Shown one piece after another: positions 1-64,000 of a stretch of DNA of 64,000 bases. The translations under genes and the position numbers were made by a program. Each line of letters begins with the position of its first letter. Positions within the stretch are counted from its first letter, which is position 1. The DNA comes from Rhodothermus bifroesti. Lineage in GTDB: Bacteria; Bacteroidota; Rhodothermia; Rhodothermales; Rhodothermaceae. The stretch is from assembly GCF_017908595.1 (NCBI RefSeq), contig NZ_JAGKTL010000001.1, forward strand, positions 124,001 to 188,000, written 5' to 3'. The notes under the pieces were generated by a model that saw nothing but the letters and a program-made list of their open reading frames with translations, was not told the origin of the DNA and searched no databases.

Positions 1-6
1 ATTGCC

Positions 7-210
7 TTGGCCCGAGCAGGTGTTGGGATAAAAGTTCGCGATAACGAACCCATTGATCGCGTGCTGCGGCGTTTCAAGCGCGCTGTCAACCGCAGCCGGT
101 TGCTGCGCGAATACCGGCAGCATATGTACTACATTAAGCCTTCAGAGGAACGCCGGATGGAGGAGCAAAAGGCGCTGCGCAATGCGCGTCGGCATTCGCA
201 GCAGTCCTAA
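7..210 (+). CDS. rpsU: 30S ribosomal protein S21
   Basis: Small basic protein of the ribosomal S21 family, which binds the 30S subunit platform near the mRNA start region. The family signature is clear: KVRDNEPIDRVLRRFKR near the N terminus, then a basic helix with YIKPSEERR and a polar, basic C terminus ending at 67 residues, a usual length. The start is uncertain: the first possible codon inside the window is a TTG at 7, and the frame is open to the window edge, so the true start may lie upstream. It is followed at once by a good intrinsic terminator, so it is the last gene of its transcript. Confidence 0.9.
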   Translation: MARAGVGIKVRDNEPIDRVLRRFKRAVNRSRLLREYRQHMYYIKPSEERRMEEQKALRNARRHSQQS

Positions 211-232
211 GCAAACCTACAGCCGTTGCTGG

Positions 233-263
233 AGCGACCTGCGGAGGAGTAGGTCGCTTTTTT
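233..263 (+). terminator. Intrinsic terminator after rpsU
   Basis: Inverted repeat AGCGACCT / AGGTCGCT (8-base perfect stem, about 10-base loop) followed by a run of six T. It sits 22 bases after the rpsU stop codon. Read on the minus strand there is no T run, so it serves only the plus-strand gene. Confidence 0.85.
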
Positions 264-279
264 ATTTCTGGGGGTTGGG

Positions 280-3200
280 TTATTCCAAGCTTAGGGCCAT
301 ACGCACGATCCGCTCCTGCTCCAGCTGATGTACTTTAGCACTGCCGGTAGCAGGACTGGCACTTTCGGGTCGGCCAATATATCGCACACGCCGGCTGCAG
401 TCGCCATGGAGCGTTTCTAAAAGGGCATTTAGGCGTGGCTGCATGTAGGTCCAAGCCCCCATATTTGCCGGTTCCTCTTGCACCCAGACCACCTCTTTCA
501 CGTCCCGATAGCGGGCTAATTCGGCCTGCAGGGCGGCTTTCGGGAAAGGATACAGTTGTTCTATGCGAAGCAGCCCGATCTGATGGCGACGCATCTCGTC
601 CGCCATCAGGGCCTCGAGCAGGTCATAGTAAACCTTTCCGGTGCAAAGGATAAGTCGGCGGGTTGCTGCAGGATCGGTTTCGGCCGGATAGATTTCATGG
701 AAGCGGCCGTTCCAAAGCTCTTCCGGTGTTGATACAGCCAGCGGATGCCGCAACAGGCTCTTGGGGGTCATCAGGATGAGCGGCTTTTTAACCGGCATCC
801 GCGCCTGTCGCCGCAGCACGTGGAAGTAGTTGGCGGGTGTAGTGAGGTTGCCCACGATGATATTCTGCTCAGCACATAGCTGCAGGAAGCGCTCCAGGCG
901 GGCGGAAGAGTGTTCTGGTCCCTGCCCTTCGTATCCATGGGGCAATAGGCAAACCAACCCCGAGTGCTGACCCCATTTTTCTTCGGCTGCTGCAACAAAC
1001 TGGTCAAAAATAATCTGGGCTCCATTGGCAAAATCGCCGAACTGGGCCTCCCAGAGCACTAGGGTTTCTGGTGAAGCGACCGAGTAGCCGTATTCAAAGC
1101 CACAGACAGCATATTCTGACAGCAGACTGTCGTAGATGAGCAATTCGGCCTGGCCTTCACGGATATGGTTGAGCGGGATGTACTCCTCGCCAGTTTCCTG
1201 ATCGTACAGGACGGCGTGACGCTGACTAAAGGTACCTCGCCGCGAATCTTGGCCACTCAGACGTACCGGCGTACCTTCCAAGAGCAGCGTGCCAAAAGCC
1301 AAGGCTTCGGCAAAAGCCCAGTCGATTTTCTTTTCTTTGTAAAAAAGCACATCCCGTCGCTTAAACTGCCGTTCCAGCTTGGGGTGAATGTGGAAGTTTT
1401 CAGGAAGCTGGACCAAGGCCTGCACCACCGCTTCTAGGTCTTCTTGACGGGCAGCCGTTTCTACCTCAGGCAGGGGAGGCTCTTCTTCGGCCTGCTCGTG
1501 CAACCGTTGCAACACGGCGCCGGGGTCTTTTTCTTTGAGGTGTTGCGTACGCTCAAAAGCCTCTTGCAGCCGGGCCTGATAGTCGTCGAGCATCTGCTCG
1601 GCTTCCTCGGGCTTCATGTCACCCCGCCGGAGTAGCATTTCGGTGTAAAGCTTACGGACCGAGCGTTTTTGGGCGATTTTCTTATACAGCAGCGGCTGCG
1701 TGTAGGTAGGCTCGTCGGCTTCGTTGTGGCCGTGCACGCGATAGCAGATGAGATCGATGACCACGTCTTTGTTGAAAACCTGCCGGTAATCAAGCGCCAA
1801 ACGGGCTACACGTACGCAGGCTTCTGGATCGTCGCCATTAACATGAAAGATCGGCGCCTGAATCATGCGGGCAATGTCCGTTGCATAGGTTGAGCTGCGG
1901 GCATCGGCAGGGGTGGTAGTAAAGCCGATCTGGTTATTGATCACAATGTGGATTGTACCGCCGGTTTTGTAGCCGCGCAGCTGGCTTAGGTTGAGCGTTT
2001 CGGCCACTACGCCTTGGCCTGCGAAAGCCGCATCCCCATGGATAAGAATCGGGATCACCGCGTCGTAGTAATCGCCTCCTGGGGCATCGGCACGCCGGCG
2101 GCGAAGCTGGTCTTGCTTGGCCCGCACCATGCCTTCTACCACCGGATCGACCGCTTCGAGGTGGCTGGGGTTCGAAGCGAGCGTAATTTTGACCACAGCA
2201 CCACTGGGGGCGCGGTGCACCCCTTTGGCCCCTAGGTGGTACTTCACATCGCCTGAACCCTGGATGGTGTTCGGGTCGATGCTGCCTTCAAACTCAGAGA
2301 AGATGACCTCGTAGGGCTTGCCTAAGATATTGGCCAGCACGTTCAAACGGCCGCGATGGGCCATACCGATAACCACTTCTTCAACTTCCTGATCGGCCGC
2401 ATCCGACAGCATCGCATCCAAAATGGGGATCAGCGACTCGGCTCCTTCGAGCGAAAAGCGCTTATGCCCGATGTATTTGGTATGCAAGAAGCGCTCAAAG
2501 GCCTCGGCCGCGTTGAGCTTTTGGAGGATGCGTCGCCGCATCTCGGGTGAAATGGGATCAGCCGCACGTACGGGCTCAATGCGTTCCTGCAACCAGCGGC
2601 GCTCGGTAGGGTCCGAGATGTGCATAAACTCAATACCGACCTTGCGCGTGTAGGTCTGGCGCAGAATGTCGAGAATTTCTCGCAGGGGGGCGATGTCTTT
2701 CCCTCCCAAGCCACCGGTGACAAACGTGCGGTCGAGGTCCCAGATGGTCAGCCCGTAGGTTGCAGGGTCAAGTTCAGGATGGTACTTCCATTCGTAGCCC
2801 AGTGGGTTAACGTCGGCCTGAAGGTGGCCGCGCACGCGGTAAGCGCGGATGAGCTGGAGCACGGCCGCCTGCTTCTGAATCATGGTCAATTCTTGGCCGT
2901 TCTCCAACCCGCCCAAAAGGGGCGTTGTGTCTTGAGCTAGACGATAGGGCTGGTAGGGAATGCCCAGATCAGCAAATACGCGTTCATAGAACGCGTGCTG
3001 CCCTTGCAGCAGCTCATCGATATAGGCAAGGAAGGCGCCGCTCTCGGCCCCTTGAATGACGCGATGGTCGTAGGTAGAGGTGATCGTCATCACCTGCGAA
3101 AGGCCTAGGCGGCTGATCATATCGGCGGGTAAAGCCGTGTACTCGGCGGGATAGCCGATAGCACCTACGCCCACAATCACCCCCTGGCCAGGCATTAAGC

Positions 3201-3948
3201 GGGGTACGCTCATAACCGTACCGATCATGCCGGGGTTTGTGATTGTTGCGGTCGTGCCCTGAAAATCCGTCACGTCTAAGCGGCCATCTCGTGCCCGAGC
3301 GACGATATCGTTATAAGCGCCCAGAAACTGGGCAAAATTCATCCGCTCCGCATGCTTAATGTTGGGAACCAGCAGCGTGCGCTTACCCCGACGCTCTAAG
3401 TCGATGGCAATGCCTAGGTTAATTGTTTTTGGCTGCACATGCATGGGCGTGCCATCATCCCGCCGAAACGTAGCATTCATCACTGGAAATGCTTTGAGCG
3501 CCTGCACCACTGCCCATGCGATCAGGTGGGTAAACGACACCTTTTCCCCACCCACATGGCGTTGATAGTCATTGATAAGCGCCCGGTTTTCGGCTAGCAG
3601 CCGGACCGACACTGTGCGCACCGAGGTCGCCGTGGGAATACCCAGGCTTGCCTCCATATTTTCGACAATCCGGGCTGCGGGCCCACGAAGCGGGTGGGCT
3701 TCGACCTCTTCAGGTGGCAATGCGGCTGCAACAGGCTCTGGTGCAGCGCCGTCGCCACCTGGGCGTTCACCTGATGCGAGGCGCGCTGGTTCAGCACCCG
3801 GGCGCATTTCGGGAGCTGCTACAAACGACTCACCCGGTTTGTAATCGGCAAAAAATTCCCGCCAGCTTTCGCTTACGCTTTCCGGATTTTCCAGATACTG
3901 GCGATACAGCTCTTCAACGTAACCGGTATTAAATCCTAGTGTGCTCAC
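280..3948 (-). CDS. kgd: Fused 2-oxoglutarate dehydrogenase E1 / succinyltransferase E2 (Kgd/OdhA type)
   Basis: A 1222-residue enzyme of the TCA cycle combining two activities. Residues 1-40 match the E1o N-terminal docking segment (NTGYVEELYRQYLENP). About 85-330 is an E2 acyltransferase domain with the catalytic motif DHRVIQG (His295). From about 345 on is a full thiamine-diphosphate E1o, with GMAHRGRLN at 528-536 and HGDAAFAGQGVV at 637-648, which contribute to cofactor binding. No lipoyl domain is visible, so acyl transfer must use a lipoyl domain on another protein. This architecture is best known from Actinobacteria (Kgd of mycobacteria, OdhA of corynebacteria), where it decarboxylates 2-oxoglutarate and forms succinyl-CoA in a mixed complex with pyruvate dehydrogenase. 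The gene lies 72 bases after the GWxTD gene, so co-transcription is possible. Confidence 0.93.
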   Translation of the reverse strand: MSTLGFNTGYVEELYRQYLENPESVSESWREFFADYKPGESFVAAPEMRPGAEPARLASGERPGGDGAAPEPVAAALPPEEVEAHPLRGPAARIVENMEASLGIPTATSVRTVSVRLLAENRALINDYQRHVGGEKVSFTHLIAWAVVQALKAFPVMNATFRRDDGTPMHVQPKTINLGIAIDLERRGKRTLLVPNIKHAERMNFAQFLGAYNDIVARARDGRLDVTDFQGTTATITNPGMIGTVMSVPRLMPGQGVIVGVGAIGYPAEYTALPADMISRLGLSQVMTITSTYDHRVIQGAESGAFLAYIDELLQGQHAFYERVFADLGIPYQPYRLAQDTTPLLGGLENGQELTMIQKQAAVLQLIRAYRVRGHLQADVNPLGYEWKYHPELDPATYGLTIWDLDRTFVTGGLGGKDIAPLREILDILRQTYTRKVGIEFMHISDPTERRWLQERIEPVRAADPISPEMRRRILQKLNAAEAFERFLHTKYIGHKRFSLEGAESLIPILDAMLSDAADQEVEEVVIGMAHRGRLNVLANILGKPYEVIFSEFEGSIDPNTIQGSGDVKYHLGAKGVHRAPSGAVVKITLASNPSHLEAVDPVVEGMVRAKQDQLRRRRADAPGGDYYDAVIPILIHGDAAFAGQGVVAETLNLSQLRGYKTGGTIHIVINNQIGFTTTPADARSSTYATDIARMIQAPIFHVNGDDPEACVRVARLALDYRQVFNKDVVIDLICYRVHGHNEADEPTYTQPLLYKKIAQKRSVRKLYTEMLLRRGDMKPEEAEQMLDDYQARLQEAFERTQHLKEKDPGAVLQRLHEQAEEEPPLPEVETAARQEDLEAVVQALVQLPENFHIHPKLERQFKRRDVLFYKEKKIDWAFAEALAFGTLLLEGTPVRLSGQDSRRGTFSQRHAVLYDQETGEEYIPLNHIREGQAELLIYDSLLSEYAVCGFEYGYSVASPETLVLWEAQFGDFANGAQIIFDQFVAAAEEKWGQHSGLVCLLPHGYEGQGPEHSSARLERFLQLCAEQNIIVGNLTTPANYFHVLRRQARMPVKKPLILMTPKSLLRHPLAVSTPEELWNGRFHEIYPAETDPAATRRLILCTGKVYYDLLEALMADEMRRHQIGLLRIEQLYPFPKAALQAELARYRDVKEVVWVQEEPANMGAWTYMQPRLNALLETLHGDCSRRVRYIGRPESASPATGSAKVHQLEQERIVRMALSLE

Positions 3949-4020
3949 GGTAGGCAGTAGAAAGACCCCGCTTTTCGACTGTAGCTCGAACGATGCCTGC
4001 GCAAGAAGGATTCCAGAATT

Positions 4021-5328
4021 TTAGCGGATCCGTGAGCGTTCGTCCCAGACAGGCTCCAGCAGCTTGTAGTCGCCCTGACCGGTTTGGTCGATGAAGATGA
4101 AGCGGCGTCCCAAGCGACGATAGTGCCAAATTTCATAGGGTTGTGTTCCCGATCGACGCTCGATGAAGTCGGGTTCTCCAAAGAGCACGACAATATGCCC
4201 TCGATCGGTTTGCCAGCCTGGTCGCTGCCCGCTAAACTTACGATTTGCCAATGCAATGCGTGTGTAGTACTCTTCCATTTGCTCGTTGCGTGGCGTCCCA
4301 GGCGTGGGATCACGTTTTTTCCAGAATTCCAGAAAACGCTGCCAGCGTTGCTCGGGCGTTTTGCCAGAGCGGATGTAAGTCAGCTCTTTGGCTTTAGCAA
4401 TGTAGCGGAGCTGGTCGATTGCCGCGTCTAGATCCTGCACGTAGGCCATCAATGGGTTCCAGAACACGGTAAACGGTTTTTCCACGGCAGCCAATAGCTC
4501 ACCCTTTTCGGCCACGACGCGAAGACGCAGCAGGTAGGCCCCAGGGTCTAAGGGTTCCTTAAGCTCAAGCGGATAAAGGCGCGCCGTGCGGCCTGCAGGC
4601 AACGTAAGGACTTCTACCTGCTGCTCTAGCAGCACATAGTTTTCTGCACGGCCCAGGCCTAAAAGCGGTCCCACGATAGGCCAGCCCCGGCTTTGTTCAA
4701 GACGCAGCAGCTCATAGACGACGCGTCCCGCTTGCCGCTGCCGAGCGGCAAGCTCATAAAATATGGGCAGCGTGCGCGCGGCTATTGCACTCACTGCACC
4801 CACATAAGGCACCAACTGCTGTCGGTCAGGAGTGTAGGTTTTCAGGAGTAACGGATCACTCAGCGCTACTGGAGACTCTAGGCTCCGCACCTGCACATCC
4901 AGTGTTCGGGTAATTAGGCGTTGCGTTGCCCGATCCTCCAGTTGCACCACCACTTGGTAGCGTCCAGGCGGAAGGATAAACGAGCGGGTTGAAAGGTCAG
5001 CGGCTTCAGGGCTTTGCGTTGCTGCAAAGTCAGCCGTTGTTACACTACGCTGCCAGCTCTCGCGAGCAACAAAACGCCGCTGGTCGCCAGCTTCTAGCCG
5101 ATACACTTCGGCCAGCAGTGCATATGTAGCACTAAATCCACCTTCGATGCGTAGAAACTGCAATGTGGCATAAGGGACTTGCACGTAAAGATCAACCCAG
5201 CGCTGCCCGGGCGGTGCTGGTGCTACTGTATGAATGGCTTCGATCGCAAAGGGGGCTTCGGGCTGCGCTTGCAGCATTCCCGCCGAGAGTCCCCACCAGA
5301 GCCCCAAAAAGACAGCCCAGCGTTTCAT
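4021..5328 (-). CDS. GWxTD domain-containing secreted protein
   Basis: A 435-residue exported protein with a signal peptide (hydrophobic residues 5-20, cut probably after LQAQ). The C-terminal third carries the GWxTD domain: a tyrosine-rich helix region, then PGWQTDRGHIVVLFGEPD, then an EIWHY strand and a FIFIDQTGQGDY segment. This domain is common in secreted proteins of Bacteroidota and Acidobacteriota; its biochemical role is not known. The middle part looks like beta-sandwich sequence (RYQVVVQLED). It lies upstream of the 2-oxoglutarate dehydrogenase gene in the same direction, but no functional link is evident. Confidence 0.85.
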   Translation of the reverse strand: MKRWAVFLGLWWGLSAGMLQAQPEAPFAIEAIHTVAPAPPGQRWVDLYVQVPYATLQFLRIEGGFSATYALLAEVYRLEAGDQRRFVARESWQRSVTTADFAATQSPEAADLSTRSFILPPGRYQVVVQLEDRATQRLITRTLDVQVRSLESPVALSDPLLLKTYTPDRQQLVPYVGAVSAIAARTLPIFYELAARQRQAGRVVYELLRLEQSRGWPIVGPLLGLGRAENYVLLEQQVEVLTLPAGRTARLYPLELKEPLDPGAYLLRLRVVAEKGELLAAVEKPFTVFWNPLMAYVQDLDAAIDQLRYIAKAKELTYIRSGKTPEQRWQRFLEFWKKRDPTPGTPRNEQMEEYYTRIALANRKFSGQRPGWQTDRGHIVVLFGEPDFIERRSGTQPYEIWHYRRLGRRFIFIDQTGQGDYKLLEPVWDERSRIR

Positions 5329-5486
5329 CGTTAACCCATCTACTGCACGCTTGACGGCAATAAAACGCGTTGCATTCCGCTTTATTGCTCAATTATCGTT
5401 ACGAATGCCTCATGTCACGTAGTAAGATGGGTCAACGGTTAGGCATACCCTATCAACCGTTCAAAAAAGCAGCTGAACCGCACAAA

Positions 5487-5508
5487 GAGGAGATTGCAGA
5501 ATCTCTTT
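5487..5508 (-). terminator. Possible weak terminator after ftsY
   Basis: Directly after the ftsY stop there is a perfect inverted repeat GAGATT-GCAG-AATCTC (5490-5505), extendable by a few wobble pairs. The minus-strand tail that follows is only CTTTGTG, so the U tract is poor. It could be a weak terminator or an RNA 3' end stem. Nothing else is seen in the 180 bases between ftsY and the GWxTD gene. Confidence 0.35.
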
Positions 5509-6471
5509 CTAGACCAATACGCGACCAAACAGCGCTTCGACAAACTGTCGCCGGTCAAACACCTGCAAATCGCTGATTTTTTCGCCTACGCCAATGTATT
5601 TCACTGGGATTTGGAACTCATTAGAGATGCCGATCACAATGCCTCCTTTGGCCGTACCGTCCAGCTTGGTGAGCACAAGGCCGGTTACCTCAACGCTTTT
5701 GGTAAACTCTTCCGCTTGCCGAAGGGCGTTTTGGCCCGTTGAGGCATCCAGGACCAGCAAGACTTCATGCGGGGCGCCTTCGACCTGGCGAGCCATAACG
5801 CGCCGGATCTTTGCCAGCTCTTCCATCAGGCCGCTTTTGGTATGTAAACGTCCAGCGGTATCGATAATCACCACATCAACACCCCGGCTTTTGGCAGCAG
5901 CCAGCGTGTCGAAGGCCACTGCTGCAGGGTCGGCTCCGGGGTGCTGTTTAATGAGCGGCACCTGAGCTCGCTCGGCCCAGATTTCGAGTTGTTCGATAGC
6001 TGCAGCCCGAAACGTATCGGCTGCACCCAGCAGTACACTTTTACCCGCTTCGCGGTAGCGGTAGGCCAGCTTACCAATGGTTGTGGTCTTACCTACCCCA
6101 TTAACTCCCACAACCATGATCACATACGGCTTATGCGGCAGCGGGGCTTCAAAATCGGCTGGGCGCTCCGAAGCATGGTCGAGCAACAGGCCCGCAATTT
6201 CGTCCCGAATGAGGGCATAAAGCTCCTTGGTCGAAACGTATCGGTCGCGTGCTACCCGGGCTTCAACACGCCGAATAATCTCCAAGGTGGTTTTTACCCC
6301 TACATCACTGGTGATTAGGAGTTCTTCAAGCTGATCAAGCACCTCGTCGTCGATCCGGTCCTTACCTCGGATCAAGCGATCGAGCTTACCAAGCAGGCTG
6401 GAACGGGTTTTTTCCAGGCCTGACTCCAGACGTTCCTGGTCTTGCTTCTTAAACCGATCCAAAAAGCCCAT
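5509..6471 (-). CDS. ftsY: Signal recognition particle receptor FtsY
   Basis: A 320-residue SRP-family GTPase that docks ribosome-SRP complexes at the membrane. The N-terminal helical N domain is short and lacks the long acidic A domain of enterobacteria. The G domain shows the P loop GVNGVGKTT (122-130), the insertion-box region DTFRAAAIEQL, DTAGR (204-208), TKLDGTAKGG (from 268) and the closing GVGEKISDLQVF segment. The start is three bases after the stop of the phosphatidyltransferase gene, so the two genes form an operon. Confidence 0.97.
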   Translation of the reverse strand: MGFLDRFKKQDQERLESGLEKTRSSLLGKLDRLIRGKDRIDDEVLDQLEELLITSDVGVKTTLEIIRRVEARVARDRYVSTKELYALIRDEIAGLLLDHASERPADFEAPLPHKPYVIMVVGVNGVGKTTTIGKLAYRYREAGKSVLLGAADTFRAAAIEQLEIWAERAQVPLIKQHPGADPAAVAFDTLAAAKSRGVDVVIIDTAGRLHTKSGLMEELAKIRRVMARQVEGAPHEVLLVLDASTGQNALRQAEEFTKSVEVTGLVLTKLDGTAKGGIVIGISNEFQIPVKYIGVGEKISDLQVFDRRQFVEALFGRVLV

Positions 6472-6474
6472 AGC

Positions 6475-7122
6475 CTACGATACCTCTGTAGACGCCAAAG
6501 CGGCTGCGGGGGGTGCCGCAGACCAAGCGCGCACAAACCGAATCACGTAGCGCAAAAACGAATAGCCCAGCAGTACCACTGAAACCCAAAGCAAAAAGCG
6601 AAACACTGGTGGATCAGCCCCAAGCAATGCAGCCAGCATTGTCAAGGCCAGTACGGTCACAGCTACTTTGCCAATCCAAATGCTCATGTAGACCCGCTGC
6701 GTGCGATGGGCCAGCAGTACGCCGCCCAGCACAATCAGCGCATCACGCAATACCACAAACGCAAAAAACCAAAACGGTAAGTCGCCCCGTACCACCAGCG
6801 CCATCGATACCAACCCGGCCGTCACCTTGTCGGCTAGCGGATCGAGCACCTTACCCCACTCTGAGACGGTATGGGACCAGCGAGCCACGCGGCCATCAAA
6901 CCAGTCGGTGACAATGGCCAGCAGCGCTAGCACCAAAACCCAGGATAGCGGGCCGCGCGTCAGCACCAAATAGGCCAGCGGAAACGCCAAAACAAGGCGC
7001 AGCAGACTCAAAATGTTCGGAATGGTCCAAAATCGCCCTAAGGGTAACAGGCGAATGTTCGCAAACAGCGCACCCTGCTCCGGCATCCCGACTCCCAAGG
7101 TTGTGGATGGCGCGGGAAGCAT
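6475..7122 (-). CDS. CDP-alcohol phosphatidyltransferase (PgsA-like)
   Basis: Integral membrane enzyme of phospholipid synthesis, most likely making phosphatidylglycerophosphate from CDP-diacylglycerol and glycerol 3-phosphate. The CDP-alcohol transferase motif D-x2-D-G-x2-A-R-x8-G-x3-D-x3-D is complete, beginning at DWFDGRVAR and ending at DPLAD. Several hydrophobic segments surround it. The first 12 residues are atypical, so the ATG at 7086 (MPEQGALF) is an alternative start. The alcohol substrate cannot be fixed from sequence alone. It is coupled to ftsY, three bases downstream. Confidence 0.85.
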   Translation of the reverse strand: MLPAPSTTLGVGMPEQGALFANIRLLPLGRFWTIPNILSLLRLVLAFPLAYLVLTRGPLSWVLVLALLAIVTDWFDGRVARWSHTVSEWGKVLDPLADKVTAGLVSMALVVRGDLPFWFFAFVVLRDALIVLGGVLLAHRTQRVYMSIWIGKVAVTVLALTMLAALLGADPPVFRFLLWVSVVLLGYSFLRYVIRFVRAWSAAPPAAALASTEVS

Positions 7123-7199
7123 ACGCCGAAGCGCGCGTTAGGTTTGCTCTCAAACGACGGGTGCAGCCCGCGGCAACAGGCAGAAGGGTACAATGCACC

Positions 7200-9038
7200 T
7201 TACTCCTGTTGCAGCACCAGTCCAGTCAGCGGCGGCAGCCTCAGGTGCAGGGTGTCGGCAGCCGCATGCACGGCGTAGCCGTTGGGCACTGTAGCCAGTT
7301 GCACGCGATAGCGAGCTGCTTCTGGCAGTGGCAAAGTGACTTGCCGGTCTGTTTCGTCGCGGTTCAGCACCACCAGCACCTTTTCTTTGTCGAGCGTGCG
7401 CTGGAAAACCAGCAGGCCTCCTTCAGCCATAAGAACTGAAAACGTTCCGCGCCGCAGCGCAGGCGATTGTTTTCGTAAAGCTATAGCCTGCTGGTAAAAC
7501 TGAAACAGTGTGCTGTCGAACCGCACGGGATCGGGCTGCCGAGGCCTTCCCAGCGGATCTGAGACTTCGTCGGCGTACTGCAGCTCGGGCCAGACCATCG
7601 GCTTGCGAACGTCGGGGTCGTCGGCACCCCACATACCAGCCTCTGTGCCGTAGTAGATCATGGGTGCACCAACGTATGTCATCTGAAAGAGCGCCACCAG
7701 GCGCTGAATCGCTCGCGCAGTGGCATCGGGGGCTTGCACCTTGTAGTCCGGGTTGTGTCGCGGAGAGTTGTGACGATCGTACCCAAACTGCTCCCGGCGA
7801 ATATGTGCTGGATCACGGTTGACGATCATCGAGGCTAAGCGATCGGTATCATGCGAATCGATTAGGTTTTGCATTGCATATTGTACCGCCAGCGGATAGC
7901 GGCTGCGCCGCTCGTCCAGCAAACGCGCAAAAGCCGGCGCATCCAGACCGTAATCGATCAAGAAGGCTTTCACCGGAAAAGCGAAAGCAAAGTAATTCAT
8001 TGTGGCAGAAAAACCGCCCTGAACGATAATATCACGGGCATCCTGCCAAAGCTCGGTGACGGTGTAGGCGTTCGGGTTAAGCTGGCGCACGTAGGCATTC
8101 CAGTCGGCCCAAAAGCCCACAGGCACCTCGTTTGTTACATCGAGCCGCCAACCGTCGATGCCATCTGAGGGGTCGCCATCGCCGTTGGGGTCCATCCAGC
8201 GCGCTGTCGCGTGGAAAATATAGCGCTTAGGTCCTGGATGCAGGTCCGTACCTGCTGCGTTGTCGGCAAAAACCGGCAGCGTCTTGACACCCCACCAACC
8301 TTCGTAGTCAAACTCGTTCGTGTCGGGTGTGGCCGGGTCATCGAAACGGCGAACAATATACCAATCTTTATAGGGGGAGTCCTGCTGCCGTGCCCGTAGA
8401 TCTGCAAAGGCAAAAAAGTCGCGCCCCGTATGATTAAAGACGCCATCGATGATTACGCGCATGCCGCGCGCATGGGCTTCCTGGATCAGGCGCAAAAAAA
8501 GACGGTCAGCTGCGGTCCAATGCCAGGTGCTCGGATCCTCGGTTTCTTGGGCCATCAGAGCCAGATCGCCCTCGGGATCGGGCCCAAAGTAAGGATCGAT
8601 GTGGTGAAACGTATTGCCGTCATATTTGTGGAGCGAGCGGGCATAAAATACGGGATTAAAGTAAAGTGCTGTAACACCCAGATCTTTGAGATAGTCCAAC
8701 CGATCGATCACGCCCTGCAGATCGCCTCCATAGCGCCGATGGAAAACGGCATAGCTTTCGTAGAAGTCTTCACCCATTTCGCGCTCCCAGTCGTCTCGTG
8801 CATACCAGTCGCCCGTCCAGGGGGAAAGACGCCATGAGGCTGGCGCAGCTGGCAGGGCCGGCGGGTACTCAAGCGAAGCGCGGGTAGGATCGTTCGTCGT
8901 GTCGCCATTCCAGAAACGTTCGGGGAAAATTTGATACCAAATGGCATCGGCAGCCCAATCGGGTACGTTAGCTTCTTTCGGGGCTTGCATTGCACATCCG
9001 ACAAGCAGCAGTGCAACAAGGAAGGAGGCTTGACGCAT
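7200..9038 (-). CDS. GH13 alpha-amylase/cyclomaltodextrinase-like lipoprotein
   Basis: Lipid-anchored glycoside hydrolase of 612 residues acting on alpha-1,4 glucans or maltodextrins. The N terminus is a lipoprotein signal with lipobox LVGC (Cys15). The GH13 barrel shows all four conserved regions: DGVFNH (198-203), GWRLDV with nucleophile Asp300, TELW with acid/base Glu329, and IDSHD with Asp397. The segment before the barrel lacks a large N-terminal domain; a beta-rich C domain follows (LVVLNRDETDRQVTLPL). It begins 18 bases after the other GH13 gene and is probably co-transcribed. It probably breaks oligosaccharides released by the secreted enzyme. The exact specificity (cyclomaltodextrinase, neopullulanase or alpha-amylase) is open. 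Confidence 0.9.
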   Translation of the reverse strand: MRQASFLVALLLVGCAMQAPKEANVPDWAADAIWYQIFPERFWNGDTTNDPTRASLEYPPALPAAPASWRLSPWTGDWYARDDWEREMGEDFYESYAVFHRRYGGDLQGVIDRLDYLKDLGVTALYFNPVFYARSLHKYDGNTFHHIDPYFGPDPEGDLALMAQETEDPSTWHWTAADRLFLRLIQEAHARGMRVIIDGVFNHTGRDFFAFADLRARQQDSPYKDWYIVRRFDDPATPDTNEFDYEGWWGVKTLPVFADNAAGTDLHPGPKRYIFHATARWMDPNGDGDPSDGIDGWRLDVTNEVPVGFWADWNAYVRQLNPNAYTVTELWQDARDIIVQGGFSATMNYFAFAFPVKAFLIDYGLDAPAFARLLDERRSRYPLAVQYAMQNLIDSHDTDRLASMIVNRDPAHIRREQFGYDRHNSPRHNPDYKVQAPDATARAIQRLVALFQMTYVGAPMIYYGTEAGMWGADDPDVRKPMVWPELQYADEVSDPLGRPRQPDPVRFDSTLFQFYQQAIALRKQSPALRRGTFSVLMAEGGLLVFQRTLDKEKVLVVLNRDETDRQVTLPLPEAARYRVQLATVPNGYAVHAAADTLHLRLPPLTGLVLQQE

Positions 9039-9056
9039 AATTCTAGCAGGTTGGGA

Positions 9057-12026
9057 TCAAGGGGCATACAGGACAAAACGGGTTTCGATGCGCGCGGCTG
9101 TCTCGAGCCGGACCAAGTATGCGCCCGAGGCTAACGCGGTAGGCGTCCAAGCCACTTCGTGCAAACCGGCCGGCTGTAGCGCATCCACGAGGGTGGCTAC
9201 GCGACGGCCTAGGAGATCATAGACGATAAGGCGTACCGGCCCTGGCTCTGCAAGGGCATAGGTCAGCGTGGTGCTCACCCGAAACGGATTGGGGAAGGGG
9301 GCTTCAAGCCGCGTCTGCGTCGGCCGCCCTTCCTGCTGTAAGAGATCTAGCCCTACGGTAATCAGCCCAGGCTCGGCCTGCCCCACATAGCGATTTGTGT
9401 AGAGCCGGAACTCTCCAGGCAGCAGGCTAATGGACGTGTTCGGGTCGCTTATTTCCAACGAGTCGCCGCGGAAATAGTCGTACCACGTCCCTGTTTGGGG
9501 AAACGTAGGCGTAACCGCAAGGGGCTCTAGGCCGAAGTTGCCCACGACAACCACACTCAGCTCCGGATGCGCCAGCGAAATCCAACGACCGGGCACGCCG
9601 TGCTGCAACCGCAGACGCACTTGCGTATCCGGACTCCGAAACACAGCGTACGTGCGCCGAAGCTTGAGCAGCTCGGCCCAGGTTTTGTACAGCTTAAGCC
9701 GCAGCGGGTCGCTTCGGTAGTCCCAACGAATGGGTTTCGGATCAACGCGGCCAGGCGCAATGGATGGGCAACGATCTCCGGCACCCTCCAAGCATTGCTC
9801 GCCACGCTCGCCATACCCATAACCCAGCTCACCGAACTGCCAGATCATCTTGGGTCCTGGTATCGTAAAGAAAAACGCTCCAGCGAGCTTTAGCCGATCG
9901 AGCGCCACCGGAAGCTGCCGTATATCGTAACTCCCCTGCTGCGCCCCATAGACCCGCATGCGATACATGAGCCACTGCTCATCGTGGCTTTCCATATAGG
10001 CAATCAAATTTGGCGAAGGGAAACCGCGGTTTTTAAAGTAGATTGCGGTCAGGTCCGACGAGAAAGTTAGATCATTTAAGTAGCCCATTACGCTCTGGCT
10101 AAACGGCCGGTTGAGGTTATGCCAGAGCAACATGCCCGCGCGGCCGCGATCTCGTCCGTAGGCAGCCAGTTCCCTCTCCTCTTGGTTATCTGCAAAATGC
10201 TCCAAGATGATGTAGGCTGTAGAATCGACCGACCAGATGGCATCGGCCATGCGCTTCAGCAATCGAATGCGGGAAGCATCATAAGCGCTCCAAGCACTTA
10301 CGTCGTTACCTGTATACCTTTGCGTAAAGCCTTTTGAGAGGTCAAAACGGAAGCCATCTACGCGAAATTCTTCTAGCCAATAGCGGTTGGCCCGATCGAG
10401 CCAGTATTGGATATAAGGATGCTCGTGGTTTAAGTCATAAAAGACATTAAAGGGATGGCGGGCTGGGATGTTAATGAACGGATTGCTGGCTGTAGGACCG
10501 TAGAGCTGCACCAGGGGGGAACTGCCTGTAGCATGGTTGTAGACCACATCAAGGATTACCGCAATACCGCGGCGATGGCACTCGTCAATAAAGCGTTTTA
10601 GATCGTCGGCGGGACCGTAATACTTGTCGGGAGCCAAATGAAAGGCAGGGTTGTAGCCCCAGCTCACATTGCCTTCAAACTCGGCCACGGGCATCAACTC
10701 GATGGCATTAATGCCCAGGCGTTCTAAGTAGTCGAGCGTATCGATAAGCGTAGCGTAATCATGCTTGGCTACAAAGTCGCGTACCAACAGCTCATAGATC
10801 ACCAGTTCGTGGGCTGGTGGTCGCTCAAAGTTGGTTACCTGCCATGTGTACCTCGGTGCGCCGGGCTGGAGCACCGCTACGATACCCTGAGTTTTTCCTG
10901 TGGGATAGGGTTTGAGGTTTGGATAGGTACTGCTTGGAATGAACGGATCATTCCAGGGATCGAGTACCTTATGGGCAAACAGGTCAGCCAGGCGCAGTTC
11001 GCCGTCGATAAAATACTGAAAAGCATACTCCTGCCCAGGGGTTAGACCATCGATGGTGATCCACCAGTGGACGCTATCGGGACGCGGCGCATCCCGGTGC
11101 ATGAAGTAAGCAGGATCCACCTCCCAGTTGGTAAAATCGCCAATCACATAGACGAAAGCTTTGCCTGGTGCATAGAGCGAAAGCGTAACCCGCGTAGGGT
11201 CGTTTGGATCGTAGTTGATGCCGTCTTCAATGCCCGGTGGGCGAGGTTGATCGACAATCGACGGGTTGCGTACCGCATAAAACTTGGCAGTGTCGGCCTC
11301 TCCTAGTGCGTTTTCGGCCACAGCCCACACATCGAAGCGGCCAGGCGCGCTGAGCGTCAGCGCATAGCGCAGCGTGTCGCTGGTCGTCTGCGCCACCTCA
11401 CTACCGTTGACAAACAGCCTTAGAGCGGTTAAGGTGGCACCGGTGCCTGGATCGGCTACAGCAACGACGGCAACAGTCGTGTCGCGTGGCGCAATCAGCG
11501 GGCGCAAGGGGGTCACATTAGGCGCAGCGAACTTAACAGCCAATCCCGGTGATGCGACATCTACGAAAATATCACGACCGCCCACGTCTTTCCCTTCACG
11601 CGAGCCGTCTGCATTCCGAAAGACAAACGCCAGTTTGCGGATCTGTTCATCATAGATGTTGTCCCACGGCGAAGCACCTGCTGGAGGCGTGGCGGAATAG
11701 TCTTGATAATAGGCCCGGATGTCCTCAATATGGAGGCGGTAGAGGTCCTCTCCAATGCGTTCCATGCGGATGTCCGCACGGTTTTGGCCCCAGTTGGCTT
11801 TCACGTAGCGCCAGTCGGTGTCGGTGCGACTTTCATTGGTGATGACGCCGGTGTGTGCATAAACGTCGCCGGTGTAGCCGGCCAGTCCGCCAGTACCTTC
11901 TTTGGCGTTGAAGTAAATTGTAACGGGTCGGTCTAGCCGCACCACCACGGGATCGGTCCAAACCACCTGGGCTGCGCTGGGGAGCACCCAGGTCCAAAGC
12001 AGCAGTACAACAAAAACCCTACGCAT
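9057..12026 (-). CDS. Secreted multidomain GH13 alpha-glucan hydrolase with Por-type sorting tail
   Basis: A 989-residue exported enzyme for starch-like polymers. Order: signal peptide (cut near LPSAAQ, residue 20); a beta-sandwich module (about 25-160); an Ig-like module (165-255); a CBM48-like module with VYVIGDFTNW (about 270-360); the GH13 barrel (about 405-790) with DVVYNH at 493, GFRFDLS (nucleophile Asp562), ILEHF (acid/base Glu609) and ESHDEQ (Asp682); a C domain; and finally an approximately 80-residue tail with PFPNPF, VYDLLGRRVATLVD and GAYLVRLE, the Bacteroidota type IX (Por) secretion signal form. The tail and the PorV-like neighbour suggest surface display or release. It is the first gene after a strong terminator and leads into the lipoprotein GH13 gene. 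Confidence 0.92.
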   Translation of the reverse strand: MRRVFVVLLLWTWVLPSAAQVVWTDPVVVRLDRPVTIYFNAKEGTGGLAGYTGDVYAHTGVITNESRTDTDWRYVKANWGQNRADIRMERIGEDLYRLHIEDIRAYYQDYSATPPAGASPWDNIYDEQIRKLAFVFRNADGSREGKDVGGRDIFVDVASPGLAVKFAAPNVTPLRPLIAPRDTTVAVVAVADPGTGATLTALRLFVNGSEVAQTTSDTLRYALTLSAPGRFDVWAVAENALGEADTAKFYAVRNPSIVDQPRPPGIEDGINYDPNDPTRVTLSLYAPGKAFVYVIGDFTNWEVDPAYFMHRDAPRPDSVHWWITIDGLTPGQEYAFQYFIDGELRLADLFAHKVLDPWNDPFIPSSTYPNLKPYPTGKTQGIVAVLQPGAPRYTWQVTNFERPPAHELVIYELLVRDFVAKHDYATLIDTLDYLERLGINAIELMPVAEFEGNVSWGYNPAFHLAPDKYYGPADDLKRFIDECHRRGIAVILDVVYNHATGSSPLVQLYGPTASNPFINIPARHPFNVFYDLNHEHPYIQYWLDRANRYWLEEFRVDGFRFDLSKGFTQRYTGNDVSAWSAYDASRIRLLKRMADAIWSVDSTAYIILEHFADNQEERELAAYGRDRGRAGMLLWHNLNRPFSQSVMGYLNDLTFSSDLTAIYFKNRGFPSPNLIAYMESHDEQWLMYRMRVYGAQQGSYDIRQLPVALDRLKLAGAFFFTIPGPKMIWQFGELGYGYGERGEQCLEGAGDRCPSIAPGRVDPKPIRWDYRSDPLRLKLYKTWAELLKLRRTYAVFRSPDTQVRLRLQHGVPGRWISLAHPELSVVVVGNFGLEPLAVTPTFPQTGTWYDYFRGDSLEISDPNTSISLLPGEFRLYTNRYVGQAEPGLITVGLDLLQQEGRPTQTRLEAPFPNPFRVSTTLTYALAEPGPVRLIVYDLLGRRVATLVDALQPAGLHEVAWTPTALASGAYLVRLETAARIETRFVLYAP

Positions 12027-12073
12027 GCCTATGCTTTCGCGTTAAGCCCACCGAAGGCCTTGTGTGCTTTTGG

Positions 12074-12127
12074 GATAAAAATGGGCGGGATCGGGGCCGC
12101 CGGACCTATCAAACCCCGACCCCGCCC
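12074..12127 (-). terminator. Strong intrinsic terminator between the starch-binding gene and the GH13 genes
   Basis: Near-perfect inverted repeat GGGCGGGaTCGGGG (12083-12096) with CCCCGAcCCCGCCC (12114-12127), followed on the minus strand by ATTTTTATC. It begins 15 bases after the stop of the starch-binding protein gene and ends only about 50 bases before the GH13 start. I could not find a convincing separate promoter in those 50 bases, so partial read-through may supply the GH13 genes. Confidence 0.85.
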
Positions 12128-12141
12128 TCACGGCATCCGGT

Positions 12142-14193
12142 TTACCGGACGATCATCATTTTCTGCGCGTAGATCCCCGAAGGCGTCTCCAACCGATAGA
12201 TATAGACGCCGTTCGACAAGCCTGCAGCCTCGAACGTGACGCGGTAAGTGCCTGCTGGCTGCACCTCATCGACCAGCGTGGCAATTACCCGTCCAAGCAA
12301 GTCATAGACGCGCACGCGCACCGGCTGCGTCTCGGGCAGGGCATACTCGAACGTGGTGCGATCGGCAAACGGATTCGGGTAGTTCCGCCCAAGCGCAAAC
12401 CGCTCAGGCCGGCTGCCCGCTATTGGCTCAACTGCGGTCGGCGACGTGCCGGCCTCATAGCAGAGATCCTGGATGTCTTGCGGAAGCGAGGCTACATTGG
12501 CCGTCGGATTGCATTCGAAGGGAAGCGCACCGCTTTCCTGGAACGCGACCAGCGGCATGGTATAGGCACTCGGCCAGTTCTTGGCTGCCGAAGGCAGAAT
12601 GTACTGGTAGCGCCGACGACCGGGGCCAAAGCCGCCTTCCCCTTCGTCAACAAAGCCATCCAGCATATTACCGTAGCGATAGCGGAAGCCAACGCCATTG
12701 TAGGTCGGTCCACTCACCGTCAGCGTGCCCGTGTAGATCAAATCGCCGTTTTCGTCTGCAAGCAGCAGCGGCTGAAGGTCACTTAGTCCTCGCGGACGGG
12801 CCTGCGTTAACCGCCAAAGTGGGTCTTCAAAAACCACATACACGCTGTCTTTTTGCGGATCAAAGGCCCGCTTAACCCGGAAGGTGAGCGCCGGATTCAT
12901 ATCAACCTGGAAGGTCACCTCGACCTGCGTTCCAGAAGGGATCACATTGCCCTCCCGCACGTCGTTGAAGAACTGGATACCTAGGTCGAGCGGGTCATCT
13001 CCCGTAAACACAAACCGTCGGTCGCTACCGCCGTAGTCTAGCGGCTCTTCCCAGCCCTGTGGCCAGTCTGAAGGCGCATAGTCCACATAGAATTTGTACT
13101 TGAACTGGGTGCCAGTGAAGGCCGTTAGCGGGATCGAAGTCGTGTATTGGGTAGGATCGACCGACTCGAACAGAGCGCAAGCATCTGGGTTGCCTACTTC
13201 CAGGCAGTTCCCCCAGCCGTTGAAATCACCCCGTACAATAATCGTGTCTCCACGCTGCTTGTCAAAAAGGCCAGCCCCCACTAGAGGATCGATATCGACC
13301 GTAAAGATCACCTCAGCAGTGACGCGACGCACGCCGGTCAGGTCGACGGGCTTCGTATTGCCATAATAGACCCAGTGCAGCGTGGTGTCTTGTGCCGGAA
13401 TCACAAAGGAGCGGTTCCCTGTGAGCCTACCTTCTTCCCAACCATTAGGCTCAATGAAGAACTTGTATTCCTGGCGCGTGCCGGCCAGCGAAGCGGGATA
13501 GTAAGCTACACCAGAAAAGAGGTGGTAGCCCGGTTTGGTAATGTCGTTGGATTCGCGTTGCAGGATTACCTTTGTCGTGCTCCAGTCCAGCGGACCAGCA
13601 TTATTGAGCGGGTCACCCCGCACGCCAACCACAATGTTGGCTGCCTGGGGGTCGTAGCCATCGGCTGCGCCTTCCTCAGTGCTCACGTAGACGCGGAACC
13701 ACACTGCGACGGTGTCTGGCTTTTGTACCCAGGGCCGCCAGCTATAGTCCCGATCTGCTCCCTTCTCAAAATAATGGAGCACCAGCGTCGTGTCGCCGCT
13801 ACCGGCTGCAAGCACATGATTTCCGCCATCTTCCCAGCCACCGATGCCTACCGCTTCGGCCTGGCTGGAGAAGAATTTGAACTCCAATCGTTCATTTTCT
13901 GGGATTTGGAAGCTGATTTGCCAATAATCGCCGCCGAGGTTGGTGGGCCTAAGCGTAGTGCGGTCGTCCCAGGAGATTACGTTTCCATCAGGCAGCGTAA
14001 AGGGCCAGTCCTGGTTTGTAATCTGGCCACGCACTTGAATGAGTCCATCGGCCGTGCCCGTAGTGTCGGGCAAGGTGGCCGTGTTCAGGCGGAGCGTCAC
14101 CGTGCGCTGCGCCAGCGCATTGCCAGCCATGAGCGCTGTTGCGAGCAACAGCAAGCTAAGGCGGCTGCCGAGTTTTCTGGTAGCGCTTACCAT
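12142..14193 (-). CDS. Secreted non-catalytic protein with repeated starch-binding-like modules and Por-type tail
   Basis: A 683-residue exported protein with a signal peptide (cut near NALAQ). It has no glycosidase motif. Three or four similar beta-sandwich modules follow one another: about 28-150, 160-290, 295-410 and 430-560. They share features such as FKFFS/YKFFIEPNGWEEG/YKFYVDYAPSDWPQGWEEP, IIVRGDFNGWG and VTFQVDMNPAL, typical of CBM20/CBM48-like starch-binding folds. The tail (about 600-683) has YPNPFADRTTFEYALPE, YDLLGRVIATLVDEV and GVYIYRLE, a Por secretion signal. Its likely role is a surface glucan-binding protein that stands in for SusE/SusF. It lies between the PorV-like gene and the GH13 enzymes. 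The function is inferred from modules and context. Confidence 0.75.
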   Translation of the reverse strand: MVSATRKLGSRLSLLLLATALMAGNALAQRTVTLRLNTATLPDTTGTADGLIQVRGQITNQDWPFTLPDGNVISWDDRTTLRPTNLGGDYWQISFQIPENERLEFKFFSSQAEAVGIGGWEDGGNHVLAAGSGDTTLVLHYFEKGADRDYSWRPWVQKPDTVAVWFRVYVSTEEGAADGYDPQAANIVVGVRGDPLNNAGPLDWSTTKVILQRESNDITKPGYHLFSGVAYYPASLAGTRQEYKFFIEPNGWEEGRLTGNRSFVIPAQDTTLHWVYYGNTKPVDLTGVRRVTAEVIFTVDIDPLVGAGLFDKQRGDTIIVRGDFNGWGNCLEVGNPDACALFESVDPTQYTTSIPLTAFTGTQFKYKFYVDYAPSDWPQGWEEPLDYGGSDRRFVFTGDDPLDLGIQFFNDVREGNVIPSGTQVEVTFQVDMNPALTFRVKRAFDPQKDSVYVVFEDPLWRLTQARPRGLSDLQPLLLADENGDLIYTGTLTVSGPTYNGVGFRYRYGNMLDGFVDEGEGGFGPGRRRYQYILPSAAKNWPSAYTMPLVAFQESGALPFECNPTANVASLPQDIQDLCYEAGTSPTAVEPIAGSRPERFALGRNYPNPFADRTTFEYALPETQPVRVRVYDLLGRVIATLVDEVQPAGTYRVTFEAAGLSNGVYIYRLETPSGIYAQKMMIVR

Positions 14194-14227
14194 GGCAGTT
14201 TCACCGGTTGGTTTGTGGGGTTTATGG

Positions 14228-15268
14228 TCAGAAGGCGACCATCAGGGTAAAGCGGTTGACGCCGTCGAAGTAGCGCCAACCTTCGTAGGCATAATCCAAG
14301 GCCAACTGCAACGGACCAAAGCGATAGCGCAGTCCCCCACCCAAGGAGAAGGTATGTGCGCTGTCGGTTAGAAACAGTTCGCTATAGCCTCCACGCAGCA
14401 GGATGAGGTCCCCCAGTAGGCCCAGCTCGGCGCCCACGTTCACATACTGGCTACTGTTGCTAGGGCTGAGGGCATCGACAGCCAGCGTCAGGCGACTTCC
14501 GTTGCGCTGAAAGACCTCCCCAGCCAAGCCAATGCGCATGGTTAGGGGAAGGTCAAAAGGGTCAGTGCGCAGCTCAGCACGGTTGCTGGTGTTGTTGCCT
14601 TGGCTACTGGGGTCAATATCGACAATGGTTAGTAAATCGTCACCTTGCATGCGCATTTTGGTGCCAAAGTTGGTAATCGCAGCGCCCAGGCGAATGCCCC
14701 AGAAGGGTGTTACAAAGAGTGTCCCGAGGTCGAGCGCTAGGCCAGTGGCTGTCGAGTAAGAGATGCGCTCTGTGATGTACTTTAGCGAGCCGCCGATCGA
14801 AAAACGATCGGTAAGCGCCCGGCCGTAACTTAGCGCGAAGGCATACGAGGCAGCCGTGAAAGTGCGGCCTGTGCCCTCTTGTTGCTCGACGGTGGTCTCC
14901 TCCATTTCTGGTGTGCGTAGGGCAGTAACAGCTACGCCCACGGTGCCAGCTCCTAGCGGTGCGGCTACAGCCACGTAGTTCAGCGCAATATCGGCCAGCC
15001 ATGCGGCATGCTCGGCCGTGAACATTCCCTGCGTCAGGCCGGCCAGCCCAGCTGGATTCCAATAGATAGCCGTAGGATCGTTGACCGAAGCGCTTAGGGC
15101 GTTACCCATAGCTGTAGCCCGTGCGCCAATGGGAATGCTCAGAAACTCGGCTGCAGCTGTGCCTGCGCGCGTGACCGTACGCGTCTCACTTGCAAACTGC
15201 GCCTGCACCGGCCTAGTGGCCAGCATCAGCAGGCCCAAAACCACCCCAATCGATGTATGTCCACGCAT
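14228..15268 (-). CDS. PorV/PorQ-family outer-membrane beta-barrel protein
   Basis: A 346-residue barrel-type protein with signal peptide MRGHTSIGVVLGLLMLATR and a cut near PVQAQ. After it comes the PorV/PorQ family hallmark: AAAEFLSIPIGARATAMGNA, then DPTAIYWNPAGLAGL. The rest alternates polar and aromatic residues and ends in an aromatic (VAF), as outer-membrane barrels do. An upstream extension of 39 residues is open but is basic and lacks signal features, so the ATG at 15268 is chosen; it lies five bases after the stop of the giant Asp-rich gene. PorV proteins escort type IX secretion substrates at the outer membrane; three neighbours carry such tails, so this copy may be dedicated to this locus. 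Confidence 0.85.
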   Translation of the reverse strand: MRGHTSIGVVLGLLMLATRPVQAQFASETRTVTRAGTAAAEFLSIPIGARATAMGNALSASVNDPTAIYWNPAGLAGLTQGMFTAEHAAWLADIALNYVAVAAPLGAGTVGVAVTALRTPEMEETTVEQQEGTGRTFTAASYAFALSYGRALTDRFSIGGSLKYITERISYSTATGLALDLGTLFVTPFWGIRLGAAITNFGTKMRMQGDDLLTIVDIDPSSQGNNTSNRAELRTDPFDLPLTMRIGLAGEVFQRNGSRLTLAVDALSPSNSSQYVNVGAELGLLGDLILLRGGYSELFLTDSAHTFSLGGGLRYRFGPLQLALDYAYEGWRYFDGVNRFTLMVAF

Positions 15269-15273
15269 GGTGC

Positions 15274-18200
15274 TTATTTGATAATCGCGAAGGTTCCGGT
15301 TTTTTCGCCGATACCTGGCGCTTCCACGTGATAGAGATAGACGCCGTAGGATACTTCCAGTCCATCTTCGGTGAGCAGGTCCCACACGAGCGTTCCATTA
15401 AGTAGCGAAGCAGCGTCCAATCCATCGTTTGCCCCTTCATTTAAGCGCAATGTGCGCACCAGCCGTCCTCCTACCGTAAAGATGCGCACGGTAGCTTGCG
15501 GAGGCAGGTGAATAAAGTGGATCGCCCTAGGTCCTCGGCCCGTGGTGAAGGGGTTTTGCGCTTCAAACCGGTTGGTAGCGATGTAGGGGTTAGGCACAAC
15601 CTGAATCTGGTCTAAAAGCTGCCGTGCGCGTTCTCGATCTACGGTCGGACCTTTAGCCGTAAACTCAAAAACGTCGCTGGAGAGGAATGGCTTGCGCGTA
15701 ATGAGCGTGGCTACATCGCCTTCGCGCGGATTACGCCGGTCGGATTGGGTAAAGTCCAGCGAAATACGCCAGGTTACCCCTTCACGACCATCCGGTAAGG
15801 GCTCGATCAGCACCAAAAAGTCGCTCGCGGGAGGATTAGCTCCTGGACTGGCTGTAAAACGCGCGGGAGTGGTCGAAAGCACACCGCCGTCGGTATTGTC
15901 GCGGTCCAGGAAAGCAAACTTTACAGGCTGACCGGTAGCGATGTTGATGACGCGGACGTTGGTAGGCCGTGCAGGGATGGTTTGTGCTCCGATGCGAAGC
16001 GGCTCCGACATGACCGAGCCGTCGGCCACAATCTCAATCCGGTAATCGGCGGGATTGCGCAGCCCCTTGATGAAAGGAGGCTGCACAAAAGGCTCCATTA
16101 CCGGCGCAAATACGTCTGGGTTGTTCCAGCCCGAACTTGCGCGATCTTGCACGACATAGGGATCTGGGAAAAAGATGAGCTGGAAGCCGTCTACTATGGG
16201 CACCTCCTGGCCTGGTTTAAAGGCTGTGGAGCGCCGGATGAGCGTATCGGGGCGCGCAGCGTCCGTAATATCGATCAGAGAGAAGTTCTTCGTCGTGAGC
16301 GTGTCGGGTGTGGTACGTGTACCGGCAATCAGGGTGTCTTCGAACACAATACGGTAGCGGGCGCCTTCGCGCACAGCCCGTGGGTCGATAATCTGATACG
16401 CAATGCGGCTTGTGGTAAAACCGGCTACGCGCGGCAAAAAGCCGTCTACGTTTTCCAGTTCTGCGTTGCGATAGCCAGCCACGGGCGCTGTAGGGGTCAC
16501 ACGCACCACGTTGGGCCCAGTTTGGATCGTTCCGTCAGGTAGCCGTCGAATGCGGATAGGCGTTTCGGTGGGTGCAATATTGATTTCGGCCACTCCGCGG
16601 TCGTAGGCTGTCACCGCGTAGTAATACGTGATCCCATTGGTGACCGTTGTGTCGACGAACACATGTCGAATGCCATTGTCATTGCCTAGGTAGAACTTGA
16701 TCCCATTGATATCGATGGGATGAAAGCCCGTAATGCCATTTTTTAGGTCAAATTGGGCGATCGGCTTGCGGAAGGTTAGGTTACCAAAGCCGTCGGTAAT
16801 CACCAGGGCATCTAGAAAAGCAGGATCGGTAGCCCGGTAAATCCGGTACCCTTCAAAGTCGCGGCCATCAAGACCGATGCTTTCCAAATAGGAATCGACG
16901 GATTCTTCGGCTTTGCTATCCCAGTAAAGCGTCACGCGGCCATCGCCGGGCACAGCTACTACGGTAGGCGTAAGCGGCGCCTGGGCAAACTGGTAGTCTT
17001 CGGCATAGGCGCTCAGTGCATAATCCCGCCCCTTAAGGGCTTCGCTGCGATTGGCAGCCAGAATGACCGCCAGCGAGATGCGCTCGATTTGACCTGCTGT
17101 CAGGGGGAAAAGACCGCTGGAGACCGCTAAGTCGTTATCCCCAGCCGGTGGGCGTTCTAGATCCAGAAAACCTGGTATCATAAACCGATTAAACAGCGTC
17201 TGGTCCGGAGTTTGCGTCAGGTTGAGCGAACCGGCTGGGAAGATGCGCACGTTGGTAATGCCGATTTGGTCAGACTCTGCCACGTCGGTCTTATCGATGT
17301 TGCGCTCTCCTGGGAAAGATGTACCTGCTCCCGAAGTAGGGCAGCTATCATCTTCTCCTGGATCTCCCGTATTGGGAACGCCGTCAAGTCCCGTGTCGTC
17401 GCGCAGCAGGTTCCAGTCGCCGTCGTTGTCGATACCATCATCGCGGCGCTCATCGATCATCTCGTCGATGTTCTCGTCGATCCCTTCGTCAACGGCCCCA
17501 TTGCCGTCGTTGTCCAGGCAATCTTTGTAGGGTTTACCTAGGTCTTCCGGCCCTACCTGATGCAGGATGGTGCACCATTGCAAGCGACCGTTGCGGCGCA
17601 CAAAGACCGGGTAGCGACCGTAAGGATCTTGCGCGGCCTGGTTGACCATTTCCTGGGTGACGCGGGGACTACCCGGCTCACCGCGACAGGGGTCCTTGGC
17701 AGCTGTATCGTCGTTGTCGATGCCGTCTTTGAACTTCATGCCTAGGTCTTCTGAACTCACATCGACCAGGTGTACCCGCACCCGCTCAAACCCGGGCAGA
17801 TCGCGCAAGCGAACACCTTCGACAAGCTGATCAAAGAAAGGATCGGCCTCAAAAGCAGGGGGCCAGCGCCGCCAACGATCTGACGCGGCCTGGTCGATCA
17901 TCTCCTGCGTAACAACAGAACTACCTTCTTCGCCATCGCCATCGTTATCGATGCCATCAGCAAAACCAACCCCTGGGCTAGAGCCTAGCTCGTTTGTAAA
18001 GGGGATATGGGAGGCATTTTCGTCGATCAAGCCGTTGCCATTATCGTCGATCCCGTTGAGCGGGTCCTCCCCCTCCAGGAACTCAGCCCGTACCACTGGG
18101 CTATTGCATTCGGCCACGGTGCAGTCTGGATTGCCCGTCGAGCCGTCGGCATCGTTGTCGATGCGGTCGAGGGCATTGCCTGGTGTTTCCAGGAAGGCAA

Positions 18201-19131
18201 AGGCAGCTACGCCGACAGGATCAGTGCCAAAGTTTTGATCCCCTACCCCGTCGCGATCGGTCATAAACGCGACGTCCTCAAGGATGTCAAAAAACGGGAT
18301 GTCGTCTCCGCAGTCGCCACCTACGCAGTCAGCCAGCCAGATCGTAAAACCGACACGTTCGAGGTCTTCGGTGCCGTCGTTTTTAACTTCGTAAAGCAAA
18401 AAGACGACATCGTCAATTAGGATCTGGCTCCAGGCCATAATTCGGGAATCCACAATAAGCCCTAGGCCGCCACGTGAGGGATCTGTAGAGTCGGGCCGAT
18501 AGGCGCTAAGGTAACGGTCATACTGATCGTCCCCAGCCTTAAAGAAGAACTCTTGATCGGCGTTAAAGATGTTTTTGCCAAAAAAGCCGTTCCAGGAGCC
18601 GCGCCAGCCGGGGTCGTTTCGGTCGGCCAGTTTATCGGGCCAGAAAGGTGGCCAGCTATCGGGCTCATCGCTTTGGGCAATGCCATAGGCGCTACCGGCC
18701 GGATTGACGTAGCCCTTGATCGGCTCAAACGTCCAGGAGTTGGTACCGCCAAAGCGATTCTGGCGGAAATCGGCCACATCCACAATGTAGAGCGTCTGTC
18801 CTGGGTTGGTGCCCGTATTGGCCTTTACCTGGGCGCCAACCCAAAGCTGGGTGAGCGCTACGTAGATGCGGCGCGTGTTTTTGGGCCACTCGTACCAGAA
18901 ATCTCCAGGGTTGCCTGACTGCGCTGTTTGCAGCCAGTTGGTGATGGTAGCACGGACGTTATTGCCGTCGATATCGTCGCGCCGGCGCTCCAGTGGATCG
19001 ACGCGTTCCTGGCTGGGCACATGTCGGCGTTCAATTTCCTGTCCATAAGCCCAATGGCTGATGGACCCTGTGATTAACCCGACCAGTAGTCCAAAGGTTA
19101 AGCGTTTACACATCAAGCGCATAACACTCAA
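15274..19131 (-). CDS. Giant secreted Asp-rich protein with Ca-binding-like repeats
   Basis: A 1285-residue exported protein (hydrophobic signal around 11-30, cut near AYGQ). Residues 60-320 form an unrecognised domain rich in Trp and Tyr. Residues 324-595 are acidic and contain repeated DxDxDG-type loops (IDNDADG, IDDNGNG, IDNDGDG, LDNDGNG, IDNDGD), likely calcium sites. About 700-850 has fibronectin-type features (PGDGRVTLYWDSKAEESVDSY, a YRIYRATD strand, ITYYYAVTAYDRG). The C terminus (VVPNPYIATNRFE, VRIFTVGGRLVRTL, YGVYLYHVEA) resembles a sorting or FlgD-like tail. It overlaps the TonB receptor gene by four bases and precedes the PorV-like gene by five, so it is part of the same surface apparatus. 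The function is unknown. Confidence 0.8.
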   Translation of the reverse strand: MSVMRLMCKRLTFGLLVGLITGSISHWAYGQEIERRHVPSQERVDPLERRRDDIDGNNVRATITNWLQTAQSGNPGDFWYEWPKNTRRIYVALTQLWVGAQVKANTGTNPGQTLYIVDVADFRQNRFGGTNSWTFEPIKGYVNPAGSAYGIAQSDEPDSWPPFWPDKLADRNDPGWRGSWNGFFGKNIFNADQEFFFKAGDDQYDRYLSAYRPDSTDPSRGGLGLIVDSRIMAWSQILIDDVVFLLYEVKNDGTEDLERVGFTIWLADCVGGDCGDDIPFFDILEDVAFMTDRDGVGDQNFGTDPVGVAAFAFLETPGNALDRIDNDADGSTGNPDCTVAECNSPVVRAEFLEGEDPLNGIDDNGNGLIDENASHIPFTNELGSSPGVGFADGIDNDGDGEEGSSVVTQEMIDQAASDRWRRWPPAFEADPFFDQLVEGVRLRDLPGFERVRVHLVDVSSEDLGMKFKDGIDNDDTAAKDPCRGEPGSPRVTQEMVNQAAQDPYGRYPVFVRRNGRLQWCTILHQVGPEDLGKPYKDCLDNDGNGAVDEGIDENIDEMIDERRDDGIDNDGDWNLLRDDTGLDGVPNTGDPGEDDSCPTSGAGTSFPGERNIDKTDVAESDQIGITNVRIFPAGSLNLTQTPDQTLFNRFMIPGFLDLERPPAGDNDLAVSSGLFPLTAGQIERISLAVILAANRSEALKGRDYALSAYAEDYQFAQAPLTPTVVAVPGDGRVTLYWDSKAEESVDSYLESIGLDGRDFEGYRIYRATDPAFLDALVITDGFGNLTFRKPIAQFDLKNGITGFHPIDINGIKFYLGNDNGIRHVFVDTTVTNGITYYYAVTAYDRGVAEINIAPTETPIRIRRLPDGTIQTGPNVVRVTPTAPVAGYRNAELENVDGFLPRVAGFTTSRIAYQIIDPRAVREGARYRIVFEDTLIAGTRTTPDTLTTKNFSLIDITDAARPDTLIRRSTAFKPGQEVPIVDGFQLIFFPDPYVVQDRASSGWNNPDVFAPVMEPFVQPPFIKGLRNPADYRIEIVADGSVMSEPLRIGAQTIPARPTNVRVINIATGQPVKFAFLDRDNTDGGVLSTTPARFTASPGANPPASDFLVLIEPLPDGREGVTWRISLDFTQSDRRNPREGDVATLITRKPFLSSDVFEFTAKGPTVDRERARQLLDQIQVVPNPYIATNRFEAQNPFTTGRGPRAIHFIHLPPQATVRIFTVGGRLVRTLRLNEGANDGLDAASLLNGTLVWDLLTEDGLEVSYGVYLYHVEAPGIGEKTGTFAIIK
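17347..18162 (-). repeat. Asp-rich tandem repeat segment inside the giant secreted protein
   Basis: Codes for residues about 324-595. Five or more DxDxDG-like loops are present, and two longer units can be aligned by eye. Unit one runs from VTQEMIDQAASD (407) to SSEDLGMKFKDGIDND (to 474); unit two runs from VTQEMVNQAAQD (491) to GPEDLGKPYKDCLDND (to 542). The VTQEM blocks lie 84 residues apart and the DLG blocks 68 apart. Confidence 0.8.
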
Positions 19132-21968
19132 AACTGCAGTTCAAGTCCTATGTGGAGTCGGCGGGGTTCGCTGTAGTGTTCGGGCCGGACAAAGTAGCCG
19201 GGGTCGAACGAAGCGGCTTGCTGCTGAGGCAGCGTCACATCGGGCCGGCCAGTATCGCCAAAGACGGCCACAGGATTACGGCGGTCAAGCAGGTTATAGA
19301 CCTGGGCAAACAGGCGTGGGCGCACGCCAGCCACTTCAAAGTCCCGATACACGTAGAGGTCGAGCTGCCAGGTTGAAGGCATGCGCCGCGCGTTGCGTGG
19401 AAAGGCCGGCGGTACGTTAGGCCCGGTAATTGCGGCTTCGGGGAAGGACGGCGTATATGGGAAGCCTGACCCCCAGATGCCCAGTAGTGATGCCCCCCAG
19501 TGTCTGCCGCCCAGGTAAAGCGAAGCAGCAACCTTGTGCCGCTGATCCCAGTCGAGGGGTAAAAGCGCCAGCGAAGGTTGTTGGTTGCCAAGGCGAGCGA
19601 AGAATTCTTCCTCTGGGTTAGAGTTTGAGCCTTCGGCCACCTGGTAGGTATAGCTCAAGTCAAAGCCCCAACCAGCTTCAAAGCGGCGGGAAAGCGTAGC
19701 TGTTACGCCCCGCGTGCTAGCGTAGTCCCGGTTCGTGTAGATCACATAGACCACGCCAGGGATCTCGGTCTCGATCGGGGTAGACGTGGAAACCCAGTCG
19801 CGTACGTCGCGGGCATAGGCCGTTACGTCTATCACAAACGGTCCGATGCCTTGTTTGAAGCCGATTTCGTACATAACGGTCCGCTGGGCATCCAGGTCAG
19901 GGTTCCCATAGGGGCCGTACGATCCAGAATTGTTGGGAATTTTGTAGCCGTAGTTGGCAAAGAGCAAATTCAGCGTTGGAATTTGGAGAAAGTGGCCGTA
20001 GGAAAAGTGCAGCACGCCGCTTTCGGTGATAGGATAAGCAATGCCTAATCGCGGAGAAAGCTGCAACTTTGGCTTAGGATACTTCCACCAGAAGGCTTCG
20101 CGTTCTTCGAGCGTAAAGCGGTTATCTTCCCGCTCTTCGTCGACCGTAATGACCCCGTCGCCGTTGAGGTCTTTATAGATGTGGATTTTCTTGAAGGGGA
20201 AATAGATGTTCGGATCTGAGGGATCCGCGGGGACCGGCGTACGGGCATCAAAGTAATCGAAGCGTAAGCCTACGTTGACAATAAAGTTTTCGAACTCGAT
20301 TTTGTCCTGCACGTAGGCGCTGGCCGTAAGGGGCTTAACGTCGCTGTAGCGTTGAAATTGCAGTGAGGTCTCTTGGGGTACGGCCGGCTCGAAGGGCACA
20401 ATAACATTGCCTTCGGCGTCGGTTTTAGGAATTAGGCTAAACGCTGTAAAATCTAGCCGGTCTAGGCGCACTTCAGCACCGATTTTGACCAAATGGTTGC
20501 GGGCAACTTGGCTGGTCAAATCTGCCTTGGCAAAGTAAGCCTGGGAAGTGCGCCGGAAGTGGCCCATATCCATTCCCCCTCGGGCAAAGCGGCCACCCCC
20601 GGTTAGGTAGGGAACCCAAATGCCTGGTGCCACTTCGATGGAATCTGGCGGCAAAATGGCAAGACCATTGTAGCGCGCATCCAGCGGGTTGTCGAACCGG
20701 CGGCTCCAGGCTTCTCGCCAAAACGTGGTTAGGTGTACGGTGTAAAACGTGCGGGCACTGAGCAGGTGCTTAATTTGCAGCTTCAGGTTGTAGCCGTTAT
20801 CGTAGGAGCGCGTGCGGCCATCCGGGTTCCAGCGCCAGTAAAGATCGTAGGGCCGACTGCGCGTGACTGAACCCAATCCAATAAGGTTAATAAACAGGTT
20901 GGGCGTCACCTGCAAGCGTAAGTTCCCCTGCCAGCTCAACTTCGAAAAAGTATTCATGGGCACCAGCGACGAGTCGCCATAGGTGCCGTCCATGTTGAAC
21001 AAGCGTACGCCATAGAGCCAGCCGTCGTTGTGGAAGTAGCGTACCAGTCCAAAGAGCGTCAGCTTGGGTGTGAGGACAGGTCCTTCGAGCGCCGTCTCCA
21101 GGTTATAGTAGTGCCTTGGGTTTAGGGGCAGGTAGCCATACGGATCGACGTCTCGGTACTGGATGCCCTGGCGCGTGTAGCGCTCGACTTCAACACCACG
21201 CAGGTAGGCCTCGCCACCTTCACCGAAAACCAGGTAAGAGCCGCTGTATGCTTTGATCGAGCCGGCCCAGCGATCCGATCGGCCTTCTTTGGTCACCACA
21301 TTAATCACGCCCGACATGGCGTTGCCATACTCGGCGTTAAACGTGCCTGAAATCACCTGCAACTCCTGAATACCCTCGTTTTCGAGCTGCACAGCCGTTG
21401 ACCCGTCGAAGTTATCCGTAACCGGTACGCCATCGACCATGACAACGACCTCACTCGCACGACCGCCCCGGATGTGCAACCCACCACGCTGGGTTACGCC
21501 AGCCTGAAGCGCTAATACCTGGCTTAGCTCTTGTACTGGGAGACGCTCAATCGTCTCGGCGGTTACGCGCGCCTCGGAGCTCGTCAGGTCTTTGCGTACC
21601 GTGATCGGGGGCGCAACCACAATAATTTCTTCCCCTTCGATTACTTCTTCACGTAACGCAAAGTCAACCTGTGTGGTCAATCCGCTGCCTACCTGTACAC
21701 CTTCACGGCGCTCGGTCGCATAACCCACAAAAGAAGCCACTACCGTGTAGGTCCCTGGTCGAATGCCAATAATTACATATTCGCCGTTAATGTCCGTGGC
21801 TGCCCCTTGGGTTGTGCCCTCGATATACACGCTAACCCCAGGTAAAGGCGCACCGGTCCCTGCATCGATCACCCGACCGGCAATTTTCCCTGTGGTTTGC
21901 GCATGTGCAGCAAACCCGAAAAACAAGGGCAAAATCAACGCAATGCAAAATGTAAACGCTTTACCCAT
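19128..21968 (-). CDS. TonB-dependent receptor of the alpha-glucan locus
   Basis: A 946-residue outer-membrane transporter. Signal peptide MGKAFTFCIALILPLFFGFA is followed by a carboxypeptidase-regulatory-like beta domain (about 25-110: GRVIDAGTGAPLPGVSVYIE, then YVIIGIRPGTYTV), a plug domain (LHIRGGRASEVVVMVDGVPV, NAEYGNAMSGVINVVTKEG) and a C-terminal barrel ending in GLELQF. The ATG at 21968 is chosen because the signal peptide begins there; a TTG 24 bases upstream would add eight residues. It follows the isomerase gene closely and overlaps the next gene by four bases (ATGA). The locus suggests uptake of malto-oligosaccharides, but no SusD-like partner is present, so the substrate is an inference. 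Confidence 0.88.
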   Translation of the reverse strand: MGKAFTFCIALILPLFFGFAAHAQTTGKIAGRVIDAGTGAPLPGVSVYIEGTTQGAATDINGEYVIIGIRPGTYTVVASFVGYATERREGVQVGSGLTTQVDFALREEVIEGEEIIVVAPPITVRKDLTSSEARVTAETIERLPVQELSQVLALQAGVTQRGGLHIRGGRASEVVVMVDGVPVTDNFDGSTAVQLENEGIQELQVISGTFNAEYGNAMSGVINVVTKEGRSDRWAGSIKAYSGSYLVFGEGGEAYLRGVEVERYTRQGIQYRDVDPYGYLPLNPRHYYNLETALEGPVLTPKLTLFGLVRYFHNDGWLYGVRLFNMDGTYGDSSLVPMNTFSKLSWQGNLRLQVTPNLFINLIGLGSVTRSRPYDLYWRWNPDGRTRSYDNGYNLKLQIKHLLSARTFYTVHLTTFWREAWSRRFDNPLDARYNGLAILPPDSIEVAPGIWVPYLTGGGRFARGGMDMGHFRRTSQAYFAKADLTSQVARNHLVKIGAEVRLDRLDFTAFSLIPKTDAEGNVIVPFEPAVPQETSLQFQRYSDVKPLTASAYVQDKIEFENFIVNVGLRFDYFDARTPVPADPSDPNIYFPFKKIHIYKDLNGDGVITVDEEREDNRFTLEEREAFWWKYPKPKLQLSPRLGIAYPITESGVLHFSYGHFLQIPTLNLLFANYGYKIPNNSGSYGPYGNPDLDAQRTVMYEIGFKQGIGPFVIDVTAYARDVRDWVSTSTPIETEIPGVVYVIYTNRDYASTRGVTATLSRRFEAGWGFDLSYTYQVAEGSNSNPEEEFFARLGNQQPSLALLPLDWDQRHKVAASLYLGGRHWGASLLGIWGSGFPYTPSFPEAAITGPNVPPAFPRNARRMPSTWQLDLYVYRDFEVAGVRPRLFAQVYNLLDRRNPVAVFGDTGRPDVTLPQQQAASFDPGYFVRPEHYSEPRRLHIGLELQF

Positions 21969-22000
21969 GACGGCTAATGCTCTTCTATGCAAACTGAGAC

Positions 22001-23680
22001 TCAGGGCATGCGCATAGCGGCTGGCGCTTCTAAGCGAAAATCTTTTGTCCAGGTCACTTTGTCGGCATAGCGCGCCAGCACCTGCTCCAGGTAGTGTTGC
22101 CAGTGCTGGCGTGCAAATTCCGGTCGGAGCAATGCTTCAATCTGCGGCCTTGCTTCTTCAAAGGTCATCGGCTGTTCTGGCCTCCAGCCCCCCACTTTTA
22201 GGAGTACGTAGCCGGCTGGAATATGCAGCGGCCCTAGCACTTCCCCTTCTTGTGCAGCAAACACCTGTGCTCCGACCTTGCCTAGTTGCTCCTGCGTCAC
22301 GTAACCCAGATATCCTCCTGTAGTCGCGGCACCTGGTCGCTTCGAATAGCGCCGCGCCAAATCAGAGAAATCTGCTGTGTCGAGCGCAGCCCGCAGGCGG
22401 TAAGCCTCGGCTTCGGTAGGCACCAGGATTTCCCAGACGGCACGCCTCGCGGGTAGCCGGAAGTATTCCTGGTGGGCAGTGTAGTAGGCCTGCAGTGTGT
22501 CTTCCGGGAGCCTTAGTTGGGCTAGCGCCTGCTGTTTTATGTAGTCATAGACCCATCGGTCTAGTGCTTTTTGCAAGGTTTGCGCAAACCCTGGGGTGCG
22601 GTCTAAACCGGCGTTTCGTGCCCGTTCAGCCAGTACATGCCGCACCACCAACCCCCGAGCAAACTCCTGCAGGGCTTCAACGGAGCGGGCAGCGGCTTCA
22701 CGCTGGGCCCGGCTGGTACGCTGCGCCTGAGCCCGAAAGTCAGCTACGGTCCACGTTGTGCGCGCGCCTTTAAGGCCAAACGTCAGCAAGGGGGCCTGCA
22801 ACAGCTCTGGATCGAGCGTTTCGAGCGGTTGTTCTACGCGACCGGTGATCCGATCGTAAAGCCGGCGTAGGGTTGCTGGCTCAAAGCGAATGGCCAGTGA
22901 GTCGGCCAGGCTACGGGCACAGGCCTCCCGTGCAGCTTGCTGTTTCCGGTAGCGGAGATAGCGCTCAAGCAACGGTCGCTTTTGGGCAAACTCCGTTTCC
23001 GTCAGCACTGGTTTTGAGAAGCGGTCGGTTACCTGAAGAATAGCCCAACCGTAGGCCGTCTGCACCGGCGAGGAAATCTCGCCTACCTTTAGGGAGAAGG
23101 CCGTCTCTTCAAAAGCCGGATCCATATCATCGAACGAAAACCAACCCACGTCGCCACCGCGATGGGCCAGCAGCGTGTCGCGAAAGACTTCGCGCGCCAA
23201 GGTCTCGAACGACTCCCCGGCCTCGAGGCGAGCCCGCAGCGACTCGGCAGCTGCACGCGTAGGTGCCAGCAAATATCGGGCACGAAGCTGCGTGTTTAGG
23301 CGCACAAAAGCTTCGGCCAAGTCGGTTTCGCGTACCTGCACCGTGTCGTAAAGCACCTGCCGGGCATAAGCTTCCACCAGCAGTTTCATCTCCAAGGCAG
23401 CCCGTTCTTCCTGATAGACCGGATCCGCCTCAATGCCCTGCTGACGGGCTTCATGAACGACCAATGCTTCGGCTACCAGTTGGCGGGCAAATTGCAGGCG
23501 CAGTAGCGGACTATCGGTCCGACCTGTGCGCAGCAGATAGTCGGTATAGGCTTCCTTAAAATTTTCAAGCGTTAGGTGAACGCCTGGACCTTGGGCCAGC
23601 ACGACGTCCTGTGCCTGCCCTGGCCTAAGGACAGCGGAAAACGCCATCCATCCCCCCAATATGAAACCCCAGATCTTCAT
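22001..23680 (-). CDS. Periplasmic peptidyl-prolyl isomerase with two parvulin domains (SurA-like)
   Basis: A 559-residue exported folding helper. A signal peptide (cut near PGQAQ) precedes a SurA-like N-terminal helical part (FARQLVAEALVVHEARQQGI), a first parvulin domain (about 130-220: RARYLLAPTRAAAESLRARL, GGDVGWFSFDDM, GEISSPVQTAYGWAILQV), a helical stretch, and a second parvulin domain (about 410-505: AVWEILVPTEAEAYRLRAAL, GGYLGYV, LGPLHIPAGYVLLKVGG). It overlaps the repressor gene by four bases (ATGA) and is followed by the TonB receptor, so it probably assists outer-membrane insertion of the receptor and secreted proteins of this operon. Having it in a sugar-regulated operon is unusual. 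Confidence 0.85.
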   Translation of the reverse strand: MKIWGFILGGWMAFSAVLRPGQAQDVVLAQGPGVHLTLENFKEAYTDYLLRTGRTDSPLLRLQFARQLVAEALVVHEARQQGIEADPVYQEERAALEMKLLVEAYARQVLYDTVQVRETDLAEAFVRLNTQLRARYLLAPTRAAAESLRARLEAGESFETLAREVFRDTLLAHRGGDVGWFSFDDMDPAFEETAFSLKVGEISSPVQTAYGWAILQVTDRFSKPVLTETEFAQKRPLLERYLRYRKQQAAREACARSLADSLAIRFEPATLRRLYDRITGRVEQPLETLDPELLQAPLLTFGLKGARTTWTVADFRAQAQRTSRAQREAAARSVEALQEFARGLVVRHVLAERARNAGLDRTPGFAQTLQKALDRWVYDYIKQQALAQLRLPEDTLQAYYTAHQEYFRLPARRAVWEILVPTEAEAYRLRAALDTADFSDLARRYSKRPGAATTGGYLGYVTQEQLGKVGAQVFAAQEGEVLGPLHIPAGYVLLKVGGWRPEQPMTFEEARPQIEALLRPEFARQHWQHYLEQVLARYADKVTWTKDFRLEAPAAMRMP

Positions 23681-24738
23681 AACTGCACCGACACCGAAGC
23701 TGTGCCTGTAGCTTCGTGCTGTCCGTTACGCTTCACAGCTGCACACGTACGTCGGCAAATCAGGCGAGGCGCGAAGACCGTGCTGGTTACCGGTAAGTCG
23801 GGTTCTGCAATCCGCCGCAGGAGTTTTTCAGCGGCCAGCTTTCCCATCTCATACATTGGCTGCCGCAGTGTGCTGAGTCCTAGGTAGCGGCTTACGCGCA
23901 GGTCATCGAAGCCAATCAAGGCCACATCGTCGGGGACCCGCAAGCCGGCCTCTTCAAGGGCTTGCAACGCCCCCAGCGCCATAATGTCGGACACCACGAA
24001 AACGGCTTCTGGCCGAGGTTCATGTCCAAGCAGCTGGCGCATCGCCTCGCGGCCGCCTTCTTCGGTATAGCCGTGATGATGTGGATCTGTACTGGAGGCG
24101 ATCAGCGACGGATCAAGCGTAAGACCTGCTTCACGCAGCGCCCGTTCGTAGCCGTAGCGCCGCTCCCGTGCTGGCACCGAATCGGGATGGGCCATCAGCA
24201 AGCCAATGCGCCGATAGCCATGCTCAATCAGGTGCCGCGTAGCTAAGTAGCCCCCCTGTTCGTTATCAATAGAAACCGAATCGAAATCCGGGTGAAACGA
24301 GTCCACAAGCACAATGGGCTGGCGTCCCCGCTTAAGCAGCTCCACGCGCTCTTGAGTTAGTGGTGTCGAAAAAAGCATCACACCGGCCGAGCGACCGCGT
24401 TGCAGGGCGCGCTCTAGGTGGGCATCGACATCGGCCAGCGTCGGCGCCGCATAAACCAACAAATCAAAAGGACTCTCGGCCAGGCGATCCTGCAGTCCCC
24501 GCAGCACCTCGACAAAAAAGTAGTTTGTCAGCATGGGGACCACAGCCGAGACGAGCTGAGCTTGCCGCCGCGCCAAACTTTGAGCCGAAACGTGCGGCTG
24601 ATATCCTAAGCGACGGGCCACCTCTAAAACCCGCTTACGCGTATGCGGCGCAACGCGCGGGCTGTTGTTAAACACGCGCGAGACCGTTGCGATCGAAACC
24701 CCCGCCTCACGCGCAATGTCGTAAATCGTCAAGCTCAT
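23677..24738 (-). CDS. LacI-family transcriptional repressor
   Basis: A 353-residue DNA-binding regulator. The N-terminal helix-turn-helix is canonical (LTIYDIAREAGVSIATVSRV, then NNSPRVAPHTRKRVLEVARR and the hinge-type SAQSLARRQ), followed by a periplasmic-binding-protein-like sugar-sensing core (VSAVVPMLTNYFF, VSIDNEQGGYLATRHLIEHG, DDVALIGFDDL). ATG 24738 is chosen; a TTG nine bases upstream is less likely. A perfect palindrome of the LacI operator class lies 17 bases before the start, so the gene very likely represses itself and the downstream genes until a glucan-derived sugar binds. Confidence 0.93.
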   Translation of the reverse strand: MSLTIYDIAREAGVSIATVSRVFNNSPRVAPHTRKRVLEVARRLGYQPHVSAQSLARRQAQLVSAVVPMLTNYFFVEVLRGLQDRLAESPFDLLVYAAPTLADVDAHLERALQRGRSAGVMLFSTPLTQERVELLKRGRQPIVLVDSFHPDFDSVSIDNEQGGYLATRHLIEHGYRRIGLLMAHPDSVPARERRYGYERALREAGLTLDPSLIASSTDPHHHGYTEEGGREAMRQLLGHEPRPEAVFVVSDIMALGALQALEEAGLRVPDDVALIGFDDLRVSRYLGLSTLRQPMYEMGKLAAEKLLRRIAEPDLPVTSTVFAPRLICRRTCAAVKRNGQHEATGTASVSVQL

Positions 24739-24754
24739 GCACACCAAAGATGGT

Positions 24755-24766
24755 GTAAGCGCTTAC
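24755..24766. promoter_or_regulatory. LacI-type operator palindrome
   Basis: Perfect 12-base palindrome GTAAGCGCTTAC with the central CG-containing core typical of LacI/GalR family sites. It is 17 bases upstream of the repressor ATG and about 11 bases downstream of a -10 element, a position suited to blocking transcription. I found no second copy in front of the GH13 genes by eye. Confidence 0.8.
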
Positions 24767-24777
24767 CTACAGTAAGA

Positions 24778-24806
24778 AATAAAACATCTTTGCACGATTT
24801 CGTCAA
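24778..24806 (-). promoter_or_regulatory. Promoter of the LacI-led starch operon
   Basis: On the minus strand TTGACG (24806-24801) and TTTATT (24783-24778) are separated by 17 bases. The -35 matches sigma70 at five of six positions and the -10 at four of six. The operator palindrome lies where the first transcribed bases would be. Confidence 0.55.
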
Positions 24807-24892
24807 GTCCTGTCCCCAAAAATTTTTTTTGTTCCTATCGCCCCTTTGGAGAGGATGCCCGGCGCCACGCGTCGTGTAAGCAGCTAAAAAAT

Positions 24893-25993
24893 TTACACCT
24901 TTGCGCCATTGGTGCCATCGCCTGAGGGTTCTTCCCACTGTTCAATGGCCTCGAGTACAGCCTCGACGACCTGGTCTTCGGGCACTACACGGACTACCTT
25001 ACCTCGGATGAACAGGTGAGCCCGCCCGCGTCCTAGCGATACGCCTAAGTCGGCACCGGCAGCTTCACCCGGGCCGTTCACAGCACAGCCCATAAGGGCC
25101 ACATTGAGGTTCTTTTTGAACTTACGGGCTTTGACGGCTTCTTCTACGGCTTCTACAATAGAAAACAAATCGCCTGTTAGCCGGCCGCACGTGGGGCATG
25201 CAATGATATTGACGCCTGGCGGTCCTAGCCGCAAGGCTTTCAGGATTTGATGGGCTACCTCAACTTCCTTGATTGGATCCGTGGCCAGTGAGACGCGAAT
25301 TGTGTCCCCAATCCCTTCGACAAGCAAGGTGCCTATCCCGATAGCGCTCTTGATGCTTCCACTCAAGAACGAACCCGCCTCTGTTACGCCCAGGTGAAGG
25401 GGAAAGTCCGTATGGGCCGCCACCAGGCGGTAGGCTTGGATCATGTAGTAGACGTCGGAGTGCTTGACCGAAAGGATAATGTCTTCAAAGCCGTGCTTGT
25501 GGCAGATCTCTACATGCCGCATGGCACTCTCAAAGAGCGCCTCTGGCTTGGGATAGCCGTATTTGTCGAGCAGGTCGCGCTCCAGCGAGCCGGAGTTCAC
25601 CCCAATGCGGATTGGGATCTTCTTTTCTTTGGCCGCCAGCAGCACTTCTCGTTCCCATGCTTCCTTTCCAATGTTGCCTGGGTTGATGCGCACTTTGGCT
25701 ACGCCAGCTTCAATGGCCTTGAGGGCATACTGGTAGTTGAAATGAATATCGGCTACCACCGGCACGGGACTGCCTTGCACGATATCGCGCAGCGCTTCGG
25801 CATCCTCGGGCCGCGGCACAGCTACACGCACAATGTCGGCGCCTGCCTCAGCCAGCGCACGAATCTGAGCCAGCGTGGCCTCAACATCGTGCGTCTTGGT
25901 CGTGGTCATGGACTGCACGGAGATGGGTGCTCCGCCCCCTACCTGCACTTTACCCACCCAAACAGGACGGGAGCGGCGACGTGGTCTTTCCAT
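24893..25993 (-). CDS. ispG: 4-hydroxy-3-methylbut-2-enyl diphosphate synthase (flavodoxin)
   Basis: A 366-residue iron-sulfur enzyme of the non-mevalonate isoprenoid pathway that reduces MEcPP to HMBPP. Family blocks are intact: VQSMTTTKTHDVEATLAQI near the N terminus, VADIHFNYQYAL, KVRINPGNIG, IRIGVNSGSLE, SVKHSD, LGVTEAGS. The [4Fe-4S] ligands lie in ACPTCGR and MGCAVNGPGE. It is the compact bacterial form without the large insertion seen in some Bacteroidetes and plants. It follows two rhomboid genes in the same direction with short gaps. Confidence 0.96.
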   Translation of the reverse strand: MERPRRRSRPVWVGKVQVGGGAPISVQSMTTTKTHDVEATLAQIRALAEAGADIVRVAVPRPEDAEALRDIVQGSPVPVVADIHFNYQYALKAIEAGVAKVRINPGNIGKEAWEREVLLAAKEKKIPIRIGVNSGSLERDLLDKYGYPKPEALFESAMRHVEICHKHGFEDIILSVKHSDVYYMIQAYRLVAAHTDFPLHLGVTEAGSFLSGSIKSAIGIGTLLVEGIGDTIRVSLATDPIKEVEVAHQILKALRLGPPGVNIIACPTCGRLTGDLFSIVEAVEEAVKARKFKKNLNVALMGCAVNGPGEAAGADLGVSLGRGRAHLFIRGKVVRVVPEDQVVEAVLEAIEQWEEPSGDGTNGAKV

Positions 25994-26032
25994 GATAAAC
26001 GCGGCTTATTTTCACAAGCTAGGACTACGCCT

Positions 26033-26962
26033 TCAACGCCGACTGGCTTCGTAAAGGATCCGCTTTTCTTCCTCAGTTAGCGAATCGTAACCATGGGCAC
26101 TGATTTTGTCGAGAATGCGGTCTACTTCTTCCTCCAACGAGCGGCTGTGTTTGGCCACGGCTTCTCCCTCGGCTGTGCTACCGCGCCGCTGCTCAACCCA
26201 AGCGCCTAAGCGACGCAAAACCCTGCCCGGTTCGGCTGCTACGCTGGCCCGACTGCGTCGATGCGAACGGAAAAACACGCGCGCCCATCCGGCCAGCTCC
26301 CAGCCCCGCTGTTCCGCTTTCGCATAGAGAAAACCGAACAAAGCGCCCCCTAGATGTGCGCCTACAGCTGTGCGCCCACCGCTCAAAAACAGCACGTCCA
26401 GCGCCAAGAAAATGAGTACTAGATAAAGCAAGCGAATGGGACCAAAGAAAAACAACGCAACGCTTTTAAACGGATACAAAATCGCTACAGCCATTAGCAC
26501 ACCCAATACGGAGGCCGAAGCCCCATGTACCAACCCGCCAAAAGCACCCACACTCGGAAATAGCCCGTGCAGCAATACCGTAACCAATCCTCCACCTATG
26601 CCACTGAGCACATAAAGGGCCAGGAGTTGGTGTGAACCGTGCAGTTCTTCATATTCTCGGCCTATCCATACCAGCCAGAGCATGTTAAACAAGAGGTGCA
26701 GGAATCCCCAAAACCCAACCTGCAAATGCAGAAAGTTATATGTGAGCAGCTGCCAAGGGTGCGTCAAAATTGCAGGCCAATCCGGATTAAGCGCCAGGTA
26801 GATCCACACCAAGCGACGCGTGCTGTCGATGTGGGCCAGGGCCAAGATCCACAGCACGTAGAGTACCACGTTTATCGTCAGCAGCGCCCGTAGTGCAGGT
26901 GGCTGCATCCGATACCAGATCTGAAACCGGCTCACGGGAGCTTTTCCATCGATAGGTTTCAC
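26033..26962 (-). CDS. Rhomboid intramembrane serine protease with C-terminal cytosolic tail
   Basis: A 309-residue membrane protease. Six or so hydrophobic segments span about 25-215. The catalytic serine is in HGASASVLGV and the catalytic histidine in GAHLGGALFGF; a Trp/Arg-containing loop (WIGREYEELHGS) follows the second segment. The tail (about 225-309) is basic and then acidic, ending in an EEVDRILDKISAHGYDSLTEEEKRILYEASRR-like helix pair (shown here only as EEVDRILDKISAHG and LTEEEKRILYEAS), a module often found at the C terminus of Bacteroidota rhomboids. The substrate is unknown. It lies 41 bases downstream of a second rhomboid gene. Confidence 0.9.
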   Translation of the reverse strand: MKPIDGKAPVSRFQIWYRMQPPALRALLTINVVLYVLWILALAHIDSTRRLVWIYLALNPDWPAILTHPWQLLTYNFLHLQVGFWGFLHLLFNMLWLVWIGREYEELHGSHQLLALYVLSGIGGGLVTVLLHGLFPSVGAFGGLVHGASASVLGVLMAVAILYPFKSVALFFFGPIRLLYLVLIFLALDVLFLSGGRTAVGAHLGGALFGFLYAKAEQRGWELAGWARVFFRSHRRSRASVAAEPGRVLRRLGAWVEQRRGSTAEGEAVAKHSRSLEEEVDRILDKISAHGYDSLTEEEKRILYEASRR

Positions 26963-27003
26963 GATCTACCTTGTGAACCACCTAGCCCCTTGAAAGGTTT
27001 TGC

Positions 27004-27660
27004 TTAACGCCTGGGCTTTACCAGCAGCTTACCGCGCCAGTATTGGATGAGCAAAAAGCCGAAAACCATACCGCCCAGGTGGGCAAAATGCGCTACACCA
27101 GACTGCGTGCTGGCCACGCCAGCCCAGAGCTCTAGCAGGCCATAGCCAATCACCAGCCACTTGGCTTTAATTGGGAACAAAAAGTACAGGTAAATCGGCG
27201 TGTTTGGAAACATCATCCCAAAGGCCAGCAAGATGCCGAACACGCCTCCAGAAGCACCCACGGTAGGGAACACCGTCCCGCTCAGCGTTACCACCAGCAG
27301 TTGGGTGAGCCCCGCACCGATCACACACAAAAAATAGTACAGTCCAAAGCGGCGAGAACCCCAAAACTGTTCAATCGACACGCCAAACATCCACAAGGCA
27401 AACATATTGAAAAACAGGTGCGTCAGTCCCCCATGCAAAAAGCTGTAGGTCACCAGCTGCCAAGGCCAAAAGCTTGGATAGCCCGGGAGGTCGGGTAACC
27501 CCAGTGGCCAGAGAGCAAACCATTCTACCAGCCAGCGATCGGTTGTCGGCACCAGTTGCGCCAGAAAGACCAGACCGTTAAGGATGAGGAGATTTTTAAC
27601 CACCGGGGGAAAGAGGGTAAACCGTGTCGGTGGCTGGTAGTAATTGTAGTCGCGATACAT
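27004..27660 (-). CDS. Rhomboid intramembrane serine protease
   Basis: A 218-residue minimal rhomboid. Hydrophobic segments alternate along its length; HGGLTHLFFNMFALWMFG holds the conserved HxxxN of segment two, GASGGVFGILLAFG holds the serine, and AHLGGMVFGF the histidine. Unlike the neighbour it has only a short basic tail. The two genes are not close copies: the serine motifs (GASGG versus GASAS) and loops differ, so an old duplication or independent subfamilies is more likely than a recent tandem copy. Confidence 0.92.
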   Translation of the reverse strand: MYRDYNYYQPPTRFTLFPPVVKNLLILNGLVFLAQLVPTTDRWLVEWFALWPLGLPDLPGYPSFWPWQLVTYSFLHGGLTHLFFNMFALWMFGVSIEQFWGSRRFGLYYFLCVIGAGLTQLLVVTLSGTVFPTVGASGGVFGILLAFGMMFPNTPIYLYFLFPIKAKWLVIGYGLLELWAGVASTQSGVAHFAHLGGMVFGFLLIQYWRGKLLVKPRR

Positions 27661-27667
27661 GAAGGCT

Positions 27668-27697
27668 TTGCTAGGTTAATACCCCTTTAAATACAAT
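27668..27697 (+). promoter_or_regulatory. Candidate promoter for the lpxH-pbp1A-sbcD run
   Basis: TTGCTA (27668-27673) and TACAAT (27692-27697) are 18 bases apart on the plus strand, in the divergent gap before the LpxH-like gene. The -10 matches the consensus at five of six positions. A transcript would have a leader of about 110 bases. Confidence 0.45.
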
Positions 27698-27814
27698 AAG
27701 TGCGGGTGCAACGCCTAAAGCGCCAAAAGGGTGCAAGCGGACGATCAAAGCGGAACTCTTTGGGCGCATTGGCGAACAAGCGCAAGCCGTTTCTGCTCAC
27801 CTGTCCGGCTACCT

Positions 27815-28564
27815 GTGATTCTCTTCTTTGCCGATATGCACCTGGGGCGTGCCGATCCCGCAACCGAGCGGGCCAATGAAGCCGCCTTGCTGCGCTGCCT
27901 TGAAACGTTAGCTGACCGCACGCAGCATTTGTTTTTGGTTGGAGATGTATTTCACCACTACATCGAATATCGCTACCTGGTGCCTAAAGGCTTCGTACGC
28001 TTTCAGGCGCTACTGGCAGCGTGGACGGCGCGTGGCATTCCGGTAACCTATTTAGTAGGCAACCATGATCCTTGGCATCAAGGCTATTTTGCCCAAGAGC
28101 TAGGCGTACGTGTGGTCTTTAGGCCCTTGATTGAACCCCTCTTGGGGCGTCGCGTTTATCTAGATCATGGTGACCTGGCCATTGCTGGTCCGCTGGCGCG
28201 TCGGCTGCGTCGGTTGTTGCGTCACCCCGTGCCGGTTTGGCTCTACCGCACGCTACTGCCCGGCGACTGGGGGCTTCAACTGGCACGGTGGACAACGCGG
28301 CTGCGCCCCGAGGTGCTTAATCAAAAAACCATTGAACGCTTACGCCGCTACGCCCACCACCTACTGTCCACGCAGCAAGCCGACCTTGTCGTCTTAGGGC
28401 ATAGCCACTATGCGGAATTGGCCTGCTGGCCAGAAGGCTGCTATCTTAACCCAGGCTGCTGGTATCAGCAGCAAACCTTTGGTCTGCTCGACCATGCAAC
28501 GCTTAAGCTATGTCGCTGGACCTCAAGGGGCATCGAAACGTTGACCCAGTACGAACTTCCTTGA
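27815..28564 (+). CDS. lpxH: UDP-2,3-diacylglucosamine diphosphatase-like metallophosphoesterase (LpxH)
   Basis: A 249-residue calcineurin-type phosphoesterase. Metal-binding motifs appear in order: FADMHLG (DxH), GDVFHHYIEY, GNHDPWHQGYF, DHGD and GHSHYAE. The GDxF-EY-PKG-GNHD-W pattern fits LpxH, which cleaves UDP-2,3-diacylglucosamine to lipid X in lipid A synthesis, and implies a lipid-A-type outer membrane. The GTG at 27815 is preferred because the core begins right there (ILFFADMH); the frame is open 28 residues further upstream but that stretch does not look like protein core. A penicillin-binding protein gene follows after 14 bases. Confidence 0.82.
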   Translation: MILFFADMHLGRADPATERANEAALLRCLETLADRTQHLFLVGDVFHHYIEYRYLVPKGFVRFQALLAAWTARGIPVTYLVGNHDPWHQGYFAQELGVRVVFRPLIEPLLGRRVYLDHGDLAIAGPLARRLRRLLRHPVPVWLYRTLLPGDWGLQLARWTTRLRPEVLNQKTIERLRRYAHHLLSTQQADLVVLGHSHYAELACWPEGCYLNPGCWYQQQTFGLLDHATLKLCRWTSRGIETLTQYELP

Positions 28565-28578
28565 TTTGATGGCCGCCT

Positions 28579-30930
28579 ATGCCGAATCGGTGGACCCATA
28601 CAGAAGAAGAACTGCAACGGTACTTTAGCGACCCTAACTTTCGCCGCGCGCGGCTTCGGCCCGATGGGGAGAAGGTTTCGCCCCCGCGAAGCAGACTCGG
28701 CAGGTTTTTTTACCGGCGCTTTCGCGATCCACGCAAAGCTCAGGCTGCCTTAGTGCTGAGCGTGCTGCTGGCCACCATGCTGGCCGGCATGTTGCTATTG
28801 CTGCTGTACATGTGGATGATTTCAGACGAGCTGCCCTCGTTTCAAGAACTAGATAATCCTACGTTTCAACTGGCCACGGTGGCCTACACAGCCGATGGGC
28901 AGGAGCTGGCCCGCTACGCCCGCCAAAATCGTTCTTGGGTCTCCTATGATGAGATTTCCCCCTACGTAATTCAAGCCGTACTGGCCACCGAAGACCATCG
29001 CTTTTACGAGCACTGGGGCATCGACCTATTTCGCACCGCATCAGCTTTATTCCAAACGTTCTTAAGCCTAGGGCAGAATGTACAAGGGGGGTCAACCATC
29101 ACGCAGCAACTGGCCCGTAACCTATACAACGAACAAATCGGCCGGGCGCAAACGATTGAGCGTAAGCTTAAGGAAATGGTGACGGCTGTGGCGCTTGAGC
29201 GCCGGTATACCAAGCGCGAAATCCTTGAGATGTATCTCAACACGGTGGAGTTCGTCTACAACGCGTTTGGCATTGAGGCAGCTGCCCGGACGTTCTTCAA
29301 TAAATCGGCGCGCGACTTGGATGTGCTTGAGGCGGCTACACTGGTAGGCATGCTGCGTAACCCTTCGCTTTATAACCCGGTTCGCTATCCAGAACGCGCC
29401 CGCCAGCGCCGCAACGTCGTGCTCTGGCAAATGGTACGGCATGGATACCTAGAGCGCGCTTTTTACGAAGCCCACAAAGATGAGCCCATAGCCCTCAACT
29501 TCCGCTCAGCCGCCATTACGGCCAGCATGGCCCCTTATTTTGCGGAGTACGTGCGACGCTGGCTTGTGCAGTGGGCAGAAGCGCACGGCTACAATATTTA
29601 CACCGATGGCCTGCGCGTTTACACCACGCTCGACAGCCGCCTGCAAGAACTCGCCCGCCAGGCTGTCGAAGAACAGATGCGCGGCTTGCAAGCCGTAGTG
29701 GATTATGAGTGGAGCCGGCGCACGGGCTTCTTTCTGGGCCAGGACGTCAGCTTGTACCTCCGGCAGCGGAACTACGAGCCATTTGCCTACTACTGGTCTA
29801 GCCGGCAGGATACGGTCAATGCTTTCATTCGCGAGACCCCGCATTACCGCAGCTTACTTGAACAAGGGCTTACGCCAGAAGAAGCGCTCCGCCAGCTTCG
29901 CACAGATCGTGCGTTTATGGATTCACTCAAAGCGGTCAAAACGCGCCTGGAAGCGGGTTTTGTCGCTATTGATCCCCGTAATGGTTACGTCCGGGCCTGG
30001 GTAGGAGGGCGCGACTTGACGCAAGACTGGTACGACCACGTAGCCATTGCGCGGCGCCAGCCAGGTTCCACGTTTAAGCCTTTCCTCTATACCGCAGCCA
30101 TCGACAACGGCTGGTCACCCGATGACCTTTTGCCCGACAGTTCGGTGACTTATGTAGATGCCGCAGGAAACGTTTGGCGGCCCCGCAACGCCGAAGGAGA
30201 ATCGACCGGCCAGCTTATTACGCTGCGTGAGGCCTTAGCCCATTCGGTCAACACGGTTTCGGCTCGGTTGGTCTTGCAAGTTGGCGCGCGTAACGTGGCT
30301 TTCTATGCCCGGCGCATGGGCATCAAAAGTCCGCTGGAAGAAGTTCCTTCATTGGCCCTGGGGACCAGCAATGTTACGCTCCTGGAGCTAGTCTCGGCCT
30401 ATGCCACGCTAGCCAGTGGTGGACTGTACTACGAGCCTATCGTCGTTACCCGTATTGAAGATGCCAGCGGACATGTCCTTTACGAGGCGCGTCCTGTGCC
30501 GCGTGAAGCTCTTTCTGAAGAGACGGCCTACACTGTGATCGACATGCTGCGCGACGTTGTCCGTTACGGAACGGGCACCCGCATCCGGTGGCAGTTTGGG
30601 CTCACGCAGTATGACTTTGCCGGCAAGACCGGTACAACGCAAAACAGTGCCGATGGCTGGTTCATTCTCATGCATCCGGAGCTTGTTACTGGGGCTTGGG
30701 TAGGCTTTAACGATCAGCGCGTTACCTTTCGCACGCACTGGTGGGGCCAAGGCGCCCATAACGCCTTGTTTATCGTTGGGGACTTTTGGCGCCGCCTAAC
30801 CCAGATGCCCGACGTTGAAATCAACCGCAATGCTACGTTTCCCTTACCGCTGTGGCAGCGCACCCCAACGCAGAGAGCGCCTGAAGAACACCTGACGCCT
30901 GACGAGCGGCAGCGCCGCGTTGGCTGGTAA
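28579..30930 (+). CDS. Class A penicillin-binding protein 1A
   Basis: A 783-residue bifunctional peptidoglycan synthase. A basic cytosolic start is followed by one membrane anchor (about 56-82). The GT51 glycosyltransferase domain shows TEDHRFYEHWG with catalytic Glu138 and GGSTITQQLARN (170-181). The transpeptidase domain shows the SxxK motif in RQPGSTFKPF (Ser497-Lys500), SVN (556-558) and KTGTT (from 683). A long insertion (about 370-455) separates the domains. The protein spans the inner membrane with both domains outside. It lies between the LpxH-like gene and sbcD with short gaps and probably shares their transcript. Confidence 0.95.
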   Translation: MPNRWTHTEEELQRYFSDPNFRRARLRPDGEKVSPPRSRLGRFFYRRFRDPRKAQAALVLSVLLATMLAGMLLLLLYMWMISDELPSFQELDNPTFQLATVAYTADGQELARYARQNRSWVSYDEISPYVIQAVLATEDHRFYEHWGIDLFRTASALFQTFLSLGQNVQGGSTITQQLARNLYNEQIGRAQTIERKLKEMVTAVALERRYTKREILEMYLNTVEFVYNAFGIEAAARTFFNKSARDLDVLEAATLVGMLRNPSLYNPVRYPERARQRRNVVLWQMVRHGYLERAFYEAHKDEPIALNFRSAAITASMAPYFAEYVRRWLVQWAEAHGYNIYTDGLRVYTTLDSRLQELARQAVEEQMRGLQAVVDYEWSRRTGFFLGQDVSLYLRQRNYEPFAYYWSSRQDTVNAFIRETPHYRSLLEQGLTPEEALRQLRTDRAFMDSLKAVKTRLEAGFVAIDPRNGYVRAWVGGRDLTQDWYDHVAIARRQPGSTFKPFLYTAAIDNGWSPDDLLPDSSVTYVDAAGNVWRPRNAEGESTGQLITLREALAHSVNTVSARLVLQVGARNVAFYARRMGIKSPLEEVPSLALGTSNVTLLELVSAYATLASGGLYYEPIVVTRIEDASGHVLYEARPVPREALSEETAYTVIDMLRDVVRYGTGTRIRWQFGLTQYDFAGKTGTTQNSADGWFILMHPELVTGAWVGFNDQRVTFRTHWWGQGAHNALFIVGDFWRRLTQMPDVEINRNATFPLPLWQRTPTQRAPEEHLTPDERQRRVGW

Positions 30931-30941
30931 CAGTTGGTGCC

Positions 30942-32174
30942 ATGAAGATTCTGCACACGGCAGACATTCACCTGGGCATGACCACCTACGGTCGTGTAGA
31001 CCCGACTTCAGGTCTGAATAGCCGACTGCTGGATGTGCAACGGGCCTTTCAATTCATGGTAACCCGAGCGCTTGAAGAAGACATCGACCTGTTTCTTTTT
31101 TGCGGCGATGCTTTTCGGAATCCGGATCCCTCGCCTACTGAACAAATGATCTTTGCGGAATGCCTGCGCCCGCTGAGCGAGCGCGGCATCCCGATTGTGC
31201 TTCTGGTAGGCAATCACGACCACCCGGTCACCTTTGGCCGCGCCTCGTCCATTGATATTTTTGGCTATCTTCAAGGGCAGACGCGGGTTTTTCGGCGACC
31301 AGAAGTCACCATCGTGCAAACCAAAAGGGGCCCGCTGCAACTCATAGCCCTCCCATGGCCTGTGCGCAGCCTACTCATGACTCAGGAAAACTTCCGCCGC
31401 AAATCCGCTACTGAAGTGCGTGAGCTCATCGAGCAACTCTACGTCGAGTACATTCAATCCGCTGCAACGCAGCTCGATCCTACGCTGCCTACAGTTTTAG
31501 CGGGCCACTTTAGCGTTCAAGGAGCAGAACTTGCTGGCTCAGAGCGCACCAGTCTCATTGATCACGAGCCGAAGTTTACTGTCGGACAACTCGCCTTACC
31601 GCCGATCGATTACGTCGCCCTGGGGCATATTCATCGGCACCAGAACCTCAACCCGGGCGGCATCCCCGTGGTCTACAGTAGCAGTATTGAGCGCGTCTCG
31701 TTTCGCGAAGCCGACGATCCGAAAGGCTTTGTGCTGGTGCAGATCGAAACCTCCCAGGGACGGAAGCAAACCTCCTATGAATTTGTGGAAACGCCAGCCC
31801 GGCGCTTTATCGACCTTTACGTAGACGTGCGCGCAAGCAGCAACCCTACAGAGCGCATTTTAGAAGCTCTGGCGCGCCACCCCATTGCCGATGCCATTGT
31901 GCGCCTACGCTACCAGGTAGACGAGCAGGCCGCCGCCCGCGTCGACGTGCAGCGCATCCGTGAGGCGCTCCGCTCAGCTGCAGCCATTGCGAGTATCGAA
32001 CGCACCCTCGAGCCGGTAGAACGCCAGCGTCGCACTGTTGTCCATCGGGAAACCTCACTGCGCGAGGCACTTGAACGCTACATCGACCAACACGAGACAC
32101 TGCGCCCTTTGCGTCAGGAGCTGATCGAGGCAGCCCTGGCCCTTGAAGCACGCCTGGAAGCCGAGCGCACCTAA
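30942..32174 (+). CDS. SbcD/Mre11-like DNA exonuclease subunit
   Basis: A 410-residue metallophosphoesterase of the SbcD/Mre11 family, which processes DNA ends and hairpins. Motifs: HTADIHLG, FCGDAFRNPDPSPTEQ, VGNHDHP, AGHFSVQGA and ALGHIHRHQ. A capping domain and a C-terminal helical, Glu/Arg-rich segment (residues about 340-410) that would contact an SbcC-type ATPase follow. The SbcC partner gene is not next to it; the following gene runs in the opposite direction five bases away. Confidence 0.88.
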   Translation: MKILHTADIHLGMTTYGRVDPTSGLNSRLLDVQRAFQFMVTRALEEDIDLFLFCGDAFRNPDPSPTEQMIFAECLRPLSERGIPIVLLVGNHDHPVTFGRASSIDIFGYLQGQTRVFRRPEVTIVQTKRGPLQLIALPWPVRSLLMTQENFRRKSATEVRELIEQLYVEYIQSAATQLDPTLPTVLAGHFSVQGAELAGSERTSLIDHEPKFTVGQLALPPIDYVALGHIHRHQNLNPGGIPVVYSSSIERVSFREADDPKGFVLVQIETSQGRKQTSYEFVETPARRFIDLYVDVRASSNPTERILEALARHPIADAIVRLRYQVDEQAAARVDVQRIREALRSAAAIASIERTLEPVERQRRTVVHRETSLREALERYIDQHETLRPLRQELIEAALALEARLEAERT

Positions 32175-32179
32175 AACCC

Positions 32180-34243
32180 CTAGGGTTCAGCCTCCACGGT
32201 CACACCCGGGATGCGGCCTTTCTTGTCAAACCAATCTAAAATGTAGGCCTGGGTGCGCAAGAAGTTTGACGGACGCGAGCCCGTGCCGTGGTACTCTTCG
32301 TTAAAACGCAACAGCACCACAGGCACGTCTTGCATTTTCAGCGCCACATAGTATTCTTCGGTTTGGCTCATTGGCGTACGTAGGTCCAGTTCCCCTGTCA
32401 TCAGCAACGTGGGCGTTTTTACCTTCCCAGCCAGCATGAGCGGTGAGCGGAGCAGCCAGGACTCCGGATCCTCCCAGAAAGGTCGATCAAACCAGTTGAA
32501 TGTAAACAGGGGAATGTCTGTGGTACCCGCCATGCTGATCCAGTTGGTTACCGGGCAACGCACAGCAGCCGCTGCAAAACGGTCTGTCTGACCAATCGCC
32601 CAGCTCGACAGAACCCCACCTCCACTGCATCCTGTCACAAACAGCCGATCTGGATCAATATAACCGCGGGCCAAAAGCGCATCGACCCCAGCCATGAGGT
32701 CTTCGTGATCTATACCAGGATAAGCCTGACTGATGGCTGCGCCAAAAGCTGTTCCATACCCTGTGCTCCCACGGGGGTTCGTGTAAAGCACGACGTAGCC
32801 ACTGGCTGCAAAGTGCTGAAAAGCATAGTTAAACCCCACGTTGTACATGGCATGCGGTCCGCCATGGATATCTAAAATCAAAGGATATTTGCGCGAGGGG
32901 TCAAAATCTGGGGGTTTGACGATCCAACCTTGAATGCGCGTGCCATCGCGCGAGGGATACCACATCTCTTCGACTTCCCCAAGCTTTACGCCCTGCAGCA
33001 CGTCGTCGTTGACGGCTGTCAAGCGCTCAATCCGACCTGGTGTACTCAACGAAAACCGAACCACATCGCCAGGTGCTTGGGCACTGGTCAGCACTCCCAC
33101 AGCCATGCCGGTGCGGGAAAGCGAGCTCAGCGTGAGCATATGTGCCCCTTCCGTGACGCGACGCACTTCGCCCCGAACCGAAGCGAAGTACACGTTGCGC
33201 GTGCCGCGATCATCGAGCGTAAAGTACACCCCGCTGCCGTCGGGCGCCCAGTGCACGTTGCTGACATCCCGATCCAAGGCGCGCGTTAGGTTCCGGGGTG
33301 GCGCATTGCCCTCAAGCGGCAGCAACCACAGATCGGCCGCATGGTAAGTTTGCCGCGTTTCTGGATATCCGATATAGGCAACGTACCGCCCTTCTGGAGA
33401 AAGCACAGGCTGCGTCCACCGCCCCGCCTGTTGGGTAAGCTGCCGAAGCTGCCGGGTTTGCACGTCGATCACGTAAAGATGGGCATTGCGATAGTTGCGA
33501 TCGACCGAATCGGCCGAAGCCTTGAACCCTTCGAAGACAATCGCACGTCCGTCTGGCGTCCAGCTTAAACGCGCCTCTGCCGGAATGCCGTCAAAACGCG
33601 CACCCACATGCCAAGTCCCTTCGGTCAGCTGCCTTGGCGTGCCGCCTTCTGCAGGAATCACAAAAAGATGGGTATAGGCCTCTTCCATAAAGCCGCGCTG
33701 ATCAGCCCGGTAATGCAAGCGCCTTACCATTCGGGGCGCTTTTGTCCACTGCGCGCCTTGTGGAGGTTTAGGCAGCTGCACGTCCCAACGCACTTCGTAG
33801 GGCACCGCCATCGTAAAGGCAATCATGCGCCCATCAGGCGACCATCGCAAACTCCCCGGAGCTTCCAAAAGACGGGTCAACTGCGTGGGCGGCTCCGGCA
33901 AATCCACCCACTTGACGAAAATCTGCGGCCGGCCTTCCGCATCTTCGGCAATAAAAGCAATCCGGCGACCGTCAGGCGACCATTGGGGAGCCCGACCGTC
34001 CACCAAAAAGCGCTGCGCAGAACCGTCCGCATTCATGATCCACAAGGACGACTGCCACCGATCTTTTTGCACATCAATCCAGCGCCGGGTATAAACAATA
34101 CGCTGCCCATCTGGCGAGATTTGCGGATCGGCCACAGCCTCCCATTCTAAATAACGTTCCAGCGTAAGACGATTGGTTTGGGCCTCCACCATAGGGGACA
34201 CGCAGACCCAAACCCAAAACAGTATCATCCAAAAGCGAGGCAT
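32180..34243 (-). CDS. Secreted S9 family prolyl oligopeptidase-type peptidase
   Basis: A 687-residue exported peptidase. The signal peptide starts at ATG 34243 (MPRFWMILFWVWVCV, cut near VEAQ); an 18-residue upstream extension is open but not signal-like. Residues about 30-410 are WD40/TolB-like propeller repeats with WSPDG-type turns. The C-terminal alpha/beta hydrolase holds LDIHGGPHAMYN, nucleophile motif GCSGGG (Ser540), the Asp in GELDLRTPMSQ and the His in EEYHGTGSRP. It cleaves small peptides, probably in the periplasm. It converges with sbcD and shows no operon partner. Confidence 0.93.
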   Translation of the reverse strand: MPRFWMILFWVWVCVSPMVEAQTNRLTLERYLEWEAVADPQISPDGQRIVYTRRWIDVQKDRWQSSLWIMNADGSAQRFLVDGRAPQWSPDGRRIAFIAEDAEGRPQIFVKWVDLPEPPTQLTRLLEAPGSLRWSPDGRMIAFTMAVPYEVRWDVQLPKPPQGAQWTKAPRMVRRLHYRADQRGFMEEAYTHLFVIPAEGGTPRQLTEGTWHVGARFDGIPAEARLSWTPDGRAIVFEGFKASADSVDRNYRNAHLYVIDVQTRQLRQLTQQAGRWTQPVLSPEGRYVAYIGYPETRQTYHAADLWLLPLEGNAPPRNLTRALDRDVSNVHWAPDGSGVYFTLDDRGTRNVYFASVRGEVRRVTEGAHMLTLSSLSRTGMAVGVLTSAQAPGDVVRFSLSTPGRIERLTAVNDDVLQGVKLGEVEEMWYPSRDGTRIQGWIVKPPDFDPSRKYPLILDIHGGPHAMYNVGFNYAFQHFAASGYVVLYTNPRGSTGYGTAFGAAISQAYPGIDHEDLMAGVDALLARGYIDPDRLFVTGCSGGGVLSSWAIGQTDRFAAAAVRCPVTNWISMAGTTDIPLFTFNWFDRPFWEDPESWLLRSPLMLAGKVKTPTLLMTGELDLRTPMSQTEEYYVALKMQDVPVVLLRFNEEYHGTGSRPSNFLRTQAYILDWFDKKGRIPGVTVEAEP

Positions 34244-34323
34244 AGCACTTACCTGCAGATTGCTTGTAACGAAGCGCTTCCAAAATATAAAAGCCACAGG
34301 ACACGCTTGCCAATAGCTTTAAT

Positions 34324-34656
34324 TCAAGAAAGGCCAGTGGCATCCTGCAACGTAACTGCTGCATCAGACACTTGGCTACAGACCAGTACGCACAAAGCAG
34401 CCAACATGGGGTCGTTAATCCGATAATAGGCAAACACGCCTTCCTGCCGGCGTGCCACAAGCCCTCCCTCCCGTAATACTTTTAGGTGCTTACTGAGATT
34501 GGCCTGACTCTGACCCGTTGCTTCGACCAGTTCCTGCACGGTCATCTCCCCACGAACGTGCAATAAATTCAAAATCTCTAGACGTACCGGCTCGCTCAGC
34601 AACTGAAAACGCCGAGCCACTAACTGCAACTGCGCGCGCGGAATCAGCTCCTTCAT
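34324..34656 (-). CDS. ArsR-family regulator, probably persulfide/sulfide-responsive (BigR/SqrR type)
   Basis: A 110-residue winged-helix regulator. The core reads LSEPVRLEILNLLHVRGEMT, ATGQSQANLSKHLKVLREGG and RQEGVFAYYRI. The metal-binding ELCVCDL motif of classical ArsR is absent from helix 3; instead two cysteines sit near the C terminus (LCVLVC). Thiol-based persulfide sensors such as BigR and SqrR also use non-metal cysteines, although the positions here differ. It is transcribed away from the sulfur genes across a 155-base gap, which suits control of both sides. The ligand is inferred from context. Confidence 0.8.
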   Translation of the reverse strand: MKELIPRAQLQLVARRFQLLSEPVRLEILNLLHVRGEMTVQELVEATGQSQANLSKHLKVLREGGLVARRQEGVFAYYRINDPMLAALCVLVCSQVSDAAVTLQDATGLS

Positions 34657-34811
34657 TTTTAAGGTTCTGTGGTTTTCCCATTGAATTACCTATCAGTTAT
34701 ACGTGTTTCAGGAAAATCGCATTTTTAACTTTATAACCGTTCATACGAGGAAACTATTATAACCTTATGGTTGTTAGATCGCCCAGTGCAAAACAAACCT
34801 CTACCTAACCT
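34657..34811. promoter_or_regulatory. Divergent regulatory region of the sulfur island
   Basis: AT-rich gap between the ArsR-type gene and the first transporter gene. TTATAACC occurs twice in the same orientation (34731-34738 and 34757-34764) and the second copy is followed by an AACC-TTAT-GGTT stem. A further near-repeat GTTATACG / GTTCATACG lies at 34696 and 34739. TATAAC could also serve as a -10 element. I could not assign a -35. Confidence 0.4.
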
Positions 34812-35378
34812 ATGCTATCGTGGCTTTCGCAACCTTGGCCCTGGTATGTGGCTGGACCGCTGATCGGACTCATCGTACCCCTGCTGCTGTTGCTAGGGGG
34901 CAAGTCGTTTGGCGTGTCGGCGAACTTGCGCCACCTATGCGCTGCTATTTTGCCTTCACGCCAAGACTTTTTCCGCTATGATTGGAAAAGCCAAGGGCTG
35001 TGGAACCTAACGTTTGCCCTAGGCATCGTGCTCGGCGGTCTGATCGCTTCGACGCTGCTTGCTTCACCAGATCCCTATGTGCACATTGCTGAGGCTACCC
35101 GGACCGAGCTGGCGGCATTAGGCATTTCAGACTTTCGCGGCTTGGTGCCGTCGGAATTCATGAGTTGGCAGGGGTTGCTCACGCCTGCTGGCCTAGTGAT
35201 GATCGTCCTTGGCGGTTTTTTGATCGGTTTTGGTGCCCGCTACGCTGGCGGCTGCACTTCAGGCCACGCCATCATGGGTCTGGCCGATCTGCAACTGCCG
35301 TCTTTAGTGGCCACCATTGGATTTTTCATCGGTGGCCTCATCGCAACCCACCTGATTCTTCCCCTACTTTTAAACTGA
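34812..35378 (+). CDS. YeeE/YedE family membrane protein, first half-transporter
   Basis: A 188-residue membrane protein with about five hydrophobic segments. The family motif [16 protein letters not shown] near residue 145 contains the cysteine used by YeeE/TsuA proteins to pass thiosulfate or related sulfur species across the membrane. It is half the size of E. coli TsuA and is followed eight bases later by a second half, so a two-protein transporter is likely. The position in the sulfide and persulfide cluster supports sulfur-compound uptake or exchange. Confidence 0.88.
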
Positions 35379-35386
35379 ACATCCCT

Positions 35387-35905
35387 ATGGCAGAAATTTT
35401 ACACAAAAGACGGCCAGAAGGCTGCATCGATCTCAACCAGGTGGCACCGGATTATGAGGCCCAGGCGGTTGAAACAGGCAACCGCCCGCAACATCTGCTG
35501 GCTTACCTGCTTTTGGGCATCTTCTTTGGCATTGTGCTCATCAAAAGCGAGGTAGCCTCCTGGTTCCGAATTCAGGAGATGTTCCGCTTTCAAAGCTTTC
35601 ATATGTACGGCGTCATTGGCTCAGCCGTACTCGTAGCAGCCCTATCGGTGCAGTTCATTAAAAAACGACACCTGAAAACGCTGAGCGGCGAGCCAATCGA
35701 AATCCAACCCAAAATTTGGGGCAAAGGCACACGCTACTGGCTAGGCGGTATACTCTTTGGCCTGGGGTGGGCCTTGCTGGGTGCTTGCCCTGGACCGATG
35801 TTTGCTCTGCTAGGCAGTGGCATAACGGTCATGGTTGTGGCCATTGCCAGTGCCATGCTGGGCACGTGGACCTACGCTGTGCTTCGCCACCGCCTGCCCC
35901 ACTAG
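35387..35905 (+). CDS. YeeE/YedE family membrane protein, second half-transporter
   Basis: A 172-residue protein with a 40-residue polar N terminus and four hydrophobic segments. The conserved motif is LGWALLGACPGPMFALLGSG (about residues 130-149), the counterpart of the first half's CTSGH motif. ATG 35387 is chosen; the same frame is open upstream but there it overlaps the first half in a shadow frame. The N-terminal MAEILHKRRPEGCIDLNQVA segment is unusual and could be a cytosolic domain. It is the probable partner of the preceding gene. Confidence 0.85.
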   Translation: MAEILHKRRPEGCIDLNQVAPDYEAQAVETGNRPQHLLAYLLLGIFFGIVLIKSEVASWFRIQEMFRFQSFHMYGVIGSAVLVAALSVQFIKKRHLKTLSGEPIEIQPKIWGKGTRYWLGGILFGLGWALLGACPGPMFALLGSGITVMVVAIASAMLGTWTYAVLRHRLPH

Positions 35906-36003
35906 CGGTTGACTTTATCCTGCTAACCTCATAACGTACTTACAACTGCCTACTTTTTTTATACTTCATCTTGTAATTACATGTAAACCAACCTAAATGT
36001 GCC

Positions 36004-37458
36004 ATGCTTTTCCGTCAGATTTTTGATCCCAAACTGGCCCAGTATGCTTACCTGATTGGGTGCCAGCAAACCAAAGAGGCTATCGTCATCGACCCGGAGC
36101 GTGACGTCGACCAGTACTTGCAGCTGGCCGAAGAGGAGGGGCTGCGCATTGTTGCTGTCGCGGAGACGCACATCCATGCCGACTTTCTCTCGGGTGCCCG
36201 AGAGCTGGCCGAACGCATAGGCGCCAAACTGTATCTCTCGGCTGAAGGAGAATCTGAAGGCTGGGCTTCAAACTGGGCGAAAAACGGACGTTACAACGTC
36301 ACCTTCTTGCACGACGGGGACACCTTCACCATCGGCAACCTTGTTTTTCAAGCTGTCCATACTCCCGGCCATACCCCAGAACATCTGTGCTATCTGGTGA
36401 CGGATCAGGGAGGTGGGGCCACGGTGCCTATAGGCATGGTAACCGGCGACTTTGTGTTCGTAGGTGACCTGGGCCGGCCTGACCTACTCGAATCGGCGGC
36501 CAAAATTTCGGGGATGAAGGACCCTTCTGCCCGTCGGCTTTACCAGTCGGTCTTGCGTTTTTTGGAGCTGCCCGACTACCTGCAACTTTGGCCTGGTCAT
36601 GGGGCTGGTTCGGCCTGTGGTAAAGCGCTAGGTGCTGTGCCCCAGTCAACCGTAGGCTATGAGAAACGCTTCAACGCCTCGCTGGCCCCAGCCCGAGAGG
36701 GGGAGACCGTCTTTGTGGAAGCCATTTTGAGCGGCCAGCCTGAACCTCCCCTTTACTATGCCCGCATGAAGGCCTATAACCGCGACGGAGTACCGCTCTT
36801 GGGCAAGTTGCCTGTCCCCCGCCGGCTTTCGGTTGTCGAACTAGACCGCCTGGTACGGCAGGGTGAAGTCACGTTTGTAGATACGCGTTTGGATCGCATG
36901 GCCTTTATGCAGGCCCATCTTCCTGGGGCTTTATATGCTCCGTTTAACCGGAGCTTTAACACGGTGGTCGGGTCACTGGTAGCCGACGACCAGCAGCCGC
37001 TTGTGCTAATCATCGATGAGGAAGACGTCGAGCAGGCCGTGCGCGATTTGGTGCGCATCGGCTACGACCGTATTGAGGCCTATGCCACGCCTGATACGCT
37101 CATCCGTTACTTCAACGAGGGCGGAGCCCGAGCCGCAATCCCGATGATTTCCTTTGCTGAAGTAGCCCGGTTGCGCACGCAGCCCGATATCGCGGTACTC
37201 GACGTGCGCTATGCAGCAGAGTTCGAAGCAGGTCATGTGCCTGGCGCGCTGAATGCTTCCTACACGCGGCTGCCAGAGTACCTGGACCGCATCCCCAAAG
37301 ACCGCACGCTGCTGGTGCACTGCGCTACCGGTGGCCGCAGTGCAGCTGCAGCTTCGTTCCTGGCGGCGCAAGGCTACTGCGTGCAGTACGTGGCCGACGA
37401 CTTCGCTGTTTATCAGCAAATCGGCCCGGTCGAAAGCAACACCCCAGTTATCGCCTGA
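36004..37458 (+). CDS. Persulfide dioxygenase-rhodanese fusion (MBL fold plus two rhodanese domains)
   Basis: A 484-residue cytosolic enzyme. Residues 1-250 are a metallo-beta-lactamase fold of the ETHE1/CstB type: ETHIHADFLSGAREL (His56, His58, Asp60), HTPGHTPEHLCY, TGDFVFVGDLGRPDL and PGHGAGSACGK. A mononuclear iron would oxidise persulfides to sulfite. Two rhodanese domains follow: the first (about 275-370) lacks a catalytic cysteine (LVLIIDEEDVEQ), and the second (about 380-475) has HCATGGRS with Cys440. The layout matches CstB-like enzymes that couple persulfide oxidation to thiosulfate formation. A 98-base gap before it contains the palindrome TTACATGTAA (35977-35986) and may hold its own promoter. 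Confidence 0.92.
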   Translation: MLFRQIFDPKLAQYAYLIGCQQTKEAIVIDPERDVDQYLQLAEEEGLRIVAVAETHIHADFLSGARELAERIGAKLYLSAEGESEGWASNWAKNGRYNVTFLHDGDTFTIGNLVFQAVHTPGHTPEHLCYLVTDQGGGATVPIGMVTGDFVFVGDLGRPDLLESAAKISGMKDPSARRLYQSVLRFLELPDYLQLWPGHGAGSACGKALGAVPQSTVGYEKRFNASLAPAREGETVFVEAILSGQPEPPLYYARMKAYNRDGVPLLGKLPVPRRLSVVELDRLVRQGEVTFVDTRLDRMAFMQAHLPGALYAPFNRSFNTVVGSLVADDQQPLVLIIDEEDVEQAVRDLVRIGYDRIEAYATPDTLIRYFNEGGARAAIPMISFAEVARLRTQPDIAVLDVRYAAEFEAGHVPGALNASYTRLPEYLDRIPKDRTLLVHCATGGRSAAAASFLAAQGYCVQYVADDFAVYQQIGPVESNTPVIA

Positions 37459-37466
37459 GATTAGCC

Positions 37467-38273
37467 ATGTGGATTGCCTTAATAGGGGCTGTACTGATCG
37501 GGCTATCCCTAGGCCTACTGGGCTCTGGGGGAAGCATCCTCACGGTGCCTGTACTGGTCTATTTGGTGGGCGAGCCCGATAAAATTGCCATTGCCGAAAG
37601 CTTAGGCATTGTGGGGGCCATTGCCGCTGCTGGTGCCCTGCCCTACGCTCGCCAACGTACCATCGACTGGCGTAGCGTGTTGTTTTTTGGCATTCCAGGC
37701 ATTATCGGCACCTACGGCGGAGCCTGGTTGTCGCGTTTCGTTTCCGGACCCGTACAGCTGTCCCTTTTTGCAGTCGTCATGTTGCTGGCAGCGGTGCTCA
37801 TGTATCGCCGCAGCCAGCCTGCCTTGCCAGTGGTGCGTGCCGCAGCCGGGGGTCTTGAAGCCAGCCGTCGCCATGCTGCCTGGAAAATCATGCTCGAGGG
37901 CCTCAGCGTAGGCGTGCTCACTGGCCTGGTAGGCGTCGGGGGAGGTTTTTTGATTGTCCCTGCGCTGGTGCTGCTAGGCGGCCTCGACATGCGCCAGGCC
38001 GTCGGCACGAGTCTTGTCATCATCGCGCTAAAGAGCTTTGCTGGTTACCTCAAATACCTTGAGGTGCTTGCCGAGCTAGGGCTAAGTGTCCATTGGGAAA
38101 CGGTTGGCTTGTTTGCGGCCGTTGGCATTGCTGGCTCTTTTGCCGGCAATTGGATCGGCGGCCGCATCCCTCAACACCACCTGCAGCGCGGTTTTGCCGT
38201 TTTTTTAGTGGCAATGGGATTGTGGATTTTATACCAAAACATAGAAGCCTTCACGGGTTCAATTGCAAACTAA
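37467..38273 (+). CDS. TauE/SafE family sulfite exporter
   Basis: A 268-residue membrane protein with eight or so hydrophobic segments and the duplicated TauE/SafE pattern: LGSGGSILTVPVLVYLVG in the first half and GVGGGFLIVPALVLLGG in the second, each followed by an amphipathic KxLxY-type segment. Members export sulfite, sulfoacetate or related anions. Eight bases after the persulfide dioxygenase, which produces sulfite, the most economical reading is sulfite export. Confidence 0.9.
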   Translation: MWIALIGAVLIGLSLGLLGSGGSILTVPVLVYLVGEPDKIAIAESLGIVGAIAAAGALPYARQRTIDWRSVLFFGIPGIIGTYGGAWLSRFVSGPVQLSLFAVVMLLAAVLMYRRSQPALPVVRAAAGGLEASRRHAAWKIMLEGLSVGVLTGLVGVGGGFLIVPALVLLGGLDMRQAVGTSLVIIALKSFAGYLKYLEVLAELGLSVHWETVGLFAAVGIAGSFAGNWIGGRIPQHHLQRGFAVFLVAMGLWILYQNIEAFTGSIAN

Positions 38274-38286
38274 GCTCATTACTGCC

Positions 38287-38619
38287 ATGTCGCTTCCAGC
38301 ATTCTTTCAAAAAGAAGTGATTGAAAAAAGCCACGAAAAACCTGTAGTGGTAGACTTCTGGGCTCCTTGGTGTGGTCCTTGCCGCATTCTAGGACCCGTA
38401 CTTGAAAAGCTGGCTCGGGAAAGCCACGGGGCTTGGCGCCTGGTAAAGGTGAACACCGACCAGCATCCAGAGCTGGCCATGCACTACCATGTGCGCGGCA
38501 TCCCCACTGTCAAACTGTTCCGCAACGGTCAGGTCGTCGATGAATTCGTGGGGGCCTTGCCCGAAGTAGCCGTGCGCCAGTGGCTACGCCAACATGTACC
38601 CGAGCTTGCGACTTCCTAA
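38287..38619 (+). CDS. Thioredoxin
   Basis: A 110-residue thioredoxin with the standard active site DFWAPWCGPCR at about 24-34 and the cis-proline segment VRGIPTVKLFRNG. ATG 38287 is preferred; an upstream TTG in the end of the exporter gene would add eight residues. No signal peptide, so it acts in the cytosol, probably reducing rhodanese persulfides or disulfides formed during sulfur oxidation. Confidence 0.93.
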   Translation: MSLPAFFQKEVIEKSHEKPVVVDFWAPWCGPCRILGPVLEKLARESHGAWRLVKVNTDQHPELAMHYHVRGIPTVKLFRNGQVVDEFVGALPEVAVRQWLRQHVPELATS

Positions 38620-38634
38620 AGCTACACAGACGCT

Positions 38635-39204
38635 ATGCTTGCCCTTGTCTTACTTGCCTTGGTTTTTCTAGCCGCTTGCCGGCCCGCTGCATTACCCGAG
38701 ACGCCGCCAGCGGAAATGCGACAACAGGTAGAAGCAGCAATCCAGGCACTTGACGCTATGCGGGCTGGCCTAGCGCAAACCATTGCGGCTGGAGAACAGG
38801 TCGACGAAGCTACATTCAACCGCGTCTGTCGCCCTGTGGGCCAACAGGCTCGACTACTGGGAGAAAGTAACGGCTGGGTGGTACGGCAACTGGCGATCAA
38901 GTATCGCAACCCAGCCAACCAGCCGGATTCGCAGGCCGCAGCCTTGTTTGCTCGCTTTGCAGCTGACCCTTCGCTCGACAGCCTTTGGGTACGGACTGTG
39001 CACAATGGGAGCTCGGGCTGGCGCTACCTGCGTCGCATCACGGTGCTTCCACAATGCCTGGTCTGCCACGGCCCACGCGACGCTCGCCCAGCCTTTATCG
39101 TCCAGAACTACCCCAGCGACCAGGCTTACGACTTTCAGCCCGGCGACCTGCGTGGGCTTTACAGTGTATTTGTGCCTGATTCGCTGCTGCAAACTTCCTT
39201 TTAA
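38635..39204 (+). CDS. DUF3365 (Tll0287-like) c-type haem lipoprotein
   Basis: A 189-residue lipoprotein: signal with lipobox FLAAC (Cys15), then helical sequence (EMRQQVEAAIQALDAMRAGL) and a Tll0287-like PAS/haem domain. It ends with the covalent haem site CLVCH inside LPQCLVCHGP and a FQPGDLRGLYSVFVP segment typical of DUF3365. It would be anchored in the periplasm as a single-haem redox or sensor protein. Its place between a thioredoxin and two rhodaneses suggests it takes part in periplasmic sulfur or redox chemistry; no function is established for the family in this setting. Confidence 0.85.
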   Translation: MLALVLLALVFLAACRPAALPETPPAEMRQQVEAAIQALDAMRAGLAQTIAAGEQVDEATFNRVCRPVGQQARLLGESNGWVVRQLAIKYRNPANQPDSQAAALFARFAADPSLDSLWVRTVHNGSSGWRYLRRITVLPQCLVCHGPRDARPAFIVQNYPSDQAYDFQPGDLRGLYSVFVPDSLLQTSF

Positions 39205-39209
39205 GCACT

Positions 39210-39566
39210 ATGTGGACGCGCCTACTGGAACGGCTGCGCCAGGCCTCGCCTACCGCAGCCCAAGAAACGTTACGCCCGGAGGTTTTTCTGCATCGCCGAC
39301 GCCCTGAAGATGTGATCATCGATGTGCGCACGCCTGCAGAATATCAGCAAGGACACCTAGAAGGGGCGTTGAACTTAGACCTTATGGCAGCAGACTTTCA
39401 CGCCAAAATTGCGCAACTTGACCCTAGCCGAACCTACTATCTTTACTGCCGTTCTGGTAACCGAAGCGGACAGGCCGCGCGCCTGCTTCGCCAACATGGC
39501 CTAGAAGCCTACAATATTGGCGGACTGGAAGACCTGGTCCGTGCCGGAGCACCCTTAGCACCCTGA
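39210..39566 (+). CDS. Single-domain rhodanese, cytosolic
   Basis: A 118-residue sulfurtransferase. The domain reads VIIDVRTPAEYQQGHLEGAL, then the active-site loop YCRSGNRSG with catalytic cysteine, then YNIGGLEDLVRAGAP. No signal peptide. It carries persulfide sulfur between donors such as thiosulfate or sulfane sulfur and thiols. It starts six bases after the haem lipoprotein gene. The next gene is a close relative with a lipoprotein signal. Confidence 0.92.
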   Translation: MWTRLLERLRQASPTAAQETLRPEVFLHRRRPEDVIIDVRTPAEYQQGHLEGALNLDLMAADFHAKIAQLDPSRTYYLYCRSGNRSGQAARLLRQHGLEAYNIGGLEDLVRAGAPLAP

Positions 39567-39579
39567 ACGCTGACTGACC

Positions 39580-40014
39580 ATGAAAACGCGCGCATTACCA
39601 TTGCTAGTAGTACTTATCCTTGGGCTAACGGCTTGCGCCAGTGAACGCCCCCAGACCTCAGTGTCGGTCGCCACTCGAGCTACCCCCGATACCACCGTCA
39701 TTTTGCGACTGACTGCTGAAGAATTCCTGGCGCGCTACACGCCCGAAACCGTTGTGATCGACGTACGCACGCCAGAAGAATTCGCTCAAGGACATCTCCA
39801 AGGCGCTCTAAACCTCAACGTACAAGCTCCCGACTTCCGGGAGCAGGTTGCAGCACTCCAGCTTAGTCCCGACCAGCCCGTATATCTCTACTGTCGCTCG
39901 GGCCGCCGCAGCCAGAGGGCCGCCGAGATCCTGCGCGAAATGGGCTTCCGTAAGCTGTACAACATCGGAGGGTTCGAAGACTTGGTACGCGCTGGCGCTA
40001 ACGTAGCGCCGTAG
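39580..40014 (+). CDS. Rhodanese-domain lipoprotein
   Basis: A 144-residue lipoprotein with lipobox LTAC (Cys19) and a spacer, then a rhodanese domain: VVIDVRTPEEFAQGHLQGAL, active-site loop YCRSGRRSQ, and YNIGGFEDLVRAGA. It closely resembles the preceding cytosolic rhodanese, including the C-terminal block, so a tandem duplication with a changed location is likely. It would handle sulfane sulfur in the periplasm next to the haem lipoprotein. Confidence 0.92.
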   Translation: MKTRALPLLVVLILGLTACASERPQTSVSVATRATPDTTVILRLTAEEFLARYTPETVVIDVRTPEEFAQGHLQGALNLNVQAPDFREQVAALQLSPDQPVYLYCRSGRRSQRAAEILREMGFRKLYNIGGFEDLVRAGANVAP

Positions 40015-40031
40015 AAGCCAGCACGTTTGCT

Positions 40032-40151
40032 ATGAGCGCCTTGCTTCCCCTAGAGCAAAACAACCCCAACCTGTGCTGCCTGACCAACGAAGCCCGCTTT
40101 GCAGCGCAAGGCCAGCTCCAGCGGTTAAAGCGTACGGTTGTGGCGCGATAA
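40032..40151 (+). CDS. Possible 39-residue protein
   Basis: A short open frame starting ATG at 40032 encodes a peptide beginning MSALLPLEQNNPNLCCLTNE and ending basic (KRTVVAR). It contains a CC pair. It fills most of the 188-base gap between the lipoprotein rhodanese and the methyltransferase genes. I do not recognise it and there is no ribosome-binding signal, but genes here generally lack one. It may be a real small protein, a gene remnant or chance. Confidence 0.3.
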   Translation: MSALLPLEQNNPNLCCLTNEARFAAQGQLQRLKRTVVAR

Positions 40152-40202
40152 GGGCGGTGTGAGGTAGACTGCTTAAAGCACAGCCAAGAGGCCTTAATAA
40201 AG

Positions 40203-40814
40203 ATGCACCCTGAGTTCTGGAACCAACGTTTTGGTGAAGCGGCCTTTTTCTACGGTACAGCGCCGAACGCTTTCCTAGCCGAGGTGGTACCGCTTTACCT
40301 CAAGCCGGAATGCGACGTGATTGAACTGGGTGCTGGTGAGGGCCGCAACGCAGTATGGCTGGCCTGCCAAGGCTTTCGGGTGACCGCAGTCGATTACGCT
40401 GAGGCTGGCCTAGAAAAAACGCGGCAGCTGGCCAGACAAGCTGGGGTTCAGGTAGAGACCATAGCCGCAGATGTAACGCGGTGGCATCCGCAGCGCACCT
40501 GGGATGCTGTAGTCATGACGTTTTTGCACCTGCCCCCGGATCAGCGTCCGACCCTCTACGCCTTAATAGAACGCATCCTGCGTCCCAAAGGCTATCTTAT
40601 TGCCGAGTGGTTCAGGCCTGAGCAGCGCACCGAAGGCTACCTGAGCGGTGGACCACCTGATCCGGCCTGGATGGTAACGGCCGAGGAGCTGCGCCGGTAT
40701 TTTGCTCCAGCCGGGATTTGCCTCCTAGAAAACGCCACGCCCGAACTAAACGAAGGCATAGGCCACCGCGGCCCAGCAGCTACGATCCGTCTGGTATGGC
40801 AACGCGTAGCCTAA
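40203..40814 (+). CDS. Class I SAM-dependent methyltransferase (TehB-like)
   Basis: A 203-residue cytosolic methyltransferase. The N terminus (FWNQRFGEAAFFYGTAPNAFL) and motif I (VIELGAGEGRNAVWLACQGF) are typical of the TehB/thiol methyltransferase group; AVDYAEAGLEK and VVMTFLHLPPDQR are motifs II and III-IV. Some relatives methylate tellurite, selenite or small thiols. Within a sulfide-handling island, methylation of a sulfur or chalcogen species is plausible but unproved. Its stop overlaps the opposing gene by four bases. Confidence 0.85.
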   Translation: MHPEFWNQRFGEAAFFYGTAPNAFLAEVVPLYLKPECDVIELGAGEGRNAVWLACQGFRVTAVDYAEAGLEKTRQLARQAGVQVETIAADVTRWHPQRTWDAVVMTFLHLPPDQRPTLYALIERILRPKGYLIAEWFRPEQRTEGYLSGGPPDPAWMVTAEELRRYFAPAGICLLENATPELNEGIGHRGPAATIRLVWQRVA

Positions 40815-41101
40815 AGGCAATGCGTGGGATCGTCGGGGTCCAAGTAGCAGGCGTCCGACTGAAACTGGCGATTCAACGTAACCTCATAGGCCAGTTCGTC
40901 CAAAAACGCCTGCACGGCTGGCATCCCCTCGTAACGCTGCGAACCTGCCTCAAGCACAGGCCAAGCCGCAGGGATCGATCCATCGGGCAGCGCGGCCCCT
41001 TCGGCAAGCCGCACTACCCGATGCGCCAGCACCAGCTCTCGAAGCTGCTCCTCGATAGCCCCACCTTCTGGGTCGTTAGCGTGTCGATAGAGCACAAGCA
41101 T
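40811..41101 (-). CDS. Small thioredoxin-like-fold protein without CxxC
   Basis: A 96-residue protein I do not recognise by name. The opening LVLYRHANDPEGGAIEEQLREL, then LAHRVVRL, IPAAWPVLEAGSQRYEGMPAVQAFLDELAYEV (quoted here as PVLEAGSQRYEGMP and AVQAFLDEL) has the beta-alpha-beta layout of a glutaredoxin or glutathione-transferase N domain, including a proline where the cis-proline would be, but the redox CxxC is missing. Two cysteines occur only near the C terminus (DACYLDP, THCL). Translation direction is opposite to its neighbours. It probably binds a thiol or acts as an adaptor; this is an inference. Confidence 0.6.
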   Translation of the reverse strand: MLVLYRHANDPEGGAIEEQLRELVLAHRVVRLAEGAALPDGSIPAAWPVLEAGSQRYEGMPAVQAFLDELAYEVTLNRQFQSDACYLDPDDPTHCL

Positions 41102-41178
41102 TTTTCTGCCTTGGCCAGCTATGTTTGGCTACAACTGACCCGTGCATAGGTTCTCTGCGTATCCAAACCCGATCACCC

Positions 41179-42300
41179 ATGCGACGACGCGTATGCATCA
41201 TTGGGGCTGGACCAGGGGGCTTAGCAGCTGCCCGGCGTCTGCGTGAACGCGCAGCCGATGCGTTGGAAATCGTGGTTATCGAACGCGATGGCACTGCCGA
41301 ATTTCTAGCAGGGACTATTGCTACCGCGCTTGGCGAGGCCCCGCCCAACCATTGGCGCACACCGGTACGCTTGCGTGGCATCGAAGTGCTCAAGACCCGT
41401 GCCCAGCAGGTTAGTGGCCAAGGCGTCGTATTGGCGGACGGCCGCACGCTAGAAGCCGACGCCGTCATTGCTGCCCCTGGCCTGCATTTAGACCTGGAAG
41501 CCGTCCCGCAACAACCGAATTTGTTTGCTTTTTGGAGTCCTAGCACGGCTCGAGCGGCCCATGAACCCATCGCTCAGCTGCACTCAGGCCATGTCGTAAT
41601 CGTGATTGCTGGCCTGCCTTACCGTTGCCCGCCTGCACCTTACAGTCTTGCCATGCAACTGGCAGCGTTTTATCGTCGCCAGCAACGCGATGTGCAGATC
41701 ACGCTTACAACGCCAGAACCAGTCCCATTGGCTTCGCTCGAGCACGGTATTCCTGAATTTCTGCTCCACGCTTGCGCTACGTCGGGTGTCGACGTCGTGC
41801 TGAACCGGCAGCCTGACTGGAGCGCCAGCACAGATCGACAAATCACCTTCACCGATGGCGCCCGGTTATCCTACGATCTAGCCCTGGTCATCCCACCGCA
41901 TACGCGATCCCCACTACTTACCTCTTTACCAGATGACGGTGTACTAGTAGCGGTAAACGAGCAGTTTGAAAGCGTGCAGTCGGGACTGTTTGTTGTGGGC
42001 GATGCCGCGCGTACGCTGCTGCCACGCGCTGCTGGGGCCGCTACTGCCCAGGGGATGACTGCCGCCGACGCCATCCTAGACCGCTTTGGTCTGGCCCGCT
42101 ATTCAGGACCCCACCTGCCAGCCCCAGAATGCTACATCGGCCACGGCGAAGGCCGCTACAGTCGCATCACGATCCGCTTTCCCAACGGCTTACCCCCCGT
42201 TGGCCAACCCGAAATCCAACGTGAAGGCCCTTCGGCGAAACTGGCTGCGGGTTTTGCCCGCGTATTTGACGAATGGCGCGCCCTGCGCACTGAGCTTTAG
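41179..42300 (+). CDS. SQR/FCSD-like FAD-dependent oxidoreductase
   Basis: A 373-residue flavoprotein. VCIIGAGPGGLAAARRLRER binds FAD and LFVVGDAART is the second FAD motif. The segment YRCPPAPYSLA (Cys150) is characteristic of the sulfide:quinone reductase and flavocytochrome c sulfide dehydrogenase superfamily. The C-terminal membrane-binding hairpin of true SQR is not evident. ATG 41179 is chosen since the FAD motif starts there. It converges with a genuine SQR-type gene with a four-base overlap. A role in sulfide or sulfane oxidation is likely; the electron acceptor is unclear. Confidence 0.8.
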   Translation: MRRRVCIIGAGPGGLAAARRLRERAADALEIVVIERDGTAEFLAGTIATALGEAPPNHWRTPVRLRGIEVLKTRAQQVSGQGVVLADGRTLEADAVIAAPGLHLDLEAVPQQPNLFAFWSPSTARAAHEPIAQLHSGHVVIVIAGLPYRCPPAPYSLAMQLAAFYRRQQRDVQITLTTPEPVPLASLEHGIPEFLLHACATSGVDVVLNRQPDWSASTDRQITFTDGARLSYDLALVIPPHTRSPLLTSLPDDGVLVAVNEQFESVQSGLFVVGDAARTLLPRAAGAATAQGMTAADAILDRFGLARYSGPHLPAPECYIGHGEGRYSRITIRFPNGLPPVGQPEIQREGPSAKLAAGFARVFDEWRALRTEL

Positions 42301-43511
42301 GCCTTCCCGCGCAGCATAAGATTCCAGTACATCCAAGGCAGCACGTATTTTTTGAGCAAGTACATCGAGCGCCGCTCCTTGGTGGTGTCGAATGGGAAGG
42401 AGGGCATAGGCCGGTTGTTGTAGTCGAATTCCGCCAGCACGAGCTTCCCATAGCCCGTTACAAGCGGGCATGAACTGTAGCCATTGTAATGCTTAGGGTG
42501 GATCAGCGCCCCATGCTCCCGAAGCTGCAGCAGGTTGTGCACTACCACAGGTGCCTGCTTGCGCACCGCTGCACCGGTTTTTGCATTTGGCGTGCTGGCA
42601 GCGTCGCCTAGAGCAAAAATGTTTGGATAGCGCACATGCTGCAGCGTATAGGGGTCTACTTCCACCCAGCCGTCTGCGCTGGCCACCTTGCTCTGCTTGA
42701 TAAAGTCCGGCGCGCTCTGCGGCGGCACCACATGCAGCATCTGGAACGAGAAAATCCGCTCTTCCAGCACCTGGCCTTTTTCATCCTTCAAGTGAAAGAC
42801 AGCCTCTTGCTTAGGGCCGCGCACTTCAGCTAAATCATGCCGAAAATGAAACTGAATGCCGTAGCGAGCAATGACTTTCTCCAGCGTTCGGGCAAATTCC
42901 GGAATGCCAAAGATGACCACGCCTGGTGAGAAAAAGTGTATCTCGACCTGATCTAAAATCCCACGGCGGCGCAAGTGATCGGCCGTCAGATACATGATTT
43001 TCTGAGGTGCTCCACCGCATTTAACCGGTGTTGGGGGCTGCGTAAAAAGTGCCCGGTCGCCAGGCTTAAGCTGTTGCATAACCTGCCAGGTATAAGGCGC
43101 CAGCTCATAGGCATAGTTGCTGGTCACGCCATAGCGGCCCAGCGATTCCTTTAGGCCAGGAATTTTATCCCAGTCGAGCTGAATCCCTGGTGCCAGTACT
43201 AAATAGTCGTAGTGGAGCGTACGTCCTGCGGCCGTCTGCACCGCATCGCGGTCCGGATCAAGGGCCACCACGCGATCTTGAATCCAGGTAGCGCCAGGCG
43301 GAATGTAGTCCGCTTCATTGCGCACAGAGGCTTCCGGTGGGAAAACACCTGCACCTACCAGTGTCCAGAGCGGTTGGTAGTAGTGCTTCACGGAAGGCTC
43401 AATAATGGCCACTTGTGGGGGATTTTTGGCGCGCCTTAGCTGGGCGGCTACCGTCAAACCTGCCGTACCCCCTCCCACAATAACCACTTCGTAGTGCGCT
43501 TGCTGTGTCAT
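42297..43511 (-). CDS. sqr: Sulfide:quinone oxidoreductase
   Basis: A 404-residue membrane-associated flavoprotein that oxidises sulfide to persulfide or sulfane sulfur and reduces quinone. FAD motifs: VVIVGGGTAGLTVAAQLRR and IFALGDAASTPNAKTGAAVR. Active-site cysteines: PVKCGGAPQKIMYL (Cys165) and NGYSSCPLVTGYGK (Cys348); the C terminus (KKYVLPWMYWNLMLRGKA) is an amphipathic membrane anchor. The pattern resembles the mitochondrial-type (type II) enzymes. The product would feed the persulfide dioxygenase in the same island. Confidence 0.94.
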   Translation of the reverse strand: MTQQAHYEVVIVGGGTAGLTVAAQLRRAKNPPQVAIIEPSVKHYYQPLWTLVGAGVFPPEASVRNEADYIPPGATWIQDRVVALDPDRDAVQTAAGRTLHYDYLVLAPGIQLDWDKIPGLKESLGRYGVTSNYAYELAPYTWQVMQQLKPGDRALFTQPPTPVKCGGAPQKIMYLTADHLRRRGILDQVEIHFFSPGVVIFGIPEFARTLEKVIARYGIQFHFRHDLAEVRGPKQEAVFHLKDEKGQVLEERIFSFQMLHVVPPQSAPDFIKQSKVASADGWVEVDPYTLQHVRYPNIFALGDAASTPNAKTGAAVRKQAPVVVHNLLQLREHGALIHPKHYNGYSSCPLVTGYGKLVLAEFDYNNRPMPSFPFDTTKERRSMYLLKKYVLPWMYWNLMLRGKA

Positions 43512-43536
43512 AACAGATAAGCGGTTAAGTTCAACA

Positions 43537-43560
43537 GGTTATAGCAGAATATGGATAACC
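43537..43560. promoter_or_regulatory. Inverted repeat upstream of sqr
   Basis: GGTTAT-N12-ATAACC lies 26 bases upstream of the sqr start. The ATAACC half also occurs twice in the divergent promoter region of the sulfur island (34733-34738 and 34759-34764). It may be an operator of the ArsR-type sensor; TATAAC on the minus strand could alternatively act as the -10 of the sqr promoter. Confidence 0.4.
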
Positions 43561-43633
43561 TAAGATTAAGAGCAACCAGGCTTACCGGACCTTGCCTGTC
43601 GGCGGAATGTGCCAAAAACTGTAAGGCTATTTC

Positions 43634-44350
43634 CTACAAAGGACGACGGGCGCGCACCTGAAGCGAGACAATGGGTCCTTCAACGGCAGCACGCGTCACG
43701 GCCTCGATGACCAAGCCAGCCATTTCAATGGCTGCTAGATAATCTGCTTCAGGAATTGTACCTGCCAAACAACGGGCATAGGCCTCTGGATCGTCTTCCC
43801 AATAGGCTGGTAGCGCACCTTGCCGCACCAAGTCAGCCACCAGCAACCATCCTCCTGGCCGAAGCACACGGAAGGCTTCAGCAAATGCACGCGCTTTATC
43901 TGGCACCAAGTTGATAACGCAGTTGGAAAGCACCACATCGACCGAACACTCTGGCAGCGGCAAAGCTTCAATATCTCCTTGCACAAAGGTGACATTGTGC
44001 AGGCCCACCTTTCGGGCATTCTCCTGTGCCAATGCTACCATCTCAGGTGTCAAATCCACGCCGATTACCCGACCTTCTGGTCCTACGTGCTGGGCTGCAA
44101 TCAGGCAGTCCATCCCTGCCCCAGAACCCAAGTCCAGCACGGTAGCCCCGCGGGGCAACGCTCCTAAAGCAAAAGGATTACCGCAACCAAGGCCCATTTG
44201 GGCTTCAACAGGTACGGAAGCCAACACCTCCTCCGCATAACCTGCAGCGCATCCACACGAGGAAGTGCAGCACGAGGTGCGCTCTTGTGCAATTTGGGCA
44301 TAATACGCCCGCACGGCTTCTTTGATGCGATCCGTTGTCATGGCTTTCAT
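43634..44350 (-). CDS. arsM: Arsenite methyltransferase
   Basis: A 238-residue SAM-dependent enzyme that methylates arsenite to less toxic or volatile forms. N-terminal cysteine cluster TSCCTSSCGCAAGYAEE, then LGCGNP, motif I VLDLGSGAGMDCLIAA, SNCVINLVPDK and ARCLAGTIPEADYLA. The conserved cysteines after motif I (144 and 194) are those that bind arsenic in the family. It overlaps the acetyltransferase gene by four bases (ATGA-type coupling). Confidence 0.95.
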   Translation of the reverse strand: MKAMTTDRIKEAVRAYYAQIAQERTSCCTSSCGCAAGYAEEVLASVPVEAQMGLGCGNPFALGALPRGATVLDLGSGAGMDCLIAAQHVGPEGRVIGVDLTPEMVALAQENARKVGLHNVTFVQGDIEALPLPECSVDVVLSNCVINLVPDKARAFAEAFRVLRPGGWLLVADLVRQGALPAYWEDDPEAYARCLAGTIPEADYLAAIEMAGLVIEAVTRAAVEGPIVSLQVRARRPL

Positions 44351-44814
44351 TGATGTTTATCGATGACTTCAGGCAAAAAAATGCGCATCACTTGGCTACT
44401 TGTGGGACACAAGTGCGTAAACTGTGACGCCTGTTGCACAGAGACCGGGACAACCTCGCGCGTGATGGCCTCAAAGCCCAGGCGGGCAAAAAAACCTGCA
44501 GCGGTTTCTGTAAGCAGAAACACCTGTTGCAAACCTTCCTGACGCGCTTCCTCGAGCATGGCTTCAACCAACCGCCGCCCAATTCCTTTACCCTGCCAGG
44601 CTGGATCTACCGCAACGGAGCGAAGCAATCCCCCTTCAGCGTACCGTTCCAGCAACGCCATGCCCACTACCTGGCCATGCATATACGCCACACGCACACG
44701 GTCCAGCTGCGCTGCAACCCCCTCTTCGGTAAGATGACAGATTTGCAAAAGATGGCGCAATGCCGGCCACGCGTCAGCGTGGGCCGGTAGCACCTGAATG
44801 GTTGGATGACTCAT
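44347..44814 (-). CDS. arsN2: GNAT acetyltransferase of arsenic operons (ArsN2-like)
   Basis: A 155-residue GCN5-type N-acetyltransferase. LLRSVAVDPAWQGKGIGRRL is the acetyl-CoA binding motif, and VFLLTETAAGFFARLGFEAI the C-terminal half. The family member next to arsM and arsR is usually called ArsN2 and is thought to acetylate an arsenic-containing or related amine substrate. The tail (TSSQVMRIFLP) fits. It sits between arsR and arsM. Confidence 0.85.
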   Translation of the reverse strand: MSHPTIQVLPAHADAWPALRHLLQICHLTEEGVAAQLDRVRVAYMHGQVVGMALLERYAEGGLLRSVAVDPAWQGKGIGRRLVEAMLEEARQEGLQQVFLLTETAAGFFARLGFEAITREVVPVSVQQASQFTHLCPTSSQVMRIFLPEVIDKHQ

Positions 44815-44849
44815 AGACGATCCTCAATGAGTTAATTGATAAAAAAAAT

Positions 44850-45179
44850 TTAAGCGGCTAAGCGCTGAAGCCACGCTCCTAAATCCTCAAGGACCTCAGG
44901 CTTAAGCTGATAATACGTGTACGGCCCGCGTACCTCTGCTATCACCAAGCCTGCCTCCCGCAGCCAACGCAAGTGGTGCGAAATCGTGGGCTGCTTCAGA
45001 TCAAAATGCGCCTCGATATCACATACGCACAAGGGTGCACCTTCCTGCGAGAGCAACGCCACCATTTGCAGCCGTACCGGATGCCCAAGTGCCTTGAGCT
45101 GCCGCACCCGCAAGCGCAGCACCTCTGCTGGCAAGCGTAAGGCACGCGTCGACTGACCACACGCTGAGGGTGACGACAT
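44850..45179 (-). CDS. arsR: ArsR-family arsenic-responsive repressor
   Basis: A 109-residue winged-helix repressor. The metal motif LCVCDIE in helix 3 (two cysteines, consensus ELCVCDL), then LKQPTISHHLRWLREAGLV and RGPYTYYQL. Binding of As(III) would release it from DNA. It is first in the arsR-arsN2-arsM operon; the 35 bases between it and arsN2 are AT-rich. The divergent gap upstream may hold its operator. Confidence 0.95.
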   Translation of the reverse strand: MSSPSACGQSTRALRLPAEVLRLRVRQLKALGHPVRLQMVALLSQEGAPLCVCDIEAHFDLKQPTISHHLRWLREAGLVIAEVRGPYTYYQLKPEVLEDLGAWLQRLAA

Positions 45180-45354
45180 CGCTGTATTCGCTGAAAAAAA
45201 CCTACTGATCCAATATATCGAAGTTTATCAATGAAGTCAATCTTGTTGTCCTTTGGGGACGCAAAAAATTTGTAAAGGGGATATTTTTATCCAAATTTAT
45301 TTGGACTGGGCCAGCGCCGGTTCTACTTTTAGATTGCATTTAAATACCCAAATT
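45180..45354. promoter_or_regulatory. Divergent region between arsR and the Cys/His-rich gene set
   Basis: A 175-base AT-rich gap. On the minus strand, ATTGATAAACTTCGATATAT (45233-45214) carries two related half-sites (TTGATA and TTCGATA) in the same orientation, a pattern seen at ArsR-type operators. A perfect stem CCAAAT-TT-ATTTGG is at 45291-45304 on the side of the plus-strand gene. No clear promoter hexamers were assigned. Confidence 0.35.
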
Positions 45355-45771
45355 ATGCGCCAGAGCTTTGGGCAGCGACTGATCGCAAGTGGCCTTATGC
45401 TGCTCTTTTTGGGGCAGCAGGTGCCGCTGGTGATTTCGTTACCTGAGCTTCAGGCGCCTGTTGTCTGTCATCATCGGGAAGCTGACCTAGTTCCTGGCAT
45501 AGTTGCCTGTCCGCATCACAGTTCTACCCCCCAAGCGAAGGTAAGCGTGCATGTAGCTGGTCTTGGCGAAATTGCGCTGCTGGTGTGCAATTGCCGCCAC
45601 GATGCCCCGGCACACGTTTTTACCCTAGTGATCGATCGGTGGGTCCTTCCTCGAGCGTGCAGTTTAGCTTGTCCGGAAGGCAGACCGTTTGAGCTGCTTC
45701 CCGGTGAGGAAATGGTGCTTGCGCTTCGCCTTGCGGTAGACATTTTCCATCCCCCTCGTCTGGTTGGTTAG
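45355..45771 (+). CDS. Small Cys/His-rich secreted or membrane-anchored protein
   Basis: A 138-residue protein with a hydrophobic N-terminal segment (LIASGLMLLFLGQQVPLVIS) that is a signal or anchor. The mature part has spaced metal-ligand-like motifs: VCHHREAD, ACPHHSS, VCNCRHDAPAH and RACSLACPEG. Such CxH/CHH motifs are typical of copper- or zinc-handling periplasmic proteins, for example DUF2946-like genes next to TonB receptors; I do not recognise the family. ATG 45355 is chosen as the signal begins there; an upstream GTG-type extension is AT-rich and improbable. First gene of a three-gene set. Confidence 0.65.
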   Translation: MRQSFGQRLIASGLMLLFLGQQVPLVISLPELQAPVVCHHREADLVPGIVACPHHSSTPQAKVSVHVAGLGEIALLVCNCRHDAPAHVFTLVIDRWVLPRACSLACPEGRPFELLPGEEMVLALRLAVDIFHPPRLVG

Positions 45772-45772
45772 G

Positions 45773-45789
45773 CAGCTGCTTAGCAGCTG
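45773..45789 (+). other. Intercistronic hairpin after the Cys/His-rich gene
   Basis: CAGCTGC-TTA-GCAGCTG, a perfect 7-base stem with a triloop, starts two bases after the stop codon. No T run follows, so it is not a classical terminator; it may protect the 3' end of the upstream message. Confidence 0.5.
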
Positions 45790-45884
45790 GCCATGCAGAT
45801 GGTGCTTGCTGCTGCCTTTTGCACGGCAGAAGGGTCTAGGTATGCCCACTATCTCGAAAACCCATCAGACGAGACAGTTGTGTC

Positions 45885-48182
45885 ATGCGATACTTCCTGT
45901 TTGCCCTAGGGCTGCTGGGACTATTGGCTTCAGCACACGCCCAGTCTACAGCCATTTTGGAAGGCAACGTACGCGTTGCTGGTACGGCGACGCCGCTTCA
46001 AGGCGCCCATGTCATCCTTGAGGAACTGGCTCAAGGTACTACAACCGACGCCAAGGGACGTTTTCAGCTAGCGAATCTGCCAGCAGGAACGTACACGCTA
46101 ACGGTACGCTTTTTAGGTTTTGTGCCTTACCGCCAGGCCATTCTCCTCCAAGCAGGTGTAACAACGCAGCTTACGATCATCTTGGAAGAGCAAACCGTAA
46201 GTCTGGGGGAAATTGTGGTAGCAGCCAGCGGTTTGCCTCAGTCTCGGACGGATGTAGCGGCCTCTGTGGGCTTATTGCGCCAAGAGGCGATGGCATCGGT
46301 TGGGGCTTTGCACCCGGCTGAGCTTCTTAATCGACTGGCTGGGGTATGGTTGATGACGCCTACGGGTGAAGGCCATCTGACGGCCATCCGCCAACCGCTC
46401 ACGACCGAGCCGGTCTATTTGTACTTGGAAAATGGGGTTCCCATTCGCTCGACCGGCTTTTTCAATCATAATGCCCTCTATGAAGTCAACTTGCCCCAGG
46501 CTGAAGCGGTCGAAGTGATTAAAGGCCCGGGAACGGCACTCTACGGTAGCGATGCTATTGGGGCAGTGGTCAACGTCTCTACGCCACCCGCGCCAGATCG
46601 CCCGTTGCTGCAAGGAAAAGTGGAAGGGGGTTCCTACGGCTATGGCCGCGCGCTTCTTAGCGCCGGCACGCGCATTGGCGCGCATCGCGTGCGGATGGAT
46701 GCCAACGTGACCCGTACAGACGGTTGGCGCGAGGCTACACGCTATGCACGCCAAAGCGTCGTAGCGCGCTGGGACTGGGGTCGGGCAGGTAACCGTGCAC
46801 GCCTAAGCACGGTTGTATCTTTTTCCCACATTGATCAAAATCCTGCCGGATCTTCAGCCCTCTCGGCCGAAGATTTTGAGCGCAATCCACGCCTAAACTA
46901 TACGCCTATCTCTTACCGCCGCGTCTGGGCGTTTCGGCTTTCTGCGGCCTATGCTTACCAGACAGCACGCAGCCGGCTAGAGCTGACGCCTTACGTGCGC
47001 TACAACATCACCGAATTGCTGCCCAATTGGTCGCTGGCCTTTGATCCAGCTATCTGGGATCTGCGGCATCGGTCGCTGGGCTTGATGGTTCGCTATCACC
47101 ATGAACTGCAGCCCGAGCGCCTTCGGCTCACCAGCGGTATCGACCTGGAAAGCAGTCCCGGAAGCCACTTTGAGCAGCGCGTGCGCGCAACGCGACAAGG
47201 CAAAATCTTTACTGCCTACACCCTTGCTGATACACTCTACGACTACTACGTGACGTTTTGGCAAGCAGCACCCTATGCCCAGCTCGAAGTGCGGCCGCTG
47301 CAGCCATTGGAGTTCAGCCTGGGTTTACGCTTGGATTGGGCACGCTACGACTACGACAATCGGCTCAGCGTCGTTACCACAGGCCGCCACCGCCGCGCCC
47401 CGGATACCAGCCGTGCGTTTGTACACGCCAGTCCTAAACTTGGATGGGTGTACCGGCTAGATCGTAGTCTGACGCTTTTTGGTTCTTATCGCCACGCTTT
47501 CCGCGTGCCTTCGGAGGGACAGCTTTTCCGACAGGGCGCGACGTCCAATACGACCCATCTAGCGCCTGTACGGGCCGATCAGTTTGAGCTAGGCATTCGC
47601 GGGGCCTTGTGGTCCGATTGGCTAGCTTATGAACTGGTAGGCTATCAGCTTGAAAAACGGAACGACATCGTTTCGTACGTTGATGCCCAGGGGGTTAGCC
47701 AAGTAGGCAATGTGGGCCGTACGCGCCACCGCGGCCTGGAGCTTTCACTGCGTCTTAAGCCGACGGAAGCCTTCCAGCTTGAGGCTGCTTGGTCCTATAC
47801 CGGCCAGTGGTATGTCTCTTGGGAAACAGCCCCTCAAAGCAATCTCAGTGGAAACGAACTTGAGCTCGCGCCGCGCGTGCTGGCCAGCCTGGTTTTAAGC
47901 TACACGCCCTCCTTTTGGAGAGGAAGTCTGCTCCTCTTCGAGTGGCGCCGCGTGGGGTCCTACTGGATGGACGCAGCCAACACCGTACGCTACGAGGGCT
48001 ATCACGTGGCAAATATGCGGCTTAACCTACCGCTACATAGCCGGGTAAGCCTCTCCGGGCGCGTGCTGAATTTATGGAATCGGCGCTACGCCGAGCGTGC
48101 CACCTATCATCCGGTACGCGGATCCGAGCTCTCTCCGGCCATGCCGCGCAGCATTTACCTAAGCCTGCAATACCACTTTTAA
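45885..48182 (+). CDS. TonB-dependent receptor, putative metal or metallophore uptake
   Basis: A 765-residue outer-membrane transporter: signal peptide (cut near SAHAQ), carboxypeptidase-regulatory-like domain (EGNVRVAGTATPLQGAHVIL, NLPAGTYTLTVRFLGF), plug (PVYLYLENGVPIRSTGFFNH, EVIKGPGTALYGSDAIGAVV) and a barrel ending in LSLQYHF. The plug lacks the long loops seen in SusC-type sugar receptors. The neighbours on both sides are Cys/His-rich exported proteins, so the cargo is more likely a metal ion or chelate than a sugar; this is inference. It is the middle gene of the set. Confidence 0.88.
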   Translation: MRYFLFALGLLGLLASAHAQSTAILEGNVRVAGTATPLQGAHVILEELAQGTTTDAKGRFQLANLPAGTYTLTVRFLGFVPYRQAILLQAGVTTQLTIILEEQTVSLGEIVVAASGLPQSRTDVAASVGLLRQEAMASVGALHPAELLNRLAGVWLMTPTGEGHLTAIRQPLTTEPVYLYLENGVPIRSTGFFNHNALYEVNLPQAEAVEVIKGPGTALYGSDAIGAVVNVSTPPAPDRPLLQGKVEGGSYGYGRALLSAGTRIGAHRVRMDANVTRTDGWREATRYARQSVVARWDWGRAGNRARLSTVVSFSHIDQNPAGSSALSAEDFERNPRLNYTPISYRRVWAFRLSAAYAYQTARSRLELTPYVRYNITELLPNWSLAFDPAIWDLRHRSLGLMVRYHHELQPERLRLTSGIDLESSPGSHFEQRVRATRQGKIFTAYTLADTLYDYYVTFWQAAPYAQLEVRPLQPLEFSLGLRLDWARYDYDNRLSVVTTGRHRRAPDTSRAFVHASPKLGWVYRLDRSLTLFGSYRHAFRVPSEGQLFRQGATSNTTHLAPVRADQFELGIRGALWSDWLAYELVGYQLEKRNDIVSYVDAQGVSQVGNVGRTRHRGLELSLRLKPTEAFQLEAAWSYTGQWYVSWETAPQSNLSGNELELAPRVLASLVLSYTPSFWRGSLLLFEWRRVGSYWMDAANTVRYEGYHVANMRLNLPLHSRVSLSGRVLNLWNRRYAERATYHPVRGSELSPAMPRSIYLSLQYHF

Positions 48183-48194
48183 TGCACCCTGCAA

Positions 48195-48226
48195 GGTGGG
48201 GCGCTGGTTTAGCCAAGCGCCCCACC
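48195..48226 (+). terminator. Strong hairpin after the TonB receptor gene
   Basis: GGTGGGGCGCT pairs with AGCGCCCCACC (11 bases, extendable inward with one bulged A). It starts 12 bases after the stop. There is no T tract (CGCTTATG follows), so it may be a weak terminator or an RNA-stabilising stem that lowers expression of the next gene. Confidence 0.45.
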
Positions 48227-48251
48227 CGCTTATGACACAGCGTTTACGATC

Positions 48252-49502
48252 ATGAAATCCTTGAAGCTTGCGCTTGCTGGCTTGTTGCTGGGAGCGGGGT
48301 GTTCCAGCACAGGGCCTTCTGGGCTTAGGCCATACGATTTTCAAGTCATACGTCTGGACAGTGGTCGCGTAGGTGCAATCACCACAGCGATCGATCCCCA
48401 AACGCACACGATCTATTGGAGCTGGGCGGCTATGCGGGATAGCCTGGTGGATATTTACCTGTCGCGCATGGCTCCCGGCGATACGGCCCCTTCGCCACCG
48501 GTACGGGTTCATCCACAGCGAGGGCTAGGGAATCTGCATACCCAAGCACCGCCCCAAGTCCGGGTAGGCCCTGATGGCACAGTTTACGTGCTGTGGAGCA
48601 GCCGCATTCCGGTCCCTGGACGACGGTTTCCGGCCAGCAACCTGTACCTGGTGCGATCGACTGACCAAGGCCAAACCTTTGCACCACCCTGTTTGGTAAA
48701 CGACGACGCGGAAGGGCCGCCTTCAAGCCATACCTTTCACGACTTAGCTATTGGACGTGAGGGCATCGTGTACGTCTCTTGGATTGATGCCCGTCGGCTG
48801 GATGCCCAGCGCTCTGCAGAAACCCACAGGCACCATCACGAAACCTCATCTGCTGGTCCTGACATTCGCGTAGCTCGCTCTACCGACGGCTGCACGTTTA
48901 GTCCTGGCGTTATTGTAGATTCGACCAGTTGCCCTTGCTGCCGCACAGCGCTCACGATCGATGCCCAGGGCGGGCTCTACGTTGCCTGGCGCAAGGTCTT
49001 TCCAGGCAACGTGCGCGACATTGTGGTGGCTGTATCACGCGACAGAGGACAGACATTCTCCCAGCCAGTGCGCGTCCAAACCGACGGCTGGGTGCTTGAC
49101 GGCTGCCCACATGTGGGGCCAAGCTTGGCCGTCGATGATCGGCAACAACTGCATGTAGCTTGGTATACCGGAGCCCCTGAGCGAACAGGCATCTGGTATC
49201 GCCGCTTGAGCCCCCAGCTGCGCCCTGTCTTGGCAGCCCAACCGCTTGCTCAGGTCCTACCCATAGCCCAAATGCGGCTAGCTTGGGATACGTACCAGAT
49301 GTGGGCAGCGTGGGAAGCGCCTACGAAGGGACAAGTGCGCCTGCAAGTTTTTTCCAAAACGGCGTTTCCAGACACAACGCAGGCGCTGAGTTTTATGGGT
49401 AGGAATCCTGCGTTGGCCGCAGTGGACGGCTGGGTTGTGCTGGCCGTGGAAACTGAGCAAGACGTGCGTGCCTATATTAAACGCCCTGCGGCCAAACCCT
49501 AA
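48252..49502 (+). CDS. Sialidase-fold lipoprotein with CPCC and HRHHH motifs
   Basis: A 416-residue lipoprotein (lipobox GAGC, Cys17). The body is a beta-propeller of BNR type with Asp-box-like turns: RSTDQGQTF, RSTDGCTF, SRDRGQTF. The catalytic arginine and tyrosine set of true sialidases is not evident. Unusual metal-ligand-type motifs sit on loops: THRHHHE (191-197), TSCPCCRTA (225-233) and GCPHVG (284-289). These suggest that the propeller binds a soft metal such as copper rather than a sugar. It ends the three-gene set and is followed by a strong hairpin. The specific function is unknown. Confidence 0.75.
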   Translation: MKSLKLALAGLLLGAGCSSTGPSGLRPYDFQVIRLDSGRVGAITTAIDPQTHTIYWSWAAMRDSLVDIYLSRMAPGDTAPSPPVRVHPQRGLGNLHTQAPPQVRVGPDGTVYVLWSSRIPVPGRRFPASNLYLVRSTDQGQTFAPPCLVNDDAEGPPSSHTFHDLAIGREGIVYVSWIDARRLDAQRSAETHRHHHETSSAGPDIRVARSTDGCTFSPGVIVDSTSCPCCRTALTIDAQGGLYVAWRKVFPGNVRDIVVAVSRDRGQTFSQPVRVQTDGWVLDGCPHVGPSLAVDDRQQLHVAWYTGAPERTGIWYRRLSPQLRPVLAAQPLAQVLPIAQMRLAWDTYQMWAAWEAPTKGQVRLQVFSKTAFPDTTQALSFMGRNPALAAVDGWVVLAVETEQDVRAYIKRPAAKP

Positions 49503-49509
49503 AAGCCAG

Positions 49510-49539
49510 GGGCCCAAGTTCTGCGTAGAACTTGGGCCC
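49510..49539. terminator. Bidirectional hairpin between the lipoprotein gene and tRNA-Leu
   Basis: Perfect 13-base stem GGGCCCAAGTTCT-GCGT-AGAACTTGGGCCC. The plus side is followed by TTCCCTTG and the minus side by CTGGCTTTTAG. It lies where two converging transcripts end, eight bases after the plus-strand stop and nine from the tRNA 3' end, so it probably terminates both. Confidence 0.7.
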
Positions 49540-49547
49540 TTCCCTTG

Positions 49548-49631
49548 TGCCCGGGGAGGGATTCGAACCCCCACGGAGTTACCCCCACATGACCCTGAAT
49601 CATGCGCGTCTACCAGTTCCGCCACCCGGGC
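49548..49631 (-). tRNA. tRNA-Leu (CAG)
   Basis: An 84-base class II tRNA. The acceptor GCCCGGG pairs with CCCGGGC with discriminator A; the D arm is GCGGAACTGGTAGACGC; the anticodon stem CATGA/TCATG holds loop TTCAGGG with anticodon CAG; a long variable arm and the T arm GGGGGTTCGAATCCCTC follow. The 3' CCA is not encoded (CAA follows the discriminator). Confidence 0.95.
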
Positions 49632-49649
49632 AGGAAATAGTGGCAGGGG

Positions 49650-49678
49650 ATGATAACAAATCGCAACCCGGTTTGCAA
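49650..49678 (-). promoter_or_regulatory. Promoter of tRNA-Leu
   Basis: Minus strand: TTGCAA (49678-49673), 17 bases, TATCAT (49655-49650), then 18 bases to the tRNA 5' end. Both hexamers are close to the sigma70 consensus and the spacing is ideal. Confidence 0.75.
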
Positions 49679-49797
49679 GTTCCCGCAAACGCCTTTCACG
49701 ACCTTTTCTCGACCTCCAGGAAGGCTGCTGAGGTAAACTAAAATGAACCTGAAAGCCATTTGGGCGTTTGAAAAGGCGTCAAACTCCTATCGTACTA

Positions 49798-49826
49798 TTG
49801 ACGGCCGCGGCCGGTCGCTGTATCTT
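49798..49826 (+). promoter_or_regulatory. Promoter of tRNA-Asn
   Basis: TTGACG (49798-49803), 17 bases, TATCTT (49821-49826), then 15 bases to the tRNA 5' end. It is a good match to sigma70 promoters and shows that this chromosome uses them for tRNA genes. Confidence 0.78.
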
Positions 49827-49841
49827 AGAGGCCGCTTTCAT

Positions 49842-49914
49842 TCCTCGGTAGCTCAATTGGCAGAGCACCTGGCTGTTAACCAGGGGGTTGCAGGTTCGAG
49901 CCCTGCCCGAGGAG
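49842..49914 (+). tRNA. tRNA-Asn (GTT)
   Basis: A 73-base tRNA: acceptor TCCTCGG with CCGAGGA and discriminator G, D arm GCTCAATTGGCAGAGC, anticodon stem CCTGG/CCAGG around loop CTGTTAA (anticodon GTT), and T arm GCAGGTTCGAGCCCTGC. CCA is not encoded. Confidence 0.96.
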
Positions 49915-49924
49915 CTTAAAGTAA

Positions 49925-49961
49925 AGCCCCTGCCGCGAATCGCGGTAGGGGCTTTTTTTTT
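49925..49961 (+). terminator. Intrinsic terminator of tRNA-Asn
   Basis: AGCCCCTGCCGCG-AAT-CGCGGTAGGGGCT (one G-T pair) followed by nine T. It lies 10 bases downstream of the tRNA. Confidence 0.9.
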
Positions 49962-50030
49962 ACAAGTTGATTTTTTAAAGGATTGCGCCAGCCCATCTTG
50001 ACCAGTCGAAAACCAGTCTTTTCTTGTTAA

Positions 50031-50053
50031 GGGTGTAGCACCCAAATTTTTTT
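50031..50053 (+). promoter_or_regulatory. Terminator-like element in the leader of hupE
   Basis: GGGTG-TAG-CACCC (50031-50043), then AAA and seven T (50047-50053), ending three bases before the hupE start codon. It has the form of an intrinsic terminator but lies after the tRNA-Asn terminator and in front of a gene, so it could act as an attenuator, or it is a second, back-up terminator for the tRNA. Confidence 0.45.
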
Positions 50054-50056
50054 GAC

Positions 50057-50644
50057 ATGAACCCTTCACGTCTTCCTTTAGCAGCGGTGCTGTGCTGGCT
50101 GCCCATCCTCGTGCTCACAGCGCCTGCTTCAGCACTGGCCCATACGGGGTTGACACCAACCACAAGCTGGGGCTACGGCTTGCTACATCCGCTCACCGGC
50201 CTAGATCACTTGCTAGCTGCAGTGGGGGTGGGTTTATGGGCTGCCTTGCAGGCACATGTTCTTGCACGCCGCTTACTGTTCGTTTTTTTGAGCATGCTCC
50301 TGGTCGGACTACCGCTTGGAGCTGCTTGGCCCACGGAGACCACCGAATGGAGCGTGCTGGCTTCGGTGCTGCTTTTGGGCACAATGCTGGTTTTGGTGTC
50401 TCGCCCACCTGCTGCAGTTAGTCTACTGCTTATTGCGCTGTTTGGTTTGCTACACGGACACGTCCACGGCACCGAAATCCTGCCTGAGACGGGCTGGGCT
50501 TATGCCCTTGGATGGATGCTTGCCACAGGCCTGTTAACCTTTACGGGCTACGCGATCGGACGCTTGCTGCACCACCGACAGGTGGTTGGCGTTTTTCGGC
50601 TTGCCGGTTTCATGCTTATTGGGGCGATGATTGCCCTGCTTTAA
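50057..50644 (+). CDS. hupE: HupE/UreJ family nickel permease
   Basis: A 195-residue membrane protein of the HupE/UreJ family, which takes up nickel for hydrogenase or urease. Signal-like N terminus (cut near ASALA), then the hallmark HTGLTP and LLHPLTGLDHLLAAVG, five or six further hydrophobic segments and a His pair in FGLLHGHVHGTEIL. The hypB gene begins five bases after its stop, so both serve nickel supply for the hydrogenase at 56-61 kb. No urease gene is in the window. Confidence 0.92.
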   Translation: MNPSRLPLAAVLCWLPILVLTAPASALAHTGLTPTTSWGYGLLHPLTGLDHLLAAVGVGLWAALQAHVLARRLLFVFLSMLLVGLPLGAAWPTETTEWSVLASVLLLGTMLVLVSRPPAAVSLLLIALFGLLHGHVHGTEILPETGWAYALGWMLATGLLTFTGYAIGRLLHHRQVVGVFRLAGFMLIGAMIALL

Positions 50645-50648
50645 AAAT

Positions 50649-51305
50649 ATGGAGCCTACGCTAAAAATCATCCAGGTAGCGCGCCGCGTGCAGGCCGATA
50701 ACAACGCCTTAGCCCAGGCGCTACGTGAGCAGTTCGACAAGGCCGGCGTGCGCGTGCTTAACTTGATTGCTGCCCCAGGGGCGGGCAAAACCAGTTTGAT
50801 TGCTCGGACGCTGGAGCAGCTTGGCCGGCGCCTGCAAATTGGCGTGCTGGAAGGCGACATTGCCGGTAGCATCGATACCCAAAAGGTCCTTCAGGCCGGC
50901 GCCCGTGATGCCGTACAGATCAACACGGGTGGAACCTGCCATTTAGAAGCCCGCATGGTTGCCGAAGCCCTTGGCCAACTTGAACTGGAGGCGCTCGACT
51001 TACTCTTTATCGAAAACGTCGGCAATCTTATTTGCCCAACCCACTGGGATTTAGGCGCGCACTATACGGTATGCATCGTCAGCGCTGCCGAAGGGCACGA
51101 CAAGCCACTCAAATATCCAGCTATTTTTGTTCGGAGCGATGCGATTGTACTCAATAAAATCGACTTAGCCCCGCTATGTGGTTTTGACCACGATCAGTTC
51201 TACCTCCACCTCAGAGCCCTTACCCAAGCCCCGGTTTTTGAGCTCTCCTGTCGCACGGGTGAAGGTTTGGCGTCGTGGATTACTTGGTTAACCAATGTAT
51301 TGTAA
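50649..51305 (+). CDS. hypB: Hydrogenase/nickel-insertion GTPase HypB
   Basis: A 218-residue GTPase that delivers nickel to the hydrogenase large subunit. P loop APGAGKTS (42-49), VGVLEGDIAG-like switch region (GVLEGDIAGSIDT), nickel-site GGTCHLEA (Cys and His), ENVGNL, and the NKID motif (VLNKIDLAP). The N-terminal CxxCGC high-affinity site and the His-rich stretch of many HypB proteins are absent. The ATG at 50649 is chosen; a TTG at 50631 inside hupE would add six residues. Confidence 0.95.
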   Translation: MEPTLKIIQVARRVQADNNALAQALREQFDKAGVRVLNLIAAPGAGKTSLIARTLEQLGRRLQIGVLEGDIAGSIDTQKVLQAGARDAVQINTGGTCHLEARMVAEALGQLELEALDLLFIENVGNLICPTHWDLGAHYTVCIVSAAEGHDKPLKYPAIFVRSDAIVLNKIDLAPLCGFDHDQFYLHLRALTQAPVFELSCRTGEGLASWITWLTNVL

Positions 51306-51477
51306 TACAAAAATTACCCACAAACTTTTGCCCTTCTATTCACATCTATTTCGACAGATCGCTTTTCTCAAGCGCAACAACTTCTCGATTTTATAGTCAG
51401 TAATTCTGGCGACTCCAAGACGCCTCTTTAGAGGCGGGGCAGCGCCGTACGAAGTACTGTTAACCTAAAGCTGTGCT
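51306..51477 (+). promoter_or_regulatory. Leader region of the 2-oxoacid oxidoreductase operon
   Basis: 172 bases without a gene. TATAGT at 51392-51397 is a plausible -10 but no -35 fits, which would suit an activator-dependent promoter. Two perfect short stems follow: CGCCTC-TTTA-GAGGCG (51421-51436) and GTAC-GAA-GTAC (51447-51457). ACCTAAAGCT (51463-51472) lies six bases before the start codon and is the reverse complement of a block in front of the hydrogenase operon. Confidence 0.35.
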
Positions 51478-52857
51478 ATGGAAGCCATCGCTAACTTTCG
51501 TACGGTTTTTGAAGAAGAGCGCCCCCGCCTGACGGATGTTGCAGCGCTACTGGAGGCTTCGCGTTGTCTGGAATGTGGGCGTGATGGGCGGCCGGCCCCT
51601 TGCATTGAGGCTTGTCCTACCCGCATTGATATTCCCGGTTTTATTCGGGCTATTCGTGAAGGCGACCCGCTGACCTCAGCGCGAATCATTTTCGAGGCGA
51701 ACGTGCTAGGGGGAAGCTGCGCGCGCGTCTGTCCGGTGGAAGCGCTTTGCGAAGGTGCTTGCGTGCTCACGCACGAGAAACGCCGGCCGGTAGCTATTGG
51801 CCGTCTGCAACGCTACGCAACCGACGCTGCGTTTGCAGCGGGTATCGCCCTCCATCCTCCCCGCCGGCAGGCTCAGCTACCGCTCAGCGTAGGCGTTATT
51901 GGAGCTGGCCCGGCCGGACTGGCCTGTGCTGCAGAGCTGGCTCGTTTGGGTCATGAAGTCACCGTTTATGAAGCCCGCTCAGAGCCAGGAGGGCTAGTCG
52001 TTTCGGCCATTGCACCCTACAAACAGATGGTCGAGCCGATTCCCCAGGAAGTTGAAGCCATCCGAGCGCTAGGCGTCACCTTCTGCTTTAACACCAGCAT
52101 AGGGGAAGATCTTTCGTTTGCTGAATTGGAATCGCGGCATGATGCCCTGTTTTTAGCAGTGGGCTTAGATGGGGATATGCCGCTTGAAATCGCAGGAAGC
52201 GACCTGGAAGGCGTTTGGCCTTCCCTACGCTTCATCGAACGCCTAAAGGCCATGGATCCGCCACCGATAGGCGAAAACGTTGTGGTGATCGGTGGCGGCA
52301 ACACGGCAATCGACGTGGCCCGTGAAGCGGTGCGTCTAGGAGCGCGGCACGTCACCGTGCTTTACCGTCGCACGGAAGCTGAAATGCCGGCTTTCCGGCA
52401 CGAGGTGGAAGCTGCACGGGACGAGGGTGTGCAGTTTGAATGGCTTACGCTACCGGTACGTCTGCTGGGGGAGGTGCGCGTTTCGGGGGTTGAATGTGTC
52501 CGAACGCGCCTGGTGCCTGATCCTTCCGGTGGGCGTCCGCGACCGCAAGTCGTCGAAGGCACCGAGTTTGTTTTGCCAGCCGATACAGTAGTCTTTGCTA
52601 TTGGGCAACAACCACGCACCAATCTGCTGGCCACGATCCCAGACCTTCGCATAGAGCAAGGGCGCGTGTGGGTGGATGAGCATTTTCAGACCAGCCATCC
52701 ACGACTGTTTGCTGGCGGCGATTGCGTCAATGGCGGTGCTACCGTAGTCGAGGCTGTAGCGCAGGGCAAGCGGGCGGCCCATGCTATTGCCCAACGTATT
52801 CAGCCCTTAGAAAGTCGGCCTAGGCCGATGACCGACCGAAAAGAGACCCTACAATGA
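51478..52857 (+). CDS. GltD-like NAD(P)-dependent iron-sulfur flavoprotein
   Basis: A 459-residue protein of the glutamate synthase small-subunit/NfnB/SudA superfamily. The N-terminal cysteine region (CLECG, CIEACPTRIDIPGF, CARVCP, CEGACV) binds two [4Fe-4S] clusters; GVIGAGPAGLACAAELARLG binds FAD; VVVIGGGNTAIDVAREAVRLG binds NAD(P); FAGGDCVNGGATVVEAVAQG is the second FAD block. It overlaps the oxidoreductase gamma-delta gene by four bases. It likely shuttles electrons between ferredoxin and NADP(H); it is not the glutamate synthase subunit, since no gltB is present. Confidence 0.85.
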   Translation: MEAIANFRTVFEEERPRLTDVAALLEASRCLECGRDGRPAPCIEACPTRIDIPGFIRAIREGDPLTSARIIFEANVLGGSCARVCPVEALCEGACVLTHEKRRPVAIGRLQRYATDAAFAAGIALHPPRRQAQLPLSVGVIGAGPAGLACAAELARLGHEVTVYEARSEPGGLVVSAIAPYKQMVEPIPQEVEAIRALGVTFCFNTSIGEDLSFAELESRHDALFLAVGLDGDMPLEIAGSDLEGVWPSLRFIERLKAMDPPPIGENVVVIGGGNTAIDVAREAVRLGARHVTVLYRRTEAEMPAFRHEVEAARDEGVQFEWLTLPVRLLGEVRVSGVECVRTRLVPDPSGGRPRPQVVEGTEFVLPADTVVFAIGQQPRTNLLATIPDLRIEQGRVWVDEHFQTSHPRLFAGGDCVNGGATVVEAVAQGKRAAHAIAQRIQPLESRPRPMTDRKETLQ

Positions 52858-53783
52858 ACATGCTGGAAATTCGCTGGCACGGACGTGGTGGCCAAGGGGC
52901 CATCACTGTATCCAAAATCCTGGCGCTGGCTGCTTTACGCAGTGGCAAATATGCCCAGGCCTTTCCGGAGTACGGTCCGGAACGCAGCGGCGCCCCCGTA
53001 CGTGCCTACAACCGGATCGACGATCGGCCTATTGTACTGCATTCGGGCGTCTACACGCCACAGCGTGTGGTGGTGCTGGACGAGACGCTGCTGGAGGCCG
53101 AAGACGTATGCGAAGGATTGGCACCAGATGGCGCTTTGGTGCTCCATACCCATCGTTCGCCCGAACTCATCCGAGAGCAAACAGGCTATGCCGGACGCAT
53201 CGTGTGCGTCGATGCCGCAACGATTGCTGAAAGCACCGGTGCCCGCTTTGCTAACGTGCCGCTGCTAGGCGCCTTAGCCAGCACACTGGATTTTCTGCCG
53301 CTGGCCACGCTGGAAGAAGCGCTACGCACCTTCCTGGGTAAACGTCGGCCCGAAGTGGTTGCGGCCAACATCGAGGCGCTGCGTCGCGGCTACGCAGAGA
53401 CAGCAACGCTAGAGGCCATTGTACCCGATAGCCTGCCGCTTCGCCCCCGTCCCGAAGGGGCACGGATGCTGCTGCCGTATCACAAGCTGCCCATAGGGGG
53501 CGTTATCACGCCCGAAATTCGTTGGTTTCCCAAAACCGGTGGCTGGCGTAACGAACGGCCGGTTTTCCACGAAACGCTTTGCGTCAACTGCCTGCTCTGC
53601 TGGGCTCATTGCCCAGAACCGGCCATCCTGGTACACAACCGTCGGATGGAAGGGATCAACTATGACTACTGCAAAGGCTGTGGCATTTGCGCGACCTCAT
53701 GCCCCACAGGGGCGCTCAGCATGGTCCCGGAAAACACAGCTGAACCGGTCGTCGTCGCCGCAACCGCACACAACCCTGGATAA
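52854..53783 (+). CDS. 2-oxoacid:ferredoxin oxidoreductase, fused gamma and delta subunits
   Basis: A 309-residue protein. Residues 1-185 are the gamma domain (RWHGRGGQGAITVSKILALA, YAQAFPEYGPERSGAPV); about 220-295 is the delta ferredoxin domain with two cluster motifs, CVNCLLCWAHCPEP and CKGCGICATSCPTG. Together with the next two genes it forms a four-domain pyruvate or 2-oxoacid oxidoreductase that reduces ferredoxin. Fused gamma-delta is a common arrangement. It starts within the end of the flavoprotein gene. Confidence 0.92.
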   Translation: MNMLEIRWHGRGGQGAITVSKILALAALRSGKYAQAFPEYGPERSGAPVRAYNRIDDRPIVLHSGVYTPQRVVVLDETLLEAEDVCEGLAPDGALVLHTHRSPELIREQTGYAGRIVCVDAATIAESTGARFANVPLLGALASTLDFLPLATLEEALRTFLGKRRPEVVAANIEALRRGYAETATLEAIVPDSLPLRPRPEGARMLLPYHKLPIGGVITPEIRWFPKTGGWRNERPVFHETLCVNCLLCWAHCPEPAILVHNRRMEGINYDYCKGCGICATSCPTGALSMVPENTAEPVVVAATAHNPG

Positions 53784-53787
53784 AGCT

Positions 53788-54990
53788 ATGGCCCTTGGCG
53801 TCATTCCGCGGCTTGAAGCTGCCCAACTGCTCACCGGCGCACAGGCGGTTGCCCACGCTATGCGCCAGATCGAACCCGACGTCGTGCCGGTCTATCCGAT
53901 TACGCCACAAACTCCAATTGTTGAGGAGTTTGCGCAGATGGTTGCTGATGGCCGCTGCGACACCGAGATCATCAACGTCGAATCGGAGCATTCGGCCATG
54001 AGTGCAGCCATCGGCGCCTCGGTAGCCGGTGCACGGGTAATGACGGCCACAGCTTCGCAAGGCCTGGCCTTAATGATTGAAGTCCTCTACATCGCTGCTT
54101 CGATGCGCTGCCCGATCGTGATGCCCCTAGGCAACCGAGCCCTCAGCGGACCCATCAATATTCACTGTGACCACTCCGATGCTATGCTGGCCCGCGACTC
54201 GGGTGCTGTCCAGATCTTCACCGAAAATGGCCAAGAGGCCTACGATTACACGCTGATGGCTGTGCGCTTGGCAGAAGATGAACGGGTACGATTACCTGTG
54301 CTGGTGAACCTGGACGGCTTTACACTTACGCACTCGGCTGAGGCTGTCGAGCTGCTAGCCGACGAGGTAGCACGTGCGTTTGTGGGACGCTACCGTCCGC
54401 ACTATCCCTTGTTGGACACAAGGCGACCCACAACGCAAGGGCCTTTCGACATGCCCGATTTCTACTACGAACACAAGCGTCAGCAAGATGAAGCCCTACG
54501 GAGCGTATTAACCGTCTTTCCTGAAGTGCAGCACGCCTATGCCGAGGCCACAGGGCGCAACTATCTGGGCTACTACGAAGCCTATTGCCTTGAAGATGCG
54601 GATTTTGCCCTGGTCGTCCTAGGATCGACCGCAGGTACGGCCAAAGCGGTCGTTGAGGCGCTGCGCGAGGAAGGCCAGCGCGTAGGTTTGCTGAAGCTTT
54701 GGCTCTTTCGCCCCTTCCCACACGCAGCTGTAGCCAACGCCCTGCGCGGCAAGCAGGCCGTAGCTGTCATGGACCGGGCGTTATCGTTTGGCAGCTGGGG
54801 ACCACTTTACACGGAAATGGCGGCTGCACTTTACGGACTACCCGAGGCCGAACGTCCCCAATTGTACAACTTTACCTATGGTCTGGGGGGGCGAGATGTG
54901 ACGCCTGACCAGATCGCGGAAGCCTTCAGACGTATCCAAGACCCGCGTACGCCCACGCAACACATGCATTACTTGGGTGTACGCGCTTAA
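53788..54990 (+). CDS. porA: 2-oxoacid:ferredoxin oxidoreductase alpha subunit
   Basis: A 400-residue subunit: YPITPQTPIVEEFAQMVADG (thiamine-binding partner domain), ESEHSAMSAAIGASVAGARV, TASQGLALMIEVLYIAASMR and the C-terminal domain VLGSTAGTAKAVVEALREEG, DRALSFGSWG. This is the PorA type, pyruvate being the likeliest substrate (GNRALSGPINIHCDHSDAM). ATG 53788 lies four bases after the previous stop. An in-frame extension upstream overlaps the gamma-delta gene in another frame and is not protein-like. Confidence 0.94.
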   Translation: MALGVIPRLEAAQLLTGAQAVAHAMRQIEPDVVPVYPITPQTPIVEEFAQMVADGRCDTEIINVESEHSAMSAAIGASVAGARVMTATASQGLALMIEVLYIAASMRCPIVMPLGNRALSGPINIHCDHSDAMLARDSGAVQIFTENGQEAYDYTLMAVRLAEDERVRLPVLVNLDGFTLTHSAEAVELLADEVARAFVGRYRPHYPLLDTRRPTTQGPFDMPDFYYEHKRQQDEALRSVLTVFPEVQHAYAEATGRNYLGYYEAYCLEDADFALVVLGSTAGTAKAVVEALREEGQRVGLLKLWLFRPFPHAAVANALRGKQAVAVMDRALSFGSWGPLYTEMAAALYGLPEAERPQLYNFTYGLGGRDVTPDQIAEAFRRIQDPRTPTQHMHYLGVRA

Positions 54991-55007
54991 AGCTGGGAGC
55001 CTCGACC

Positions 55008-56018
55008 ATGATCGCTACACGCATTTATCCTAACGGCGAGCCGACACGCCCCAAAACGCTTAAAGAACTGGCCGATCGCGAAAGCCGTGAACCGCGTTTC
55101 CAGGGAGGGCATTCGCTTTGCGCCGGCTGCGGTGTGCCTCTGGTGGTGCGCATGGTGCTCAACGCTATCGATACCCCCGTGGTGGTGGTTAATGCTACTG
55201 GCTGCCTAGAGGTAGCCACCACGCGTTATCCCTCGACGGCCTGGAACGTCCCCTGGCTCCATGTGGCCTTCGAAAATGCCGCTGCCGCAGCCAGTGGCGT
55301 AGAGGCTGCCTTTCGTGTGCTCAGCCGAAAGCGCCGCCAGGGCCAGCCCATCCCTTTCGATCTGCCCGAAGAGGTGCGCATTGTAGCCTTCGGGGGCGAT
55401 GGCGGTACCTACGACATCGGTTTGCAGGCGCTCTCGGGCGCCTTGGAGCGGGGCCATCGCTTTACCTACATCTGCTACGATAACGAAGCCTACATGAATA
55501 CGGGCAACCAGCGCAGCGGGGCTACTCCACCTCTAGCCCACACCACAACTACACCTGTGGGCGAGCAAAGCCTCGGGAAACTCCAGCAGCGTAAAGACCT
55601 AACCGAGATCGCTGTCGCACATCATGTGCCCTATGTGGCCCAAGCTTCCATCTCTCACTGGCAAGACTTGGTGCGTAAAATTCAACGGGCAGTGCATGTC
55701 GACGGTCCCAGCTTCCTCAACGTGCTCGCCCCTTGCCAACGCGGCTGGGGCTACGATCCTGCCCAAACCGTCGAAATAGCCCGCCTAGCTGTTGAAACCT
55801 GCTACTGGCCGCTTTATGAAGTCATTGATGGGGATTACTGGCTAAATGCTTGGCCACGCAAACCCTTACCCCTTACGGAGTGGCTTAAGGTCCAAGGGCG
55901 TTTTCGCCACCTCCTACGGCCAGAAAATCGCCACTTGCTTGATGCCTTACAGCAGCAGGTCAACCGCAAATGGGAACTCCTGCTGCGCAAATGTGAGGGC
56001 CGAGTGCTGGAAGTATAG
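55008..56018 (+). CDS. porB: 2-oxoacid:ferredoxin oxidoreductase beta subunit
   Basis: A 336-residue thiamine-diphosphate subunit. CAGCGVPLV and ATGCLEVATTRYP hold cluster cysteines, FGGDGGTYDIGLQALSGA and YDNEAYMNTGNQRSGATP bind thiamine diphosphate and magnesium, with a further cysteine in LAPCQRGWGYD. It completes the gamma-delta-alpha-beta set. It is followed by a 114-base gap before the hydrogenase genes. Confidence 0.95.
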   Translation: MIATRIYPNGEPTRPKTLKELADRESREPRFQGGHSLCAGCGVPLVVRMVLNAIDTPVVVVNATGCLEVATTRYPSTAWNVPWLHVAFENAAAAASGVEAAFRVLSRKRRQGQPIPFDLPEEVRIVAFGGDGGTYDIGLQALSGALERGHRFTYICYDNEAYMNTGNQRSGATPPLAHTTTTPVGEQSLGKLQQRKDLTEIAVAHHVPYVAQASISHWQDLVRKIQRAVHVDGPSFLNVLAPCQRGWGYDPAQTVEIARLAVETCYWPLYEVIDGDYWLNAWPRKPLPLTEWLKVQGRFRHLLRPENRHLLDALQQQVNRKWELLLRKCEGRVLEV

Positions 56019-56060
56019 CGTTACGTAAACTAGATTGCCAGAAACGACTGCATGTAATTT

Positions 56061-56076
56061 AGCTTTAGGTAAAGCT
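56061..56076. promoter_or_regulatory. Palindrome in the hydrogenase operon leader
   Basis: AGCTTTAGGTAAAGCT, seven-base arms around GG. It is 57 bases upstream of the first hydrogenase gene, downstream of a possible -35 TTGCCA (56035-56040), and would overlap the expected -10 region. It may be a regulator site. A second palindrome, TTACGTAA, is at 56021-56028. Confidence 0.4.
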
Positions 56077-56132
56077 TTGTCGAGACAGGACCGTGAGGGG
56101 GCATCAAGGTTCATCTTAAACCGTTAAGCCCT

Positions 56133-57275
56133 ATGCACGCCCCAGCCTCACGATGGATTGTAGAACGCTCGGACTTCGATGCCCTGCTTGAAGCCTTAGG
56201 ACAACGGGGCTTTACGCTGATTGGACCACACGTGCGCGACGGCGCTATCGTCTACAGCCCTATTCAACGCAGTGAGGATCTACCCATCGGATGGACCGAC
56301 GAGCAGGACGGCGGTTTGTATCGACTGCATCGCCGAAATGACGCCGCCTTGTTTGGCTACGCTGTAGGACCGCACAGCTGGAAACAGTTTCTCTTTCCAC
56401 CTAGGCTACGCCTCTGGCAAGCCCATCGTAACGGGACCGGGGGACACTTTGAAATCCATGAGGCTCCCCTTCCGGAGACGCCATATGCGTTCATCGGCGT
56501 TCGCGCCTGCGAGCTTGCCGCCATCCGCATTCAAGATCGTATTTTTCTAGAAGGGCCTTACGTTGATCCCTATTACCAGGCCTTACGCGAACGGCTGTTT
56601 GTGCTGGCCGTTAACTGCACAGAACCTGCCGGCACCTGTTTTTGCGCTTCCATGGGCACTGGGCCCGAAGCCCGTGCGGGCTTCGACCTGTCCCTTACGG
56701 AAGTCCTTACCGAAAACCGGCACTACTTTGTCGTGACTGTTGGCAGTGAAGCTGGCCAAGCAGTACTTGCCGACGTACCCCATCGCCTAGCCACAGCAGA
56801 TGAAATCGCTGCAGCCAATGCGCTTCTTGCTGAAGCCGCTACGCGTATGGGACGCCAGCTTGACTGCCAGCACCTCAAAGAACGGCTCTACGCTTCCTAT
56901 GAACATCCCCACTGGGATGCGGTGGCCCAGCGCTGCCTCAGCTGCGCCAACTGCACCATGGTATGCCCAACCTGCTTCTGCCATACCGTTGAAGAAGTTA
57001 CAGACTTAACAGGCCAGACGACTGAACGCGTGCGCCAGTGGGACTCGTGCTTTTCGGTGGAATTTTCCTATATCCATGGCGGCAGTGTGCGGCAAAGCAC
57101 ACGCGCCCGCTATCGGCAGTGGCTCATGCACAAACTGGCCACGTGGGTCGATCAGTTCGGCACCATGGGATGCGTAGGCTGCGGTCGGTGCATCACCTGG
57201 TGCCCTGTAGGCATCGACTTAACTGAAGAAGTTGCTGCCTTGTGTACAGAATCACAACCGGAGACCGCTCCATGA
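56133..57275 (+). CDS. hydB: Group 3b [NiFe]-hydrogenase beta subunit (iron-sulfur)
   Basis: A 380-residue electron-transfer subunit of the sulfhydrogenase/anaerobic sulfite reductase A-like family. The N-terminal domain carries [19 protein letters not shown] and [20 protein letters not shown]; two [4Fe-4S] cluster motifs follow at the C-terminal half: [14 protein letters not shown] (268-281) and [14 protein letters not shown] (347-360). It passes electrons between the hydrogenase delta/alpha module and the NAD(P)-binding gamma subunit. It is the first gene of the hydrogenase operon and overlaps the next by four bases. Confidence 0.92.
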
Positions 57276-57763
57276 CGTCCCAACATTCGCTCAGCGCCCT
57301 ACTGGCTGAACATCCCTTCTTTCGAGGGCTTGAAGCGCCCTACCTGGAATTGATCGCCGGTTGCGCGCGCAACGTGCGCTTTAATGCAGGCGAGTACATC
57401 TTTCGCGAAGGCGAAACGGCCAATGAATTTTACCTCTTACGTTACGGCCGCGTGTCGCTTGAAGTTCATCTGCCCGACCGGGGAACCGTAACCATTCAGA
57501 CCCTAAGCGAAGGCGACGTGCTAGGCTGGTCGTGGCTCGTTCCCCCTTATCAAAACCAATTCGACGCGCGGGCGCTAACGCTTGTGCGGGCACTGGCGTT
57601 CGATGGCACCTGCATTCGCAACAAGTGCACCGAAGACCCTCGCCTAGGGTATGAGATTTTCAGTCGCTTTGCGCGGATCATTGCCGAGCGGCTGCAAGCT
57701 ACCCGCCTCCAGCTCCTCGATATGTACGGTGGGGTCCCCCGGCGCCAACCTCTGCATGCCTAA
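57272..57763 (+). CDS. Stand-alone cyclic-nucleotide-binding-domain protein in the hydrogenase operon
   Basis: A 163-residue cytosolic protein with one CRP-type cNMP-binding beta-roll: [33 protein letters not shown] and [16 protein letters not shown]. The phosphate-binding cassette is altered ([10 protein letters not shown] with later DARAL), so the ligand may not be cAMP. There is no helix-turn-helix; the chain ends soon after a single helix ([17 protein letters not shown]). It overlaps the beta subunit gene (ATGA) and precedes gamma by five bases, so it is made with the hydrogenase and probably modulates it or carries a ligand sensor. Annotation as a Crp/Fnr transcription factor would be wrong. 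Confidence 0.85.
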
Positions 57764-57768
57764 AACCT

Positions 57769-58638
57769 ATGAGCGCCCCTTCGATTTTGAGCTTGCCTGT
57801 TGAAGCGCGTCACGCGCTTCAACCTCTAACGCCACGGCTATGGCGCGTGCTACGCACGCGTCGCGAAACGCACGACACACGCACGCTCGAGCTAGAAGCC
57901 CTAGACGGTATTGGATTACCGTTTTGCCCAGGCCAGTTTAATATGCTCTATGTTGGGGGCATCGGAGAGATTCCGATTTCGATCAGCGGCGATCCAGCCC
58001 GTCCAGAACGGCTAGTGCATACCATTCGGGCTGTAGGCGCCGTCAGCCAAGCCCTGTGCAGTTGCAAGCCTGGGGACGTCATCGGCGTACGTGGACCGTT
58101 TGGCAGCGCCTGGCCTGTTGAAGCTGCCGAAGGTTACGACGTAGTGGTTATGGCAGGGGGTATTGGGCTGGCGCCACTCCGGCCTGCAATTTATCATTTA
58201 CTGCAGTATCGTGGTCGGTATGGCAACTTGGTGCTACTCTACGGCGCTCGCACGCCCCAAGACCTGCTCTACGTGCGGGAGCTGGAACGCTGGCGTAGCC
58301 GCTTCGACTTCCAAGTGGAAGTTACCGTCGACCGTGCGCGCGAGGGCTGGTTTGGCCATGTGGGCGTGGTCACCGGCTTGCTTCCTAGAGCCCTCTTTGA
58401 TCCCGAAGAAACTATGGCTTTCGTCTGCGGCCCAGAAATCATGATGCGCTTTGCAGCTAAAGCCTTAGTAGAGCGAGGTGTGGCTGCAGAGCGGATTTTT
58501 CTCTCCATGGAGCGAAATATGAAATGTGCTATCGGCTTGTGTGGCCATTGCCAATTTGGGCCTCACTTCATTTGTAAAGACGGACCGGTTTTCGCTTTTG
58601 CACGCGTTGCCCGATGGCTAACCATCCGTGAGCTTTAA
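57769..58638 (+). CDS. hydG: Group 3b hydrogenase gamma subunit (FAD, NAD(P), 2Fe-2S)
   Basis: A 289-residue ferredoxin-NADP reductase-type subunit. [20 protein letters not shown] binds [22 protein letters not shown] binds the dinucleotide, and the C-terminal cysteines of [18 protein letters not shown] with a later [10 protein letters not shown] (Cys253, 258, 261, 269) hold a [2Fe-2S] cluster. It exchanges electrons with NADP(H) or NAD(H). It follows the cNMP-domain gene by five bases and precedes delta by three. Confidence 0.95.
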
Positions 58639-58641
58639 ACC

Positions 58642-59433
58642 ATGCCCCGGCGTAAACCTAAACTAGCTGTCTGGAAGTTTGCCTCTTGTGACGGCTGCCA
58701 GCTCAGCCTGCTCGACTGCGAAGACGAGCTGATGACGATAGCCGGTGCGGTTGAAATTGCCTATTTCCTAGAGGCCTCGCGGGCTACGGTACGCGGCCCC
58801 TACGACCTATCCCTTGTTGAGGGATCGATTACGACCCCTCACGATGCTGAACGAATTCGGCAAATTCGTCAGCAATCAAGGTTTTTGATCACCATCGGCG
58901 CCTGCGCTACGGCTGGGGGCATTCAGGCACTGCGCAATTTTCGGGACGTGGCCGAGTTTACCCGTATCGTGTATGCCCATCCCGAGTATATCGAAACGCT
59001 GGCCACTTCAACACCCATAGCGGAGCATGTAGCCGTTGACTTTGAGCTGCGCGGCTGCCCCGTCAGTAAGCAACAGCTCCTTGAGGTTATTGTGGCTTTT
59101 CTTCAGCACCGGCGCCCCCAGATTCCCGCCTACAGCGTTTGCGTCGAGTGCAAGCGTCGAGGTACGGTGTGCGTCATGGTAGCCCAAGGTACGCCCTGCC
59201 TGGGTCCTATTACCCAAGCTGGCTGTGGAGCCCTGTGCCCGGCGTATCACCGAGGCTGCTATGCTTGCTTTGGTCCCAAAGAAACGCCCAATCCAGCCTC
59301 GCTGATGCACTGGTGGCAGGAACGGTTGGGCGTAGCTGCGCAAGACGTCGAACGCGCCTTGCATACCTTTAATGCATACGCACCGGCTTTCCGCGAAACG
59401 TTCTCACCCAACCCCGCGCGTCACCATGGCTAA
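58642..59433 (+). CDS. hydD: Group 3b hydrogenase delta (small) subunit
   Basis: A 263-residue iron-sulfur subunit homologous to small subunits of [NiFe]-hydrogenases and Nqo6. Proximal-cluster cysteines are Cys16 and Cys19 ([16 protein letters not shown]), Cys88 (GACATAGG) and Cys139 (RGCPVS). The distal cysteine set lies further on ([36 protein letters not shown]). It transfers electrons from the nickel-iron site to the beta subunit. The alpha gene starts eight bases before its stop. Confidence 0.95.
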
Positions 59434-60727
59434 GGCCCGACTTACCCGCACCCTCCGCGTTGACGCCTTGGCCCGTGTTGAGGGTGAAGGTGCACTCTAC
59501 GTGCGTATCCAAAACAACCAGGTCGTCGACGTGCGACTGCGCATCTATGAGCCACCCCGTTTTTTCGAAGCGTTTTTGCGTGGACGCTCGTTTCTTGAGG
59601 CGCCTGACCTTACCGCACGCATCTGCGGCATCTGTCCCGTAGCCTATCAGATGAGCGCATCAACAGCGATGGAGAACGCCTGTGGCGTCGAAGTGACTGG
59701 ACCACTGCGGCTGCTGCGCCGCCTGCTTTACTGTGGCGAGTGGATCGAAAGCCATGCGCTGCACGTGTTCATGCTGCATGCTCCTGATTTTCTGGGCTAC
59801 CAAAGCGCCCTCGAAATGGCCCGGGACTATCCGGACTGGGTTCAAAAAGGCCTGCAGCTCAAGAAAGTCGGTAATGAACTCATGCGCCTCATCGGCGGTC
59901 GTGAAATTCACCCGATCAATGTGCGGGTGGGGGGCTTTTACCGAGTTCCAAGCCGGGAAGAACTTCTTGCGCTGCGCAAACCGCTCTTGTGGGCCCGTGA
60001 AGCTGCTTATGATACGGTGCGTTGGGTAGCTAGCTTCGACTTTCCAGATTTTGAACAAGACTACGAGTTTGTGGCACTGCGGCGCGAAGACGAGTACGCC
60101 ATTCTCGATGGCCGTCTGGTGTCTAACCGCGGCCTAGACATTCCAATAGCCGCCTTCAACGACCATTTCGAAGAGGAGCATGTGCCCCACTCGAATGCCT
60201 TGCATGCCCACATTCGAGGGCGTGGGGCTTATCTCGTAGGACCGCTGGCGCGCTTTAACCTGAATTTTGATCAGCTGTCGCCACTAGCCCAACAAGCTGC
60301 CCAGGAAGTTGGTCTGCGACCAGGGTGCCGTAATCCTTTCCAAAGCATCATCGCACGTGCTGTCGAAATACTTTATGCCTGCGACGAGGCCTTGCGGCTC
60401 ATCGAAGCCTACGTGCCTCCAGAACGGCCCTTTATCGACGTGCAACCGCGCGCGGCTACCGGACATGGCTGCACCGAAGCCCCCCGAGGCATTCTCTACC
60501 ATCGTTACGTGATTAGCGACGAAGGAACCATCCTAGAAGCCCAAATTGTGCCACCCACGTCACAAAATCAACGACGCATCGAGGAAGACTTGCGACAGGT
60601 CGTAAGCCGCTGGCTTACGTTAACCAACGACGAACTGCAGTGGCGCTGCGAGCAAGCTATTCGGAATTACGACCCCTGCATCTCGTGCGCCACGCATTTT
60701 TTAAAACTGCACGTGGAACGTTCGTGA
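59426..60727 (+). CDS. hydA: Group 3b [NiFe]-hydrogenase alpha (large) subunit
   Basis: A 433-residue catalytic subunit. The L1 motif [14 protein letters not shown] (Cys67, Cys70) and the L2 motif DPCISCATH (Cys418, Cys421, His424) ligate nickel and iron. The YQ in L1 in place of the usual His is the group 3b form. After His424 only nine residues follow, which would be removed by the maturation protease encoded next. It oxidises or produces H2 in the cytosol. ATG 59426 is chosen; an 18-residue in-frame extension overlaps delta and is not conserved in type. Confidence 0.96.
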
Positions 60728-60729
60728 AG

Positions 60730-61170
60730 ATGGTGATCGGCCTGGGGCATCCTCTTCGAGGCGACGATGCTGCCGGACTGGAAGTGGCGGCGCTGCTTCA
60801 AAGCCAAAAGCCTAAAGGGGTACAGGTACTAAGGGCTACCGATCCGTTTCGGCTGCTGGCATGGTGGGAAGGGGCCGAGATGGTCATCGTGTGCGACGCG
60901 GTCTGCTCGGGGGCAGCGGTAGGTACGCTACATCGCTTGGATATTGAAACCACGCCCTTGCCCAGCACTTGGCGCAGTGTTTCATCGCATGGCATTGGTC
61001 TAGCCGACGTCATCACCTTAGCCCAGCAGCTTGGACGGATGCCTCGACGACTGATCCTCTATGGCATCGAAGGGGCATGCTTTGACCCAGGGGCGCCCCT
61101 TTCACCAGCTGTGGCCGAGGTGCTCCCCCAAGCTGCCCAAGCCATCTTGCAAGAACTGCCCCATGCATGA
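60730..61170 (+). CDS. Hydrogenase maturation endopeptidase
   Basis: A 146-residue HyaD/HycI-type protease that trims the large-subunit C terminus after nickel insertion. The opening VIGLGHPLRGDDAAGLEVA contains the metal-binding acidic residue; DAVCSG and SSHGIGLADVITLAQQLG follow. The start may be ATG 60730 or GTG 60724, which overlaps the alpha stop (GTGA). It overlaps hypA by eight bases. Confidence 0.92.
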   Translation: MVIGLGHPLRGDDAAGLEVAALLQSQKPKGVQVLRATDPFRLLAWWEGAEMVIVCDAVCSGAAVGTLHRLDIETTPLPSTWRSVSSHGIGLADVITLAQQLGRMPRRLILYGIEGACFDPGAPLSPAVAEVLPQAAQAILQELPHA

Positions 61171-61528
61171 ACTGAGCATTGCCCGTGAGCTGGTGCGACT
61201 CCTCGAAGCCGAGGCCCGACGCGCTGGCGCGCGGCGCGTACGCGCCGCGCGCCTCGTGCTGGGTAGCCGCGCACACCTATCGGCCGAAGCGCTGCAGTTC
61301 TACGTGACGGAGCTGGTCGATCCTACAGGTCCAGCAGCTGGCGTTGTGCTCGAAATCGAGCATTGCCCAATGCGGTTTTACTGTACCCATTGTCAATCCG
61401 CCTATGAGCCTGCCGAAGCCGACTGGCGCTGCCCCGGCTGCGGACAAATCGGAACGCTGCTGGCAGGCGGAGACGAAGTTTTGCTGGAAAGCCTAGAGGT
61501 CGAATGCGATCCAACACCCGCCGACTGA
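61163..61528 (+). CDS. hypA: Hydrogenase nickel incorporation protein HypA
   Basis: A 121-residue nickel chaperone. MHELSIARELVRLLE at the N terminus holds the nickel-binding His2; the zinc site is formed by CTHCQS and CPGCGQIG. It hands nickel to the large subunit together with HypB. It starts within the protease gene and its 3' end overlaps hypF by 25 bases. Confidence 0.95.
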   Translation: MHELSIARELVRLLEAEARRAGARRVRAARLVLGSRAHLSAEALQFYVTELVDPTGPAAGVVLEIEHCPMRFYCTHCQSAYEPAEADWRCPGCGQIGTLLAGGDEVLLESLEVECDPTPAD

Positions 61529-63825
61529 TCCGTTGGCGCCTGCATGTCGAGGGCGCCGTACAGGGCGTAGGCTTTCGCCCCTTCGTCTACCGTCTGGCCC
61601 AGCAAATGGGCCTGCAAGGTAGGGTATATAACGATACCCGTGGCGTAATCATCGAGATCGAAGGGACACGCGAGCGCCTGAAGGCTTTTTACACCCAGCT
61701 AGTACAAGCACCACCGCCTGCAGCCCGCATTGCGCGCATCACGTGTGAAGAACTCCCTCCTGCAGGCTATCACCACTTCATCATCGCCGAAAGTCACGCT
61801 GCAGGCCTTAAGCAGGCATTTATTCTGCCCGACCTGGCTACGTGTCCCGATTGTCTACGGGAACTGTTGGACCCTGCCGACCGGCGCTATCGCTATCCGT
61901 TTATTAACTGCACCAACTGCGGCCCCCGCTTTACCATTGTGGAGCGCCTGCCCTACGATCGCGCCAACACCACCATGCGGGCATTTCGCATGTGCGCGCG
62001 CTGCCAGGCTGAATACGACGACCCTCAAAACCGGCGCTTTCATGCCCAACCCAACGCATGCCCTGACTGCGGCCCTCAGCTGCAACTTTGGGATCAGGCA
62101 GGACATGTACTCGCTGAACGGGACGAAGCGCTCCGGCAGGCCACCGAGGCTATTCGACAAGGGCAAATCGTGGCTGTTAAAGGGCTAGGCGGTTTTCACC
62201 TGATCGTTGATGCCCGCAATGAAGCCGCGGTGCACCGACTTCGGCTACGCAAAAATCGAGAGGCCAAGCCGTTTGCCCTGATGTATCCATCGCTCGAAGC
62301 CGTGCAGGCACATGCCTTTGTCTCGGCATCCGAAGCTGCCCTGCTGAGTTCATCGGCTGCACCGATTGTGTTGCTGCGCCGCACCGAAGCCAGCTGGGAC
62401 GCGCTAGCCCCTTCGGTAGCACCAGGGAATCCTTATTTAGGCATCATGTTGCCCTACACGCCCTTGCACCACCTGCTGCTGCAAGAACTCGACTTCCCTG
62501 TAGTAGCCACCAGCGGCAATCGTTCCGAAGAGCCTATCTGTACCAGCGAGCACGAGGCATTGACGCGGCTTAGCGGGCTAGCCGACCTATTTTTGGTGCA
62601 TAACCGACCCATTGCTCGTTACTGCGACGACTCGGTGGTGCGCTTGGTGGCCGGACAGCCTGTTTTTCTCCGGCGGGCACGCGGTTATGCCCCTTTACCT
62701 GTCCAGCTCGCTGAAGACTGGCCCGATCGCCCCTTGCAGGTGCTGGCTGTTGGCGGCCACTTGAAAAACACCGTGGCGCTGGCTGTAGGCCACACTGTTT
62801 GGCTTAGCCAACACATTGGCGATCTGGAAACGGCCGAAGCACGCGCGGCTTTTGTCCGCGTCATCAACGACTTGCAACAGCTCTATGAGCAAGGCCCCGA
62901 GGCCGTAGCTTGCGACGCTCATCCCGACTATGCTTCCACACACCATGCCTACCGGCTAAAGCGACCAGTAACCACCGTCCAACATCACTTGGCACACGTG
63001 TGGGCTTGCATGGCCGAGCACCACCTAAAGCCTCCTGTAGTGGGCTTTGCCTGGGACGGCACGGGCTACGGTCCAGATGGTACGGTCTGGGGTGGAGAGT
63101 GCTTTTTGATTACTTCGGAGCGGGCCCTGCGGCTAGCCTATTTGCGACCGTTTCGGTTGCCAGGGGGCGAGGCTGCCCTGCGCGAACCTCGCCGAGCAGC
63201 ACTGGGCTTGCTGCATAGCTGGAAAGGCGCTGAAGCCTTAGAGCTAGTGCCCTCCATGCGTGAGGTGTTTTCACCTACTGAGCACCAGCTACTCTGTCGT
63301 ATGCTTGAACGCGGCCTAAACGCTCCATGGACTACCAGTGTGGGACGACTTTTCGATGCTGTAGCAGCCCTACTGGGTTTGTGCCTGTACAACCGGTTCG
63401 AGGGCGAGGCCGCTATGCGGTTGGAGTTTGAAGCCGAAAAGGCTGCGGCGTCAGGCATGCCATATTCCCTTACGCTCCAGCCTCAGGGCCACCAGCTTGT
63501 GCTCGACTGGGGGCCGCTGCTTGAAGCGTTGCTGGCCGATCATCGTCAAGGCGTGCCGAAAAGCCTTATGGCGCGACGCTTTCATGATGGGCTGGCTGTT
63601 GCTATCCTACACATAGCCCAGCACATCGGCTGCCCCCATGTTGTGCTCAGCGGCGGGTGCTTTCAAAACCGATTGCTTACCGAAAGTGCACTCCGGCTGT
63701 GCGCAGCAGCCGGATTTCTCCCCTATATTCACCGTCAGCTACCCCCTGGCGACGGCAGCTTGGCCCTAGGCCAGGTCGCTGCACTGCGCTGGGGCATAAC
63801 CCAACCCGAACGACCATGTGCTTAG
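61504..63825 (+). CDS. hypF: Carbamoyltransferase HypF
   Basis: A 773-residue maturation enzyme making the carbamoyl group that becomes the cyanide ligands of the active-site iron. Domains: acylphosphatase (about 10-95, RLHVEGAVQGVGFRPFVYRL); two zinc-finger motifs (CPDCLRELLDP, INCTNCGPRF; CARCQAEYDD, CPDCGPQ); YrdC-like (about 200-385, KGLGGFHLIVDA, LRKNREAKPFALMY); Kae1-like carbamoyltransferase (about 400-773, VQHHLAHVWACMAEH). It overlaps hypA and leads to hypC with a 10-base overlap. Confidence 0.96.
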   Translation: MRSNTRRLIRWRLHVEGAVQGVGFRPFVYRLAQQMGLQGRVYNDTRGVIIEIEGTRERLKAFYTQLVQAPPPAARIARITCEELPPAGYHHFIIAESHAAGLKQAFILPDLATCPDCLRELLDPADRRYRYPFINCTNCGPRFTIVERLPYDRANTTMRAFRMCARCQAEYDDPQNRRFHAQPNACPDCGPQLQLWDQAGHVLAERDEALRQATEAIRQGQIVAVKGLGGFHLIVDARNEAAVHRLRLRKNREAKPFALMYPSLEAVQAHAFVSASEAALLSSSAAPIVLLRRTEASWDALAPSVAPGNPYLGIMLPYTPLHHLLLQELDFPVVATSGNRSEEPICTSEHEALTRLSGLADLFLVHNRPIARYCDDSVVRLVAGQPVFLRRARGYAPLPVQLAEDWPDRPLQVLAVGGHLKNTVALAVGHTVWLSQHIGDLETAEARAAFVRVINDLQQLYEQGPEAVACDAHPDYASTHHAYRLKRPVTTVQHHLAHVWACMAEHHLKPPVVGFAWDGTGYGPDGTVWGGECFLITSERALRLAYLRPFRLPGGEAALREPRRAALGLLHSWKGAEALELVPSMREVFSPTEHQLLCRMLERGLNAPWTTSVGRLFDAVAALLGLCLYNRFEGEAAMRLEFEAEKAAASGMPYSLTLQPQGHQLVLDWGPLLEALLADHRQGVPKSLMARRFHDGLAVAILHIAQHIGCPHVVLSGGCFQNRLLTESALRLCAAAGFLPYIHRQLPPGDGSLALGQVAALRWGITQPERPCA

Positions 63826-64000
63826 CTATTCCGGGTAAGATTGTCGCTATCACCCAGGACGAACCGCTCTCTCGCGTCGGCAAGGTTGACTTCGGGGGCA
63901 TCTTTAAGGAAGTCAACCTAACGCTTGTGCCGGAAGCCCGCGTGGGTGACTACGTCATGGTGCACGTAGGCGTAGCTATTAGCGTCGTGGACGAAGCCGA
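63816..64000 (+). CDS. hypC: Hydrogenase assembly chaperone HypC (partial)
   Basis: The 5' part of a HypC/HybG-type chaperone: MCLAIPGKIVAI is the conserved N terminus, with Cys2 used to bind the iron-carbamoyl intermediate; GKVDFGGIFKEVNLTLVPEA and VGDYVMVHVGVAISVVDE follow. The gene runs off the window after 61 codons. It overlaps the end of hypF by 10 bases. Confidence 0.93.
   Translation, partial: MCLAIPGKIVAITQDEPLSRVGKVDFGGIFKEVNLTLVPEARVGDYVMVHVGVAISVVDEA

Follow-up and report, generated by a model that had tools for sequence, protein, structure and literature searches.

A candidate copper-import operon in Rhodothermus bifroesti, with a putative copper-sensing leader peptide and a four-cysteine propeller

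Three adjacent genes of Rhodothermus bifroesti, specifying a small exported protein rich in cysteine and histidine, a TonB-dependent receptor (TBDT) and a propeller of the sialidase fold, raise the question of what is taken up through the receptor and what its two companions contribute. They lie within a 64,000-nucleotide stretch of contig NZ_JAGKTL010000001.1 (positions 124,001 to 188,000, forward strand), referred to here as the window; the genome measures 2.88 Mb, and whole genomes were searched for relatives. An earlier note on this DNA had described three co-directional genes and proposed that they acquire a metal, copper or another soft one. The open reading frames, read directly, are as described: they occupy positions 45355-49502, all on the plus strand, with intergenic gaps of 113 nt (small ORF/TBDT) and 69 nt (TBDT/propeller). 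Their features are collected in Table 1.

Table 1. Positions of the features discussed, numbered from the first letter of the window.
Feature	Position	Strand	Remarks
arsR-arsN2-arsM operon	43634-45179	-	ArsM-type and ArsN2 models above NCBIfam cut-offs
Small exported Cys/His ORF	45355-45771	+	138 aa; read directly from ORFs
Tail codons (D)IFHPPRLVG, candidate translation-arrest site	45742-45768	+	H132-P133-P134 at 45748-45756; arrest putative
Predicted leader RNA structure	45755-45873	+	codons P134-V137 (45755-45765) can pair with 45858-45873, just 5' of the TBDT start
TBDT, IRQP/FNHN plug subfamily	45885-48182	+	765 aa
Plug His164 (GEGH)	46374-46376	+	invariant, six-row subfamily alignment
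Plug His195 (FNHN)	46467-46469	+	invariant, six-row subfamily alignment
Sialidase-fold propeller, possible lipoprotein	48252-49502	+	416 aa
C227-P-C229-C230 (CxCC) codons	48930-48941	+	sequence, alignment
C285-P286 (CP) codons	49104-49109	+	sequence, alignment

The set is divergent to arsR (44850-45179, minus strand), as the earlier note had said, but that gene heads a divergent arsR-arsN2-arsM arsenic operon, and no ArsR homologue is labelled beside other propellers in the neighbourhoods displayed, so that divergent ArsR regulation was rejected as a conserved feature, though ArsR may still co-regulate the genes in this strain. At positions 34812-43511 are genes for YeeE/YedE-like transporters, an MBL-rhodanese protein, a TauE-like permease and two sulfide:quinone-reductase-like flavoproteins; by eye, this region has the look of an island for the uptake and oxidation of sulfur, the flavoproteins alone having been scanned. 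Downstream of the three genes (50057-63825) are genes for HupE, a HypB-like GTPase, and 2-oxoacid oxidoreductase-type, NiFe-hydrogenase-type and HypF-like proteins, among which no link to copper was seen.

The earlier note had tied its reading to the three families occurring together elsewhere, and they do. Of 394 genomes of the phylum, 11 have a cassette of small Cys/His ORF, TBDT with the FNHN plug motif and four-cysteine propeller, and the cassette recurs in Gemmatimonadetes; a related set with a different TBDT is found in Nitrospirota. The FNHN TBDT occurs in 33 of the 394 genomes, and 12 carry the CPCC-type propeller, defined by a profile score exceeding 300 bits; both are found in 11, always adjacent (hypergeometric P 3e-12, an optimistic value because six cassette members were the source of the TBDT profile). 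Five cassettes outside that profile (G249, G122, G379, G354 and G330) show the same adjacency. In the 33 genomes with an FNHN TBDT, the next cassette gene is a propeller in 11, a PepSY_TM gene in 20, neither in two and both in none; seven of the 20 PepSY_TM calls were confirmed with Pfam and the rest with a profile for which six of those seven were used, and one of the 20 genes is separated from its TBDT by inserted genes. At L170:2431-4570, an FNHN TBDT is separated from its PepSY_TM gene by small toxin-antitoxin-like genes. In genome G239 the TBDT is followed by a thioredoxin-ankyrin fusion and not by a propeller or PepSY_TM gene (L136:4451-5653), and the propeller sits elsewhere, between TlpA and CopC (L034). 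A profile search found no PepSY_TM match in the window genome; two congeners without the cassette have some, and some propeller genomes keep PepSY_TM genes elsewhere. Heme-copper oxidase genes are present in 11/11 propeller-cassette genomes, and also in the two congeners. The genes of surveyed loci were called by a simple ORF picker, and their starts may be misplaced; the genomes are a sample of the groups, and the archaeal loci do not count as independent observations.

The same gene order, with a small exported Cys-containing ORF ending in a C-terminal xPP followed by a TonB receptor, is known from the cruR-crtA(bfrG)-crpH operon of Bordetella pertussis (PMC9426467, PMC12914433, PMC13038864). 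CruR, in which 45 residues separate the CXXC from the RAPP motif, is a nascent-chain copper sensor controlling the TBDT operon (PMC9426467), and arrest at its RAPP has been demonstrated in vitro (PMC12992588). CrtA was characterised in 2026 (PMC12914433), and the role of CrpH as a reductase is itself a proposal (PMC13038864). The PepSY_TM gene of the 20 relatives is a crpH-like third gene, whereas the third gene in the window specifies the four-cysteine propeller. The view that no described system has this make-up thus needs qualifying: the operon plan matches that of Bordetella, although no described system with a cysteine propeller in third place was found.

The propeller model (AlphaFold2, pLDDT 86.8, pTM 0.87) was placed by Foldseek and VIA-align among sialidase-type and other propellers at 8-16% identity, in agreement with the fold first recognised from the sequence. 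Its motifs include TSCPCCRT, HRHHHE and GCPH, and Cys17 is a possible lipobox cysteine. Four cysteines, C227, C229, C230 and C285, are all present in 67 of 70 aligned relatives and all absent in the other three, and R247, R255, D256 and W304 are also nearly invariant across the 70. The HRHHHE stretch, earlier taken for a ligand motif, carries no conserved signal, since about 60% of relatives have a gap at its HRHHH loop; it was rejected as a copper site. Sequence and DSSP place CPCC immediately ahead of the first strand of one blade and CP in the equivalent position of the adjacent blade, so that the two may converge near the axis on one face of the modelled propeller.

The protein resembles GH33 sialidases in its sialidase-type beta-propeller with Asp-box-like repeats, but differs in the low identity of its structure matches and in having a cysteine cluster, with no conserved catalytic motif seen. 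The GH33 catalytic set comprises the FRIP Arg, an Arg triad, Tyr/Glu and Asp; the RIP of the window protein is not kept in relatives. Curated Pfam sialidase cut-offs were missed (BNR_2, 20.6 bits against 31.4; BNR, 18.5 against 27), and a PDB sequence search with the window propeller returned chance antibody matches only, while a search with the family profile retrieved sialidases, weakly. Could the propeller still be a sialidase-superfamily enzyme acting on an organic ligand, for example by stripping a copper chelator or modifying a glycan, with its cysteines in structural disulfides? In favour are the matched folds, which include those of glycosidases, lyases and CylK, and the conserved R247, R255, D256 and W304. 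We consider this unlikely in view of the low identity and sub-threshold BNR scores, the four cysteines being kept or lost together, and the TlpA/DsbD reductants encoded beside the propeller gene in several groups, which point to thiols kept reduced.

Propeller relatives were detected by HMM search in 102 of the 394 genomes of the phylum, and a scan of named genomes added Gemmatimonadetes, Nitrospira, Nitrospinaceae, Nitrosospira, Nitrococcus and Nitrosopumilus, many of them nitrifiers. The family is widespread and undescribed, its members being labelled sialidases in annotations and papers; our literature search, of open-access papers, found none that treats this propeller as a copper protein. 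Some genomes carry several copies. In Nitrococcus (L081:7827-11112), two adjacent propellers, one with four cysteines and one with none, are arranged around a TlpA gene, and it is possible that they form a heteromeric pair. One archaeal locus (L186:7524-19331) has three CxCC-type propellers within 10 kb, one of them split over two ORFs, followed by TlpA-DsbD.

The small ORF begins with a hydrophobic N terminus, contains CHH, CPHH, CNC and CSLAC motifs, and ends in the tail IFHPPRLVG. Sequence similarity between equivalents is nearly nil, and a similarity search recovered relatives in only 2 of 60 genomes, one of them weak; after this failure, equivalents were traced by position and tail. Common to them are a hydrophobic N terminus, the presence of Cys or His, an xPP tail and, in 25 equivalents, the position of the window ORF as the first gene before the TBDT. 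The xPP lies within the last 11 residues in 26/26 equivalent small ORFs; the corresponding figure for other ORFs of 90-200 aa is 6%. The tail is RGPP in same-order relatives, and RAPP or RGPP at Nitrospirota-type loci; in most Bacteroidota it is F[HRQ]PP, of which the FHPP of the window is a case. The distance from cysteines to tail is near-constant inside each group: exactly 47 to the RGPP in five same-order relatives, 41-48 from the last two cysteines in five Nitrospirota-type ORFs, mostly 62-66 in other Bacteroidota, and 52/50 both in the window (from CNC, not CXXC) and in Gemmatimonadetes L062. Loss of similarity with retention of the xPP tail and of its spacing from the cysteines fits a nascent-chain sensor, and by analogy we regard the small ORF as a probable copper-sensing leader peptide of the CruR/CutF kind.

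The likeness has its limits. The exact C-terminal RAPP motif is not present in the window ORF, and hmmscan gave no match to DUF2946 (Pfam PF11162), the family that sets CruR apart from it, either in this ORF (E up to 1) or in two Nitrospirota-type small ORFs (E up to 0.1). CutF of Rhodobacter capsulatus is likewise a nascent protein that is exported, carries a Cys motif and has a Pro-rich tail, and it controls a downstream copper gene via mRNA structure, but that gene is a multicopper oxidase, activation takes place with copper present, and CutF falls in DUF2946, to which the window ORF gave no match (PMC9973294). The RAPP/RGPP arrest peptides likewise combine a C-terminal xPP with a secretion signal and a location upstream of TonB-receptor or copper genes (PMC12992588), and their exact RGPP recurs in the same-order relatives of the window. 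The survey that described them reported copper-related uORFs to be missing from Bacteroidota (PMC12992588); the F[HRQ]PP form would escape it because the survey used RAPP/RGPP.

The earlier note had taken the small ORF for a Cys/His-rich metal protein, and a variant of this would keep the copper operon as proposed but make the product a real periplasmic metal-binding protein or chaperone, whose Cys/His residues carry copper to the propeller. Its Cys/His richness, export signal and operon position are all compatible with such a role. Against it, similarity is nearly absent between equivalents whose xPP tail and Cys-to-tail spacing are kept, and CruR and CutF are both leaders; we rate this alternative as quite unlikely, and a regulatory leader as the better account.

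Folding of the leader RNA gave a mixed picture. In the window the predicted structure is more stable than all shuffled sequences (z -2.98; 0/200 as stable), but pairing of the PP codons with the TBDT start site was reached by 37/200 shuffles, a weak and non-significant result, and shuffle tests were not significant in most F[HRQ]PP relatives either. Within the RGPP set this helix was matched by 0/200 shuffles in L032, 7/200 in L033, 6/200 in L063, 20/200 in L065 and 3/100 in L108 (Fisher P 2e-4 without L108). A PP-codon/start-site helix common to all leaders was therefore rejected: it is upheld in the same-order RGPP set, but neither in the window nor among the F[HRQ]PP ORFs.

The receptor, with CarbopepD_reg_2, Plug and TonB_dep_Rec_b-barrel domains (Pfam), belongs to a subfamily marked by the plug motifs IRQP and FNHN, and is a candidate Cu-chelate importer. 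This subfamily and the closest solved structures, which are PqqU transporters (E 7.7e-56), appear to distinguish it from CrtA. The 732-aa 9rvq, which is probably CrtA, matched at E 1.4e-37, and the match leaves unaligned the region with CrtA W265-R395 (the CrtA site being Y130, W265, E337, Q356, H358 and R395). The OprC-type model TIGR01778 was not among the best 25 of 29 NCBIfam matches, which reach down to E 3e-4.

The identity of the metal is suggested by what lies beside other propellers. The neighbours are TlpA and CopC at L034, SCO1 at L039, and HMBD or HMA proteins at L046, L121 and L124; the gene at L124 is an HMA P-type ATPase, and at L120 an HMBD P-type ATPase lies three genes away. 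A PepSY_TM-type cassette (L131) also includes an HMBD protein. In archaea the propeller adjoins TlpA fused to DsbD, and in one ammonia-oxidising archaeon (L187) CopC-CopD follows two genes further on. TlpA-type genes account for 22/273 near genes and 4/537 far genes, counted over propeller loci that are not independent, and many propeller relatives in the phylum have no copper gene within two genes. Nitrososphaera viennensis has a cluster with a 'sialidase', DsbD and copC/D that is induced by copper limitation (PMC7785015). By its described gene labels this cluster resembles L187, with its propeller, TlpA-DsbD and CopC-CopD, and differs from the window cassette in having no TonB receptor, the organism being an archaeon. 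A ccd-type protein of N. franklandianus lies beside two sialidases that are expressed in biofilms and were read as matrix-modifying (PMC12448741, 2025); the CxCC propellers of archaeal genome G665 are arranged in the same way.

The copper-gene neighbours and the N. viennensis induction make copper the favoured and, by gene association, best-supported metal, and comparative genomics (CopC, CopC-CopD, SCO1, HMA/HMBD and TlpA-DsbD neighbours) lends good support to the earlier proposal of metal acquisition and to copper as the probable metal. That the cassette serves another metal or cofactor (zinc, an iron-siderophore, nickel, arsenic-linked thiol chemistry or PQQ), with its copper neighbours there by chance, is the least probable of the alternatives: the PqqU structures, the PepSY_TM proteins best known as ferrisiderophore reductases, the adjoining ars operon and the many propellers without a copper neighbour speak for it, but CopC, CopC-CopD, SCO1 and the HMA and HMBD ATPases recur in several groups, the leader resembles copper sensors, the putative archaeal equivalent is induced by copper limitation, and arsR was not seen beside the other propellers displayed.

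With somewhat better than even confidence, we propose that the three genes form a copper-scavenging and import operon, comprising a copper-sensing leader, a TBDT gate and a four-cysteine propeller that receives the copper. By analogy with CruR, the nascent leader would stall the ribosome at its C-terminal FHPP when copper is scarce, and copper bound by its Cys/His motifs would release the stall, so that the downstream genes would be expressed under copper limitation. Passage of a Cu(II) chelate through the outer membrane would be the task of the TBDT, whose two invariant plug histidines are candidate ligands. The propeller would be periplasmic, possibly lipid-anchored, and its CxCC and CP four-cysteine site would take copper as Cu(I), either by reducing the chelate or by accepting copper already reduced. 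It would then hand the metal to cuproenzyme assembly, most likely that of heme-copper oxidases, and so would fill the place of the PepSY_TM protein CrpH in Bordetella.

A broader reading is offered tentatively, and on balance we doubt it. The CxCC/CP propellers, generally annotated as sialidases, may be a class of copper proteins, exported and so far unrecognised, that ranges from Bacteroidota to nitrifiers and ammonia-oxidising archaea, acting as four-thiolate Cu(I) acceptors or as thiol-driven Cu(II)-chelate reductases fed by TlpA/DsbD. They would replace the PepSY_TM reductase in TonB-dependent copper import, the Bacteroidota operons being under new F[HRQ]PP copper-sensing arrest peptides. 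The operon proposed for the window is, by itself, a candidate second solution to copper import, with a soluble third component instead of a membrane protein, and with it copper-sensing leader peptides would extend to Bacteroidota, where the RAPP/RGPP survey found none tied to copper genes (PMC12992588). The operon also suggests a function for the many proteins that annotations call sialidases, among them those of ammonia-oxidising archaea, where the genes adjoin TlpA-DsbD and, in one genome, CopC-CopD; the sialidase labels on such archaeal proteins deserve re-reading.
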